From contig CACKOU010000010.1 of NCBI GenBank assembly GCA_902601895.1, positions 1-44,661 of the forward strand: 44,661 nucleotides of DNA, written 5' to 3'. The translations under genes and the position numbers were made by a program. Origin of the DNA: an uncultured Pelagibacteraceae bacterium. Its GTDB lineage: Bacteria > Pseudomonadota > Alphaproteobacteria > Pelagibacterales > Pelagibacteraceae. Positions 1 through 44,661 of this stretch are shown piece by piece. Position 1 is the stretch's first letter. Each line of letters opens with the position of its first letter. The notes beneath the pieces are model-generated. The model ran no database searches. It saw only the letters and a list, made by a program, of their open reading frames with translations, and was not told the origin of the DNA.

Positions 1-987
1 TAGATCAGCACCTTTTTCAATAGTTAGATTTCCCGGACACCTATAACAAAAGTCTTTTTTGTCTTTTAATTGACCATAAACAAGATTATCCGAACCAAGT
101 TGTTCCACTAAGTCTACTTTTAAATTAATTAAACTATTTTCACTTTGACTTAAATGTTCAGGTCTTATTCCTAATTTTACTTCTCCCTCAAAGTCACTAT
201 CAATATCTTTAATTTCAAAACCTTCTGCAGATAATGTTTTATTTTTTATATTACCATCTAAAAAATTCATTTGAGGTGAGCCAATAAAACCAGCAACAAA
301 TAATGATTTTGGATTATCATATATCTCAATAGGAGTTCCAAGCTGTTCAATAATTCCATTGTTAATAACTGCTAATCTATCAGCAAGTGTCATGGCCTCT
401 ACTTGATCATGCGTAACAAATATGCTTGTTACTCCAACTTTCTGTTGAAGTTTTTTGATTTCAAGTCTCATCTGAATTCTTAATTTTGCATCTAAATTTG
501 AAAGAGGTTCATCAAATAAGAATATTTTTGGATTTCTAACAATTGCTCTACCCATTGCAACCCTTTGCCTTTGACCTCCGGATAACATTGAAGGTTTTCT
601 CTGTAAATAATCTGAAATTTGTAACAGCTTAGCTGCATCATTTACTTTTTGCTCGATTGTTTCTTTGTCAATTCCTCTGTTTTTTAGACCATAAGCCAAG
701 TTATTATAAACATTCATATGTGGGTATAATGCATAGTTCTGAAACACCATTGCTACATCTCTTTCAGACGGATCTACCTCATTAATTAATTTTCCATCAA
801 GATTAATATCACCCTCTGTAATATCCTCTAAGCCTGCAACCATTCTTAATAAAGTTGATTTTCCACATCCACTAGGTCCTACAAAAACCATAAACTCACC
901 TTCATCAACACTTAATGAAGTTTCATGAACAGCCTTAGTTCCATTTGGGTAAATCTTAGTCACATTTTTTAAATCTAAAAAGCTCAT
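1..987 (-). CDS. ugpC: UgpC-like ABC transporter ATPase, cut by window edge
   Basis: ATP-binding subunit of the glycerol-3-phosphate importer. The frame is open from the ATG at 987 to base 1, giving 329 codons; family members are about 350-360 residues, so only the C-terminal tail is missing. Visible motifs are Walker [10 protein letters not shown] (about residues 37-45), the signature [10 protein letters not shown], Walker B IFLFDEP and the switch region FVTHDQ. The part after about residue 235 is the regulatory TOBE-type domain, with GIRPEHL. The start lies directly after the stop of the upstream permease, so translation is probably coupled. The specificity name comes from the ugpB/ugpA/glpD neighbours; from sequence alone it could be MalK- or MsmX-like. 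Confidence 0.9.
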
Positions 988-1839
988 TTATTTCTCCGTT
1001 TGAATTAATCCTTTTATGAACCATTTTTGTAAAAATACTACCACTAAAACTGGTGGGATCATTGACAAAATGATATACGCAAATCTTTCTGCAGTTCTTG
1101 GCAGAGCAACTCCTTCATAGCTTTCTGTGTAAATAATCTTCATTCCCATTACAACAGTCCAGTATTCTTCTGCAGTTGTCATTATTAGTGGCCATAAATA
1201 TTGGCTGTATCCATATACAAACATAAAGATAAACATTGCTGCTATCATGGTTTTAGATAATGGAACCAAGAAATCTATGAAAAAACTCCAAGCATTTGCT
1301 CCGTCTAATTTTGCTGACTCCAAGAGTTCATCTGGAATTGTTTTATAAAATTGTCTGAAGAAAAATGTTGCTGTAGCTGAAGCAACTAATGGAAGGATAA
1401 GGCCTGTATATGAATTTGTTAAACCTAAATCAGATACAATTTTATAGCTTGGAAAAATCCTTACCTCCAAAGGAACAAGTAGAGTAATAAAGATTAACCA
1501 AAAAATTGGTACAGCTAATTTAAATCTATAATAAACCAAAGCATATGCTGACATTGCTGAAATAACTACCTTAAGTGTTGCAATTCCTAATGCCATTATA
1601 AAACTATTAATAAACATTTTTGCAGCAGTCACTTCTTCTGACCAACCACCTTTTTCATTTAAAACTTCGTTATAGTTTCTTGCTAGCTGATCACCTATAT
1701 GAAACTTCATACCTTCTGTTAATATAGTTACAGAGTCATGCGAAGAACTTGCAAAAGATATCCAAATAGGAACTACCATTAACAAGACTCCTAGTATTAA
1801 AATAATATGAGCAATTATTTGAAGTGGTTTAATTTTCAT
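988..1839 (-). CDS. ugpE: ABC transporter permease, UgpE family (copy 1)
   Basis: Inner-membrane permease of the carbohydrate ABC type, 283 residues with about six membrane segments. The cytoplasmic EAA loop that docks on the ATPase is visible as DELLESAKLDGANAW followed by the conserved LVPLSKT. The start overlaps the stop of the upstream paralogue by four bases (ATGA), and the stop abuts ugpC. It is clearly homologous to the gene just upstream (roughly 60% identical by eye). It differs mainly by a YTESYEGVALPRTAE insertion near residue 240 that the other copy lacks. Having two UgpE genes in one operon is unusual; a canonical ugp operon has one. Confidence 0.9.
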   Translation of the reverse strand: MKIKPLQIIAHIILILGVLLMVVPIWISFASSSHDSVTILTEGMKFHIGDQLARNYNEVLNEKGGWSEEVTAAKMFINSFIMALGIATLKVVISAMSAYALVYYRFKLAVPIFWLIFITLLVPLEVRIFPSYKIVSDLGLTNSYTGLILPLVASATATFFFRQFYKTIPDELLESAKLDGANAWSFFIDFLVPLSKTMIAAMFIFMFVYGYSQYLWPLIMTTAEEYWTVVMGMKIIYTESYEGVALPRTAERFAYIILSMIPPVLVVVFLQKWFIKGLIQTEK

Positions 1840-2657
1840 TTATCTTGAAAAACCCCCTTAATAAAATATTTCTGCAACACAATTATAATTAAAATTGGTG
1901 GCACCATAGACATCATCACGAAAGCAAAACGATGAACAATTGAACCCGACATCATTTTTAATCCCATAACCACTGTCCAATATTGTTCTGAAGTTGTTAC
2001 CAATAATGGCCATAGATACTGATTGTAGCCAAAAACAAACATAAATATTAACATCGCTACAATCATTGTTTTTGACAAAGGAATTAAAAAATCAACAAAA
2101 AATCTCCAGGTATTTGCTCCATCAAGTTTTGCGGATTCAAGTAATTCATCTGGAACGGTTTTATAAAATTGGCGAAAGAATAATGTTGCTATAGCTGATG
2201 CTGAAATAGGAACTATTAATCCAAAGTAAGAATTCACTAGATTAAGCTCAGCCATTACTGAATAAGTGGGGAAAATTCTTAACTCTAATGGTACTAAAAT
2301 TGTAATAAATATAATCCAAAACAATAATGTTGCATATTTTATTCTGTAATAAACCAACGCGTAAGCAGCCATTAAAGATGTAACAACGGATAATATTGCA
2401 ACTCCTGTAGCCATGATAAAACTATTAAAAAACATTTTTAATGCTGTTATCTCTTTAAAAAAACCACCCTGATATAATAAAACTCGTAAGTAATTTTCAT
2501 AAAAGCTATCTCCTAAAAACATTTGGAGACCATTCATATTAATCATTGAACTCGTGTGCGTAGAGCTAGCAAAAATCATCCATACAGGAACTACCATGAT
2601 TAGTATTCCAATGAGTAAAATTAAATGTGAAAAACTTGATGTGATAAATCTAGTCAT
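1836..2657 (-). CDS. ugpE: ABC transporter permease, UgpE family (copy 2)
   Basis: Second UgpE-type permease, 273 residues, with the same membrane pattern and an intact EAA loop (DELLESAKLDGANTW then LIPLSKT). It sits between ugpA and the other ugpE copy. The one-base TAATG overlap with ugpA and the ATGA overlap with copy 1 indicate one polycistronic message with coupled translation. Both copies look intact, so neither is an obvious pseudogene. One may pair with UgpA for the classic transporter while the other makes an alternative heterodimer, but this is inference. Confidence 0.9.
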   Translation of the reverse strand: MTRFITSSFSHLILLIGILIMVVPVWMIFASSTHTSSMINMNGLQMFLGDSFYENYLRVLLYQGGFFKEITALKMFFNSFIMATGVAILSVVTSLMAAYALVYYRIKYATLLFWIIFITILVPLELRIFPTYSVMAELNLVNSYFGLIVPISASAIATLFFRQFYKTVPDELLESAKLDGANTWRFFVDFLIPLSKTMIVAMLIFMFVFGYNQYLWPLLVTTSEQYWTVVMGLKMMSGSIVHRFAFVMMSMVPPILIIIVLQKYFIKGVFQDK

Positions 2658-3535
2658 TAATTATAATGTATTTTCCCTTCGATATATCTAAATTGAAAAA
2701 TCGTAATTACTAATACAATCAACATCATCATTATTGATTGAGCTCCTGCACTTCCTAAATCCAGTCCTCTAAATCCATCCATGTAAGCTTTATAAACTAG
2801 AGTTCTTGTTTCACCAGAAGGAGCACCTATTGTTGTGGTATCAATAATTCCAAATGTATCAAAGAAAGCATACGTTATATTAATAATTATTAAAAAGAAT
2901 GTAGTTGGCATTAATAATGGGAATGTAATTGTCCAAAATCTTCTAAAACTATTTTTACAGTCAATCATTGATGCTTCAATTACAGATTTTTGTATAGCTT
3001 GAAGTCCAGCCAAGAAGAAAATAAAATTAGCACTGATTTGCTTCCAAGAACCAGCTATGATTACGTAAATATAAGAGTCGAACACACTTTCGTACCAATT
3101 AAATCCCCACAGTTCGTGAAATAAATGATAAAGAAGACCAAATCTTTCACTAAAAAAATAATTTGCCATTACACCGACTACCGCAGGCGCAATTGCATAA
3201 GGCCAAATTAAAAGTGTTTTGTAAGTGCTTTTACCATGCATTACATTATTAGCCTGAACGGCAAGTAATAATCCAATTGAGCCTGTAATTAACGTAATAA
3301 CAAAACTATAAATAATAGTAAATTTGAAAGCTATGAAATAAGCTGGATCATCAAAAATAAATAAAAAATTGTCAAACCATACAAACTTCGATCCAAATCC
3401 AAAAGCATCTTGCATTGTAAATGCATCTCTAAAGGTTTGTATGATTGGCCAATATAAAAAAATTAACAATATACCTAGCTGCGGAGCTAAGAAAAGATAT
3501 TGTGAATAGCTAGATTTGAATTGGACTTTTTTCAT
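2657..3535 (-). CDS. ugpA: ABC transporter permease UgpA
   Basis: First permease of the glycerol-3-phosphate importer, 292 residues. It begins with the hydrophobic YLFLAPQLGILLIFLYWP segment typical of UgpA/MalF-type proteins and has the EAA-like loop SVIEASMIDCKNSFRRFW followed by ITFPLLMP. It lies about 60 bases downstream of ugpB, separated by a strong hairpin, and overlaps the following ugpE by one base. The partner order B-A-E-C matches the known ugp system apart from the extra ugpE. Confidence 0.9.
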   Translation of the reverse strand: MKKVQFKSSYSQYLFLAPQLGILLIFLYWPIIQTFRDAFTMQDAFGFGSKFVWFDNFLFIFDDPAYFIAFKFTIIYSFVITLITGSIGLLLAVQANNVMHGKSTYKTLLIWPYAIAPAVVGVMANYFFSERFGLLYHLFHELWGFNWYESVFDSYIYVIIAGSWKQISANFIFFLAGLQAIQKSVIEASMIDCKNSFRRFWTITFPLLMPTTFFLIIINITYAFFDTFGIIDTTTIGAPSGETRTLVYKAYMDGFRGLDLGSAGAQSIMMMLIVLVITIFQFRYIEGKIHYN

Positions 3536-3550
3536 ACTTTTGTAAAAATA

Positions 3551-3582
3551 AATAAGGAGGGTAAATTAATACCCTCCTTATT
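3551..3582 (-). terminator. 12-bp hairpin between ugpB and ugpA
   Basis: A perfect 12-base inverted repeat, AATAAGGAGGGT (3551-3562) and ACCCTCCTTATT (3571-3582), with an 8-base loop. Read on the minus strand it is followed by TATTTTTACA, a U-rich tail, so it can act as a partial terminator or as a 3'-end stabiliser for the ugpB message. The 5' arm on the minus strand carries AAGGAGG, a strong Shine-Dalgarno sequence buried in the stem about 30 bases before the ugpA start. Confidence 0.7.
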
Positions 3583-3595
3583 GTTTTAATTATTC

Positions 3596-4903
3596 TTACA
3601 AAGTTTTAGCAAATTGCTTTAACAATTTAGCTGCACCTTTGTCCATATTCTGCAATCCTTTTTCGATTGATATTTTGCCGTTTAACATTGGCTCAATATT
3701 TTCGTAAATTACTTCACGAATTTGGGGCCAATTACCAGCTCTATATCCACCAGGAATAGTTGAACCTTCTAAGCTTAATTGTTCACCAACTGCTTTATGA
3801 TATGGAGAAGCTCTATAGAAATTTATAGTTTCAGCTAACTCTATACCACCTTTAGTCACTGCAGAGTAACCAGTCATATTGTGATAATACAGATCCATTT
3901 CTGGAGAACCCATAAATTCTATAAATTTAGCAAGTCCTTTGTACTCTTCCTCAGTATGACCATTTAAGATCCAGTTAGCAGCACCACCTATAAAAGTTGG
4001 ATACTCTTTTCCTTTGGTTACTGAATCCCAGTAAGGAATATGATTAACTGTAAAGTTTGGAACAACACCTTTCATTCCACCAAATGATGCAGCAGAACCA
4101 AACCAAAATGCAGCTTCACCTGCTATAAATGGTGCTTGATTGTCTCCCCACGCTCTTCCTTTATAGCCATATAAACCTTTATCATACCATTCTTTAACTT
4201 TCTTCCAATGATAGACAAATGCATCAGTTTCAGCGAATAAAGTTTTTGTAGGAACAGCATCGTAACCATTATTTCCATCTAACATTAATAAATTATGTCT
4301 AGAAAAGAAATTTTCAGTCCAAATCCATGGACTATGACTTTGAACTAAAGGAATGTATCCAGCAGCTTTGATTTTTGGAGCCATGGCCTCAAATTCTTCA
4401 TAAGTTTTTGGCACAGATTCAATTCCAACCTCTTTCAAAATGTCCATGTTTGCATACATCAAACAAGTTGAACTATTGAAAGGTACACCAATCATTTTTC
4501 CATCAGAGTCGGCATAGAAATTTTTAATGCCTGGAATATAGTTGTCAGCATCTACATCAATGCCATATTTCTTAGCCATTTCTTCAAAACCGATAACAAC
4601 ACCATTTTTTACTTGAGCTACCATGATTGCAGCACCAGCATCATAAACCTGTGAATAGTGTGGTTGGTCGCCTGCTCTAAATGCAGCAATAGTTGCCGCC
4701 ATGTTATCTTCATAACTTCCTTTTCCTGTAGGAATGACCGTATATTGATCTTGTGAAGCGTTAAATCTATTTGCAATTTCAATAATTACATCACCAAGAA
4801 AACCACTGTTTCCGTACCACCAATGAATTTCTGTTTTTGAATAACTGTGTGATGTAAAAGAGAAAGTAAATAGAATTGTTAAAACACTAAGTATTTTTTT
4901 CAT
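3596..4903 (-). CDS. ugpB: Glycerol-3-phosphate-binding protein UgpB
   Basis: Periplasmic solute-binding protein of the importer, 435 residues. The N-terminus is a clear Sec signal (lysines, then LSVLTILFTFSF, cleavage near SYSK-TE). UgpB-like features are IHWWYGNSG at the mature N-terminus, AATIAAFRAGDQP, QVYDAG and, toward the C-terminus, GGAANWILNGHTEEE. The start at 4903 is supported by AGAAGGA about eight bases upstream on the minus strand. It is the first gene of the operon and is divergent from glpD, which uses the imported substrate. A diester or other glycerol-phosphate substrate is also possible. Confidence 0.9.
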   Translation of the reverse strand: MKKILSVLTILFTFSFTSHSYSKTEIHWWYGNSGFLGDVIIEIANRFNASQDQYTVIPTGKGSYEDNMAATIAAFRAGDQPHYSQVYDAGAAIMVAQVKNGVVIGFEEMAKKYGIDVDADNYIPGIKNFYADSDGKMIGVPFNSSTCLMYANMDILKEVGIESVPKTYEEFEAMAPKIKAAGYIPLVQSHSPWIWTENFFSRHNLLMLDGNNGYDAVPTKTLFAETDAFVYHWKKVKEWYDKGLYGYKGRAWGDNQAPFIAGEAAFWFGSAASFGGMKGVVPNFTVNHIPYWDSVTKGKEYPTFIGGAANWILNGHTEEEYKGLAKFIEFMGSPEMDLYYHNMTGYSAVTKGGIELAETINFYRASPYHKAVGEQLSLEGSTIPGGYRAGNWPQIREVIYENIEPMLNGKISIEKGLQNMDKGAAKLLKQFAKTL

Positions 4904-5043
4904 ATCTATCCTTCTGTTAAGTTTATTTAATTTTTTATTAATAATTTATTAATGTTAAGATATTATGAAATTGTAAATAATTGCATTTAAAAATTTTAAA
5001 TTTCTAAAAGAGGTTGTATATTTTAAAACAAATCATAATTTAA
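4904..5043. promoter_or_regulatory. Shared ugpB/glpD divergent promoter region
   Basis: This 140-base spacer between divergent ugpB and glpD must hold both promoters. It contains an AT-only inverted repeat, ATTAATA (4937-4943) and TATTAAT (4947-4953), that could be an operator. A TATATT at 5017-5022 is a possible -10 for glpD, though no good -35 is at the right distance. No Pho box was recognised. In such AT-rich DNA all these calls are weak. Confidence 0.3.
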
Positions 5044-6195
5044 ATGTCTAAAAAATTTGATTTATTCATAATAGGTGGCGGTATAAACGGTGCAGGTATT
5101 GCAAGAGATGCTGCAGGTAGAGGTTTATCAGTTTGTTTAGCTGACAAAGGTGAGATTGGAGGAGCAACCTCATCTTGGTCGACGAAATTAGTACATGGTG
5201 GTCTTCGTTATTTAGAAAATTATGAATTCAAACTAGTTAGAGAATCTCTGAAAGAAAGAGAAATAGTTTATAAAATTGCCAGACATATTTCCAAACCGAT
5301 TCCTTTTATAATTCCTTATGCAGATAAAATTCGACCAGCCTGGTTAATTAAAATTGGTTTATTTTTGTATGATAATTTAGGTGGCAAAAGCAATATACCA
5401 AAATCAAAAACGTTTGATCTTACAAAAAAATTTTCAAATATTCTTAAGCAAAAATACAAAACTGGTTTTCAATATTTTGACATACAAATTGACGATAAAA
5501 AATTAACGAAACTAAATGCTAAAGATGCAAAAAGAAATAAAGCTAAAATACTAGAATATAACAAAGTTAAAAAAGCTGAAATTATTGGCAATGAATGGAT
5601 TATTAGTCTTGAAAAAGGTGAAAAAGTAAAATCAAAAATTTTAATTAATGCATCTGGACCATGGATAAACGAAACCTTAAATAAAAATATAAAAATTAAA
5701 TCTAAGAAAAAAATAAGATTAGTTAAAGGAAGTCATATTATTACAAAAAAATTGTACAAAGAAAATGTTGCATTCACATTTCAAAATACTGATAAAAGAA
5801 TAATATTTGTGATACCTTATAAAGGGAAGTTTTCTTTAATTGGAACTACAGAAGTTGAGGTTAAATCACCAGAAAATAAAGGAATATCAAAAAAAGAAAT
5901 TACATATTTAATTCGTTCAGTAAATAATTACTTAAAAAAACAAATCAGAACAAAGGACATTGTAGATACTTATTCAGGGATAAGACCTCTAATTGAAGAT
6001 TTTAATACAGCTTCAAAAGTCACAAGAGATTATGTTTTTGATTTAAAAATTATAAAAAAATTACCTTTATTGAATATATATGGAGGAAAACTAACCACCT
6101 ACAGAAAATTGTCTGAAAAAGTCCTTTTTGACCTTAGAAAGTTTTTACCTAAAACAATAAAAGGTCCATGGACACACAAAAAGAAGCTTCTCTAA
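5044..6195 (+). CDS. glpD: FAD-dependent glycerol-3-phosphate dehydrogenase, short form
   Basis: Oxidises sn-glycerol-3-phosphate to dihydroxyacetone phosphate at the membrane, passing electrons to quinone. The FAD-binding glycine motif GGGINGAGIARDAAGRG is at residues 11-27, and the GlpD-type stretch TSSWSTKLVHGGLRYLE at about 42-58. The FAD/substrate region continues to GIRPLIED and GGKLTTYRKL near the end. It is 383 residues where the E. coli enzyme is about 500, because it stops before the usual C-terminal helical domain. It is divergent from ugpB, consistent with import and first oxidation under common control. Confidence 0.88.
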   Translation: MSKKFDLFIIGGGINGAGIARDAAGRGLSVCLADKGEIGGATSSWSTKLVHGGLRYLENYEFKLVRESLKEREIVYKIARHISKPIPFIIPYADKIRPAWLIKIGLFLYDNLGGKSNIPKSKTFDLTKKFSNILKQKYKTGFQYFDIQIDDKKLTKLNAKDAKRNKAKILEYNKVKKAEIIGNEWIISLEKGEKVKSKILINASGPWINETLNKNIKIKSKKKIRLVKGSHIITKKLYKENVAFTFQNTDKRIIFVIPYKGKFSLIGTTEVEVKSPENKGISKKEITYLIRSVNNYLKKQIRTKDIVDTYSGIRPLIEDFNTASKVTRDYVFDLKIIKKLPLLNIYGGKLTTYRKLSEKVLFDLRKFLPKTIKGPWTHKKKLL

Positions 6196-6200
6196 ACTTA

Positions 6201-6875
6201 ATGACCGTTAAATTTGAAAAATTAAAAAAAACAATAATTAAATGTAATAAATGCCCTAGACTTGTGAGGTTTAGAAAAAAAATATCTACGGAAAAAAGAA
6301 AACAATATATGGACCAAACTTATTGGGGAAAACCAGTTACAGGTTTTGGAGATATAAATGGAAAAATAATGATTGTTGGTCTAGCACCAGCTGCTCATGG
6401 TGGAACAAGAACAGGCAGAGTATTTACAGGCGATAAATCCTCAGACTTTTTATATAAATGTTTACACAATGTAAAAATTGCCAATCAAAGCAATTCAGAT
6501 CATGTAAATGATGGATTAAAAATAAAAAATACTTTCATAACACCAGCTTTAAAGTGTGTCCCTCCAGGAGATAAGCCATTAAATGAAGAGTTAAAAAATT
6601 GCTTTGGTTATTTTAAATCTGAATTTGAAATACTTAAAAATCTTAAAATAATTGTAGCTTTAGGAAAAATCGCCTTTGATACTTGTGTAAAATTTTATAG
6701 AGAAAATTTTGATTACACTGAAAGAGTAAAATTTGGTCATGGAACATATTTTAAATTACCTAATAATGTATTGTTAATGGGGTGTTATCATCCAAGTCCA
6801 AGAAATGTAAACACTGGAAGAATTAATGAAAAACAAATGACTAAACTATTTAAAAAAGTGAAAGAACTAGTTTAG
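6201..6875 (+). CDS. Uracil-DNA glycosylase, family 5 (UDGb)-like
   Basis: Probable base-excision repair enzyme removing uracil from DNA. The UDGb-type motif A GLAPAAHGGTRTGR and the C-terminal motif GCYHPSPRNVNTGR with its catalytic-loop histidine are both clear. Four cysteines sit in the family's iron-sulfur positions: a CNKC pair near the N-terminus and, about 100 residues on, C followed 15 residues later by C. An earlier in-frame ATG at 6168 would overlap glpD by 28 bases and has AAAAGG close upstream. The ATG at 6201 avoids the overlap and fits family length, so the start is unsettled. The 3' end overlaps the convergent thioesterase gene by nine bases. Confidence 0.85.
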   Translation: MTVKFEKLKKTIIKCNKCPRLVRFRKKISTEKRKQYMDQTYWGKPVTGFGDINGKIMIVGLAPAAHGGTRTGRVFTGDKSSDFLYKCLHNVKIANQSNSDHVNDGLKIKNTFITPALKCVPPGDKPLNEELKNCFGYFKSEFEILKNLKIIVALGKIAFDTCVKFYRENFDYTERVKFGHGTYFKLPNNVLLMGCYHPSPRNVNTGRINEKQMTKLFKKVKELV

Positions 6876-7262
6876 TTTATTAATAAGTTCTTTTGGAAGT
6901 TTTACAGGTTTTCCCAAATTATTTAGAGATACCAATTTAATCTCTGCATCACATAAAATATCTGATTTTCTTTTAATCACTTGTGACATTGTAATAGTAG
7001 TTAAAGTGTTAGATTTAATTTTTGTAAAAACAGTAATTTTATCCTCAAATTTTGCTGGTTTTTTAAAGTCTACATTGCAAGTTTTTACAGCTATTAAAAC
7101 ATTATGTTTATTTAATAGCTTTTTATTTGAATATCCTATTGAATAAATAAGCTCAGATCTTGCTCTTTCAAAGTACTTTAAATAATTTGCGTGGTAAACT
7201 ATTCCACCAAAATCAGTATCCTCATAGTATACTTTTAAATTATACTTAAATACTTTCATCAA
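6867..7262 (-). CDS. ybgC: YbgC-like acyl-CoA thioesterase
   Basis: Hotdog-fold thioesterase of 131 residues. The YbgC/4-hydroxybenzoyl-CoA thioesterase signature YEDTDFGGIVYHANYLKYF is near the N-terminus, with the catalytic Asp17 and His24 in the usual spacing. In many proteobacteria ybgC belongs to the tol-pal cluster; here no tol genes are next to it, so its job may be general acyl-CoA release. A second ATG follows the first, so the start may be one codon later. The 3' end overlaps the convergent glycosylase gene. Confidence 0.85.
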   Translation of the reverse strand: MMKVFKYNLKVYYEDTDFGGIVYHANYLKYFERARSELIYSIGYSNKKLLNKHNVLIAVKTCNVDFKKPAKFEDKITVFTKIKSNTLTTITMSQVIKRKSDILCDAEIKLVSLNNLGKPVKLPKELINKLN

Positions 7263-7278
7263 TTGATATTAATAAAAT

Positions 7279-7932
7279 TTATTGAGAAGAAAAATAGATA
7301 TTTTGATAATAAGTAATTGATTTTTGCTTTGAATTATCTGTATCTGACATGATCGCTATCCCATCCAGCTCATTAACATCCAAATTATGGAATTTTTTGA
7401 AATCATCTTTAACATTTGCTTTAACAGTTACCCACTCATTTAAGTTTGTTTTGGTGGTTGCAAGGACATTATCTATGGACTTTTTAGTATATGGGCTTGG
7501 AAAGTTGCTTCCAACTTCTTGATTACTCGAAAAAACGTAATTTATTGCTCTATTGGATAAAGGTGTTGCCCCAGTTTTTTTAATGACGAACACTCTTCCT
7601 GCAAAGTCATGACCTTTTTTAGTTGTTTCATCTATCCCTGGTATATCTTTCTCAATTTTCCAGGTAATATTTATGAAAGGGGTTTTGTTTAAATCAATTT
7701 TAATCTCCTTACCGAGGCCAGAAGCGGCGTTATCTGCAATAGCTTTTAAGTAATTGCCATTCTCGTTAGATCCAACTGAATATGTCGTTTTATTATCTGC
7801 CCCTCTTACTTTTCTAACTGTTAATTCTGATAATTCTTTGTCTGTAAACTCAAATACTTTTACTTCCTCGGCATACAAGGTAGTTTGAGACAACATTGTC
7901 ACTAAAATTAATTTAAATAAAAGTCTAAACAT
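7279..7932 (-). CDS. Secreted DUF3047 protein
   Basis: Predicted periplasmic protein of 217 residues with a signal peptide (FRLLFKLILVTMLSQTTLYA, cleavage before EE). The body matches the DUF3047 pattern: a central GHDFAGRVFVI strand, RAINYVFSS, then SPYTKK and a C-terminal DGIAIMSDTDNS followed by YYQNIYFSS. The family has no established function; the layout suggests a beta-sandwich carbohydrate-binding-like fold. It lies 16 bases upstream of the thioesterase gene on the same strand and may be cotranscribed. Confidence 0.75.
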   Translation of the reverse strand: MFRLLFKLILVTMLSQTTLYAEEVKVFEFTDKELSELTVRKVRGADNKTTYSVGSNENGNYLKAIADNAASGLGKEIKIDLNKTPFINITWKIEKDIPGIDETTKKGHDFAGRVFVIKKTGATPLSNRAINYVFSSNQEVGSNFPSPYTKKSIDNVLATTKTNLNEWVTVKANVKDDFKKFHNLDVNELDGIAIMSDTDNSKQKSITYYQNIYFSSQ

Positions 7933-8027
7933 GTCCTTTCTATATAAAAGATAAAATAATTTTCAAATTCAAAATTTTGACATTATTTAAACATGCATAA
8001 ATCATTATTGTTCTCTATTTAGAAGAT

Positions 8028-8159
8028 ATGAAGTTAGCAGTTCTTTTTGGTTTGATGATTTATTGGTCTATAATTATATCCGCACCTGTTATTTCAAAAA
8101 ATTCTGAAAAATTTGGAGAAAAAAAGGTATTAGTACCTCTTAAAAAACCAAGAATTTAA
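8028..8159 (+). CDS. 43-residue single-pass membrane peptide
   Basis: Small ORF opened by ATG at 8028, with AGAAG at 8021-8025 just upstream, and ending TAA at 8157-8159. The product begins MKLAVLFGLMIYWSIIISAP, one hydrophobic segment or uncleaved signal, followed by a basic, lysine-rich tail ending KKPRI. It fills the gap between the DUF3047 gene (divergent) and the alcohol dehydrogenase gene (convergent, four-base overlap). Function unknown. Support is the ribosome site, the signal-like composition and the fit into the gap. Confidence 0.55.
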   Translation: MKLAVLFGLMIYWSIIISAPVISKNSEKFGEKKVLVPLKKPRI

Positions 8160-9160
8160 GGCAGAAGCACTATCTTTGGGGACGAACAGGTTCCATCATG
8201 AATTTCTTTAAAAGCTCCCCACCCATCTTTAAGATTTCTGTACTCAATCCACTCTATCTTCCCTAGCTTGTTATTAGTTAAAATATCAATGGTTTCTCCA
8301 AATTCTTTGTTTGTGTAACAATAAGTCCCAATAAAAGTTACTTCTTGAAGAGTTGCTTTTCTGAAATTAAAAGATCCTGCAGGCTGAGTTAGTCCGATAT
8401 GAACTATTATTCCTCCTGGTTTTACTACACTGATTGCCTGTTGTCGTGAAACTTCGAGTCCAACAGTATCAAAAACTAAATCAAAGCTGCTCTCTTTAAT
8501 ATCGTTATGATCTGGTGACACTGTTTTTGCATCTACATATTTTGAGCATTCATTTAGTCTTTTTTGATTAGGATCAGAAATTGTCAAATTTGTATTACCT
8601 TGGATCTTGGATAAAATTAATGCACACAAAAGACCAATTGCTCCACCACCCTGAACAAGCGTTCTACATTCATTTAATGGTTTTTTTGATGCATCTACAG
8701 CTAATAATACTGCATGATATGAAACTGCTGTTGGTTCTGCAACTGCAGCCTCTTTTACATCAAGTTTTTCAGGAACTTTGAAAATATTGTGATCTGGAAC
8801 TGTAATGAGTTCTGCAAATGCACCTTGCCTTTCATAAGGTCTATTCATTCCTAGAAGAACTCTATCTGGACATAAATGTTCTCTTCCGCTTTTGCAGTAT
8901 TCACAATTTCTACAAGTTATTAATGGGTTAAGAACTGAAATTTGATCTTTAAGCTTACCGTTAATTATTTGACCACTAACTTCATGACCTAAAATTAACG
9001 GTGGGATTCTTCTCTCATCTTTTCCGTGGTAAGCATGCATATCTGAGCCACATATACCTGATGCATGAACTTTAAGAATACTTTCTCCAGGTTTTTCAGA
9101 AGGTTCTTTTTCCTCCCTAAATTCCATTTCTTCTACACCAGTATAAACAAGCGCTTTCAT
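8156..9160 (-). CDS. Zinc-dependent medium-chain alcohol dehydrogenase
   Basis: NAD(P)-dependent dehydrogenase of the sorbitol/threonine dehydrogenase-like MDR group, 334 residues. The catalytic zinc site is GICGSDMHAYHG (Cys37) plus GHE (His59). The four structural-zinc cysteines are C83, C86, C89 and C97 (CRNCEYCKSGREHLC). The nucleotide-binding glycines appear as VQGGGAIGLL. It starts two bases after the NCS1 permease stop, as the last gene of the TRAP-1 operon, which suggests it oxidises the imported compound or a product of it. The exact substrate cannot be read from sequence. Confidence 0.88.
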   Translation of the reverse strand: MKALVYTGVEEMEFREEKEPSEKPGESILKVHASGICGSDMHAYHGKDERRIPPLILGHEVSGQIINGKLKDQISVLNPLITCRNCEYCKSGREHLCPDRVLLGMNRPYERQGAFAELITVPDHNIFKVPEKLDVKEAAVAEPTAVSYHAVLLAVDASKKPLNECRTLVQGGGAIGLLCALILSKIQGNTNLTISDPNQKRLNECSKYVDAKTVSPDHNDIKESSFDLVFDTVGLEVSRQQAISVVKPGGIIVHIGLTQPAGSFNFRKATLQEVTFIGTYCYTNKEFGETIDILTNNKLGKIEWIEYRNLKDGWGAFKEIHDGTCSSPKIVLLP

Positions 9161-9162
9161 GA

Positions 9163-10617
9163 TTACTTATTATTTAATAAATAATATACTAAATAAGATG
9201 CGAATGCTCCAATAATCCAACCAAAAGATTGATATTGTATAAAGTTTTCATTCAGCAAAGATGATAATGAAAATATTGATCCAATTAAAAGAGCATACAA
9301 TGCTTTGAGGTTCCAACCGTTACTGTAAATATATTCTGTATGTTCTTTAGGATAAAAAAGCTCTTTGTGATTAATTTGTTGTTTTTTAAACAAGTAATAA
9401 TCTGCAACCAATACTCCAAAAATTGGGCCAAAAGTCGTAGCTACAGCTTCAACAAATATCAAAACATTAGCTTTACTGAAAATTGAAAGCCAAAATGTTG
9501 AAATAATTAATCCAACAATTGATATTACAATTCCTGTTTTTTTTAACGTTAAAGAGTTCGGGAAAAAATTTATCAATGTATTTTGCGAAGGAATATAATT
9601 TGCTATCAAATTAGTTGATAACGAAGAGATAATAATAAATATCAAACAAAAGAAAGTTAAAAAATTATTATTAAATTTACCGACTATGTCATTTGGATTT
9701 GTAAGTATACTTGAAGCGTTTAATCCTTTACTGGTGAGAATAATATCTGAACCTAAAGTGATCAAAACAGAGAAAAAAGAAAAGAATATTAAATTTAATA
9801 TTATACTTAAGTTTCCTTTGGTCATCTCTTTATAATTCATTGAGTATCTAGAAAAATCACCAAATGTGAGGAGAACTATAGCAAAATAAGCAAATAAAGT
9901 TCCTGTGATTGAAATTATTGGAGCAATATTTGACTGAATTGCAAAATTGCTAAAGACTAAGCTTAGTTTTATTCCATTTAGGAGTTCATTGTAATACTCA
10001 GATAAAATAACAATTAATAAAACAGATAGCCCTAAATATATTGAAAGACCTGAAAAATTAATAAATGATTTTAGAAAATTCTGTCCTTTTGTAAAAAGAA
10101 TGTATTGAAATATTAATGTTAAGAATAAACAAACCCAATCAATTAAATTCAAGCCAAAAAAGAATAATAAAAATATTTCATTCTGCAAAAGTTGATTATC
10201 AATTTTAAATATGATGATCCTTGCAATATAACCTAGTGATTTTGATATAAAAAATGTTTGTACACCAAACATGAATAAACCAACTAATCCTCTGATCATT
10301 CCTACATATCTCGCTCCTGTAAAACCCATTGAAAGTCTAAGAATTGCTGGAAAACTTAATCCACTACTTTGAGAAATTTTTCCAATGATGTTAGCAAAAA
10401 AGAATACTAATAATCCTGCTAGCAATGATCCTGTTAAGACAACAAAAAAATTTAGATCATAAAATAAATATAAAGCTGATATTAAAGAGAACCCAACAAT
10501 TGTTTGAATATTTATAGCCCAAAAGTTAAAGTAATTTTTCCAACTCCAGTCTCGATTATTAGGATTTATTGAAACTAGTTCCCAATTCCTTAATTGAAAT
10601 TTTTCGCTCTGATTCAC
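9163..10617 (-). CDS. NCS1-family permease
   Basis: Integral membrane transporter of 484 residues with about twelve hydrophobic segments. NCS1 (nucleobase-cation symport) marks are the N-terminal NRDWSWKNYFNFWAINI, FPAILRLSMGFTGARY in the third segment, LLTFGDFSRY in the middle, and VLVADYYLFKK near the C-terminal third. The family imports purines, pyrimidines, hydantoins, allantoin, thiamine and similar compounds by sodium or proton symport. It lies between a TRAP transporter and an alcohol dehydrogenase on one strand, so its substrate may be part of the same pathway. Confidence 0.88.
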   Translation of the reverse strand: MNQSEKFQLRNWELVSINPNNRDWSWKNYFNFWAINIQTIVGFSLISALYLFYDLNFFVVLTGSLLAGLLVFFFANIIGKISQSSGLSFPAILRLSMGFTGARYVGMIRGLVGLFMFGVQTFFISKSLGYIARIIIFKIDNQLLQNEIFLLFFFGLNLIDWVCLFLTLIFQYILFTKGQNFLKSFINFSGLSIYLGLSVLLIVILSEYYNELLNGIKLSLVFSNFAIQSNIAPIISITGTLFAYFAIVLLTFGDFSRYSMNYKEMTKGNLSIILNLIFFSFFSVLITLGSDIILTSKGLNASSILTNPNDIVGKFNNNFLTFFCLIFIIISSLSTNLIANYIPSQNTLINFFPNSLTLKKTGIVISIVGLIISTFWLSIFSKANVLIFVEAVATTFGPIFGVLVADYYLFKKQQINHKELFYPKEHTEYIYSNGWNLKALYALLIGSIFSLSSLLNENFIQYQSFGWIIGAFASYLVYYLLNNK

Positions 10618-10639
10618 TTAGACGATATTAATCAATTAT

Positions 10640-11977
10640 TTACTGCTGTCCATATAAGAGAGTTGGCAACCATAGTACTATTTTTGGATACGCTATGATT
10701 ATAATTAATCCAATTATCTGTAATACCATGAACTGCATCATTCCAAGATAAATATCTTTTAAATCCCAACTTGGAACTACTCCTTTTAAAAAATAAGCAG
10801 ATAACGCTACGGGGGGTGAGAGCCAGGCGGTTTGCAAATTAACAGCAACAAGAATTGCAAACCAAGTTAAATTAAATCCTAATGCTTCAACTAATGGTAA
10901 AATAATAGGAACAACTATCATAACAATAGGTACCCACTCTAGTGGCCATCCTAAAAGAAAAATCATAATCATGATTATTCCTAAGATTAAATATTTATTC
11001 ATCTCAAGTGATAATAGAAAATCTGTTAAAACCATTGGGGTTCCTAATCTTGCAAACACTGCTCCGAAGAAATTAGAAGCAGCAACTAAAACCATAATTA
11101 ATGCAGAAATCTCTAGAGTTTTAACTAAAGCATCTTGTAATTTTTTTAATGTTAATTTTCTGTAAGCTAAAGAAAGCAATAATGCACCACCTGCTCCACA
11201 TCCTGCAGCCTCTGTTGGAGTAGCAAATCCAAATAAAATGCTTCCTAATGCAGCAAATACTAAAGCAGCAGGTGGAACTAATCCTAAAAAAAATTCTAGC
11301 CATAATTTTTTTAAATCTGTTGTTCTTAATTCTTCTGGTATGGGTGGACCTAATTTTGGGTTCATCATACATCTGAATGTTGTGTATGCAGCATATAAGC
11401 ATGCCAATAATATTCCTGGAACTATTGCAGCTGCGAATAAATCAGTTACGGGAATTTCCATAATTGGACCCATAACTACAAGCATAATACTTGGAGGAAT
11501 TAAAATACCTAAAGTTCCTCCAGCAGTAATTGTACCAGCAGCTAATTTTACATCATAATTAGACCTGTTCATTGATTTTGCAGCCATAATTCCAAGAATT
11601 GTAACTGATGCACCAACTATTCCTGTAGCAGCTGCAAATATTACCGAAACAAATAAAACTGCATAATATAAAGAACCTCTAACTCTTGCCAACATCATTT
11701 GGAAAGCTGAGAATAATCTCTCCATTAAACCTGCTTGTTCCATCATTATTCCCATAAATACAAATAAGGGGACAGCTGCGAGAGTTTGTTCGGTCATTAC
11801 CATCGAAAATTGTAGTGTCATTAAATAGAAAACTAATTTTCCAAAACCCAAATAACCAAAAACAAAACCTAAAAAAATAAGAGTAAATGAAATTGGGAAA
11901 CCTATAAATATTGCAAACAACATCACACCAATAAGTATGAAACCTAAAATTGCTGGGTCTATTAAATGTGAAAGCAT
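10640..11977 (-). CDS. dctM: TRAP transporter large permease DctM (system 1)
   Basis: Large membrane subunit of a tripartite ATP-independent periplasmic transporter, 445 residues, about twelve segments, driven by the sodium gradient in studied members. Typical stretches are PLFVFMGIMMEQAG, GGTLGILIPPSIMLVV, FGFATPTEAAGCGAGGALLLS and LGWPLEWVPIVMIVVPIILP. It overlaps the dctQ stop by one base (coupled translation). 22 bases separate it from the NCS1 permease downstream. Confidence 0.93.
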   Translation of the reverse strand: MLSHLIDPAILGFILIGVMLFAIFIGFPISFTLIFLGFVFGYLGFGKLVFYLMTLQFSMVMTEQTLAAVPLFVFMGIMMEQAGLMERLFSAFQMMLARVRGSLYYAVLFVSVIFAAATGIVGASVTILGIMAAKSMNRSNYDVKLAAGTITAGGTLGILIPPSIMLVVMGPIMEIPVTDLFAAAIVPGILLACLYAAYTTFRCMMNPKLGPPIPEELRTTDLKKLWLEFFLGLVPPAALVFAALGSILFGFATPTEAAGCGAGGALLLSLAYRKLTLKKLQDALVKTLEISALIMVLVAASNFFGAVFARLGTPMVLTDFLLSLEMNKYLILGIIMIMIFLLGWPLEWVPIVMIVVPIILPLVEALGFNLTWFAILVAVNLQTAWLSPPVALSAYFLKGVVPSWDLKDIYLGMMQFMVLQIIGLIIIIAYPKIVLWLPTLLYGQQ

Positions 11978-12582
11978 TAACTACCTGGCCATTTACCTTT
12001 GACGGCTGCGTAATAGCTTTTTAAAAGTTCTGAAATACCTTGAATAAGAAGAAAAACAATTCCAATCCATAGACAAGATTTTATTGGCCACATATATGGC
12101 ATCCATGTTGTATCCATCCCTCTTTCGTTTCTCATTATACTTTCTTGGACAAAGCCTGTTGTCATATACAAAAAGACTATTAATCCTGGAAAATAAAATA
12201 ATAAGTAAAGCCAAAAGTCTATTCTGCCTTGAGTTTTAACTTTAAAATTTCTATATAAAAAATCTGCTCTAATATGAACACCTTTTGAAAGAGCGTATCC
12301 TGCTCCTAACATAAATAACGCTCCATAAAAAAATCTGCTCATATCATAAGCCCAGATTGTAGGAGCTAAAAATAATTTTCTTGCTAAAACTTCATAAACC
12401 ATCCCAAGCATTAGTGGGATCGTAATCCAGCAAACAATGTTTCCTATTAATTTACTAAATTTGTCTATGTTAACTATAGTTTTAGCCATCCAAGTTGACA
12501 TATCATCAGGCATCTTTCCAGATCCTGATCGCCTTTCGGCTATCATTTCATCTGAAATATCTAACTTTGGATTATCCGACAT
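11977..12582 (-). CDS. dctQ: TRAP transporter small permease DctQ (system 1)
   Basis: Small membrane subunit with four hydrophobic segments; MVYEVLARKLFLAPTIWAYD and GAGYALSKGVHIRADFLY are typical DctQ stretches. I place the start at ATG 12582 (MSDNPKLDIS). The longer reading from ATG 12612 would begin inside the loop of the terminator hairpin after dctP and adds MSPLFFSKNY, which looks unlike protein under selection. No strong Shine-Dalgarno precedes 12582. The unusually long, charged cytoplasmic N-terminus of about 40 residues (ISDEMIAERRSGSGKMPDD) is of unknown purpose. Confidence 0.88.
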   Translation of the reverse strand: MSDNPKLDISDEMIAERRSGSGKMPDDMSTWMAKTIVNIDKFSKLIGNIVCWITIPLMLGMVYEVLARKLFLAPTIWAYDMSRFFYGALFMLGAGYALSKGVHIRADFLYRNFKVKTQGRIDFWLYLLFYFPGLIVFLYMTTGFVQESIMRNERGMDTTWMPYMWPIKSCLWIGIVFLLIQGISELLKSYYAAVKGKWPGS

Positions 12583-12590
12583 ATAATTTT

Positions 12591-12624
12591 TTGAAAAAAA
12601 AAGCGGGCTCATAAAAGCCCGCTT
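12591..12624 (-). terminator. Intrinsic terminator between dctP and dctQ (system 1)
   Basis: A perfect nine-base GC-rich stem, AAGCGGGCT (12601-12609) and AGCCCGCTT (12616-12624), with a six-base loop. On the minus strand it runs into a tract of T residues (complement of 12594-12600 and beyond), the textbook rho-independent form. It lies 11 bases after the dctP stop, so it should end most transcripts after the binding protein and let a minority read on into dctQ, dctM and the downstream genes. Confidence 0.85.
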
Positions 12625-12635
12625 AATAACTTTAT

Positions 12636-13733
12636 TTATTTCTTTAACGAATTAGCATAAGCCATTCCTAGCTTAGCATTCGATGTTTGTGCACCAGACC
12701 AGAATGGTACAGCAGTATTAGCAAAGCTTATCATTGAGTCATAAACTTCTTTAAAGAATGCGTTTTCTTTTGCATTTTTCTCTAAAGTTGCTTTCGCTGC
12801 AGCCATATAAGCTGGGAAATAATCAGCTGGTGTATCTTCAAGTATCACACCATGATTTTCAGTTAGATCTTTAAGTGCTAATCCATTCGTGTTGATTCTG
12901 TAAGCTAAAGCTCTCATCAACGATGCATCAGCAGCCATCTTCATTGAAAATTTCTCATGGTCAGTGAATTTATCGTAAGTGCTTTTATTTAAGTAAAAGT
13001 CAGCATTTACGACTACTTGGTGCAAACCTTGTAGATAATAGTGTTTTAATACTTTATGTATACCAAACACTTTATCTGGTTGAGGACAACACCACTCAGC
13101 AGCATCAATAGTTCCTGCTTCCAATGCTGGAAGAATATCTCCACCACCCATTGCAACTGAAGCTATTCCAATGTCTTTATAAGTTTGACCTGGAATTCCT
13201 GGAGGAGTTCTGAACTTAAATGTTCTGAAATCATCCATATCTTTGATTTTTCTTGGGAACCATCCTAAAGCTTCTGGACCAACTGGTTGAAGCATGAAAC
13301 CTTTAATGTCTCTTTTCATTTCTCCCCAAAGTCTGTCATATAGTTGTTCTCCACCACCATATAAAAACCATGATAAGAAAGCGATGTTATCAATTCCTAC
13401 ACCACCACCTGCTACTGGCGAACCAAATAACATAGCAGCTGGATGTTCTCCAGACCAATAGTGAGTCCAAGCAAATCCGCAATCAATCAAACCTTTATCA
13501 ACAGCATCTAGAGTTTCTTTAACTCCAACTACTGTTCCTGCTGGCATAATTTCAAATTTTAGAGATCCACCTGTTAGTTTTGTTACGTTGTCAGTAAAGT
13601 CTTTTAACATTACCGCTTCATCACCTTTAGCGCTAATAACCGTCTGACACTTTAACGTTTTTGCAGCATTCGCATTTGAAATAAATCCAAATACTAAGAA
13701 AGCAGCAAACAACGCTGAAACGATTTTTTTCAT
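12636..13733 (-). CDS. dctP: TRAP solute-binding protein DctP (system 1), TakP-like
   Basis: Periplasmic binding protein of 365 residues with a signal peptide (KKIVSALFAAFLVFGF, cleavage near ANA-AK). The conserved carboxylate-binding arginine lies in FKFRTPPGIPGQTY. The following GTIDAAEWCCPQPDKVFG and HKVLKHYYLQGLHQ resemble the TakP/keto-acid binding group of DctP proteins, with CC in place of the usual residues after AAEW. It begins its operon; GAGAGGG precedes the ATG. A monocarboxylate or 2-keto acid is the best guess for the ligand. Confidence 0.9.
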   Translation of the reverse strand: MKKIVSALFAAFLVFGFISNANAAKTLKCQTVISAKGDEAVMLKDFTDNVTKLTGGSLKFEIMPAGTVVGVKETLDAVDKGLIDCGFAWTHYWSGEHPAAMLFGSPVAGGGVGIDNIAFLSWFLYGGGEQLYDRLWGEMKRDIKGFMLQPVGPEALGWFPRKIKDMDDFRTFKFRTPPGIPGQTYKDIGIASVAMGGGDILPALEAGTIDAAEWCCPQPDKVFGIHKVLKHYYLQGLHQVVVNADFYLNKSTYDKFTDHEKFSMKMAADASLMRALAYRINTNGLALKDLTENHGVILEDTPADYFPAYMAAAKATLEKNAKENAFFKEVYDSMISFANTAVPFWSGAQTSNAKLGMAYANSLKK

Positions 13734-13752
13734 TATATCCCTCTCTTTTTAT

Positions 13753-13782
13753 TTATAATGTGAAGATCCTCTCAAAAATCAA
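13753..13782 (-). promoter_or_regulatory. Possible dctP (system 1) promoter
   Basis: On the minus strand TTGATT (complement of 13777-13782) and TTATAA (complement of 13753-13758) are 18 bases apart. They sit about 20 bases before the dctP ATG, leaving room for the GAGAGGG ribosome site. It is a near-consensus sigma-70 pair within the 135-base spacer shared with the divergent GMC oxidoreductase gene. In AT-rich DNA this can occur by chance. Confidence 0.4.
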
Positions 13783-13868
13783 AGCCACATACAAGTGTCA
13801 TTTCGACGTTTTTATGAGAAAAATGTTTAAAATCATTAAATATTCATTAAAGATTATTTATAAAAAAT

Positions 13869-15473
13869 ATGGATAAATTTGATTACATAATTATTGGTGC
13901 AGGCTCAGCTGGATGTGTGTTAGCTAATAGATTAACAGCCAATCCTGATACTAAAGTTCTTTTACTTGAAGCTGGTGGTAAAGACACTAATCCATGGATC
14001 CATATTCCAGGTGGTTATTTTAAAACCATGCACAATCCAGATACTGACTGGTGTTTTAATACTGAAAAAGAACCAAACTGCGATAACAGGCAAATGGTTT
14101 ATCCAAGAGGAAAAACATTGGGTGGAAGTTCCTCTATTAATGGAATGCTTTATATTAGAGGTCAATCGAATGATTATAATTACTGGAGACAATTAGGTAA
14201 TGTTGGTTGGTCGTGGGATGATGTTCTGCCCTATTTTAAAAAATCTGAAGATTTTCAATTTGGAGAAAATGAGTTTCATGGTTCTGGAGGGCCTATTGCG
14301 GTTGAGAAAATTAGAGCAACATTTAAGGTTCTCGATTTATTTTTAGAAGCTGCTGAAGAACACGGTTATAAAAGAACTGATGATTTTAACAATGGTGATA
14401 ATGAAGGAATGGGATATTTTCCCTTTACAATTAAAAATGGATTTAGATGTAGTACAGCTGTAGGTTATTTAAATCCAGTTAAGAGTAGAAAAAATTTAAA
14501 AATCATAACTAAAGCACATATTAAAAATATAGAATTCGAAAATAATAAAGCAAAAAAAGTAAATTATTGGATAGATGGAAAAGAATTTTCAGTTGAAACT
14601 AATAAGGAAATTATATTAAGCGCAGGTACAATTGGTTCACCTCATATATTGCAAGCATCAGGAATTGGTCCAGGAGAACTTCTAAAAGAAAATAATATTA
14701 ATGTACTAAAAGATCATCAAGGTGTTGGAAGAAATCTAACTGATCATTTAATGCTAAGGCCTGTTTATAAAATTAAAAATTTAGAAACTTTAAATGATAT
14801 TTACTACAGTTTTACTAAGAAAATGTTATCTGGTTTAAAGTTTCTTCTCTTAAGAAAAGGACCTTTAACAGTTGGTGCTAGTTACGTATGTGGTTTTGTT
14901 AAAAGTGATGAACATTTAGAAACTCCAAATCTTCAATTTCATATTTCACCAGCCAGTACTGATCTTTTAGGAAAATCAGCTTTACATAAATTTCCAGCGT
15001 TCACACCAACAATTACAAATGTAAGACCAACAAGCAGAGGATCTATAGAATTAAAATCTCCAGATACTAGAGTTTCACCAAAAATAAAAATGAATTATTT
15101 ATCAACTGATGAAGATCGTGAAATTGCTGGAAAAGCATTAAAGATTGTAAGAAAAATTGTTATGGAGTCTAAAGCTTATAAAGATTATCAACCTGAAGAA
15201 CTTAGACCGGGAATCAATATTACTGATAATGAAGAATTAGCAACAGAAGCTGGAAAATTTGCTAATACTATTTTCCATCCAGTAAGCACATGTAGAATGG
15301 GTAAAGATGAAAATGCTGTTGTTAATGATCGTTTAGTCGCTCACGGATTAGAAAATTTAAGGGTTGTAGATGCCTCTGTTATGCCTCATATCACATCAGG
15401 AAACACAAATGCACCGACAATAATGATTGCGGAAAAAGCAGCTGATATGATAATTGAGGATAGTAGAAGATGA
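13869..15473 (+). CDS. GMC-family FAD oxidoreductase (choline dehydrogenase-like)
   Basis: Flavoprotein alcohol dehydrogenase of 534 residues. The FAD motif DYIIIGAGSAGCVLANRL opens the protein, GMC signature 1 is PRGKTLGGSSSINGMLYIRG and signature 2 is GTIGSPHILQASGIG. The C-terminal catalytic region has FHPVSTCRMG (active-site His) and the closing VVDASVMPHITSGNTNAPT. Length and motifs match BetA-like enzymes, but many homologues oxidise other alcohols. It is divergent from TRAP system 1 and overlaps the next gene by four bases (ATGA). Confidence 0.92.
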   Translation: MDKFDYIIIGAGSAGCVLANRLTANPDTKVLLLEAGGKDTNPWIHIPGGYFKTMHNPDTDWCFNTEKEPNCDNRQMVYPRGKTLGGSSSINGMLYIRGQSNDYNYWRQLGNVGWSWDDVLPYFKKSEDFQFGENEFHGSGGPIAVEKIRATFKVLDLFLEAAEEHGYKRTDDFNNGDNEGMGYFPFTIKNGFRCSTAVGYLNPVKSRKNLKIITKAHIKNIEFENNKAKKVNYWIDGKEFSVETNKEIILSAGTIGSPHILQASGIGPGELLKENNINVLKDHQGVGRNLTDHLMLRPVYKIKNLETLNDIYYSFTKKMLSGLKFLLLRKGPLTVGASYVCGFVKSDEHLETPNLQFHISPASTDLLGKSALHKFPAFTPTITNVRPTSRGSIELKSPDTRVSPKIKMNYLSTDEDREIAGKALKIVRKIVMESKAYKDYQPEELRPGINITDNEELATEAGKFANTIFHPVSTCRMGKDENAVVNDRLVAHGLENLRVVDASVMPHITSGNTNAPTIMIAEKAADMIIEDSRR

Positions 15474-16048
15474 CCGAACAAATAGTAATATTTTTTCAAA
15501 TAGTTTTTATCGATTTAGTTTTAGCAGGAGATAATGCAATTATTATTGGAATGGTAGCATCTCAATTTCCAACTGAACAGAGAAAAAAAATTATTTTTTG
15601 GGGAATTGGTGCAGCGGTAGTTTTAAGAATTATATTTACACTAATAACTGCTTATTTATTACAAATCACAGGACTTAGACTTATTGGAGGAATATTACTT
15701 CTTTATATATGTTACAGACTTTATGTAGATGTAATTAAAATGAATGGCAATGCAGAAGAAAATGTAAAAAAAGTAGATAACAGTTCATTCATGAAAGCTA
15801 TAACAACTGTAATCCTTGCAGATGTAACAATGAGTTTAGATAATGTGTTAGGAGTAGCAGGCGCAGCTAGAGATCACTACATGTTATTAATATTTGGTCT
15901 TGTTTTATCAATAGTTTTAATGGCTACTGCAGCAACATTGATATCTGGCTGGATTAAAAAGTATAAATGGATAGGATGGGTTGGATTATTAGCAATATTA
16001 TTTGTTGCAATAGAGCTAATATACACAGACGTAAAACTATTTTTATAA
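15470..16048 (+). CDS. TerC/YjbE-family membrane protein
   Basis: Integral membrane protein of 192 residues with about six segments. TerC-family marks are the acidic FIDLVLAGDNAIIIGMVA near the N-terminus and the repeat ILADVTMSLDNVLGVAGAA in the middle, both carrying intramembrane Asp and Asn residues. The family is linked to manganese efflux and metal loading of secreted proteins. It is translationally coupled to the GMC gene upstream (ATGA), and the following SDR start abuts its stop. Confidence 0.85.
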   Translation: MTEQIVIFFQIVFIDLVLAGDNAIIIGMVASQFPTEQRKKIIFWGIGAAVVLRIIFTLITAYLLQITGLRLIGGILLLYICYRLYVDVIKMNGNAEENVKKVDNSSFMKAITTVILADVTMSLDNVLGVAGAARDHYMLLIFGLVLSIVLMATAATLISGWIKKYKWIGWVGLLAILFVAIELIYTDVKLFL

Positions 16049-16807
16049 ATGTATTTAAAAAAAATTAATTTAAAAAATAAAGTTGCTTTAGTAACAGGTG
16101 CAGGAAAAGGTATTGGTAGAGCATGCTCTATTGCTCTTGCAGAAGCTGGCGCAACAATAATTGGAGTGAGCCGAACGGCTTCTGATCTTGATAAGCTTCA
16201 AAAAGATATAAAAAAAGTTAAAGGAAAATTAACTAAAATAACTTGCGATATTATGAATTATGAGGATCTTTCTTCTAAATTAAAAAAAATTAAGAAAGTA
16301 GATATACTTGTAAATAATGCTGGTACAAATATTCCTGAGCCTTTCGAAAAAATCAAACAAACAAGTATGAATTATCTTGTAGATTTAAATATGAAAGCAG
16401 CATTCAATGTTGCGCAATTAGTAGTCCTAAAAATGCTAAAAAATAAAAAAAAAGGTGGGTCTATAATTAATATGTCTTCACAATTAGGGCATGTCGGTAT
16501 GTCAGGTAGAAATATTTACAATATGACAAAATTTGGAATTGAAGGGTTAACAAAGGGAATGGGGGTTGAACTTGCAACAAAAAATATCAGAGTAAATACT
16601 GTTGCGCCAACATTTGTTGAAACTCCAATGGTTAAAAAATTCTTTAAAAATAAAAAATTTAAACAGCTTGCTTTAAGCAATATTCCAATGGGAAAAGTTG
16701 CAGCAGAGTCGGATGTGGCTACAGCAGTATGTTTTTTAGCCTCAGATGCAGCAAGAATGATAACAGGTACATCAATTGTAATTGACGGCGGATGGACAGC
16801 GAAATAA
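16049..16807 (+). CDS. Short-chain dehydrogenase/reductase
   Basis: Classical SDR of 252 residues. The cofactor-binding motif is VTGAGKGIGRA, the NNAG motif is ILVNNAGTN, and the catalytic set is the Ser in NMSSQLGHVG plus YNMTKFG (Tyr-x-x-x-Lys). The C-terminus ends in the usual GTSIVIDGGWTAK. The acidic-free strand end (GVSRTASD) suggests NADP rather than NAD, a weak inference. It is third gene of the run that begins with the GMC oxidoreductase, and likely acts on the product of that or a related oxidation. Confidence 0.9.
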   Translation: MYLKKINLKNKVALVTGAGKGIGRACSIALAEAGATIIGVSRTASDLDKLQKDIKKVKGKLTKITCDIMNYEDLSSKLKKIKKVDILVNNAGTNIPEPFEKIKQTSMNYLVDLNMKAAFNVAQLVVLKMLKNKKKGGSIINMSSQLGHVGMSGRNIYNMTKFGIEGLTKGMGVELATKNIRVNTVAPTFVETPMVKKFFKNKKFKQLALSNIPMGKVAAESDVATAVCFLASDAARMITGTSIVIDGGWTAK

Positions 16808-17562
16808 TAAAATATTACACAGAACTTCAACAAAAAGATCTCGATAATATTATAAATAATTCAACTATAAATTATAAAGATCCTAGAATGGTTCAACAAG
16901 TTACCAAACATTTAAAAAGGATTTCTAGTAAAAAATTTATTAATATTGATTGGGAAAAAGTAACGAAGTTAAAAAAAATTGATTTTATAAATAAGGCTTT
17001 AAAAAAAACTGGAAAGAAAAATCCAAGTTATTTAGAAATTGGTGTCTATAAAAACGAAAATTTCAACTTAGTTGAAACAAGCACAAAATTAAGTGTGGAT
17101 CCAGATAAAAATGCATTTCCAACTTTTTTAGGGACAAGTAATGAATTTTTTAGAGATAATAAAATCATGTTTGATGTTATATTGATAGATGGTCTTCATA
17201 CATATGAACAATGCCAGGAAGATGCTATTAATTCACTTAAACACCTTAATAAGAATGGATATATTTTTTTTCATGACTTTATACCAAGAAATTTTCTCGA
17301 AGAATATGTTCCACGAATAAGTGGAGCTTGGACAGGAGATGTATGGAAAGTTTCAGTTGAGTTAGCTCAAACAAAAGGAATAAATTTTAAAGTTGTGATG
17401 GCAGATCATGGAGTTGGTTTTTTAAAGAAAATTGATGATGAAGTTAAATATCACGATAAAAACAGAAAAGAATTATTATATAAAAAATATGAAGATTTTT
17501 TCGAACTAAATAAAATTGTAGAATATCAAAATGCTGAGAAAGCATTTAATGAATTTATTTAG
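16792..17562 (+). CDS. SAM-dependent methyltransferase-like protein
   Basis: Class I methyltransferase-like protein of 256 residues. The glycine-containing motif I is SYLEIGVYKN, motif II the KLSVDPDKN acidic strand end, and the DVILIDGLHTYEQC motif resembles Methyltransf_24 and sugar O-methyltransferases. The first 75 residues are helical and of unknown role. The ATG used overlaps the SDR gene by 16 bases. It ends convergently with the glycosyltransferase gene, overlapping it by four bases. Substrate not predictable; a glycan is likely given the neighbours. Confidence 0.75.
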   Translation: MDSEIIKYYTELQQKDLDNIINNSTINYKDPRMVQQVTKHLKRISSKKFINIDWEKVTKLKKIDFINKALKKTGKKNPSYLEIGVYKNENFNLVETSTKLSVDPDKNAFPTFLGTSNEFFRDNKIMFDVILIDGLHTYEQCQEDAINSLKHLNKNGYIFFHDFIPRNFLEEYVPRISGAWTGDVWKVSVELAQTKGINFKVVMADHGVGFLKKIDDEVKYHDKNRKELLYKKYEDFFELNKIVEYQNAEKAFNEFI

Positions 17563-18191
17563 TTATGAACAAGTAATATTCTTGCAATTTTTCCTATTTT
17601 AGTCTCATTTTTTTTTATTTTGTAAATATCCTCAAAATATGTGGCGTCTCCTGCAAAAGTTTTATCTCTAAATCCAACTTGCTCCGCTAATTCTTTTTTA
17701 ACGATAGCTGAACTCACATCAATAGCATTTCTAGCATATTCAACATTCAATGGACTATAGCTTGGTATTGGTTTTCCTTCGTTTGGTTTTCTTTGATGAG
17801 AATGGACCATGTTGAACATTAGAACATCTAAATCACTCCCTATGTGGCTTAAGGCTTCATTTATATATTTCATCGCTTTTGGAACAAAATAGTTATCACA
17901 ATTTGATAAGAGAACATATTCTCCTTTTATTTTTTTTAAAGCTTGGTCTCTTAGAGAATGTCCATAATCATTATATCTTTTTTCAGTTGAGTAATATTCA
18001 ATTTGATCAGGTCGTTGTTTTTTATAATCCTCCATAATTTCATTAAATTTGTCATTTTTTCCATCATGGATGACTGTTAACTTCCAATTATTTTCAGTTT
18101 GGTTTAACCATGATTGTACAAAAACTTTCAACTCACCAAGTCTTTCAAATGCAACAGAAATTACATGAATGATAAATTTATTATTGTTCAT
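17559..18191 (-). CDS. Glycosyltransferase family 2
   Basis: GT-A type glycosyltransferase of 210 residues. The N-terminus IHVISVAFERLGELKVFVQSW and the nucleotide-binding LTVIHDGKND are typical, followed by GEYVLLSNCDNYFVPKA, where the DxD-equivalent appears as NCDN. It is short for a GT2, with only the catalytic domain and no membrane anchor. Its start lies inside the end of the upstream methyltransferase gene (11-base overlap), so the two probably modify the same glycan. Confidence 0.8.
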   Translation of the reverse strand: MNNNKFIIHVISVAFERLGELKVFVQSWLNQTENNWKLTVIHDGKNDKFNEIMEDYKKQRPDQIEYYSTEKRYNDYGHSLRDQALKKIKGEYVLLSNCDNYFVPKAMKYINEALSHIGSDLDVLMFNMVHSHQRKPNEGKPIPSYSPLNVEYARNAIDVSSAIVKKELAEQVGFRDKTFAGDATYFEDIYKIKKNETKIGKIARILLVHN

Positions 18192-19023
18192 TTTTTGATT
18201 TATCTTTTAAAATTGCCAGTTCATCTTCTGGTAATATTTTTACGTTAGACCAAGTATTACTTTCTTGAAAAGTTTTGCTAATTTGAAAATCATCAGAACT
18301 CATATTAGAAATTTCTGGAACAACTTCAGAAATTTTTCCTTTTTTTACTATTTCACCTAGTTTATTATTTTTCTTTTTTAATACACACATTGAATTGATA
18401 AATTCTACTGAATTAATTGTATCAAAATCTAAATGAGATAAATCAATTTTATAATTATGGCTAAATGGTTTTAAAAACCAATCTAAACTTTTTTTAATTC
18501 CCCAGTGATCGTAATTAATAACGTCAACAATTTTTTTAAAAAAACTTATTGAGGAAATGGGGAAGAAAAGACCTCCACTATATTCTTTCCAATAACTACA
18601 ATGTAAATCTTCAACAATATATAAACCATTATTATTTAAATGATTATAATACAATATGAATGTTTTAATTATATCTTGTGACGAATGAGACCCATCATCA
18701 ATAATAATATCAAATTTTGGAAGATTAAGAATTTCATCTTTAATTTTATCATCGTTAATATTTCCAATAATAACTTTTATTCTATCATCAGAATATTTTA
18801 AATTTTGACACTTAGGGTTAATGTCTACTCCTACAATGTTTTGACATTGTTTAAAATATTTTGAATAGATTTCAAGTGTACCTCCATTTTGTACGCCTAT
18901 CTCGAGAATATTGACTTTTTTTTCTTTATATTTAAGAAAAAGCTCATCATATTTTTCAATGTAGGAAGACCATTTAACAGAAAGTTTATCGTTATGTTGA
19001 TCGTAAATTTCTGATAATTTCAT
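18181..19023 (-). CDS. Methyltransferase, MycE/macrocin O-methyltransferase-like
   Basis: Predicted metal-assisted O-methyltransferase of 280 residues. Motif I is NILEIGVQNGGTLEIY, the cofactor acid lies in IVGVDINPKC, and the metal/substrate loop is DIIIDDGSHSSQD followed by LYIVEDLHCSYWKEYSGG. These match the MycE/ElmM sugar O-methyltransferase type. It is divergent from the M23 peptidase gene over 58 bases. Together with the downstream glycosyltransferase it suggests methylated sugar synthesis on a surface polymer (inference). Confidence 0.78.
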   Translation of the reverse strand: MKLSEIYDQHNDKLSVKWSSYIEKYDELFLKYKEKKVNILEIGVQNGGTLEIYSKYFKQCQNIVGVDINPKCQNLKYSDDRIKVIIGNINDDKIKDEILNLPKFDIIIDDGSHSSQDIIKTFILYYNHLNNNGLYIVEDLHCSYWKEYSGGLFFPISSISFFKKIVDVINYDHWGIKKSLDWFLKPFSHNYKIDLSHLDFDTINSVEFINSMCVLKKKNNKLGEIVKKGKISEVVPEISNMSSDDFQISKTFQESNTWSNVKILPEDELAILKDKSKNEQ

Positions 19024-19081
19024 TTATATATAAATATAATTTTTTTATTAAGAGGTATAAACATTTTAAATAATCAAATAC

Positions 19082-19885
19082 ATGAAAAAATTAAAATTAA
19101 TAATCATATTATTACCACTATTTATAATAATTTGTTCAAAATCATACGCTGTTGAATTTCAAGGAAAATTTTTACAAGGGCATTTTATATTGGGTAAAAC
19201 CGACCCAAATGCTGAAATATATATAGATAAAAAAAAAATTAAGGTATCAAATAGCGGATATTTCGTCTTTGGAATTGATAGAGATAGAAAATTTGATGTT
19301 ACTGTTACAGAAATTTTAAATGGTAAAAAAAATAATATTATAAAACCAGTTTTCAAAAGAAAATATAACATCCAAAGAATTGATGGTCTGCCTGAAAATA
19401 AAGTTACACCACCAGAGTCTGTTTATAAAAGAATTAAAGAAGAAAATGGTAGAATTGGAAAAGCAAGAGCCATCAATTCAGATTTAACTTTCTTTACTGA
19501 ACAGTTTATCATGCCAGTTAAAGGAATAATTAGTGGAGTTTATGGTAGCCAAAGAATTCTTAATGGCAAACCTAAATGGCCTCACTATGGGATAGATATT
19601 GCAGCTAAACAAGGAACTGAAATCAAATCATCTGGTACTGGAATAGTGACTATGGCAGAAGATGATCTTTATTATACTGGTGGTACTGTAATAATGGACC
19701 ACGGACACGGAATTTCAACAATATATTCGCATCTAGAAAATGTAATGGTTAAAGTTGGTGATGAAGTTAAACAAGGAGAAATTATAGGCACCGTTGGATC
19801 TACTGGTAGATCAACGGGTCCACATTTAGATTTTAGGATAAATTGGTTTCAAACTAGACTTGATCCTATGAGCATTCTTCAATAA
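19082..19885 (+). CDS. M23 family metallopeptidase
   Basis: Secreted peptidoglycan endopeptidase of the LytM type, 267 residues. A signal peptide occupies residues 1-23 (LIIILLPLFIIICSKSYA). An Ig-like N-terminal part precedes the peptidase domain at about 140-265. Zinc and catalytic residues are His168 and Asp172 (HYGID), His217 (YSHLEN) and His248 (GPHLDF). The second histidine of the usual HxH pair is Asp250 here, a variation I believe occurs in other proteobacterial members. Expected role: cutting cross-bridges during growth or division. Confidence 0.88.
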   Translation: MKKLKLIIILLPLFIIICSKSYAVEFQGKFLQGHFILGKTDPNAEIYIDKKKIKVSNSGYFVFGIDRDRKFDVTVTEILNGKKNNIIKPVFKRKYNIQRIDGLPENKVTPPESVYKRIKEENGRIGKARAINSDLTFFTEQFIMPVKGIISGVYGSQRILNGKPKWPHYGIDIAAKQGTEIKSSGTGIVTMAEDDLYYTGGTVIMDHGHGISTIYSHLENVMVKVGDEVKQGEIIGTVGSTGRSTGPHLDFRINWFQTRLDPMSILQ

Positions 19886-19894
19886 GTTCTGGCT

Positions 19895-20668
19895 ATGAAA
19901 AATGAAATTAATCGTATTGCTGACAGATTAGTTAAAGCTTTCAACACAAATACAGTCATTAATCCTATCCCAGTAAAATATTGTAAAAATATTAATTTAG
20001 CCAACAAACTAAGAAAATTGTGTGAAGATCAAATTAAAGACGAAACGATTGGAATAAAAGCTGGTGGAACTGGAATTCAAGCTTTAAAAAAGTTAAAAGA
20101 AAAAGAACCTTTCACAGCAAAAGTATTTAAAAAAAGATTAGTTAAATCTGGTCAAAAAGTAAAAATAAATCAACACACTAAAGGTATAGAAGTTGAGGTT
20201 TATTACTTTATCAAGAAATCTTTCTTTAATTTTAAAGGAAAAGTTACAAAATCAAATGTCGCTAAATTTATTAAATATATGGGTCCTTGTTTTGAAATAG
20301 TTGGATTTAGACAAAGAAATAAAAAATTTACCTATTTGGGAGATATCTGTGGAGATTTTGGATTTAACATAAAATTTGTTGTTGGGAGAAAAACAAAATT
20401 TAAAAAATTAAATTTAAATAATTTAAAAACATCATTAGTCAGCAAGAAGAATGGAGTGAAAGTAAATGGTAATACAAATATTGTTTATATTAACCCATTA
20501 AATTCTTTAAGATTTGTTTTAAATAAAGTTAAGAAACAGAAGATTAACTTAAATAAAGATTTTTATGTTTTCACAGGCTCAACTGTGGGAGTAGTTCCTT
20601 TTAAAGGAAAAGGATTGTACAAAGGAACAGTTGATAAAATTGGTTCTGTTAGTGTTAACATTCGTTAA
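19895..20668 (+). CDS. 2-oxopent-4-enoate hydratase (MhpD)-like protein
   Basis: A 257-residue protein of the fumarylacetoacetase/hydratase fold. The N-terminal helix pattern RIADRLVKAFNT, GIKAGGTGIQALKKL (the substrate loop), the acidic pair in IEVEVYYFI and the C-terminal FYVFTGSTVGVVPFKGKG with KIGSVSVNI follow the MhpD/DmpE-type hydratases. It is very lysine-rich and some conserved positions are lost, so it may not be a meta-cleavage enzyme. It shares one base with the next gene (TAATG), pointing to a common pathway with the M24 hydrolase. Confidence 0.65.
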   Translation: MKNEINRIADRLVKAFNTNTVINPIPVKYCKNINLANKLRKLCEDQIKDETIGIKAGGTGIQALKKLKEKEPFTAKVFKKRLVKSGQKVKINQHTKGIEVEVYYFIKKSFFNFKGKVTKSNVAKFIKYMGPCFEIVGFRQRNKKFTYLGDICGDFGFNIKFVVGRKTKFKKLNLNNLKTSLVSKKNGVKVNGNTNIVYINPLNSLRFVLNKVKKQKINLNKDFYVFTGSTVGVVPFKGKGLYKGTVDKIGSVSVNIR

Positions 20669-21819
20669 TGGGTCTTCATTTTAGTAAAGAAGAATTCTCC
20701 AATAGAAAAGAAAAGACACTAAACTCTATGAAAAATGAGGGTGTAGATGCTCTTATTATGTTTAGACAAGAGTCTATGTATTGGCTCACTGGTTACGACA
20801 CTTTCGGATATGTTTTTTTTCAAGCATTAGTTTTAGATCAAAAAGGTAATGTAATATTATTAACCAGAGCTCCTGATTTAAGGCAAGCACAAAACACTTC
20901 TAATATTAGTGATATCAGAATTTGGGTTGATAAAGATGGTGCTAATCCTGCTAATGATCTCAAAATAATTTTAGATGAATTAAATTTAAAAGGAAAAAAA
21001 ATTGGTGTTGAATATGAAGCCTACGGTCTGACAGGAAGAAATGCATTAAGACTTAATACAGTGTTAAAAAACTATTGCTCAATTGAAGATAAGTCGGAAT
21101 TAATTACAAAACTAAGGGTAATAAAATCTGATGAAGAAGTTAATTATGTAAAAAAAGCAGCAAATTTGGCTGACAAAGCTTTAGATGAAGTTTGGAAGCA
21201 TGCAAAAGGAGGAGTAGGTGAGTCTAAAATTTTAGCTGAAATGAACAGAGTCATATTTGAAGGAGGTGGAGATTATCCTGCAAATGAATTTATTATAGGG
21301 TCTGGTAAGAATGCCCTACTCTGTCGTTATCAATCAGAAAAACAAATACTTAATAATCAAGATCAGTTAACCATTGAATGGGCTGGAACCTATAGGCACT
21401 ATCATTCAGCAATGTTTAGAACAATACCCATAGGTAAAGCAGATCTAAAACATCATAAAATGCATGAAGCATGCGTTGAAGCACTTACAAATTGTGAGAA
21501 TAAATTAAAGCCTGGAAATAAAATTGGAGAAGTTTTTGATGTTCATGCAAAAACTTTTGATGATCATGGATTTAATAATTCAAGAATGAATGCATGTGGG
21601 TACTCCTTGGGTGCTACTTTCTCCCCAAACTGGATGGATTGGCCAATGCTTTACACAGGCAACCCCTATGTTATTCAACCGGGCAATATATTCTTCATGC
21701 ACATGATATTGATGGACTCTGAAAATCAATTAGCCATGAACTTAGGAGAAACTTTTCTTGTTACAGAAAAAGGGAATGAAAGATTGGGTCAGCACAAATT
21801 AGATTTGGTGGTGCTTTAA
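20668..21819 (+). CDS. M24-fold hydrolase, creatinase/ectoine hydrolase-like
   Basis: Pita-bread-fold hydrolase of 383 residues with the N-terminal creatinase domain (MYWLTGYDTFGYVFF) and C-terminal M24 domain. Metal ligands of true aminopeptidases are mostly replaced: the first Asp by Glu237 (TIEWAGTYRHYH), the second Asp by Ala248, the His of GHGxG by Tyr312 (GYSLGA); only Glu361 (LGETFLVTE) remains. That is what metal-independent creatinase and DoeA-type ectoine hydrolases look like. A C-N bond in a small nitrogen-rich osmolyte is therefore a better guess than an Xaa-Pro dipeptide. Confidence 0.75.
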   Translation: MGLHFSKEEFSNRKEKTLNSMKNEGVDALIMFRQESMYWLTGYDTFGYVFFQALVLDQKGNVILLTRAPDLRQAQNTSNISDIRIWVDKDGANPANDLKIILDELNLKGKKIGVEYEAYGLTGRNALRLNTVLKNYCSIEDKSELITKLRVIKSDEEVNYVKKAANLADKALDEVWKHAKGGVGESKILAEMNRVIFEGGGDYPANEFIIGSGKNALLCRYQSEKQILNNQDQLTIEWAGTYRHYHSAMFRTIPIGKADLKHHKMHEACVEALTNCENKLKPGNKIGEVFDVHAKTFDDHGFNNSRMNACGYSLGATFSPNWMDWPMLYTGNPYVIQPGNIFFMHMILMDSENQLAMNLGETFLVTEKGNERLGQHKLDLVVL

Positions 21820-21990
21820 ATTATTTCAATAATTACCCAAAGAACTAATTCAACTAATATCTGAAATTCATCCATAAGTACGATTATAGATATCAAATAA
21901 TATTAATGCTACACCTAATATTTCTAGCCCACTCATTCAGTATAGTACAAGTATTTAATATCTTTTTGCAAAAAATTAATTATTGGATTT

Positions 21991-22446
21991 TTATTTATTA
22001 TTACAACCAAAGAAAGAAATATATTTTTCATTATCTTTAGTATTCATATTTTTAGTGACTTCGTGAATTAATTCACCAGTTGATCTGTTTAAAAATACTG
22101 ACTCTGAGTATTTTTTTTTAATATCTATATTTTTAAATAAAATTGTATCATTTTTTGCAATTCTAACGTTGTCTTTACTTATATCTGAATAATTATCTAT
22201 AAATTCTGATAAACCATTAATTGTTAATATACTTGGTTGTTCTGCAACAACTTTTAATACTTTGTTTTTATCAACTTCAATATTTTCTGCAGTAAAAGTT
22301 TGATAATTAAAATCTTTATTTTTGACCATTATTTTTTCTAATTTACAATCAAATGTAATTTTAAAATCATGAATAATGTCAGTATTTTTGGAATAACTTA
22401 TTGAAATTGAAAATACTAAAATTAATGCTGTGGATATATATTTCAT
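21991..22446 (-). CDS. Secreted protein of unknown function
   Basis: A 151-residue protein with a signal peptide (ISTALILVFSISISYS). The mature part is predicted all-beta and ends ESVFLNRSTGELIHEV and FFGCNNK. One cysteine early (FDCKLEK) and one at the end could form a disulfide. I do not recognise the family. It lies 49 bases downstream of the pilin-like gene on the same strand. The 171 bases between it and the M24 gene hold nothing I can support beyond a 22-codon ORF. Confidence 0.6.
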   Translation of the reverse strand: MKYISTALILVFSISISYSKNTDIIHDFKITFDCKLEKIMVKNKDFNYQTFTAENIEVDKNKVLKVVAEQPSILTINGLSEFIDNYSDISKDNVRIAKNDTILFKNIDIKKKYSESVFLNRSTGELIHEVTKNMNTKDNEKYISFFGCNNK

Positions 22447-22495
22447 TTTGTTTTTTCTATAATATTTTTAAATTATCTTTAAACATTTTGAAGCA

Positions 22496-23002
22496 TTAAA
22501 AACTTGTAGGTACTTGTAACATTGGATCAACAGATTTTTTAGTGCCTTGATCATCATAAGCCGCATCAATTAAAAAACATGGATCAATTTTACATTCATG
22601 CCAACCAACTAATACAATTTCTCCCACATTTCTAGTTGGTCCACTATTAAGTAAACCGCTAGGATTACCTGGTGTTGTATTATAAGGATTTTTTATTTGG
22701 TCTTTAAACACATTTATAAAGTATTGAGCCCAAGTATTACTTGGGAGGTTTCCTGCACCTCCTGATGAACAAGTCTTAATATGTTTACTTATATCTGATC
22801 CTTCTGTTAGATCGATTCCGTTTTGACATTTTAATATCTCTGCCAAAGCATATTTTTGTATCATTTTCTGATTACTAACCATTATTTGTCTTTTTGCGCT
22901 ACTAGTATAACCAGTATAAGCGACTACACCTACAGCAGCTAAAATTCCAATAATTGCGACTACAACCAATAATTCGATTAAAGTAAAACCATTTCGTTTC
23001 AT
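22496..23002 (-). CDS. Type IV pilin-like protein
   Basis: Prepilin with the classic processing site and N-methylated helix, GFTLIELLVVVAIIGILAA, right after the short leader MKRN; Glu5 of the mature protein is present. The 168-residue product has a soluble head with a C-terminal cysteine pair region (HECKIDPCF) and another pair (LKCQNG, KTCSSG). No prepilin peptidase or pilus ATPase is in the window, so the assembly machine must be elsewhere. Could be the major pilin or a minor pseudopilin used in DNA uptake. Confidence 0.88.
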   Translation of the reverse strand: MKRNGFTLIELLVVVAIIGILAAVGVVAYTGYTSSAKRQIMVSNQKMIQKYALAEILKCQNGIDLTEGSDISKHIKTCSSGGAGNLPSNTWAQYFINVFKDQIKNPYNTTPGNPSGLLNSGPTRNVGEIVLVGWHECKIDPCFLIDAAYDDQGTKKSVDPMLQVPTSF

Positions 23003-23014
23003 AAAATTATATTA

Positions 23015-23980
23015 TTATATTTTTTTAAATAAATCTCTTGCACTTAGCCAACCATTTTCCAATCTTGGCCCTCCAAAATAATCACCGCATAAACCTAATT
23101 TTAAAGACTTATTCCATAAAGATAATTGTTTGAGTGGCTTTGAATTGGATGAATACATCCAGCCATGAATTCTTGAGTGATGAATTTTTTTGATTTTTAA
23201 CTTTGTTAATTTTTCAAATTTTTTAACAAGCTGGTTTGTGTAGTATTTTCTTTTGTTTCTATAATCTTTAGTGAATTTATTACCATATTTGTATGTGCTT
23301 TGAAGTGTCCATAAATCATACTTAAATTTAAATCTTTTCTTACTATTTTCGTATGCAGCCCAACCAAGCATATCATCATTAAAAAAATAACTACTATTTG
23401 ATTGTTTAAGCTTATTAGTGACAATCATAACTGTTAAATTAGCATCCATTGTAACTTTTTGATTTAAATAGGATTTATTTAAATATTTTTGTCCTAATTT
23501 CTTACTTTGAGGAAATGGACAAGTCAAAATAAGATTTTTACAAATTTGTTTTACATCATTTTTAAATGTTAATTCCCAATGATCATTTAATCTCTTTATA
23601 TTTGTAAGTTCATGTTCAAAATTACATTTAATTTTCTTTAATAAATGTTTGCTAATAGAGTTGTTTCCTTTTGTTCCAATTAATTTTAAATGATTTTTAA
23701 TTTCTTTAACCGTTTTATGCAGAAATAAATGATTTCCTTCCCACTTTTTTAAAATTTTTTTCTTAATAAGTTGATTAGTAAATGTTTTAAATTTTTTAGA
23801 TTTTGGAGAGATATATTGAAGTCCATGATCAAATCCAACTTTATCTTTGTATTTTTTAAATGAACTTCTTCCACCATAACCTCTTGCTTTATCATAAACT
23901 GCAACGGAATATTTTTTATTTAATAAGTTTGCTATCGTTGATCCAGAAATTCCCGATCCTATGATGCAAAAATCAAGCAT
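23015..23980 (-). CDS. FAD-dependent oxidoreductase, renalase-like
   Basis: Flavoprotein of 321 residues. The N-terminal dinucleotide fold is DFCIIGSGISGSTIANLL, followed by the VYDKARGYGGRSS motif of amine-oxidase and renalase-like enzymes (GGR), and the C-terminal FAD motif GLCGDYFGGPRLENGWLS. Renalase-type proteins in bacteria oxidise isomers of NAD(P)H, so a housekeeping repair role is possible. It is 18 bases from the aminotransferase gene and 12 from the pilin gene. Confidence 0.75.
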   Translation of the reverse strand: MLDFCIIGSGISGSTIANLLNKKYSVAVYDKARGYGGRSSFKKYKDKVGFDHGLQYISPKSKKFKTFTNQLIKKKILKKWEGNHLFLHKTVKEIKNHLKLIGTKGNNSISKHLLKKIKCNFEHELTNIKRLNDHWELTFKNDVKQICKNLILTCPFPQSKKLGQKYLNKSYLNQKVTMDANLTVMIVTNKLKQSNSSYFFNDDMLGWAAYENSKKRFKFKYDLWTLQSTYKYGNKFTKDYRNKRKYYTNQLVKKFEKLTKLKIKKIHHSRIHGWMYSSNSKPLKQLSLWNKSLKLGLCGDYFGGPRLENGWLSARDLFKKI

Positions 23981-23998
23981 AATTCACAACTTGATTGA

Positions 23999-25171
23999 TT
24001 AACAAAGATACTCAAGTGCCTTAAGTATTCCACCTTTTTTATAAGGTATTTTAGATTTCATTAAACCCATTTCAACACCTGCCAATGTTCCAGCTAACAT
24101 TAGTTCATTAAAATCACCTAAGTGGCCAATTCTAAAAATTTTACCAGCAACTTTTGCAAGTCCTGTGCCCAATGACATGTTGTAGTGATCTAAAATAGTT
24201 TTTCTTAAAAAATCTGCATCATGACCATCTGGAACCATTACTGCTGTTAATGAATCTGAGTATTCTTCTGGATTTTTACAAAGTATTTCTAATCCCCACG
24301 AATTGACTGCAACTCTTGTAGCTTCTGCAAATCTTTTGTGTCTTTTGAAAACATTATCTAAACCTTCTTCTGTAAGCATATTGATTGCTTCATCCAAACC
24401 ATAAAATAAATTTGTGGCTGGTGTGTAAGGAAAGTAACCTTTTTTATTGTTTTCTAACATCGGTCCCCAATCCCAGTAAGATTTTGGTAATTCAGATGTT
24501 TTATATGCCTCTAAAGCTTTAGAACTTATTGCATTAAAAGAAAGTCCTGGTGGTAATAGTAATCCTTTTTGAGAACCACCAACAGTTACATCAACTTTCC
24601 ACTCTTCATGTCTATAATCAATAGAGCCTAATGAAGATATCGTATCAACAAATAATAAAGCTGGATGTTCCGCATTATCCATAGCTTTTCTAATTTCTCC
24701 AATTCTACTTGTAACACCTGTAGAAGTTTCATTATGTACAGCACAAACTGCTTTAATTTTTTTATCTTTGTCTTCTTTTAGTTTTTGTTCAACGATGTTT
24801 GGATCAACACCTGTTCTCCAATCACCTTCAACAAAGTCTACTTCAATTTTAAATTTTTGAGCAATATCCCACCAAAGAGTTGAGAAATGTCCAGTTTCAA
24901 ACATCAAGATTTTATCTCCAGCACTTAAAGTGTTTACAAGTGCAGCTTCCCAAGCACCCGTTCCTGAAGCCGGAAAAATTATTACAGGTTCAGAAGTTTT
25001 GAAAATTAATTTTATTCGATCTAAAACTCTTAATCCTAATTCAGCAAAGTCTGGACCTCTATGATCTATAGTTGGATAATCCATAGCTCTTAGAACTCTA
25101 TCTGGAACGTTTGTTGGTCCTGGAATTTGCAAAAAATGTCGACCAGGTCTTATATTATTTGAAATTGCCAT
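23999..25171 (-). CDS. Serine/alanine-glyoxylate aminotransferase family protein
   Basis: PLP-dependent class V aminotransferase of 390 residues. FLQIPGPTNVPDRVLRAM at the N-terminus, FPASGTGAWEAALVN, the cofactor Asp in LLFVDTISSLGSIDY and the Schiff-base lysine in VGGSQKGLLLPPG (Lys202) all match serine-glyoxylate aminotransferase. Such an enzyme turns glyoxylate into glycine and serine into hydroxypyruvate. It is divergent over only 45 bases from the enolase-family gene and the FAD/Fe-S dehydrogenase, which also handle hydroxy and keto acids. Confidence 0.9.
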   Translation of the reverse strand: MAISNNIRPGRHFLQIPGPTNVPDRVLRAMDYPTIDHRGPDFAELGLRVLDRIKLIFKTSEPVIIFPASGTGAWEAALVNTLSAGDKILMFETGHFSTLWWDIAQKFKIEVDFVEGDWRTGVDPNIVEQKLKEDKDKKIKAVCAVHNETSTGVTSRIGEIRKAMDNAEHPALLFVDTISSLGSIDYRHEEWKVDVTVGGSQKGLLLPPGLSFNAISSKALEAYKTSELPKSYWDWGPMLENNKKGYFPYTPATNLFYGLDEAINMLTEEGLDNVFKRHKRFAEATRVAVNSWGLEILCKNPEEYSDSLTAVMVPDGHDADFLRKTILDHYNMSLGTGLAKVAGKIFRIGHLGDFNELMLAGTLAGVEMGLMKSKIPYKKGGILKALEYLC

Positions 25172-25216
25172 ACCGCTGTATATGCTAAAGAAATTATATA
25201 AGCAAATTTATAATGT
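25172..25216. promoter_or_regulatory. 45-base divergent promoter region
   Basis: Only 45 bases separate the start codons of the aminotransferase (minus) and the enolase-superfamily gene (plus), so both promoters overlap and 5' leaders must be very short or absent. TTATATAA at 25194-25201 could serve as a -10 in both directions. TATAAT at 25209-25214 is too near the plus start to be a promoter for that start. No Shine-Dalgarno is evident for the plus gene. Confidence 0.3.
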
Positions 25217-26371
25217 ATGACAAATAGTAGTAATTTAATTGAAAGCTTAGAGGTTTATGTTCTTAATAATCCAGATGAAGTAAAACCACATTGGGTTAGT
25301 CACTTTATTGTACCAACAGCTAATGAACTCTTAATTAAAATTAAAACTAAAGATGGTCATTCAGGATTTGGTTTAGCAACAAGCTACACTGATATAGCTC
25401 CTATCATCAAACCATTTTCAAATGGCTTACAAGATTTAATAATTGGAGAAGATCCATTTTGTCCTGAAAAAATTTATGAAAAAATTTTCAAATTAACTGA
25501 TACTCGAACCAGTAGCGAAAAAGGCTGGAGCAGAGAAGCATTAATCAGAATTTCAGCAGCTTTAGATATTGCGTGTTGGGATTTGATAGGAAAAGCTTCA
25601 AACATCCCATTGTATAAATTATTTGGTGGATACAGAAATAAAATTCCTGTTTATGTTACATGTGCTTACTACAGAGATGGTAAAAATGAAAAAGAATTAA
25701 GAGATGAAATTCAAAAATTATTAAATATCGGTCATCAAAGTTTTAAAGTTAAAGTTGGAGGACTTAGTATCAAAGAAGATGCTAAGAGATTAGAGATTAT
25801 TAGAGATGAAATAGGAGATCAAAAAGGTTTAATGATTGATGTCAATAGAGCATGGGATCTAAAAACTGCAATTGAAGGTGTAAAAGAATTTGAGAGATTT
25901 AATCCTACATGGATTGAAGAACCAGTTAGATGGGAAGATGATAGAAGAACTTTAAAACTTTTATCAAAGCAAACCAAAATTCCATTGTCAGGTGGTGAAA
26001 GTGAAATAACTATTTATGGATGTAGGTCCATGATTGAAGAAGAGGCAATACAAATTTTACAATTTGATTGCACAATGTTTGGTGGTTTTACTAATGGAAA
26101 AAAACTTTCTGCATTGTGTGAATTAAATCATATAGATGTAGCTCCACATCATGATTGTTATATTCATGCTCCATTAGTAGCATCAACTCCAGCTGGGAGA
26201 ATTGTTGAGTCATTTGATGATGAAAGAGATCCTCTTCAAGCTCAATTATTTGAAAATCCACACAAAATGAGTGATGGATGGATACATTTAAATGAAAAAC
26301 CTGGTTTAGGTTTAGAGATTTCAGAGGCCGCGTTAAAAAAGTTCGGTAAACTGGTTTACAAAAATAAATAA
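25217..26371 (+). CDS. Enolase-superfamily (mandelate racemase type) dehydratase
   Basis: Acid-sugar dehydratase-like or racemase-like enzyme of 384 residues. Catalytic residues are in place: FKVKVG (Lys177-x-Lys179), metal ligands Asp208 (IDVNRAW), Glu234 (WIEEPVRW) and Glu261 (SGGESE), and His311 of APHHD. These define the mandelate racemase subgroup, which abstracts the alpha proton of carboxylates. Next to the FAD/Fe-S 2-hydroxyacid dehydrogenase 17 bases downstream, dehydration of a sugar acid to a 2-keto-3-deoxy acid is plausible. Substrate not readable. Confidence 0.9.
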   Translation: MTNSSNLIESLEVYVLNNPDEVKPHWVSHFIVPTANELLIKIKTKDGHSGFGLATSYTDIAPIIKPFSNGLQDLIIGEDPFCPEKIYEKIFKLTDTRTSSEKGWSREALIRISAALDIACWDLIGKASNIPLYKLFGGYRNKIPVYVTCAYYRDGKNEKELRDEIQKLLNIGHQSFKVKVGGLSIKEDAKRLEIIRDEIGDQKGLMIDVNRAWDLKTAIEGVKEFERFNPTWIEEPVRWEDDRRTLKLLSKQTKIPLSGGESEITIYGCRSMIEEEAIQILQFDCTMFGGFTNGKKLSALCELNHIDVAPHHDCYIHAPLVASTPAGRIVESFDDERDPLQAQLFENPHKMSDGWIHLNEKPGLGLEISEAALKKFGKLVYKNK

Positions 26372-26388
26372 ACCTTTAATTAAGTTTT

Positions 26389-29292
26389 ATGCGGTTTAAT
26401 TCAGATCAGATACAAAAAATTGGTAAAGAAATTAGTAGTAAAGTTGATGGAAAAACTTTATTCGATGAATTCTCACGTGGAAGATACAGTACTGATGCTT
26501 CTGTATATCAAATTAAACCTCTTGGTGTAGTTCTTCCAAAAGATACCAATGATGTTTTAAGTTTAATGGAGTATTCACAAAAGAATTCTGTACCTCTATT
26601 AGCGAGAGGAGGTGGAAGTTCTCAATGTGGTCAGACTGTTGGCGAAAGTGTTGTACTCGATTACAGCAAACATCAAAATAAAATTTTAGAACTTAATGTT
26701 GAAGAAAAATATGTATGGGTTCAGCCAGGTGTCGTATTAGATCATCTAAATGCTTATTTGAAGCCTCATGGTCTTTGGTTTCCAGTAGACGTTTCAACAA
26801 GCAGTAGAGCAACTATTGGAGGGATGTCAGCTAACAACTCTTGTGGATCAAGATCTTTATATTATGGCAACATGGTTCATAACGTATTAGCAATTGAAGC
26901 AATATTGGATGATGGCTCCATATTTAATTTTGATCAAATAAATAAGAATTATTTAGCTACAAAGAACAATCAAGATAGACTCTATAAAATCATAGATAAA
27001 TTCATAGATGTGAGACAACAGGTTGGAGGGGAAATTAATGCTAATTGGCCAACAACACAAAGAAGAGTTGGAGGATATAACATTGATTTAATTGATCCAG
27101 AAGGCTTCAACTCATCAAATCTTCTTGTTGGTTCTGAAGGAACATTATCTTTATTTAATAAAATAAAATTAAAATTATCAGAAATACCAAAGAATAAAAT
27201 TTTAGGTGTCTGTTACTTTGATAATTTCCATCAAGCAATGGAATTATCAAAAGAGATTGTGAAATTAAAACCAACTTGCGTTGAGTTGATGGACCAAAAT
27301 TTATTAAATTTAGCGAAAGAAATCCCGATGTATGCTGGGGGTATAAAAAAATACATTAAAGGAAATCCTGAAGCTGTTTTGATGGTAGAATTTATTGATA
27401 CCGAGAAAAGTGTATATGAAAAGAAAATAAAGGATCTAGAATATTTAGTTTTAAACCAAAACAAAAAAAACGAGTTTTCATATTATTCAGATCTTTCAGA
27501 ACAGAAAGAGGTTTTTGAAATAAGAAAAGCTGGATTAAATATTTTGATGTCAATGAAAGGTGATAGAAAACCAGTTGCCTTCATTGAAGATTGTGCAGTT
27601 TCTTTAGAACACTTAGCTGACTACACAGCTAGATTAAAAGAAATATTTAAAAAATATGGAACAAGTGGAATGTTTTATGCACATGCATCTGTTGGAACTC
27701 TCCATGTAAGACCAGTTTTAAATATGAAATCAGACAAAGATATACAAAATATGAGATCCATATCTGAAGAAGCTTTTGAAATGGTTAAAGATTATAAAGG
27801 TTCTCATTCTGGTGAGCATGGTGATGGAATTGTTAGATCAGAATTTCATGAAATGATGTTTGGTAAAAAAATCACAAATGCATTTGAAGAAATAAAAGAT
27901 ACGTTCGATAGTAAAAACCTTTTAAATCCTGGAAAAATTGTTCGGCCATTTAAATCAAATGATAGATCTCTAATGAGATACAAATCAGGTTATCAAACAG
28001 AAAATATAGATACACATTATGATTGGTCAAACTGGGGCCAATTCTCTGATGCTGTTGAGATGTGTAATAACAATGGAGCTTGTAGAAAATTAGATTCTGG
28101 TGTGATGTGTCCATCGTACAGAGTAACTAAAGAAGAAAAAGATTTAGTTCGAGGTAGAGCAAATACTTTAAGATTAGCTTTGTCTAATCAACTTCCAGAA
28201 GGTTCATTTGCATCAAAAGAAATGTATGAAACCATGGAGTTATGTGTCAGCTGTAAAGCTTGTCAAAGAGAATGCCCTATGTCGGTTGATATGGCTAAAA
28301 TGAAATCTGAATTTCTTTCTCATTACTATAAAAAATTTAGTATGCGAATTAAAGATAGAGTTATCTCAGATATGCCAAGACTTATTTGGTTATTAAAAAT
28401 TGTTGCTCCTATATTCAATAAGGTCAAAAACTTACCGCTAATCTCAACAATTGTTGAAAGGTTTGGTTTTGCAACAGCAAGGACTATGCCTGAAGTTCAA
28501 AACCAGAACGCATTAAGAGAAATTTACGACAGTCAGACAGTATCAGAAAATAAAGTAATTTTGTTTGCAGATACATTTAATATTAACTTTGAAAATGAAA
28601 ATTTGGTTTATGCAATTAAAGTATTAAATAAATTTGGATATCAGGCAGTTATACCGAGTTTTGGTAAAGATAAATTAAAGAGACCTCTTTGTTGTGGCAG
28701 AACTTATATATCTTACGGTCAATTAGACAAAGCATCTGAAGAACTAAATAGATTTAATGATTATGTTATACAAAATAATTACATTGATTTACCAGTTGTA
28801 GGTATTGAACCATCCTGTTTATTAACATTTAACGATGAATATCAGACTTTAAAGAATATAAATAATAGAGAACAAATTAAAAATAAATTTTATTTGCTTG
28901 AGGAATTTATTTTAGAACAAATAAGAAATAACAATAATATTAAAGCTAATAAGTTCGATCAAAATGTATTAATCCATGGGCACTGTCATCAAAAATCACA
29001 AGATAGAATGAAGGGGCTAACTAATCTTTTATCAGAATTAAATATTAATAACAAAATGATAGAGTCTAGTTGTTGTGGTATGGCTGGTTCATTTGGATAT
29101 GACAGTAAGACTTATGAAGTCTCCAAAAAAATGGCTAATCTTTCTTTAATACCTGCAATCAATAATAGTAGTGAAAAAGATTTTATAGTTGCAAATGGTA
29201 CGAGCTGCAGACATCAAATATCTGATTTATCTGAGAAAAAAGGTAAGCATGTCTCAGAATTATTATTTAAAATTTTTGAAACTGTTAATTAA
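26389..29292 (+). CDS. FAD-linked and Fe-S dehydrogenase, GlcD-GlcF/YdiJ-type fusion
   Basis: A 967-residue fusion. Residues 30-260 form the PCMH-type FAD domain (LLARGGGSSQCGQTVGES). A C-terminal flavin domain with GEHGDGIVRSEF follows. Then come two 4Fe-4S sites: CNNNGACRK from Cys559 with MCPSYR, and C619xxC622xxC625xxxC629 (CVSCKACQRECP). The end has two CCG motifs (RPLCCGRT, SSCCGMAG). The architecture is that of E. coli YdiJ, assigned to D-2-hydroxyglutarate or D-lactate oxidation to the quinone pool. The 3' end overlaps the convergent CoA-transferase gene by four bases. Confidence 0.88.
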   Translation: MRFNSDQIQKIGKEISSKVDGKTLFDEFSRGRYSTDASVYQIKPLGVVLPKDTNDVLSLMEYSQKNSVPLLARGGGSSQCGQTVGESVVLDYSKHQNKILELNVEEKYVWVQPGVVLDHLNAYLKPHGLWFPVDVSTSSRATIGGMSANNSCGSRSLYYGNMVHNVLAIEAILDDGSIFNFDQINKNYLATKNNQDRLYKIIDKFIDVRQQVGGEINANWPTTQRRVGGYNIDLIDPEGFNSSNLLVGSEGTLSLFNKIKLKLSEIPKNKILGVCYFDNFHQAMELSKEIVKLKPTCVELMDQNLLNLAKEIPMYAGGIKKYIKGNPEAVLMVEFIDTEKSVYEKKIKDLEYLVLNQNKKNEFSYYSDLSEQKEVFEIRKAGLNILMSMKGDRKPVAFIEDCAVSLEHLADYTARLKEIFKKYGTSGMFYAHASVGTLHVRPVLNMKSDKDIQNMRSISEEAFEMVKDYKGSHSGEHGDGIVRSEFHEMMFGKKITNAFEEIKDTFDSKNLLNPGKIVRPFKSNDRSLMRYKSGYQTENIDTHYDWSNWGQFSDAVEMCNNNGACRKLDSGVMCPSYRVTKEEKDLVRGRANTLRLALSNQLPEGSFASKEMYETMELCVSCKACQRECPMSVDMAKMKSEFLSHYYKKFSMRIKDRVISDMPRLIWLLKIVAPIFNKVKNLPLISTIVERFGFATARTMPEVQNQNALREIYDSQTVSENKVILFADTFNINFENENLVYAIKVLNKFGYQAVIPSFGKDKLKRPLCCGRTYISYGQLDKASEELNRFNDYVIQNNYIDLPVVGIEPSCLLTFNDEYQTLKNINNREQIKNKFYLLEEFILEQIRNNNNIKANKFDQNVLIHGHCHQKSQDRMKGLTNLLSELNINNKMIESSCCGMAGSFGYDSKTYEVSKKMANLSLIPAINNSSEKDFIVANGTSCRHQISDLSEKKGKHVSELLFKIFETVN

Positions 29293-30482
29293 AGAATTAC
29301 TTTTCTATTATAAAAATCTTCAATCTGGTCATCTTTATAACCAAAAATTTGCATAAGTTCTTTTGTATGCTCTCCTAAGTTTGGAGCACCTTTTGATTTT
29401 TCAGTTTTACTTTTTGAAAATTTAATTGGCATACCAATAGCCTTACTTTTACCAGCTTTTTTATTATCTACTTCTATAACCATTTCTCTTTCAATTGTTT
29501 GAGGATCTTTAAACATGTCTGTTATCGAGTTAATAGGTCCACAAGGTAAGCCATTATCATCAAAAATTTTTAACCATTCGTTTGAAGTTTTTTTAATTAG
29601 TTCTTTATTAAGAATATCGACTAATTCTTTTAAATTTTGTTTTCTATTTAAATTAGATGAAAACTTTTCATTTTCTTGCAAATCTTCACGACCAATTGCT
29701 TTAAGTAACATTAGCCAAGTATTTTGATTTGAAGCACCTACTGTTATCCATTTATCTTTTGTTTTAAATGCTTGATAAGGAGCTGTTAAAGGATGTGCTG
29801 AACCTAAAGGTCCAGGCGACTCTCCAGTTGCACCTGCAATAGCAGACTGCCAGTATGTATGAACAATACCTGCTTCATACAAAGAAGTATCAACTTTTTG
29901 CCCTTCGCCCGTTTTTTCTCTATGAACTAATGCAGCTAAAATTCCACTTGCTGCAAGTAAACCTGCTGTAATATCTGTTATTGGTGCTCCAACTTTCATG
30001 GGTGGCTTATCTTTGCTTTCGCCCGTAATACTCATTAATCCACTCATGCCTTGTGCAACTAAATCAAATCCTCCTTTATCTGCGTAAGGACCCGTTCTAC
30101 CGTATCCAGAAATTTCACATAAAATAATTTTAGGATTAATTTCTGACATAACATCATATCCGACTCCTAATTTTTCTAATGTCCCTTTTCTAAAATTCTC
30201 CAAAACCACATCAGAATTTTTTACCATCGTTTTAAATATCTCAATTCCATCTTTGTCTTTTAAATTTAATGCAATACCTTTCTTATTTCTATTCATCATC
30301 ATAAAGGCTGCAGACTCTCCATTAATTTCAGGTGGCAAGAAGTTTCTGGTATCATCTCCTCCAGGTGTCTTTTCTATTTTAATTACCTCTGCTCCAAGAT
30401 CAGCCAATAACAGTCCACAAGTTGGACCAGCCATTATTTGTGCCATCTCAAGTACACGAATGCCTTTTAATGATGCAGTCAT
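29289..30482 (-). CDS. Family III CoA-transferase (CaiB/Frc type)
   Basis: Moves CoA between carboxylic acids through an aspartyl-CoA intermediate; 397 residues. N-terminal GIRVLEMAQIMAGPTCGLLLADLGAEVIK-type fold, ENFRKGTLEKLG, SGYGRTGPYADKGGFD and the nucleophile Asp170 in GAPITDITAG are all present. It is the last gene of the TRAP-2 operon, three bases after the crotonase-like gene. This suggests that the acid imported by the TRAP system is activated to its CoA ester here. Confidence 0.92.
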   Translation of the reverse strand: MTASLKGIRVLEMAQIMAGPTCGLLLADLGAEVIKIEKTPGGDDTRNFLPPEINGESAAFMMMNRNKKGIALNLKDKDGIEIFKTMVKNSDVVLENFRKGTLEKLGVGYDVMSEINPKIILCEISGYGRTGPYADKGGFDLVAQGMSGLMSITGESKDKPPMKVGAPITDITAGLLAASGILAALVHREKTGEGQKVDTSLYEAGIVHTYWQSAIAGATGESPGPLGSAHPLTAPYQAFKTKDKWITVGASNQNTWLMLLKAIGREDLQENEKFSSNLNRKQNLKELVDILNKELIKKTSNEWLKIFDDNGLPCGPINSITDMFKDPQTIEREMVIEVDNKKAGKSKAIGMPIKFSKSKTEKSKGAPNLGEHTKELMQIFGYKDDQIEDFYNRKVIL

Positions 30483-30485
30483 CTA

Positions 30486-31268
30486 TTACTTATTTTTGAA
30501 TTTTGGTTTTGTTTTATTTAAGAAAGATTGATATCCAATTTTAAAGTCTTGTGTATCGTAACATTTGTAACCTAGATTATTTATTTTTTCTGTGACTTTT
30601 CCATTTTTTAAAATGTTTCTTGCAAATTGCTTGTGCCACCTTGCAACTTTTGGAGCACCTTCACATATTAATTCAGCTGATTTATAAGCTTCTTTTTCAA
30701 CATCATTATCGTTAACCACTCTATTAACTAGCCTCTTCTGAAACGCTTCATCAGCTCCAAATACTCTTCCTTCAAATAATATTTCCATTGCAGTCGTGTA
30801 ATTGGTTACTTTTAAAAGTACCTCAAGTTCTTTTGCAGCCATTGTTAAGCCTAATCTTTTAATCGGAACTCCAAACCTAGAGCTTTTGCCACAAATTCTA
30901 ATGTCACAACATCCTGCTATTTCCAATCCACCTCCAACACATATTCCTTCAATCAAAGCAATTGTTGGTATTGGACAATCAAAAATTGCTCCAAGTGTTC
31001 CGTGTAAAAATTTGCCGTAAGATTTTGCTAATTTTGATGAAGACCTTTGTTTTTTAAATTCTCCAATATCATTTCCTGGTGAAAAAGATTTACCACCCTC
31101 TCCTCTTATTATGATGCATCTTAAATTTTTATTTTTAGATAAATTTTTGAAAACTTTGCCAAGCTCAATCCACATTGGCTTGGTCATTGCATTTAGTTTT
31201 TCTGGTCTATTGATAACAACTTCAAATAAATGTTTATTTTTTTTATTTACTTTAATTAATTTGCTCAT
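30486..31268 (-). CDS. Enoyl-CoA hydratase/isomerase family protein
   Basis: Crotonase-fold protein of 260 residues. Oxyanion-hole parts are visible as SFSPGNDIGEF and GICVGGGLEIAGCCD. At the position where hydratases carry a catalytic Glu (the PE of FGxPE) this protein has RFGVPIKRLGL, Ile instead of Glu. The reaction may thus be a different crotonase reaction (isomerase, hydrolase, decarboxylase). Its start abuts the dctM stop and the CoA-transferase follows after three bases, so it probably acts on the CoA ester of the imported acid. Confidence 0.88.
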   Translation of the reverse strand: MSKLIKVNKKNKHLFEVVINRPEKLNAMTKPMWIELGKVFKNLSKNKNLRCIIIRGEGGKSFSPGNDIGEFKKQRSSSKLAKSYGKFLHGTLGAIFDCPIPTIALIEGICVGGGLEIAGCCDIRICGKSSRFGVPIKRLGLTMAAKELEVLLKVTNYTTAMEILFEGRVFGADEAFQKRLVNRVVNDNDVEKEAYKSAELICEGAPKVARWHKQFARNILKNGKVTEKINNLGYKCYDTQDFKIGYQSFLNKTKPKFKNK

Positions 31269-32552
31269 TTAGCTCCTATAAAAAAATTCAACTAATGTCA
31301 TCGGTATAGCTGGAACATAAGTTACTAACATTAACAATACTAATAATACACATATAAAGGATATATTAGATCTTGTTACATCCCAGATGTCTGCTTTTGC
31401 AACAGAGCAAGCCGTTACTAGAACACTTGCAACTGGTGGTGTTTGTTGACCAATTGCTAAATTTAAAGTTACAATTATACCAAAGTGAACTGGATCTATA
31501 CCTACAGCATTAACTAATGGCATTACAATTGGAACTGTTAAAATTATTGCAGCAACTGAATGTAAAAAGAAACCTATTACTAAAAGAAATACATTTAGTA
31601 TTCCTAACACTGCATATTTATTATTTGTAAAATCAATAATTGACTCTGCAACTTTTTGTGGAATTTGTTCAATTGTTAAAAATTCACCAAGTAATACAGA
31701 TGCAGCAACTAATAACATTACTGAAGCTGTTTGAATTGCTCCTTCACAAGCTGACTCGTATAACCTTTTAAAATCTATTTCTTTATAAATAAATCCAATA
31801 ACTAATGATGCTACAACTGCTAAACCTGCTCCTTCAGTTGCAGTTACAACTCCTCCAAAAATTCCACCTAAGATAATAATTGGTAATAAAAATGCTAATG
31901 CTGCATCTTTTGCAGTTTTCTTAACATTTGGAATATTAAATGTTTCCTCAACAGGAAAATTTTTACGTCTTGCAGTAATATATGCTGCTAACATTAAGAA
32001 GAAACCACCTATTACTCCTGGAACTATTCCCGCTACAAATAATTGAACTACTGAACTTTGAGCCATTACCGCGTAAACAATCATTGGTATTGAAGGTGGG
32101 ATGATAATTGCCAAAGACGCTGAGGATGAAGTTACTGCAGCAGCGAAAGGACCAGGGTATCCTTTTTTCTTCATCGCTGGAATTAAAATAGATCCTAGTG
32201 CTGCAACATCTGCTACAGCTGAGCCAGAAATTTCAGCAAAAAACATAGAAGTAGCAATGTTAATCATGCTTAAACCACCTTTGATAAATCCAACAAGCGC
32301 TGAGGCAAAAGCTATTAATCTTCTAGAAATACCCGCACTATTCATAATTGATCCAGCTAGGATAAATAAAGGAATAGCAATTAATGGAAATTTCATTGAT
32401 CCATCAAACATAACGATTGCTGTATCAATTAGAAAACTTGTTCCAGTTTTCAGTACCATTGCAATAATTGTTGTTACTGCAAGGCCAATAGCGATAGGTA
32501 CATTTATTGATAAAAGAAGTAGAAGAACTGCAAACATTGTAAGAATTATCAT
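31269..32552 (-). CDS. dctM: TRAP transporter large permease DctM (system 2)
   Basis: Large TRAP membrane subunit of 427 residues, about twelve segments. Typical stretches are PLFILAGSIMNSAGISRRL, FFAEISGSAVADVAALGSI, ASLAIIIPPSIPMIVYAV and the C-terminal HFGIIVTLNLAIGQQTPPVA. It shares one base with the dctQ stop (TAATG) and abuts the crotonase-like gene. It is only distantly similar to the system 1 DctM, so the two systems are not a recent duplication. Confidence 0.93.
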   Translation of the reverse strand: MIILTMFAVLLLLLSINVPIAIGLAVTTIIAMVLKTGTSFLIDTAIVMFDGSMKFPLIAIPLFILAGSIMNSAGISRRLIAFASALVGFIKGGLSMINIATSMFFAEISGSAVADVAALGSILIPAMKKKGYPGPFAAAVTSSSASLAIIIPPSIPMIVYAVMAQSSVVQLFVAGIVPGVIGGFFLMLAAYITARRKNFPVEETFNIPNVKKTAKDAALAFLLPIIILGGIFGGVVTATEGAGLAVVASLVIGFIYKEIDFKRLYESACEGAIQTASVMLLVAASVLLGEFLTIEQIPQKVAESIIDFTNNKYAVLGILNVFLLVIGFFLHSVAAIILTVPIVMPLVNAVGIDPVHFGIIVTLNLAIGQQTPPVASVLVTACSVAKADIWDVTRSNISFICVLLVLLMLVTYVPAIPMTLVEFFYRS

Positions 32553-33061
32553 TAAATATCTCCTGTTTGCTCATCACCTGTTGTTTGAAGAACTAAATTT
32601 TTATAGTCTTCAGGAATTCTTAAGGTTTCAGATAAAATAAATAAACATGATGCAATTGGAATAACTGATTGCACAAAAGGCTGAGGAACCCACTCTAATG
32701 TTACTAAGGTTTCTCCAGTTATAAGGGTTAACACTAAATAACCATAGTAAGCCAATAATATTAAAAAGCCATAAACAACTAATTTTGACACTACAAAGAA
32801 AATTTTTCTAAGCGTTAAAGGGAAAGCTTTAAAAATACTTGGAACACTTATATGAGAACCTTTTAAAGCTGCATAGGCCGAACCATAATAAGTTATCCAA
32901 GCAAGTTGAACAGCTGCAACCTCGTCATACCAAACTAAAGCACTGCCAGCAAAACGAAAAGTAACTCCAAGCAAAACTGTTACTGCTAATGCTACCATCA
33001 TTATAAACAGTATTAGTTTTAATATTTTTTCGTATGAATTTATAAATTTTTGCAATGTCAT
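32552..33061 (-). CDS. dctQ: TRAP transporter small permease DctQ (system 2)
   Basis: Small TRAP subunit, 169 residues, four hydrophobic segments, with VTLLGVTFRFAGSALVWYDE and GSAYAALKGSHISVP as the family pattern. The ATG at 33061 follows a run of eight A residues (minus strand) directly behind the hairpin after dctP. No Shine-Dalgarno is visible there, so initiation must be weak, re-initiating, or leaderless on a processed message. Confidence 0.9.
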   Translation of the reverse strand: MTLQKFINSYEKILKLILFIMMVALAVTVLLGVTFRFAGSALVWYDEVAAVQLAWITYYGSAYAALKGSHISVPSIFKAFPLTLRKIFFVVSKLVVYGFLILLAYYGYLVLTLITGETLVTLEWVPQPFVQSVIPIASCLFILSETLRIPEDYKNLVLQTTGDEQTGDI

Positions 33062-33068
33062 TTTTTTT

Positions 33069-33091
33069 CAGGCCCTCTGATAGAGGGCCTG
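33069..33091 (-). terminator. Hairpin between dctP and dctQ (system 2)
   Basis: A ten-base GC-rich stem CAGGCCCTCT (33069-33078) and AGAGGGCCTG (33082-33091) with a tight three-base loop, 12 bases after the dctP stop. On the minus strand it is followed by eight A residues and the dctQ ATG, not by a T run. It should therefore protect the dctP message end or pause the polymerase rather than act as an intrinsic terminator. Confidence 0.6.
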
Positions 33092-33103
33092 TTACAAATT
33101 ATG

Positions 33104-34078
33104 TTAATTTGCTAAAGACGATACTTTATCAATTAACGCACCACCAGTTGGTACTTCTGACGCGAATTGATCGTATATTCCTTTACTTGCACTAATGAAA
33201 GCACCTTTATCAGCTTCGTTAACTTGAACTCCAGCTGATTTGATAACTCCCAATAAAGATTTTTCAAGATTTGCAGCTTCAGCGTACACAAATTTTTGTG
33301 TATCTTTAGCAGCTTGCTCTAAAATACTTTGTACATCTGCAGGTAGTTTGCTCCAGTGGTCTTTATGTACTGTTACATAAGCAGGAGTGTAAACGTGACC
33401 TGTGATTGATAAATATTTTTGAACTTCTTGGAATTTAGCACTAGCAATCTGAGCATATGGGTTTTCTTGTCCATCCATTGTTCCTGTTTTCAAAGCAGTA
33501 AATACTTCTGAGAAAGACATTGGAGTTGGGTTTGCACCATATGATTGGAACATTTTAACTCTCCATTTTGATTTAGGAGTTCTTAATTTAATTCCTTTTA
33601 AGTCACCTGGAGTGTTAATTGGTCTAGTATTGTTTGTGATATGTCTAAATCCATTTTCCCAAACAGCAATAACTTTGTATCCAGTCTTATCTTCAAGATT
33701 CTTAAACATTCCTGGTAAAACTTGGCTTTCAACTTTATTCATGTGTTTTCTGTCTTTAATAATGAAAGGCATATCAAATACACCAAACTCGTCATGAATA
33801 GATGCCATTACTGATGAAGGTAACCACATGTTAACTGTACCTAATTTTAGTTTTTGCATTCCTTGTTTATCTTTACCAAGTTGCGAAGAACCAAAAACAG
33901 TTACTTTTCCTTTGCTGCCTAATCTCTCATTTGCAAGTTTAGCAAAATGATCAACTGATGCAGAAAATAAAGATCCTGGTTTTCCTACGTGTCCAAATTT
34001 TACTTCAGTTGAATTTGCTGAGAAACTTAGAAATAGAGACGATAATAAAACAACAATTATCTTAAAATATTTGTTCAT
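33104..34078 (-). CDS. dctP: TRAP solute-binding protein DctP (system 2)
   Basis: Periplasmic binding protein of 324 residues with a signal peptide (FKIIVVLLSSLFLSFSANS). The core of classic DctP proteins is present: PGSLFSASVDHFAKLANE, GIKLRTPKSKW with the ligand-binding arginine, PTPMSFSEVFTALKTGTMDGQENP, and AYVTVHKDHW. It differs from the TakP-like protein of system 1 and probably binds a different carboxylate. AGAGGGAA precedes the ATG. It starts the five-gene operon dctP-dctQ-dctM-crotonase-CoA-transferase. Confidence 0.92.
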   Translation of the reverse strand: MNKYFKIIVVLLSSLFLSFSANSTEVKFGHVGKPGSLFSASVDHFAKLANERLGSKGKVTVFGSSQLGKDKQGMQKLKLGTVNMWLPSSVMASIHDEFGVFDMPFIIKDRKHMNKVESQVLPGMFKNLEDKTGYKVIAVWENGFRHITNNTRPINTPGDLKGIKLRTPKSKWRVKMFQSYGANPTPMSFSEVFTALKTGTMDGQENPYAQIASAKFQEVQKYLSITGHVYTPAYVTVHKDHWSKLPADVQSILEQAAKDTQKFVYAEAANLEKSLLGVIKSAGVQVNEADKGAFISASKGIYDQFASEVPTGGALIDKVSSLAN

Positions 34079-34166
34079 ATTTCCCTCTTAAGTTTGTTTT
34101 TTTTAAACAGCTTACAGAAAATATGGATGCAGTGCTAGGGATTAAATTGGCGTATCGGAAAAAAAA

Positions 34167-34436
34167 TTATCGATCTTTAAATTCAAGATTGCCACGGGAG
34201 TCGACATTTTTTTTGACATGCTGATAGTAGGTGGGATTGTCAATTAGTCTTGACATATCAATGCCCTTGTTCTCGTATCGTCTTTTAATGGTCATTCTAG
34301 GAATAATCACGAGGTTCATATTTTCGATAAAGTCCTCAGTCCACTCTTTCTCTATTTTATCTTTGACCAATCTCTTTAAAAATACCCTTAAATCAGAACA
34401 GCTAAGGTGTTTAATTTTTTTGTTATACAAGACCAT
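34167..34436 (-). CDS. Hypothetical 89-residue protein
   Basis: Small soluble, strongly basic protein with helices and no signal or membrane segment (KHLSCSDLRVFLKRLVKD, then MTIKRRYENKGIDMSRLID and a C-terminal VKKNVDSRGNLEFKDR). I do not recognise it. Bases 34201-34320 are about 37% GC by my count, above the flanking sequence, with more GTC, CTC and CGA codons. A 73-codon ORF in the opposite strand covers much of it; the minus frame has the more protein-like composition. Confidence 0.5.
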   Translation of the reverse strand: MVLYNKKIKHLSCSDLRVFLKRLVKDKIEKEWTEDFIENMNLVIIPRMTIKRRYENKGIDMSRLIDNPTYYQHVKKNVDSRGNLEFKDR

Positions 34437-34460
34437 TCTCTTGAATATATAATCTTGATA

Positions 34461-35162
34461 TTATCTTGCAAGTTTAATGAATATATCTCCCATACCTGAC
34501 TGAAGCTGATCTAATGGAGTATTATTTCTAAGTGTGCAATATCTACCTGTCACTTGATGTCTATCTATGGCATTAACATTATATTGAGTACAGGTTTTGG
34601 CTTTGTGTAATAGACCAATTACCAATTTTCCATCTATTACAGACACTTGTTTCGTATCTAAGTCGTTGCCATTACAAAAATATTTTTTGTTTACCCTTTC
34701 AGGGAAATCTGTTTTCCCACAAGGATTTTCAATTGTGAAAACATAAAATTCTTTTTCTATGCCTTTAAATTTATGTTTCATCTTAGTTGTTTTTGAATAT
34801 TTCATTAAATCACAGGAGCATGGAATGCAGCATCTATAATATTCACCACATATTTTCTTACCCGTATTATTTTCACTCAAATAAACATATTCGGGTACTG
34901 CATTTGGACTTATTAAAGAACCTGATACTGCACAATATAATTTATTATATTCTACAAAATCTTCATAAGAGACATCTTTATCAATTATATACTTAAAAAA
35001 TTTAGGACCTGCCGCATTTCTATTTCTATCTGGAAAAATTTTATTCCAATCATTAACGATATCTTGATAATAGTTTTTTTCTTGAGAATTTGCTGAATTT
35101 ATCGGAATTGAAAAAAAAATAACAAATATAATAAGACTAAGTATATTTTTAACACTGTACAT
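34461..35162 (-). CDS. Cys-rich secreted protein of unknown function
   Basis: A 233-residue protein with a signal peptide (ILSLIIFVIFFSIPINSANS). The mature part has ten cysteines, five of them in KICGEYYRCCIPCSCD (CxxxxxCCxxCxC), which resembles a metal or disulfide knot. It contains an HxVTGRYC motif and ends GDIFIKLAR. No family recognised. It is 11 bases downstream of a 47-residue ORF on the same strand, so the two may be cotranscribed. Confidence 0.6.
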   Translation of the reverse strand: MYSVKNILSLIIFVIFFSIPINSANSQEKNYYQDIVNDWNKIFPDRNRNAAGPKFFKYIIDKDVSYEDFVEYNKLYCAVSGSLISPNAVPEYVYLSENNTGKKICGEYYRCCIPCSCDLMKYSKTTKMKHKFKGIEKEFYVFTIENPCGKTDFPERVNKKYFCNGNDLDTKQVSVIDGKLVIGLLHKAKTCTQYNVNAIDRHQVTGRYCTLRNNTPLDQLQSGMGDIFIKLAR

Positions 35163-35173
35163 TAATTAATAAT

Positions 35174-35317
35174 TTAAAAACCCATATTTGACCAGTTACT
35201 TCGGTCTTGAGTTTTGCTATTGAATTTTTTTAATTCTTCCTCAGATGGTTCCCTAAAAAGATACATTACAATTCCTGAAACAAATAATGCCAATAATGAT
35301 AAAGAACAAATAGTCAT
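35174..35317 (-). CDS. 47-residue membrane peptide
   Basis: Small ORF from ATG 35317 to TAA 35174-35176. The product starts MTICSLSLLALFVSGIVMYL, one membrane helix, then turns acidic and polar (FREPSEEELKKFNSKTQD) and ends WSNMGF, giving an inside-out tail. No early strong ribosome site is seen. The clean helix-plus-amphipathic layout and its fit between two genes on the same strand argue for a real gene. Function unknown. Confidence 0.55.
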   Translation of the reverse strand: MTICSLSLLALFVSGIVMYLFREPSEEELKKFNSKTQDRSNWSNMGF

Positions 35318-35375
35318 GTTATTGATATATAAAAGCTTTATAATTTTTCAACACCATATAATGAGTAGTATTGTC

Positions 35376-36809
35376 CTATAATTTTTGTCTATATTCATAA
35401 GTTTTATTTAATTCATCAATATCAAATGATTCTATTGATCCATCAGTCCATTTAATTTCAACTTTAAAGTCTTTTTCACCTTGCCTTATTCCATAATGAG
35501 CTACTGGTTCCATCTGACATAGATAACCTGAGCCAGCATCTATTGTTTTTGAATGTATTCTTTTATTAGATTTTATTGTTACTGTTGCCCCTCTTGCTGG
35601 AGCTCCATACAGATTAAGTGGTTTAATTCGTAAATAATTAAAATTTGTAATATCTGCTTTATATAAAGTTAACGGTTGAAACCCTGACTCACCATGTGAA
35701 ACTAATAGTTCTAAAATTCCATCGCCATCAACATCTGCAACAGCTGCACCTGTACCAAGACCAACTGTCTCTAAACCATTTTCCATTTTAATTTCTTTAA
35801 ATATTCCACCCTCTAAAACTTTGAAAAGTTTATTTGGTTCTCCAATATTATTCATGAAAATTTCATCATATCCATCATTATCAAAATCAGCTGAAATAAC
35901 TGTTCTAATTTTAGTAGGATCATTATATGGAGATGTTGATATATCTTTAAATTTATCTCCATCTAAAACATATGCTCTATGCATTCCATCCCAGTTTGAA
36001 GATAAGATATCTAATCTTCCTCTATATAAAAGATCACTTAAAGCTGTGCCTCTACCATTTTCAAATCTATCTTGAACTGCATACTCTTTAGCTACATCTT
36101 GGAAAGAGCCTTTTGAATTATAGTATAAAAAATTGTCTCCTCTTTCATTTGCTGCAAAAATATCAGATCTATCCGAAAGAATATGTCCTGAAACAATAGC
36201 TCTACCTCCAGTAATTTTATCAATTGATAATGATTTAGCTTGATCTTTTATTCGATCTCTAATTAATTCATAAAATCGAGTAGGACCTCCATAATTTGCA
36301 ACATAAATACCATATGCACCATCACCATTTCTATCTACACAAACAACTGACCTTCCAGCCGTTAGGTTTAATTCACTTTGATTAATTTCTTTTTCAAATA
36401 AATCCTCAAATTTATTATTATTTAAATCTATTAATCGATCAGAATAGATTTTTGATCCACTATATGTATCTGTATTTAAAAAATATATTTCTTCATAACC
36501 ATCTTGATCGATATCACATGCAGCGACACCAATTGTTCTTCTTTCTTCATCTGTAAATATTTTTTCATTTACTATATTTATTAATTTTCCATCTTTATAA
36601 GAAAGAGCTAGATTTTTAAAACCAAAGCCAGTTACCACAAAATCATATTTATTATCCTTGTTTACATCGGTAACTGAAACTCCATAACTCAATCGAAACT
36701 CATTTTCTGCTATTTGATCAGTTATATTTAGGAAAAAATCTTTAGCGTTAGCATAATTAAATACCGATAAAATACTGAGAAAAATGAAGATAATTTTTTT
36801 CATACTCAA
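35376..36809 (-). CDS. Secreted FG-GAP/VCBS repeat protein with ASPIC/UnbV domain
   Basis: A 477-residue secreted protein of the CRTAC1 type. The signal peptide follows the second Met (KKIIFIFLSILSVFNYANA); the first Met (MSMKK) is two residues earlier. Calcium-binding FG-GAP loops recur: DVNKDNKYDFV, DIDQDGYEEIYF, DRNGDGAYGIYV, DFDNDGYDEIFM and DVDGDGILELLV. The C-terminal ASPIC/UnbV domain has PLNLYGAPARGATV and ends in WTDGSIESFDI. It likely folds as a beta propeller outside the cytoplasm, in adhesion or polysaccharide contact. It stands alone, so no partner is indicated. Confidence 0.85.
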   Translation of the reverse strand: MSMKKIIFIFLSILSVFNYANAKDFFLNITDQIAENEFRLSYGVSVTDVNKDNKYDFVVTGFGFKNLALSYKDGKLINIVNEKIFTDEERRTIGVAACDIDQDGYEEIYFLNTDTYSGSKIYSDRLIDLNNNKFEDLFEKEINQSELNLTAGRSVVCVDRNGDGAYGIYVANYGGPTRFYELIRDRIKDQAKSLSIDKITGGRAIVSGHILSDRSDIFAANERGDNFLYYNSKGSFQDVAKEYAVQDRFENGRGTALSDLLYRGRLDILSSNWDGMHRAYVLDGDKFKDISTSPYNDPTKIRTVISADFDNDGYDEIFMNNIGEPNKLFKVLEGGIFKEIKMENGLETVGLGTGAAVADVDGDGILELLVSHGESGFQPLTLYKADITNFNYLRIKPLNLYGAPARGATVTIKSNKRIHSKTIDAGSGYLCQMEPVAHYGIRQGEKDFKVEIKWTDGSIESFDIDELNKTYEYRQKL

Positions 36810-36853
36810 GCTCTTTATTAGAATATAAAAATTATAATATGAGATAAATTAGC

Positions 36854-37051
36854 TTACTCAAGTAAACCTAGAATTGAATAAATAACTAACCCTATAATTG
36901 CAGCAAAGAAAATTAAAAAAGAAATTTGACTAAAAATATTATTCTTTGATCTAATTTCTCCCTTTTTGTACTTTCTAATCTGGATTATGCCAAATCTAAT
37001 AACTATTAAACCAAGAATTAACAAGGATACTTTAAATAAGAATTCAATCAT
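36854..37051 (-). CDS. Small two-helix membrane protein
   Basis: About 65 residues from the ATG at 37051 (MIEFLFKVSLLILGL), with membrane helices at about 3-20 and 40-60 separated by a basic loop (RKYKKGEIRSK). A reading from 37096 would add MYLTNGWKIIRKIKK, which lies inside the end of the upstream gene. The internal start overlaps that gene by eight bases (AAAATGATTGA), typical of coupled translation. No family recognised. Confidence 0.6.
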   Translation of the reverse strand: MIEFLFKVSLLILGLIVIRFGIIQIRKYKKGEIRSKNNIFSQISFLIFFAAIIGLVIYSILGLLE

Positions 37052-37592
37052 TTTTTTTATTTTTCTTATAATTTTCCATCCATTTGTTAAATACAATTAT
37101 TGCATCATTCATGTCTTTTGTTTTATTTGGATGATTTTTAGCTCTACCTAACATAGTTGCAATAACATTTACTTGATATTTTATTGGTCTTTTTTTTATA
37201 GCTGAAACAGTAAATAATGCTTTCTCCTTATCTTTAAAACCTAAGCCATTTAAGGTTGTCTCTGGTTTATAATCTGAAAATAAAGAAAGATTTAATGGTT
37301 TAAATTTTTTATCTTTGATTAGTTTATTCATTGGCATTTTATCGACTATTTCAAAGATTTTTTTTGTATATATTTTATCTAACTCAATTTTTATTTTGCC
37401 ATCAAAACCAATTAAAGTAACTTTAAATTTTTTTGATTTATCTAATTTCGTAACTAATTTTATATATCTTTTGTGAAAGCCTTTAATTTCTTTTTGATAC
37501 AATTCTTTTGATCTTTTATATTCTGGATGACTGTAATTAGGCGTGTTAAGGAGTAACAATCTACATTTCCATAGATATTTTTTAAAATTCAT
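37044..37592 (-). CDS. DUF4174-like protein with an extra C-terminal module
   Basis: A 182-residue basic protein. Residues 5-95 follow the DUF4174 pattern: WKCRLLLLNTPNYSHPEY, a central FKVTLIGFDGKIKIEL strand pair, and KIFEIVDKMPMNKL, which resembles a thioredoxin-like fold. Residues 105-180 form a second, helical part (LGFKDKEKALFTVSAI, then VIATMLGRAKNHPNKTKDM) that I do not recognise. No signal peptide is obvious, although DUF4174 proteins are often secreted. It is followed by the small membrane protein gene with an eight-base overlap. Confidence 0.65.
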   Translation of the reverse strand: MNFKKYLWKCRLLLLNTPNYSHPEYKRSKELYQKEIKGFHKRYIKLVTKLDKSKKFKVTLIGFDGKIKIELDKIYTKKIFEIVDKMPMNKLIKDKKFKPLNLSLFSDYKPETTLNGLGFKDKEKALFTVSAIKKRPIKYQVNVIATMLGRAKNHPNKTKDMNDAIIVFNKWMENYKKNKKND

Positions 37593-37601
37593 TAAAAAAT
37601 A

Positions 37602-40193
37602 TTAATTATAAATTTTGTCTCTTACAAGCTTACTTAATAAACTGTATCCAAGTTCGTTCATATGTAATGGATCTTCATCGTAAAACTTATCATAACCTGC
37701 ATTTATCATGGGTGTTGTAATATCAACGTAATCCCACATTTTTAAATTGGTTAAGTGTTTTTTTATCTTTGAATTAGCATCTAAAATTGTTGTCATAAGA
37801 TCCCTTCTAAAAGGACTAGGCTTAATTGAAATAAAAAAACATTTCGCTTTTGGTAGTTTTTCTTCAACTTGATTAGAAAATAATAAAAATTCTTTTAATA
37901 ATTCATCACTATCCATTCCATAACCAATATCATTATCTCCAGCATAAAAGAAAAGATTAGATGGGTTTAAAGGAGCAACCAGTCTATCAAAATATCTTCT
38001 ACAAGATACTAAAGTTGAACCCCCAAAGCCTAAATTATAAAGATTATTTATTGATAAATCGTTTTTAGCATTATCCCACATTTTAAAAGTCGAACTTCCA
38101 TACAGGGCAACACTGTTATTTGTTTTCGTCTGTTGAAAAGAATTATGTTCTAATTCTCTAACGTCGAGCTCAAACTCTTCCTCAACTGGACTAACTAAAT
38201 TTACATTAGTTTTCAAATTCTCTATTTTGTCTATGTTGTCTTGAACATTTTTAGCCAAATCAATTGCTTCTTCTACATAAGATCTAAATTTGGTTCTATA
38301 ATTATCTAAGAAGCTTTTCATTTCCTCTTGATTTTCTGGATCTTTGACATGATCACTTATAGTTATTGGCTCCTTAATAACTGCTGAATATATTGTTTTA
38401 GAAACTGGATAATCAAAATTAGCAAGGGCAATTGGAATTAGTTTTGGTTTAGGATTCAGTTTAAATGCAAGATTAAATGCTCCAGCTTTAAATGGTCCTG
38501 GAGATGTTATTGTTTTATTATCTTCTGTTTCTGATGTTCCTTCGGGGGCAATTACAATCGGTTGTTTTTGATTAAATACCTTTTGAGCTTCGTCAAAAAG
38601 CTTTTGTTTTCTTAATTTCTTTTCCTCTTCGCTTTCGTCCAACTTATCAGACTCTGGGGTATGAACAAAAATGTAATCTAAATTTTCATAGTAATTATAT
38701 CTCCAAAATTCTGTGTTCCGACTTGTTCTAACGATACGTTGGCCTCCATCGTTATATTTTGGATATAAAATTTTTGAACTGATGAAATGACTGTCGATTG
38801 AAAACGAATGCCCATTTGCAAGCTGATTATCATCTATAGCTGCTAAGTGATTGTAGAAAAAAATATTTGTTGGTTCATCTGGCAAATTTTCCCAACCCTT
38901 AATTACATATTTAACATTATCAAAAGCTTTGGTGAAATTTGAATTGGTTAACTCTCTTAATTTTGTTTTATCTGAATTACTAGAAGAATTTGAAACTCTA
39001 TTATAAATAATATTTAATTGGCTGTGGAAACGAGACTCTCTTTCTAAATTATTTAAAGTATCTTTTATTAAACTAGATAATGATTTTTCTATTTCATTTC
39101 CTTTAATAAGTAGTTCGTAAACCACATCAAATGCCATTGCGTAAGTATGAGTACTCTTCAATAAATGTGGAATACTATATAACTTAGAACTAGCAGGTAT
39201 TCTTGCAGTATTATCTTTCAATAATAAATTAACAAATTCTAATTCGTTTTCCGCTGAATATTTTGTCAGACCAGTTGCACTTTGTTGAAAACGTCCTAAC
39301 TGCCACAATTGTCTTTTGAAAATCTTTATTGATAATTCTGGGTCAGAAATAATCAGATTTTCAAGTGCTTCGTTAGAAATATGTAAAACTTTTGTATCCC
39401 TAGTAGATTTAATTGTGTATGGATTAAAAAAATCTCCTTTCCCTGAAGATAAAGTTAGCGCAATACCAGCTCTAGTTAGAGTTCTAAAATTTCTTCTTAT
39501 TTTTCCATTAATAAAGTTGTGGAATAAGCCATCAACTTTACCACTTAATAATATCTTTAAACCTTTAGAAACGTCTCCCTCTTTAACTATATATTGATTT
39601 GATGAATACATCTTAATATTACCTAATTTAATAAACTTTTCTAAGTCATTATCAGTAAGTGTTGAAAAAAAAGTAGCAGATTTAATTCTATGTATATTTG
39701 TAATACTTTTTTCTGATGGGATGCCTGGAGAAATTTGTATTTCATGATCTTTATACAAAGTGTTTAAATTTCTTGAAGAGACAAGCAGTTGGAAAGAAAA
39801 AAAAGAAATTGCTGAGTATAATGTTGATATAAGTTTACTATTTTTTTGTTGTAAATCTCTTAAATCATCTAGTTTTATCGAGATATATTCTGTTCCACCT
39901 TCAATAAATATTTCACCCATAAATCTATTGGGTTGATTAAGTCCAGATATACCTAATGGTGTTGCAGGCTTTGTTATTTTTGCAAAGGTTATAGATTTAG
40001 TTTCAAAATACTTGGTAAATGTAGCTTTGCCTTTAATTAAAAAATAAATGTTTTCTGAAATTTGATGCTGCTTTGCTAAAACTTCATCACTTGCAGCTAT
40101 TATGTGCTCTGATATTCCATCTATTAGTCCAAAAGATTCTTTTAGACTTCCTAAATCAAAGCCATTTTGCTGAAATAATTCAGATAATTTCAT
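37602..40193 (-). CDS. Three-module protein: cNMP-binding-like, PlsC-type acyltransferase, SGNH hydrolase
   Basis: 863 residues in one frame. Residues about 1-140 and 170-310 look like two cyclic-nucleotide-binding-like domains (ENIYFLIKGKATF; EGDVSKGLKILLSGKVDG), without the usual Arg of the phosphate cassette. Residues 310-430 are helical. Residues 440-600 are a PlsC-type acyltransferase with NHxxxxD (His449, Asp454), APEGTSE (550-555) and IPIALANF. Residues 692-863 are an SGNH hydrolase: YGSST (Ser700/701), NLGFGGSTL, AGDNDIG (Asn754) and DPLHMNELGY (Asp841, His844). All catalytic motifs look intact. Acyl transfer or deacylation on a lipid or glycan, controlled by the N-terminal sensor, is an inference. 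Confidence 0.8.
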   Translation of the reverse strand: MKLSELFQQNGFDLGSLKESFGLIDGISEHIIAASDEVLAKQHQISENIYFLIKGKATFTKYFETKSITFAKITKPATPLGISGLNQPNRFMGEIFIEGGTEYISIKLDDLRDLQQKNSKLISTLYSAISFFSFQLLVSSRNLNTLYKDHEIQISPGIPSEKSITNIHRIKSATFFSTLTDNDLEKFIKLGNIKMYSSNQYIVKEGDVSKGLKILLSGKVDGLFHNFINGKIRRNFRTLTRAGIALTLSSGKGDFFNPYTIKSTRDTKVLHISNEALENLIISDPELSIKIFKRQLWQLGRFQQSATGLTKYSAENELEFVNLLLKDNTARIPASSKLYSIPHLLKSTHTYAMAFDVVYELLIKGNEIEKSLSSLIKDTLNNLERESRFHSQLNIIYNRVSNSSSNSDKTKLRELTNSNFTKAFDNVKYVIKGWENLPDEPTNIFFYNHLAAIDDNQLANGHSFSIDSHFISSKILYPKYNDGGQRIVRTSRNTEFWRYNYYENLDYIFVHTPESDKLDESEEEKKLRKQKLFDEAQKVFNQKQPIVIAPEGTSETEDNKTITSPGPFKAGAFNLAFKLNPKPKLIPIALANFDYPVSKTIYSAVIKEPITISDHVKDPENQEEMKSFLDNYRTKFRSYVEEAIDLAKNVQDNIDKIENLKTNVNLVSPVEEEFELDVRELEHNSFQQTKTNNSVALYGSSTFKMWDNAKNDLSINNLYNLGFGGSTLVSCRRYFDRLVAPLNPSNLFFYAGDNDIGYGMDSDELLKEFLLFSNQVEEKLPKAKCFFISIKPSPFRRDLMTTILDANSKIKKHLTNLKMWDYVDITTPMINAGYDKFYDEDPLHMNELGYSLLSKLVRDKIYN

Positions 40194-40304
40194 AAGGTAA
40201 ATGAATAGATATACTTAATTTGAATTTATTGATTAAGAATAAATGCATATCTGGGTTGAAAAGTTATCAATAGTTTACTTAATTTTTTTTAGTATTTATT
40301 TGTT

Positions 40305-40442
40305 GTGAAACGTAAATTAAAAAAAAATAAATCAACAAACAAATCTAAAACGCTTTCAAAAAAGCCAAAAGTAATAAACCCGAACTTTTTTTATTTTTAT
40401 AATGAAAATGGAAAGTTAGTTGGAATACCTTACGGTAATTAA
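40305..40442 (+). CDS. 45-residue basic peptide, GTG start
   Basis: Small ORF from GTG 40305 (no other start is available in frame; a stop lies at 40290-40292) to TAA at 40440-40442. The first 20 residues are almost all Lys, Asn, Ser and Thr, followed by a neutral hydrophobic end, NPNFFYFYNENGKLVGIPYG. The conserved-looking tail is what suggests a real protein. It lies three bases from the convergent photolyase gene end and is divergent from the three-module gene. Function unknown. Confidence 0.5.
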   Translation: MKRKLKKNKSTNKSKTLSKKPKVINPNFFYFYNENGKLVGIPYGN

Positions 40443-40445
40443 ATT

Positions 40446-41903
40446 TTACCTTCTTTGAGATAAGCTCGCGTGTTTATTTAATACTTCAGCTGAAATAATT
40501 TTTGCTTCTGTTGTTTTCTTAACATTCCAGATTTTTTCTTTCGCAATTTTTGTTGATATTTTATTATCAACTACTGGTGAAGGATAATCTTTACCAATTT
40601 CTAAATTTATACCCTTTTGTTCAATGAATGTTAATTTCCATGGTTCATGAACTAATTTTCCTGGAACGTTTTTTAATTCTGGAACCCATTTTTTAATAAA
40701 TTCTCCTGTAGGATCTTGATCAATTGATTGTTTAATTGGATTGTAAATTCTTATTGAATTTATTCCTGTTGTTCCTGATTGCATTTGAAACTGTGAATAA
40801 TGAATACCTGGCTCATAATCTGTAAATAATTTTGCTAAATGTTTTGATGTTTTTTTCCAATCAAGCCATAATTGATAAGACGCAAATGAAACTAACATTG
40901 CTCTCATTCTAAAATTAATCCATCCATTAGTTCTAAGGTACCTCATGCAAGCATCAACAAAAGGATAACCAGTAGTTCCTTTTTTCCATGCTAAATGATA
41001 ATCTTCATTAAAATCATTTTCTCTTATTCCATTGTAAGCGCTGTTCATATTTCTAAATTCAATTTCTGGTTCATCATATAACTTTTGAATAAAATGACAG
41101 TGCCAGGCTAAGCGACTTTTAAAAGCAATTAAGGATTTCTTTTTTGAAAAAGATAAATTGGATTTTAACTTATCATTAGTTTTTTTAAAAATTTCTTTAA
41201 TAGAAATATTTCCAAATGCAATATGTGGACTTAATCTAGAACATGAAGTTTCTCCTGTTATTGGTGAAGACATTTCTTTTTGATAGTTTTCTGATCTATC
41301 ATTAAGGAAAGAATCTAAAAGTTGAATTGCTTTTTGTCTTCCACCAATTTGAATTTTGCCATTTTCTAAATTATTTGTTTCTATTTTTGATAAATCCTCT
41401 TCATAATTATCAGAAATGAACTCACAATTTAAATTTGAATTAATGCTTTCACTATCTATGAATTTATTCCAATTATATGACCATTTATTTCTTATTCTAT
41501 GATTTAGTTGAACGCCAAATTGATTTGATATTTTCCAATTAATGTTTTTTTCTTTAAATAAAAAACTAACTTCTTTATCTAAGTTAGTTATATACATGTT
41601 CTTGAATATTATATTTGAATAAACCTCATTTATTTTAAATTTATCAGTTAAATGACTTAAAATTTCTAATGTATCTCCGTAATATATATTGAGTTTAGCA
41701 TTATATTTTTCACTTAGTGTTTTTGATAAATCGTCTAATGATGATTTTAAAAAATCTAGATGGAATGAGCTTGATGTAGGTAATTTGTGATATTCTTTAT
41801 CAAATATGTAAATTGGTAAAATCTTTCCTGATTTTACAGCCTCATTAAATGCATCATTATTAGATACACGTAGATCGTTCCTGAACCATACGATTTTGTT
41901 CAT
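40446..41903 (-). CDS. phr: Cryptochrome/deoxyribodipyrimidine photolyase
   Basis: Light-driven DNA repair or light-sensing flavoprotein of 485 residues. The antenna domain starts with the family hallmark KIVWFRNDLRVSNN. The FAD domain has GETSCSRLSPHIAFGNIS, YPFVDACMRYLRTNGWINFR, and QMQSGTTGINSIRIYNP. The GTTGIN signature differs from the class I CPD photolyase AGTGTDA and puts it in a less-studied bacterial subgroup. It lies nine bases downstream of a 63-residue ORF. A UV-repair role fits surface-ocean life. Confidence 0.9.
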   Translation of the reverse strand: MNKIVWFRNDLRVSNNDAFNEAVKSGKILPIYIFDKEYHKLPTSSSFHLDFLKSSLDDLSKTLSEKYNAKLNIYYGDTLEILSHLTDKFKINEVYSNIIFKNMYITNLDKEVSFLFKEKNINWKISNQFGVQLNHRIRNKWSYNWNKFIDSESINSNLNCEFISDNYEEDLSKIETNNLENGKIQIGGRQKAIQLLDSFLNDRSENYQKEMSSPITGETSCSRLSPHIAFGNISIKEIFKKTNDKLKSNLSFSKKKSLIAFKSRLAWHCHFIQKLYDEPEIEFRNMNSAYNGIRENDFNEDYHLAWKKGTTGYPFVDACMRYLRTNGWINFRMRAMLVSFASYQLWLDWKKTSKHLAKLFTDYEPGIHYSQFQMQSGTTGINSIRIYNPIKQSIDQDPTGEFIKKWVPELKNVPGKLVHEPWKLTFIEQKGINLEIGKDYPSPVVDNKISTKIAKEKIWNVKKTTEAKIISAEVLNKHASLSQRR

Positions 41904-41912
41904 TTTAAATAA

Positions 41913-42104
41913 TTAAAGACTGATTTTGAAAGTTCTTGAAGTTTTGTCGTCTGATACTTTTAAAATTTTAAATTTTGAAGTTTTTTCAAGTTTTTGCCCT
42001 TTGTTTGTAACAAAAGATTTCATTTTCTTAACTTCACCCTCAGGCATTTTTCTTGTGTATTTTAAAGTATGTTTTTTTGATCCAATAACAAATATTGTTT
42101 TCAT
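41913..42104 (-). CDS. Hypothetical 63-residue lysine-rich protein
   Basis: Short basic protein, MKTIFVIGSKKHTLKYTRK at the start and KVSDDKTSRTFKISL at the end, with lysine at about one residue in five. No signal or membrane segment. It lies nine bases before phr on the same strand, so it may be a passenger in that message or a small nucleic-acid-binding protein. A 62-codon ORF runs opposite. The ribosome site is weak; I could not name a family. Confidence 0.45.
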   Translation of the reverse strand: MKTIFVIGSKKHTLKYTRKMPEGEVKKMKSFVTNKGQKLEKTSKFKILKVSDDKTSRTFKISL

Positions 42105-42307
42105 GAGATTTTAATTACAAATATATTTATTGTCTGTCTCTGTGACATAAGTTTCATTTAAGAGTTTGGGAATATTTTGATAATTTTGATATCGAGAATC
42201 TACTAAAGAGACAGGTTGTATTCAAATAATATATTTATAAAAAATAGAAATAAATTTGTTGAATACAACCTACCTAAAACTTATTTTTATAAGTGAAGGA
42301 GGTGCAA

Positions 42308-42337
42308 ATGCTTAGAATAACGCCACCTGACACTTAG
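42308..42337 (+). CDS. Nine-codon ORF behind an anti-SD-perfect ribosome site
   Basis: AAGGAGGTG at 42296-42304 is a nine-base match to the expected 16S rRNA 3' end, five bases (from AAGGAGG) before ATG 42308. The frame then reads MLRITPPDT and stops at TAG 42335-42337. Part of the ribosome site (AGGTG, 42300-42304) can pair with CACCT at 42324-42328 inside the ORF, so the RNA would hide its own start. This could be a leader peptide, a decoy ribosome site or chance. No downstream gene on the plus strand follows. Confidence 0.25.
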   Translation: MLRITPPDT

Positions 42338-42412
42338 CTGGTGAGATATCACATATTAAAAATAACACAAACTAAATCCATTTGATGGATTTGGCCAAAA
42401 TGGCATAAAAAT

Positions 42413-42454
42413 GGGGAGCTCTTTTGGTATTAACCAATTGAGCTGACCCCTTTT
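42413..42454. terminator. Two-way terminator after the aminotransferase gene
   Basis: Stem GGGG (42413-42416) with CCCC (42447-42450), AGCTC (42417-42421) with GAGCT (42440-42444), then TTGGT (42424-42428) with ACCAA (42433-42437), loop ATTA. Plus-strand reading ends in TTTTAATAATTTTT. Minus-strand reading ends in ATTTTTATG, and the hairpin starts two bases after the aminotransferase stop. It should close the minus-strand operon and any plus-strand transcript. Confidence 0.65.
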
Positions 42455-43601
42455 AATAATTTTTAGACATAAAATCTTTTATTCTCTTAGCACCTTCAAT
42501 TATATCTTTTGTGCTTCTTGCATATGAGAATCGGATAGTAGAATTTCCTCTTTTTTGATCAAAATCAATTCCTGGTGTTATAGCAACATTTGCTTCATCT
42601 AAAACTTTTTTACAAAAAGCTAAGCTATCATTTGAATATTCAGATATATCAACATAAATGTAAAAAGCACCATCAGGTGGTGAAAATTTTTTTAATCCTG
42701 CTTTTGGTAATTCTTCTAAAAGTATCTCTCTATTTTTTTTATATACCTCAACATTCGATTGTAACTCTTCATTTGCATCCAATGAAGCAAGAGCCGTAAC
42801 TTGACTTGCGTGTGGTGGGCATACAAACAAATTTTGTGAAAGCCTTTCTACTTGTCTAACATGATCATCTGGTATAACCATCCAGCCTATTCGCCAACCA
42901 GTCATTGAAAAGTATTTTGAAAAAGAATTAATTACATAACAATTATCTGTAATCTCTAAAGCTGAAGTTGGATTATTTTCATATTGAATTCCATGATAAA
43001 TTTCATCACTAATAAAGCTTACATTGTTCTCATTTGCAGTATTAATTAAATTCTCTAGCGATTGTTTATCTAACATAGACCCAGTTGGATTTGCAGGTGA
43101 TGCAACAAGAATTCCATTTAAATTATTATTTATAATATCATCTGGTACGGGTTGAAATCTATTTTGAAGTTTAGTTTGAATATCTATAGTTTCCAAACTT
43201 AATGATTTTAGTATTTGTCTATAGCTAGGATAACTTGGAGATCCAATTCCAACTCTATCTCCACTATCAAATAATGCCGAAAAAGATAATATAAAAGCTC
43301 CAGAGGAGCCTGTTGTAACTACTATTCTGTTTGGATTTAAATCTAAATTGTACCAATCTCCATATAACTTTGAAATTTTTGTTCTTAGGGCTGGTAGACC
43401 AAGTGATACTGTGTAGCCTAGATTGTTTTTGTTTATCTCACTTGTAATATAATCTTTTGCAATCTTAGGTGCCGGTGTTCCTGGCTGCCCTACCTCCATA
43501 TGAATTATATCTTTACCTTTTTCCTCTGCAATTCTAGCAGACTCCATTACATCCATTACAATAAATGGATCAACATCTGATCTTTTAGATTTTTTCATCA
43601 T
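42453..43601 (-). CDS. Class I/II PLP aminotransferase (aspartate aminotransferase-like)
   Basis: Fold-type I aminotransferase of 382 residues. Motifs: HMEVGQPGTPAPKIAKDYI, YTVSLGLPALRTKISKLYG, ASPANPTGSMLDKQSLE, the cofactor Asp in FISDEIYHGIQY, and the Schiff-base lysine in NSFSKYFSMTGWRIGW. The amino-group donor cannot be told. The ATG overlaps the stop of the upstream 68-residue gene (ATGA), indicating coupled translation, and a strong terminator follows. Confidence 0.9.
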   Translation of the reverse strand: MMKKSKRSDVDPFIVMDVMESARIAEEKGKDIIHMEVGQPGTPAPKIAKDYITSEINKNNLGYTVSLGLPALRTKISKLYGDWYNLDLNPNRIVVTTGSSGAFILSFSALFDSGDRVGIGSPSYPSYRQILKSLSLETIDIQTKLQNRFQPVPDDIINNNLNGILVASPANPTGSMLDKQSLENLINTANENNVSFISDEIYHGIQYENNPTSALEITDNCYVINSFSKYFSMTGWRIGWMVIPDDHVRQVERLSQNLFVCPPHASQVTALASLDANEELQSNVEVYKKNREILLEELPKAGLKKFSPPDGAFYIYVDISEYSNDSLAFCKKVLDEANVAITPGIDFDQKRGNSTIRFSYARSTKDIIEGAKRIKDFMSKNY

Positions 43602-43804
43602 TTTATTTGATCTTCACAAAATTTTTTAACTTCATCGGCTGAGAGTCTTTCACTTTCAGGTTTTTTCGAATCTAATTCAGCTTTTCCAATAATACACGCT
43701 TTAATAGTTTTACTTTTATTAAAGCCTGAATAATACTGAGTTGATATATACAATGCTATAACTCCAAGTATTATGATTATTGAAACTTTTAAATTATTAC
43801 TCAT
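43598..43804 (-). CDS. Small single-pass protein with two cysteines
   Basis: 68 residues: an N-terminal helix or uncleaved signal (KVSIIIILGVIALYISTQYY), a basic stretch, then a small outside domain with IKACIIGKAELD and EVKKFCEDQIK, where the two cysteines could pair. It is translationally coupled to the aminotransferase gene (ATGA) and lies eight bases from the upstream glycosyltransferase-like gene. Function unknown; likely periplasmic and membrane-anchored. Confidence 0.6.
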   Translation of the reverse strand: MSNNLKVSIIIILGVIALYISTQYYSGFNKSKTIKACIIGKAELDSKKPESERLSADEVKKFCEDQIK

Positions 43805-43812
43805 CGGTAAAT

Positions 43813-44649
43813 TTATTTTGATAATATTTTTTTTATAAACTTTTTAAAATCATTATTTAAATTAATTGATATTTTTTTTTGAAGACTAAGAGCATTTAAA
43901 TATAATTTTTCATCTTTTAATAACTTTTCTATCCCCTTGATCATTTCATCATCAGTCTCAAAAACACTTATACCCAACAATTTATCAAATTCTCTAAAGT
44001 CTTTAGTATCACCTTTATGACCAGCATATAAAATATTATATGAACAACAATGAGCAAATTTAAAATAATTAAATAAATTTTGATCATCTACATTTAAATG
44101 GAGATATATTTTCGATATTTTTATTGCTTCATAGAGGTTTTTTGAAAAAATTTTAAAACCAGATACTAATTTAATATTCTTATCCATAATTTTTTTTAAG
44201 TTTTTTTTTCTATAATCTGATGTGCTACCAACGAATAAAACATCAAATTTTTTCAATGTATCTGTTTCATTATTATCTTTAGGATAAACTAAAAATGGAG
44301 GAATTTTAAATATTTCATAATTTTTTAAATATGGAATGTTGTAGGAAGTATAATCAAATATCATTCTTGAATTTAACAATTTTAAATATTTAGGATTATT
44401 TTCTCTAAATTTTTTTTTGTAGATTGGTTCTAAATTTACAATAATATCACTTTCAGTTGTATTATTAATCCAGTAATCAGGATTGGCATGAGACCCAAAA
44501 ATAATTTGTCTTTGATTATTATTATTAATTACTCTGGTACCAACTAAACCACTATTATTTTTAATTACCTCTGAAAATTTATTTGCTAGAGGTTCAAAAA
44601 TTTGATTGAAAATATTATTCTTATCAATTTGTAAAATAAATTCAGTCAT
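43813..44649 (-). CDS. Glycosyltransferase-like protein
   Basis: A 278-residue protein of the GT-B/CgeB-like sort. Features are IIFGSHANPDYW and DIIVNLEPIYKKKF near the N-terminus, FDVLFVGSTSDYRKKNLKK in the middle, and a C-terminal donor-site region with CCSYNILYAGHKGDTKDF and YLNALSLQKKISINLN. The middle motif (GS-x4-R) marks the second Rossmann domain. It is shorter than typical GT-B enzymes (350 residues or more). Substrate unknown. The 12 bases to the window edge hold nothing. Confidence 0.55.
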   Translation of the reverse strand: MTEFILQIDKNNIFNQIFEPLANKFSEVIKNNSGLVGTRVINNNNQRQIIFGSHANPDYWINNTTESDIIVNLEPIYKKKFRENNPKYLKLLNSRMIFDYTSYNIPYLKNYEIFKIPPFLVYPKDNNETDTLKKFDVLFVGSTSDYRKKNLKKIMDKNIKLVSGFKIFSKNLYEAIKISKIYLHLNVDDQNLFNYFKFAHCCSYNILYAGHKGDTKDFREFDKLLGISVFETDDEMIKGIEKLLKDEKLYLNALSLQKKISINLNNDFKKFIKKILSK

Positions 44650-44661
44650 AAAATTTATTCA

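Follow-up and report, generated by a model that had tools for sequence, protein, structure and literature searches.

A conserved fusion of sensor, acyltransferase and esterase domains, often encoded beside light-damage repair genes, may be a membrane-repair enzyme

Introduction

Acyltransferases joined to or paired with SGNH hydrolases acylate surface polymers, as described in the available text of two papers for AT3 (OafA) and MBOAT (PatA/PatB) acyltransferases (PMC7448272, PMC12148441). For existing phospholipids, the available text of a 2022 paper calls the bacterial pathway of acyl-chain exchange unknown and its acyltransferase unidentified (PMC9132575). In the same text, PlaF, a membrane-bound phospholipase A1 with an unknown acyltransferase partner, is proposed as a bacterial Lands-cycle enzyme for acyl remodelling of endogenous glycerophospholipids (PMC9132575).

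Here we analyze a gene in the window, which refers to the whole stretch of 44,661 nucleotides from an uncultured Pelagibacteraceae bacterium. Its product combines two cyclic-nucleotide-binding (CNB) domains, a PlsC/GPAT-like acyltransferase domain and an SGNH hydrolase domain. Like the AT3-SGNH and MBOAT-SGNH systems of the above-mentioned texts, it joins an acyltransferase with SGNH, but its acyltransferase is of another family, there is no multi-pass membrane domain, and a sensor is added. Proteins of the neuropathy target esterase type have CNB domains ahead of a patatin lipid hydrolase; the fusion shares this CNB-before-hydrolase layout, but has SGNH and PlsC domains and no patatin match. 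With PlaF, as it is proposed to act in the available text, the likeness is acyl remodelling, although the fusion would hold both halves in one chain.

The fusion resembles PlsC and other lysophospholipid acyltransferases (PF01553), including soluble plastidial GPAT and bacterial PlsC, in profile and fold and, for the window protein, in the NHx4D and PEGT motifs. It differs from them in being fused to CNB and SGNH domains, in having no clear membrane segment, and in a family-wide variable HX4D acid. It also resembles SGNH/GDSL hydrolases (PF13472; lysophospholipase L1-like and O-acetylesterase-like) in its intact Ser701, Gly725, Asn754, Asp841 and His844 blocks. In a crude scan, a strongly hydrophobic 11-mer precedes the domain in 23 of 26 standalone SGNH relatives, whereas the fused SGNH domain is internal and lacks one.

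A sequence-only reading of this DNA had known of no described system with this domain order, and our literature searches on the architecture and its host found no description of it. Because candidates for both halves and a sensor reside in one protein, the acyl-exchange question would become testable with one purified enzyme.

Results

Domain layout

The gene is one intact ORF with an ATG start and no internal stop (Table 1), exactly the frame of the sequence-only reading, which had left the strand unstated. By Pfam with curated cut-offs, PF00027 (cNMP_binding) matches two stretches, scoring 37.9 bits at the best one (cut-off 27.5), PF01553 (Acyltransferase) matches residues 502-590 with 31.1 bits (cut-off 23), and PF13472 (Lipase_GDSL_2) matches residues 715-851 with 33.8 bits (cut-off 32.9). 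Fold searches agree with the CNB and acyltransferase matches. The two CNB, PlsC and SGNH domains that had been claimed are borne out, and the residues named for them (His449, PEGT at 550-553, Ser700/701, Asn754, Asp841, His844) all lie as stated.

No AT3, MBOAT or patatin match was found by Pfam in the 863-aa protein, and no clear membrane segment was found in its sequence (maximum 19-mer hydropathy of 1.53), so that it lacks the multi-pass membrane acyltransferase domain of AT3-SGNH and MBOAT-SGNH proteins. The linker contains positions that are conserved family-wide in the alignment.

Table 1 The fusion gene, its parts and its two neighbours (positions in the window)
Feature	Position	Strand	Basis
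Whole gene, CNB-CNB-linker-PlsC/GPAT-like-SGNH fusion, 863 aa	37602..40193	-	ORF, Pfam, full-length homologues
CNB domain 1, residues 1-150 (approximate bounds); cassette-like G81-x-S83...P88-x-R90	39744..40193	-	model, Foldseek, alignment rows
CNB domain 2, residues 151-300 (approximate bounds); no cassette Arg seen	39294..39743	-	PF00027 best stretch 195-282
Linker, residues 301-420, mostly helical by prediction (low confidence)	38934..39293	-	structure model
PlsC/GPAT-like acyltransferase, residues 421-655; His449, Asp454, Asp467, Arg489, PEGT 550-553	38229..38933	-	PF01553, fold search, motif table
SGNH hydrolase, residues 672-863; Ser701, Gly725, Asn754, Asp841, His844	37605..38180	-	PF13472, PDB relatives, motif table
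Downstream DUF4174 gene, 182 aa, 9 nt after fusion	37044..37592	-	
Upstream DNA photolyase gene, 485 aa, 252 nt before fusion	40446..41903	- (same strand)	

CNB domains and their ligand

Both profile (PF00027) and fold place the N-terminal part in the CNB family. Foldseek matches of the tandem CNB domains include PKG/PKA regulatory subunits, with E of about 5e-12 to 1e-7 among the matches listed, and domain 1 is modelled with pLDDT of at least 70 in 11 of its 15 ten-residue blocks. In the full model, superposition of the two CNB domains as a pair on their matches is poor (rmsd 15-30 among the matches listed). When the PDB was searched by profile with the N-terminal and PlsC parts together, the best 60 of 235 matches were all CNB chains and included no acyltransferase.

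Neither CNB domain has the classical cyclic-nucleotide site, which we take to be a phosphate-binding cassette with both Glu and Arg. Domain 1 has the P-x-R90 Arg in all 15 rows holding that domain, with I, V or W at the expected Glu position, and domain 2 has no aligned cassette Arg in the family alignment. The earlier claim that the cassette Arg is missing thus stands for domain 2 and fails for domain 1. Class III cyclases, the one class sought, were found in none of the seven fusion-bearing genomes of the window's genus that were searched, which leaves them unsupported as a ligand source in SAR11. There, cAMP or cGMP made by a class III cyclase is probably not the ligand, and the suggestion that it may not be a cyclic nucleotide gains support.

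Acyltransferase and esterase domains

The acyltransferase part was modelled alone, since the full model was too weak there. The two models have mean pLDDT of 58.6 and 59.1, the latter for the acyltransferase alone, and at such low confidence no residue distances are claimed. The best VIA structural match of the acyltransferase model is 8ia1, a soluble plastidial GPAT (Z 11.2, rmsd 4.2, 208 aligned), followed by two more such enzymes, 1k30 (Z 10.4, rmsd 4.0, 205 aligned) and 1iuq (Z 9.9, rmsd 4.4, 212 aligned), PlsC 5kym (Z 9.1, rmsd 3.4, 148 aligned) and GPAT1 8e4y (Z 8.3, rmsd 4.3, 197 aligned). The top five are all GPAT or PlsC, and the sixth is unrelated (Z 6.7). Foldseek ranks 1iuq, 1k30 and 8ia1 as its top three with E of 1.3e-3 to 6.8e-3, none being at or below 0.001.

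Profile and fold (pLDDT 59.1, best Foldseek E 1.3e-3) thus assign the domain to the PlsC/LPLAT family, and structure prediction, which the sequence-only reading had named as a check, ranks PlsC/GPAT-type folds at the top, if from a low-confidence model. PF01553 scores of the tested f216 and f118 members (14.1 and 15 bits) do not reach the cut-off; f66, f118, f190, f216, g8 and g160 are lineage labels only. Incidentally, the genome that carries the fusion also encodes a separate 235-aa PF01553 protein.

The SGNH assignment is based on PF13472 over its cut-off and on the Ser, Gly, Asn and His blocks. Ser701 is most likely the nucleophile, as an alignment by eye pairs GSS-T with GDS-I in L159, a standalone relative.

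We tentatively propose that the fusion is a soluble, cytosolic, ligand-gated enzyme of Lands-type deacylation-reacylation that is used in light damage. The C-terminal SGNH domain would hydrolyze an acyl ester, and the PlsC/GPAT-like domain would esterify the resulting free hydroxyl again, using acyl-ACP or acyl-CoA, so that a single polypeptide would carry out both steps of the cycle. A small ligand would switch the enzyme via the tandem CNB domains. The sequence-only reading had likewise suggested a regulated remodelling, of one lipid or glycan.

Alternatively, the SGNH esterase could be the working enzyme, regulated by the CNB pair, while the PlsC/GPAT-like domain only binds substrate or CoA/ACP and its catalysis is dispensable. 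The five SGNH blocks are invariant in all 12 fused rows, whereas the PlsC part is less constant: of the 16 family rows, 5 have D at position 454, 3 have E and 8 have some other residue, two of the three E rows being without His449. The HX4D acid is absent from f216, f190, f66 and Persicobacter members, and both f118 rows have lost His449, Asp467 and the EGT Thr, yet keep the SGNH set. The f118 branch is also long in the tree of the N-terminal and PlsC parts, 2.75 versus 1.05 in the SGNH tree, as compared with 1.02 versus 0.84 for the SAR11/g160/g8 group. Thus, the claim that all catalytic motifs are intact holds in the window but not family-wide, and the function shared by the family may be something other than acyl transfer. 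On the other hand, His449 and Asp467 are kept in the same 14 of the 16 rows, and Glu551-Gly552 in all 16. All 78 distinct SAR11 and g160-type proteins tallied carry an acid at position 454 (48 D, 30 E), as do both g8 rows (D), and in three genomes CNB-PlsC is kept although SGNH is neither fused to it nor adjacent. We consider a dispensable acyltransferase somewhat less likely than the proposed cycle.

Esterase partners across lineages

In Persicobacter (Bacteroidota), two adjacent genes encode CNB-CNB-PlsC (L166, 7926-9893) and SGNH (9895-10524). In each of the three genomes without fused or adjacent SGNH (G712, G715 and G507), the sole AXE1-family esterase gene found genome-wide lies within 2.6 kb of CNB-PlsC: it overlaps by 21 nt in G712, lies 2569 nt away in G715, and is divergent and 21 nt from the separate CNB gene in G507. 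AXE1 was not found in 13 of the 14 SGNH-bearing genomes searched. With a fused SGNH, an adjacent SGNH gene or a nearby AXE1 gene, every lineage examined has an esterase partner of SGNH or AXE1 fold. The exchange of SGNH for AXE1 is a natural control suggesting that the esterase partner matters, and together with the split form in Persicobacter it supports the pairing of acyltransferase and esterase that had been claimed from the window.

This pairing could also serve an acyl relay: an acyl group loaded by the PlsC domain would be handed on by SGNH to an acceptor other than a lipid, in the manner of AT3-SGNH and MBOAT-SGNH pairs. Acyltransferases fused to or paired with SGNH have a precedent in surface-polymer acylation by OafA-type AT3 and PatA/PatB, according to the available text (PMC7448272, PMC12148441). 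However, those systems are membrane-embedded and act on cell-envelope polymers, whereas the fusion has neither a clear membrane segment nor an AT3 or MBOAT match, and replacement of SGNH by AXE1, an alpha/beta esterase, is more easily explained by hydrolysis. We regard a relay as unlikely.

Still a little less likely is an editing or small-molecule cycle, in which a short acyl group such as acetyl is added to and removed from a soluble metabolite and the esterase disposes of incorrect or excess product. Among the solved structures closest to the SGNH domain in sequence is 6njc, labelled sialate O-acetylesterase or lysophospholipase L1, and the displacing partner AXE1 is named for acetyl ester cleavage, so that, judged by sequence relatives, small O-acyl substrates may fit as well as phospholipids. 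Nevertheless, the first matches of the acyltransferase model are enzymes that acylate glycerol-3-phosphate or lysophosphatidate.

Distribution and phylogeny

Relatives are encoded in 117 stretches of genome_contigs, 80 of which were kept; genomes around G712 taken by order and by class were the same 48 genomes. The same domain order recurs at full length in many assemblies, with identities of 95-100%, 85%, 55-57% and about 30%. Homologues 29-57% identical to the window protein keep the frame open throughout. Between the window and its 85% identical copy in L046, differences at codon positions 1, 2 and 3 number 105, 46 and 348, third positions leading in all five segments counted, a pattern expected of selection on the protein.

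A single branch sets the fused proteins apart in both trees, with support of 99/97 for the N-terminal and PlsC parts and 90/71 for SGNH (94% of 200 bootstrap trees), and the two trees are congruent. The four-domain fusion is genuine and conserved, in line with the sequence-only reading, which had asked for the same order to be sought in other genomes. An artefactual join of separate genes, an assembly error or a chance frame, the outcome that would have overturned that reading, did not come true and is next to impossible, given so many separate assemblies and diverged homologues with the frame open end to end and the congruence of the trees.

In viral_contigs, no relative is encoded at any of 249 pattern matches, and among plasmids the L165 and L166 proteins found the Persicobacter record only.

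Genomic neighbourhood

Leaving out L002-L005, which repeat genomes already counted, the DUF4174 gene is next downstream in all 47 SAR11-type loci reaching it (two more end before it), and the photolyase gene is next upstream in 43 of the 47 reaching it, the exceptions being L024, L029, L033 and L046. Of the 21 g1 genomes with the fusion, 20 have photolyase beside it, and G133 has it on another contig. In g160-like loci with full upstream flank, DPRP is 3.6-4.8 kb away in 19 of 20, L082 being the exception. With g8, photolyase-type neighbours thus occur in three alphaproteobacterial groups.

No photolyase link was found in f216 (four genomes), f118 (two, in one of which the contig ends 1.2 kb from the gene) or G712, and G715 has no PF03441 match. 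We reject the link as a family-wide rule, since it is confined to the alphaproteobacterial group around SAR11.

In that group, the proposed Lands-type enzyme would be used with photolyases and oxidative-stress genes, its simplest role being replacement of photo-oxidised acyl chains of membrane glycerolipids. SAR11 bacteria are among the most abundant in the ocean, and the usual position of their fusion beside a photolyase gene could link light damage of DNA with that of membranes. A broader statement, which we hold with considerable reserve, is that these proteins form an undescribed bacterial class of acyl exchange, in which a CNB-controlled soluble GPAT/PlsC, always paired with an esterase, would run a Lands cycle on one polypeptide and, through attachment to photolyase and oxidative-stress loci in SAR11-group alphaproteobacteria, would renew light-damaged membrane lipids.

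The g8 gene occupies a site where G012 carries an unrelated insert, so that this may be a generic insertion spot. FAD_binding_7 and DCC1+DPRP genes flank it there, and the surrounding stretch (G219) also holds SOD, MsrA, TspO, CMAS and FolE.

Domain order and distribution of the fusion

The Pfam families cNMP_binding, Acyltransferase and Lipase_GDSL_2 each score above their curated cut-offs in the 863-aa protein, N- to C-terminal in that order, which agrees with the sequence-only reading of cyclic-nucleotide-binding (CNB) domains, a PlsC-type acyltransferase and an SGNH hydrolase. Relatives are encoded in 117 genome_contigs stretches. Among the best 80 of them, three identity bands are seen (95–100%, one at 85%, and 55–57%), and the nearest named records are Pelagibacteraceae genomes, by title mostly single-cell isolates, identifying the host as SAR11. 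The window's genome (1.16 Mb, 84% complete) encodes one further PF01553 protein (235 aa), so the fusion probably does not serve as the housekeeping acyltransferase.

Genome searches recovered matches from 5 of the 61 close relatives searched, and at the levels of order, class and phylum from 21 of 297, 19 of 385 and 46 of 398 genomes; the samples overlap, and each counts the window's own genome. Distant matches are mostly SGNH alone or one CNB domain alone. The same domain order, proposed earlier as a check, does recur in full-length matches: within the class beyond the order in G484 (56% identity) and in G544 and G440 (about 30%), and at phylum level in G840 and G825 (31–32%). Of 115 genomes in the order to which G840 belongs, a profile search hit four, all of a single genus (G840, G825, G1117, G1145). 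The distribution is thus patchy yet wide. Full-text literature search found no description of this architecture, also within SAR11; most subscription papers lie outside its cover, making the absence suggestive only. The fusions treated in the accessible part of PMC12419801 are other ones.

Table. Coordinates and arrangement of the features discussed
Feature	Source	Position	Orientation	Size	Remark
Fusion ORF	window	37602-40193	minus	863 aa	
DUF4174 gene	window	37044-37592		182 aa	9 nt downstream of fusion; Pfam match in two stretches
ORF, no Pfam match	window	41913-42104		63 aa	directly upstream of photolyase gene
FG-GAP/UnbV_ASPIC repeat protein	window	35376-36809		477 aa	
Fusion gene, lineage f118	G544 (L126)	8104-10788			
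Fusion gene, lineage f118	G440 (L127)	1053-3710			
CNB-CNB-PlsC gene	Persicobacter stretch	ends 9893		655 aa	
SGNH gene	Persicobacter stretch	starts 9895		209 aa	
AXE1 esterase gene	G712		convergent		ORF overlaps CNB-PlsC gene by 21 nt
AXE1 esterase gene	G715				2569 nt off; PhoD-like gene in between
AXE1 esterase gene	G507		divergent from separate CNB gene		21 nt between
Photolyase gene	G070 (L173)	6918-8369			
DPRP	G287 (L129)	5229-6720		107 + 397 aa	two overlapping frames
DPRP to photolyase-type gene	G000 (L174)	8817-9216		0.4 kb	
DPRP to photolyase-type gene	G012 (L175)	5767-11088		5.3 kb	other genes

Catalytic residues and proposed activity

All catalytic motifs had been described as intact. 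This holds for the SGNH set (Gly699, Ser700, Ser701, Gly725, Asn754, Asp841, His844), which every one of the 12 fused rows retains, and fails family-wide for the HX4D acid: position 454 is Asp in 5 of 16 family rows, Glu in 3 and another residue in 8. His449 and Asp467 are present in the same 14 rows, Thr553 in 8, and Glu551 and Gly552 in all 16; all three of His449, Asp467 and Thr553 are gone from both f118 rows, whose SGNH residues are whole. The 78 distinct SAR11 and g160-type proteins tallied have Asp (48) or Glu (30) at position 454, and in SAR11 the acyltransferase domain may well be catalytically active. It has decayed in one lineage, and the esterase is the more constant part; the f118 PlsC domain would be a pseudo-acyltransferase in the making.

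In the strongest rival reading, catalysis would rest with the esterase, and the acyltransferase domain would be turning into a binding module. Tentatively, the likeliest reading is a cytosolic enzyme that would deacylate and then reacylate a substrate, switched by a ligand. In a low-confidence acyltransferase model, soluble plastidial GPATs rank first and PlsC next. By a crude hydropathy scan, 23 of 26 standalone SGNH relatives look exported or anchored, and a hydrophobic segment of that kind is absent in the fused and Persicobacter forms.

The full-protein model resembles the tandem CNB domains of PKG and PKA regulatory subunits. The phosphate-cassette Arg, earlier reported lacking, was indeed not seen in the second domain of the family alignment; the first domain has it (R90), along with G81, S83 and P88, in 15 of 15 rows. 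Position 82, where the classical cassette has a Glu, is I, V or W. Class III cyclases were found in none of 7 window-genus, 2 g8 and 4 f216 genomes, nor in G544, and number 2 in G484, 1 in G440, 36 in G507, 13 in G712 and 18 in G715. Since none was found in the seven window-genus genomes, cAMP or cGMP is an unlikely ligand in SAR11 unless a cyclase of another class is present.

Split forms and origin of the fusion

G712 and G715, two of the 48 genomes searched in their order, encode CNB-CNB-PlsC without SGNH, and G507 encodes a 492-aa CNB-PlsC protein with a separate 157-aa CNB gene 3 nt upstream. Fused or adjacent SGNH is absent in all three; elsewhere in these genomes only some first-look candidates were scored. 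On a plasmid record of Persicobacter sp. JZB09 (Bacteroidota, CP012852.1), two tblastn pieces cover 92% of the query, and Pfam confirms both neighbouring genes. Persicobacter, G507, G712/G715 and the fused forms together make up a gradation that runs from separate genes to a single chain.

In the tree of N-terminal and PlsC parts, the 12 fused rows all lie on one side of a branch (99/97), as they do in the SGNH tree (90/71; 94% of 200 bootstrap trees). The inner order is identical in both: SAR11 groups with g160 and g8, followed by f118 and f216 in turn. This fits one putative fusion event followed by joint inheritance of the parts. An SGNH clade of fused and Persicobacter forms is not rejected (p-AU 0.521), with long branches (Persicobacter, L111, f118) leaving the root and Persicobacter placement unsure.

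Each of the three members that lack an SGNH partner, fused or adjacent, has an AXE1-family esterase gene close by (Table), the only AXE1 copy that a family search found in its genome. AXE1 was not found in 13 of 14 SGNH-bearing genomes searched, G440 giving a weak partial match (24.2 bits). By our estimate, a sole AXE1 gene in a 5-Mb genome falls within 3 kb by chance in the order of 0.2% of cases per genome; AXE1 was chosen after the loci were seen, and G712 and G715 are one family, giving two independent lineages only. We read this as an esterase partner being needed, its fold apparently free to change.

Gene neighbourhood and the photolyase link

The genome_contigs set gave 49 SAR11-type loci, of which 47 include the genes that flank the fusion on both sides. 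In 43 of these 47 the adjacent upstream gene encodes a photolyase and shares the fusion's strand (other genes in L024, L029, L033 and L046), and in all 47 the DUF4174 gene follows directly downstream. Flank homologues of the 63-aa ORF and the FG-GAP/UnbV_ASPIC protein occur in 40 and 46 of the 49 loci. In a PF03441 search of 53 chosen genomes, all 21 fusion-bearing members of the window's genus had the window's photolyase type (about 230–241 bits, a band set by eye): in 20 it adjoins the fusion, and in G133 it lies on a different contig. Of 20 members of the genus without the fusion, one (G070, photolyase 65% identical) had it. The genomes are closely related, so these counts are not independent.

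In g160-like loci, DPRP lies 3.6–4.8 kb upstream in 19 of 20 with full flank (11 with shorter flank left out), L082 being without it. The link was not seen in f216 (4 genomes), f118 (2) or G712, where photolyases lie elsewhere; G715 has zero PF03441 matches, and the 5.5-kb G507 contig is too short to judge.

In G219 (g8), the fusion is flanked by a photolyase-C-terminal-type gene on one side and by a DCC1 and DPRP pair on the other, on a stretch also carrying SOD, MsrA, TspO, cyclopropane synthase, DUF3833 and GTP cyclohydrolase I. A joint light-damage locus is plausible by analogy with Vibrio cholerae, in which blue light up-regulates operons of the photolyase family as well as a cyclopropane synthase gene (PMC5241685).

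G287 has both photolyase-type neighbours by similarity; its DPRP gene is broken or holds a sequencing error. The SAR11 genomes G000 and G012 lack the fusion and carry the same SDR, DPRP and photolyase-type genes; the gap between the latter two genes (Table) looks like a variable insertion spot, where g8 has the fusion and the DCC1 gene.
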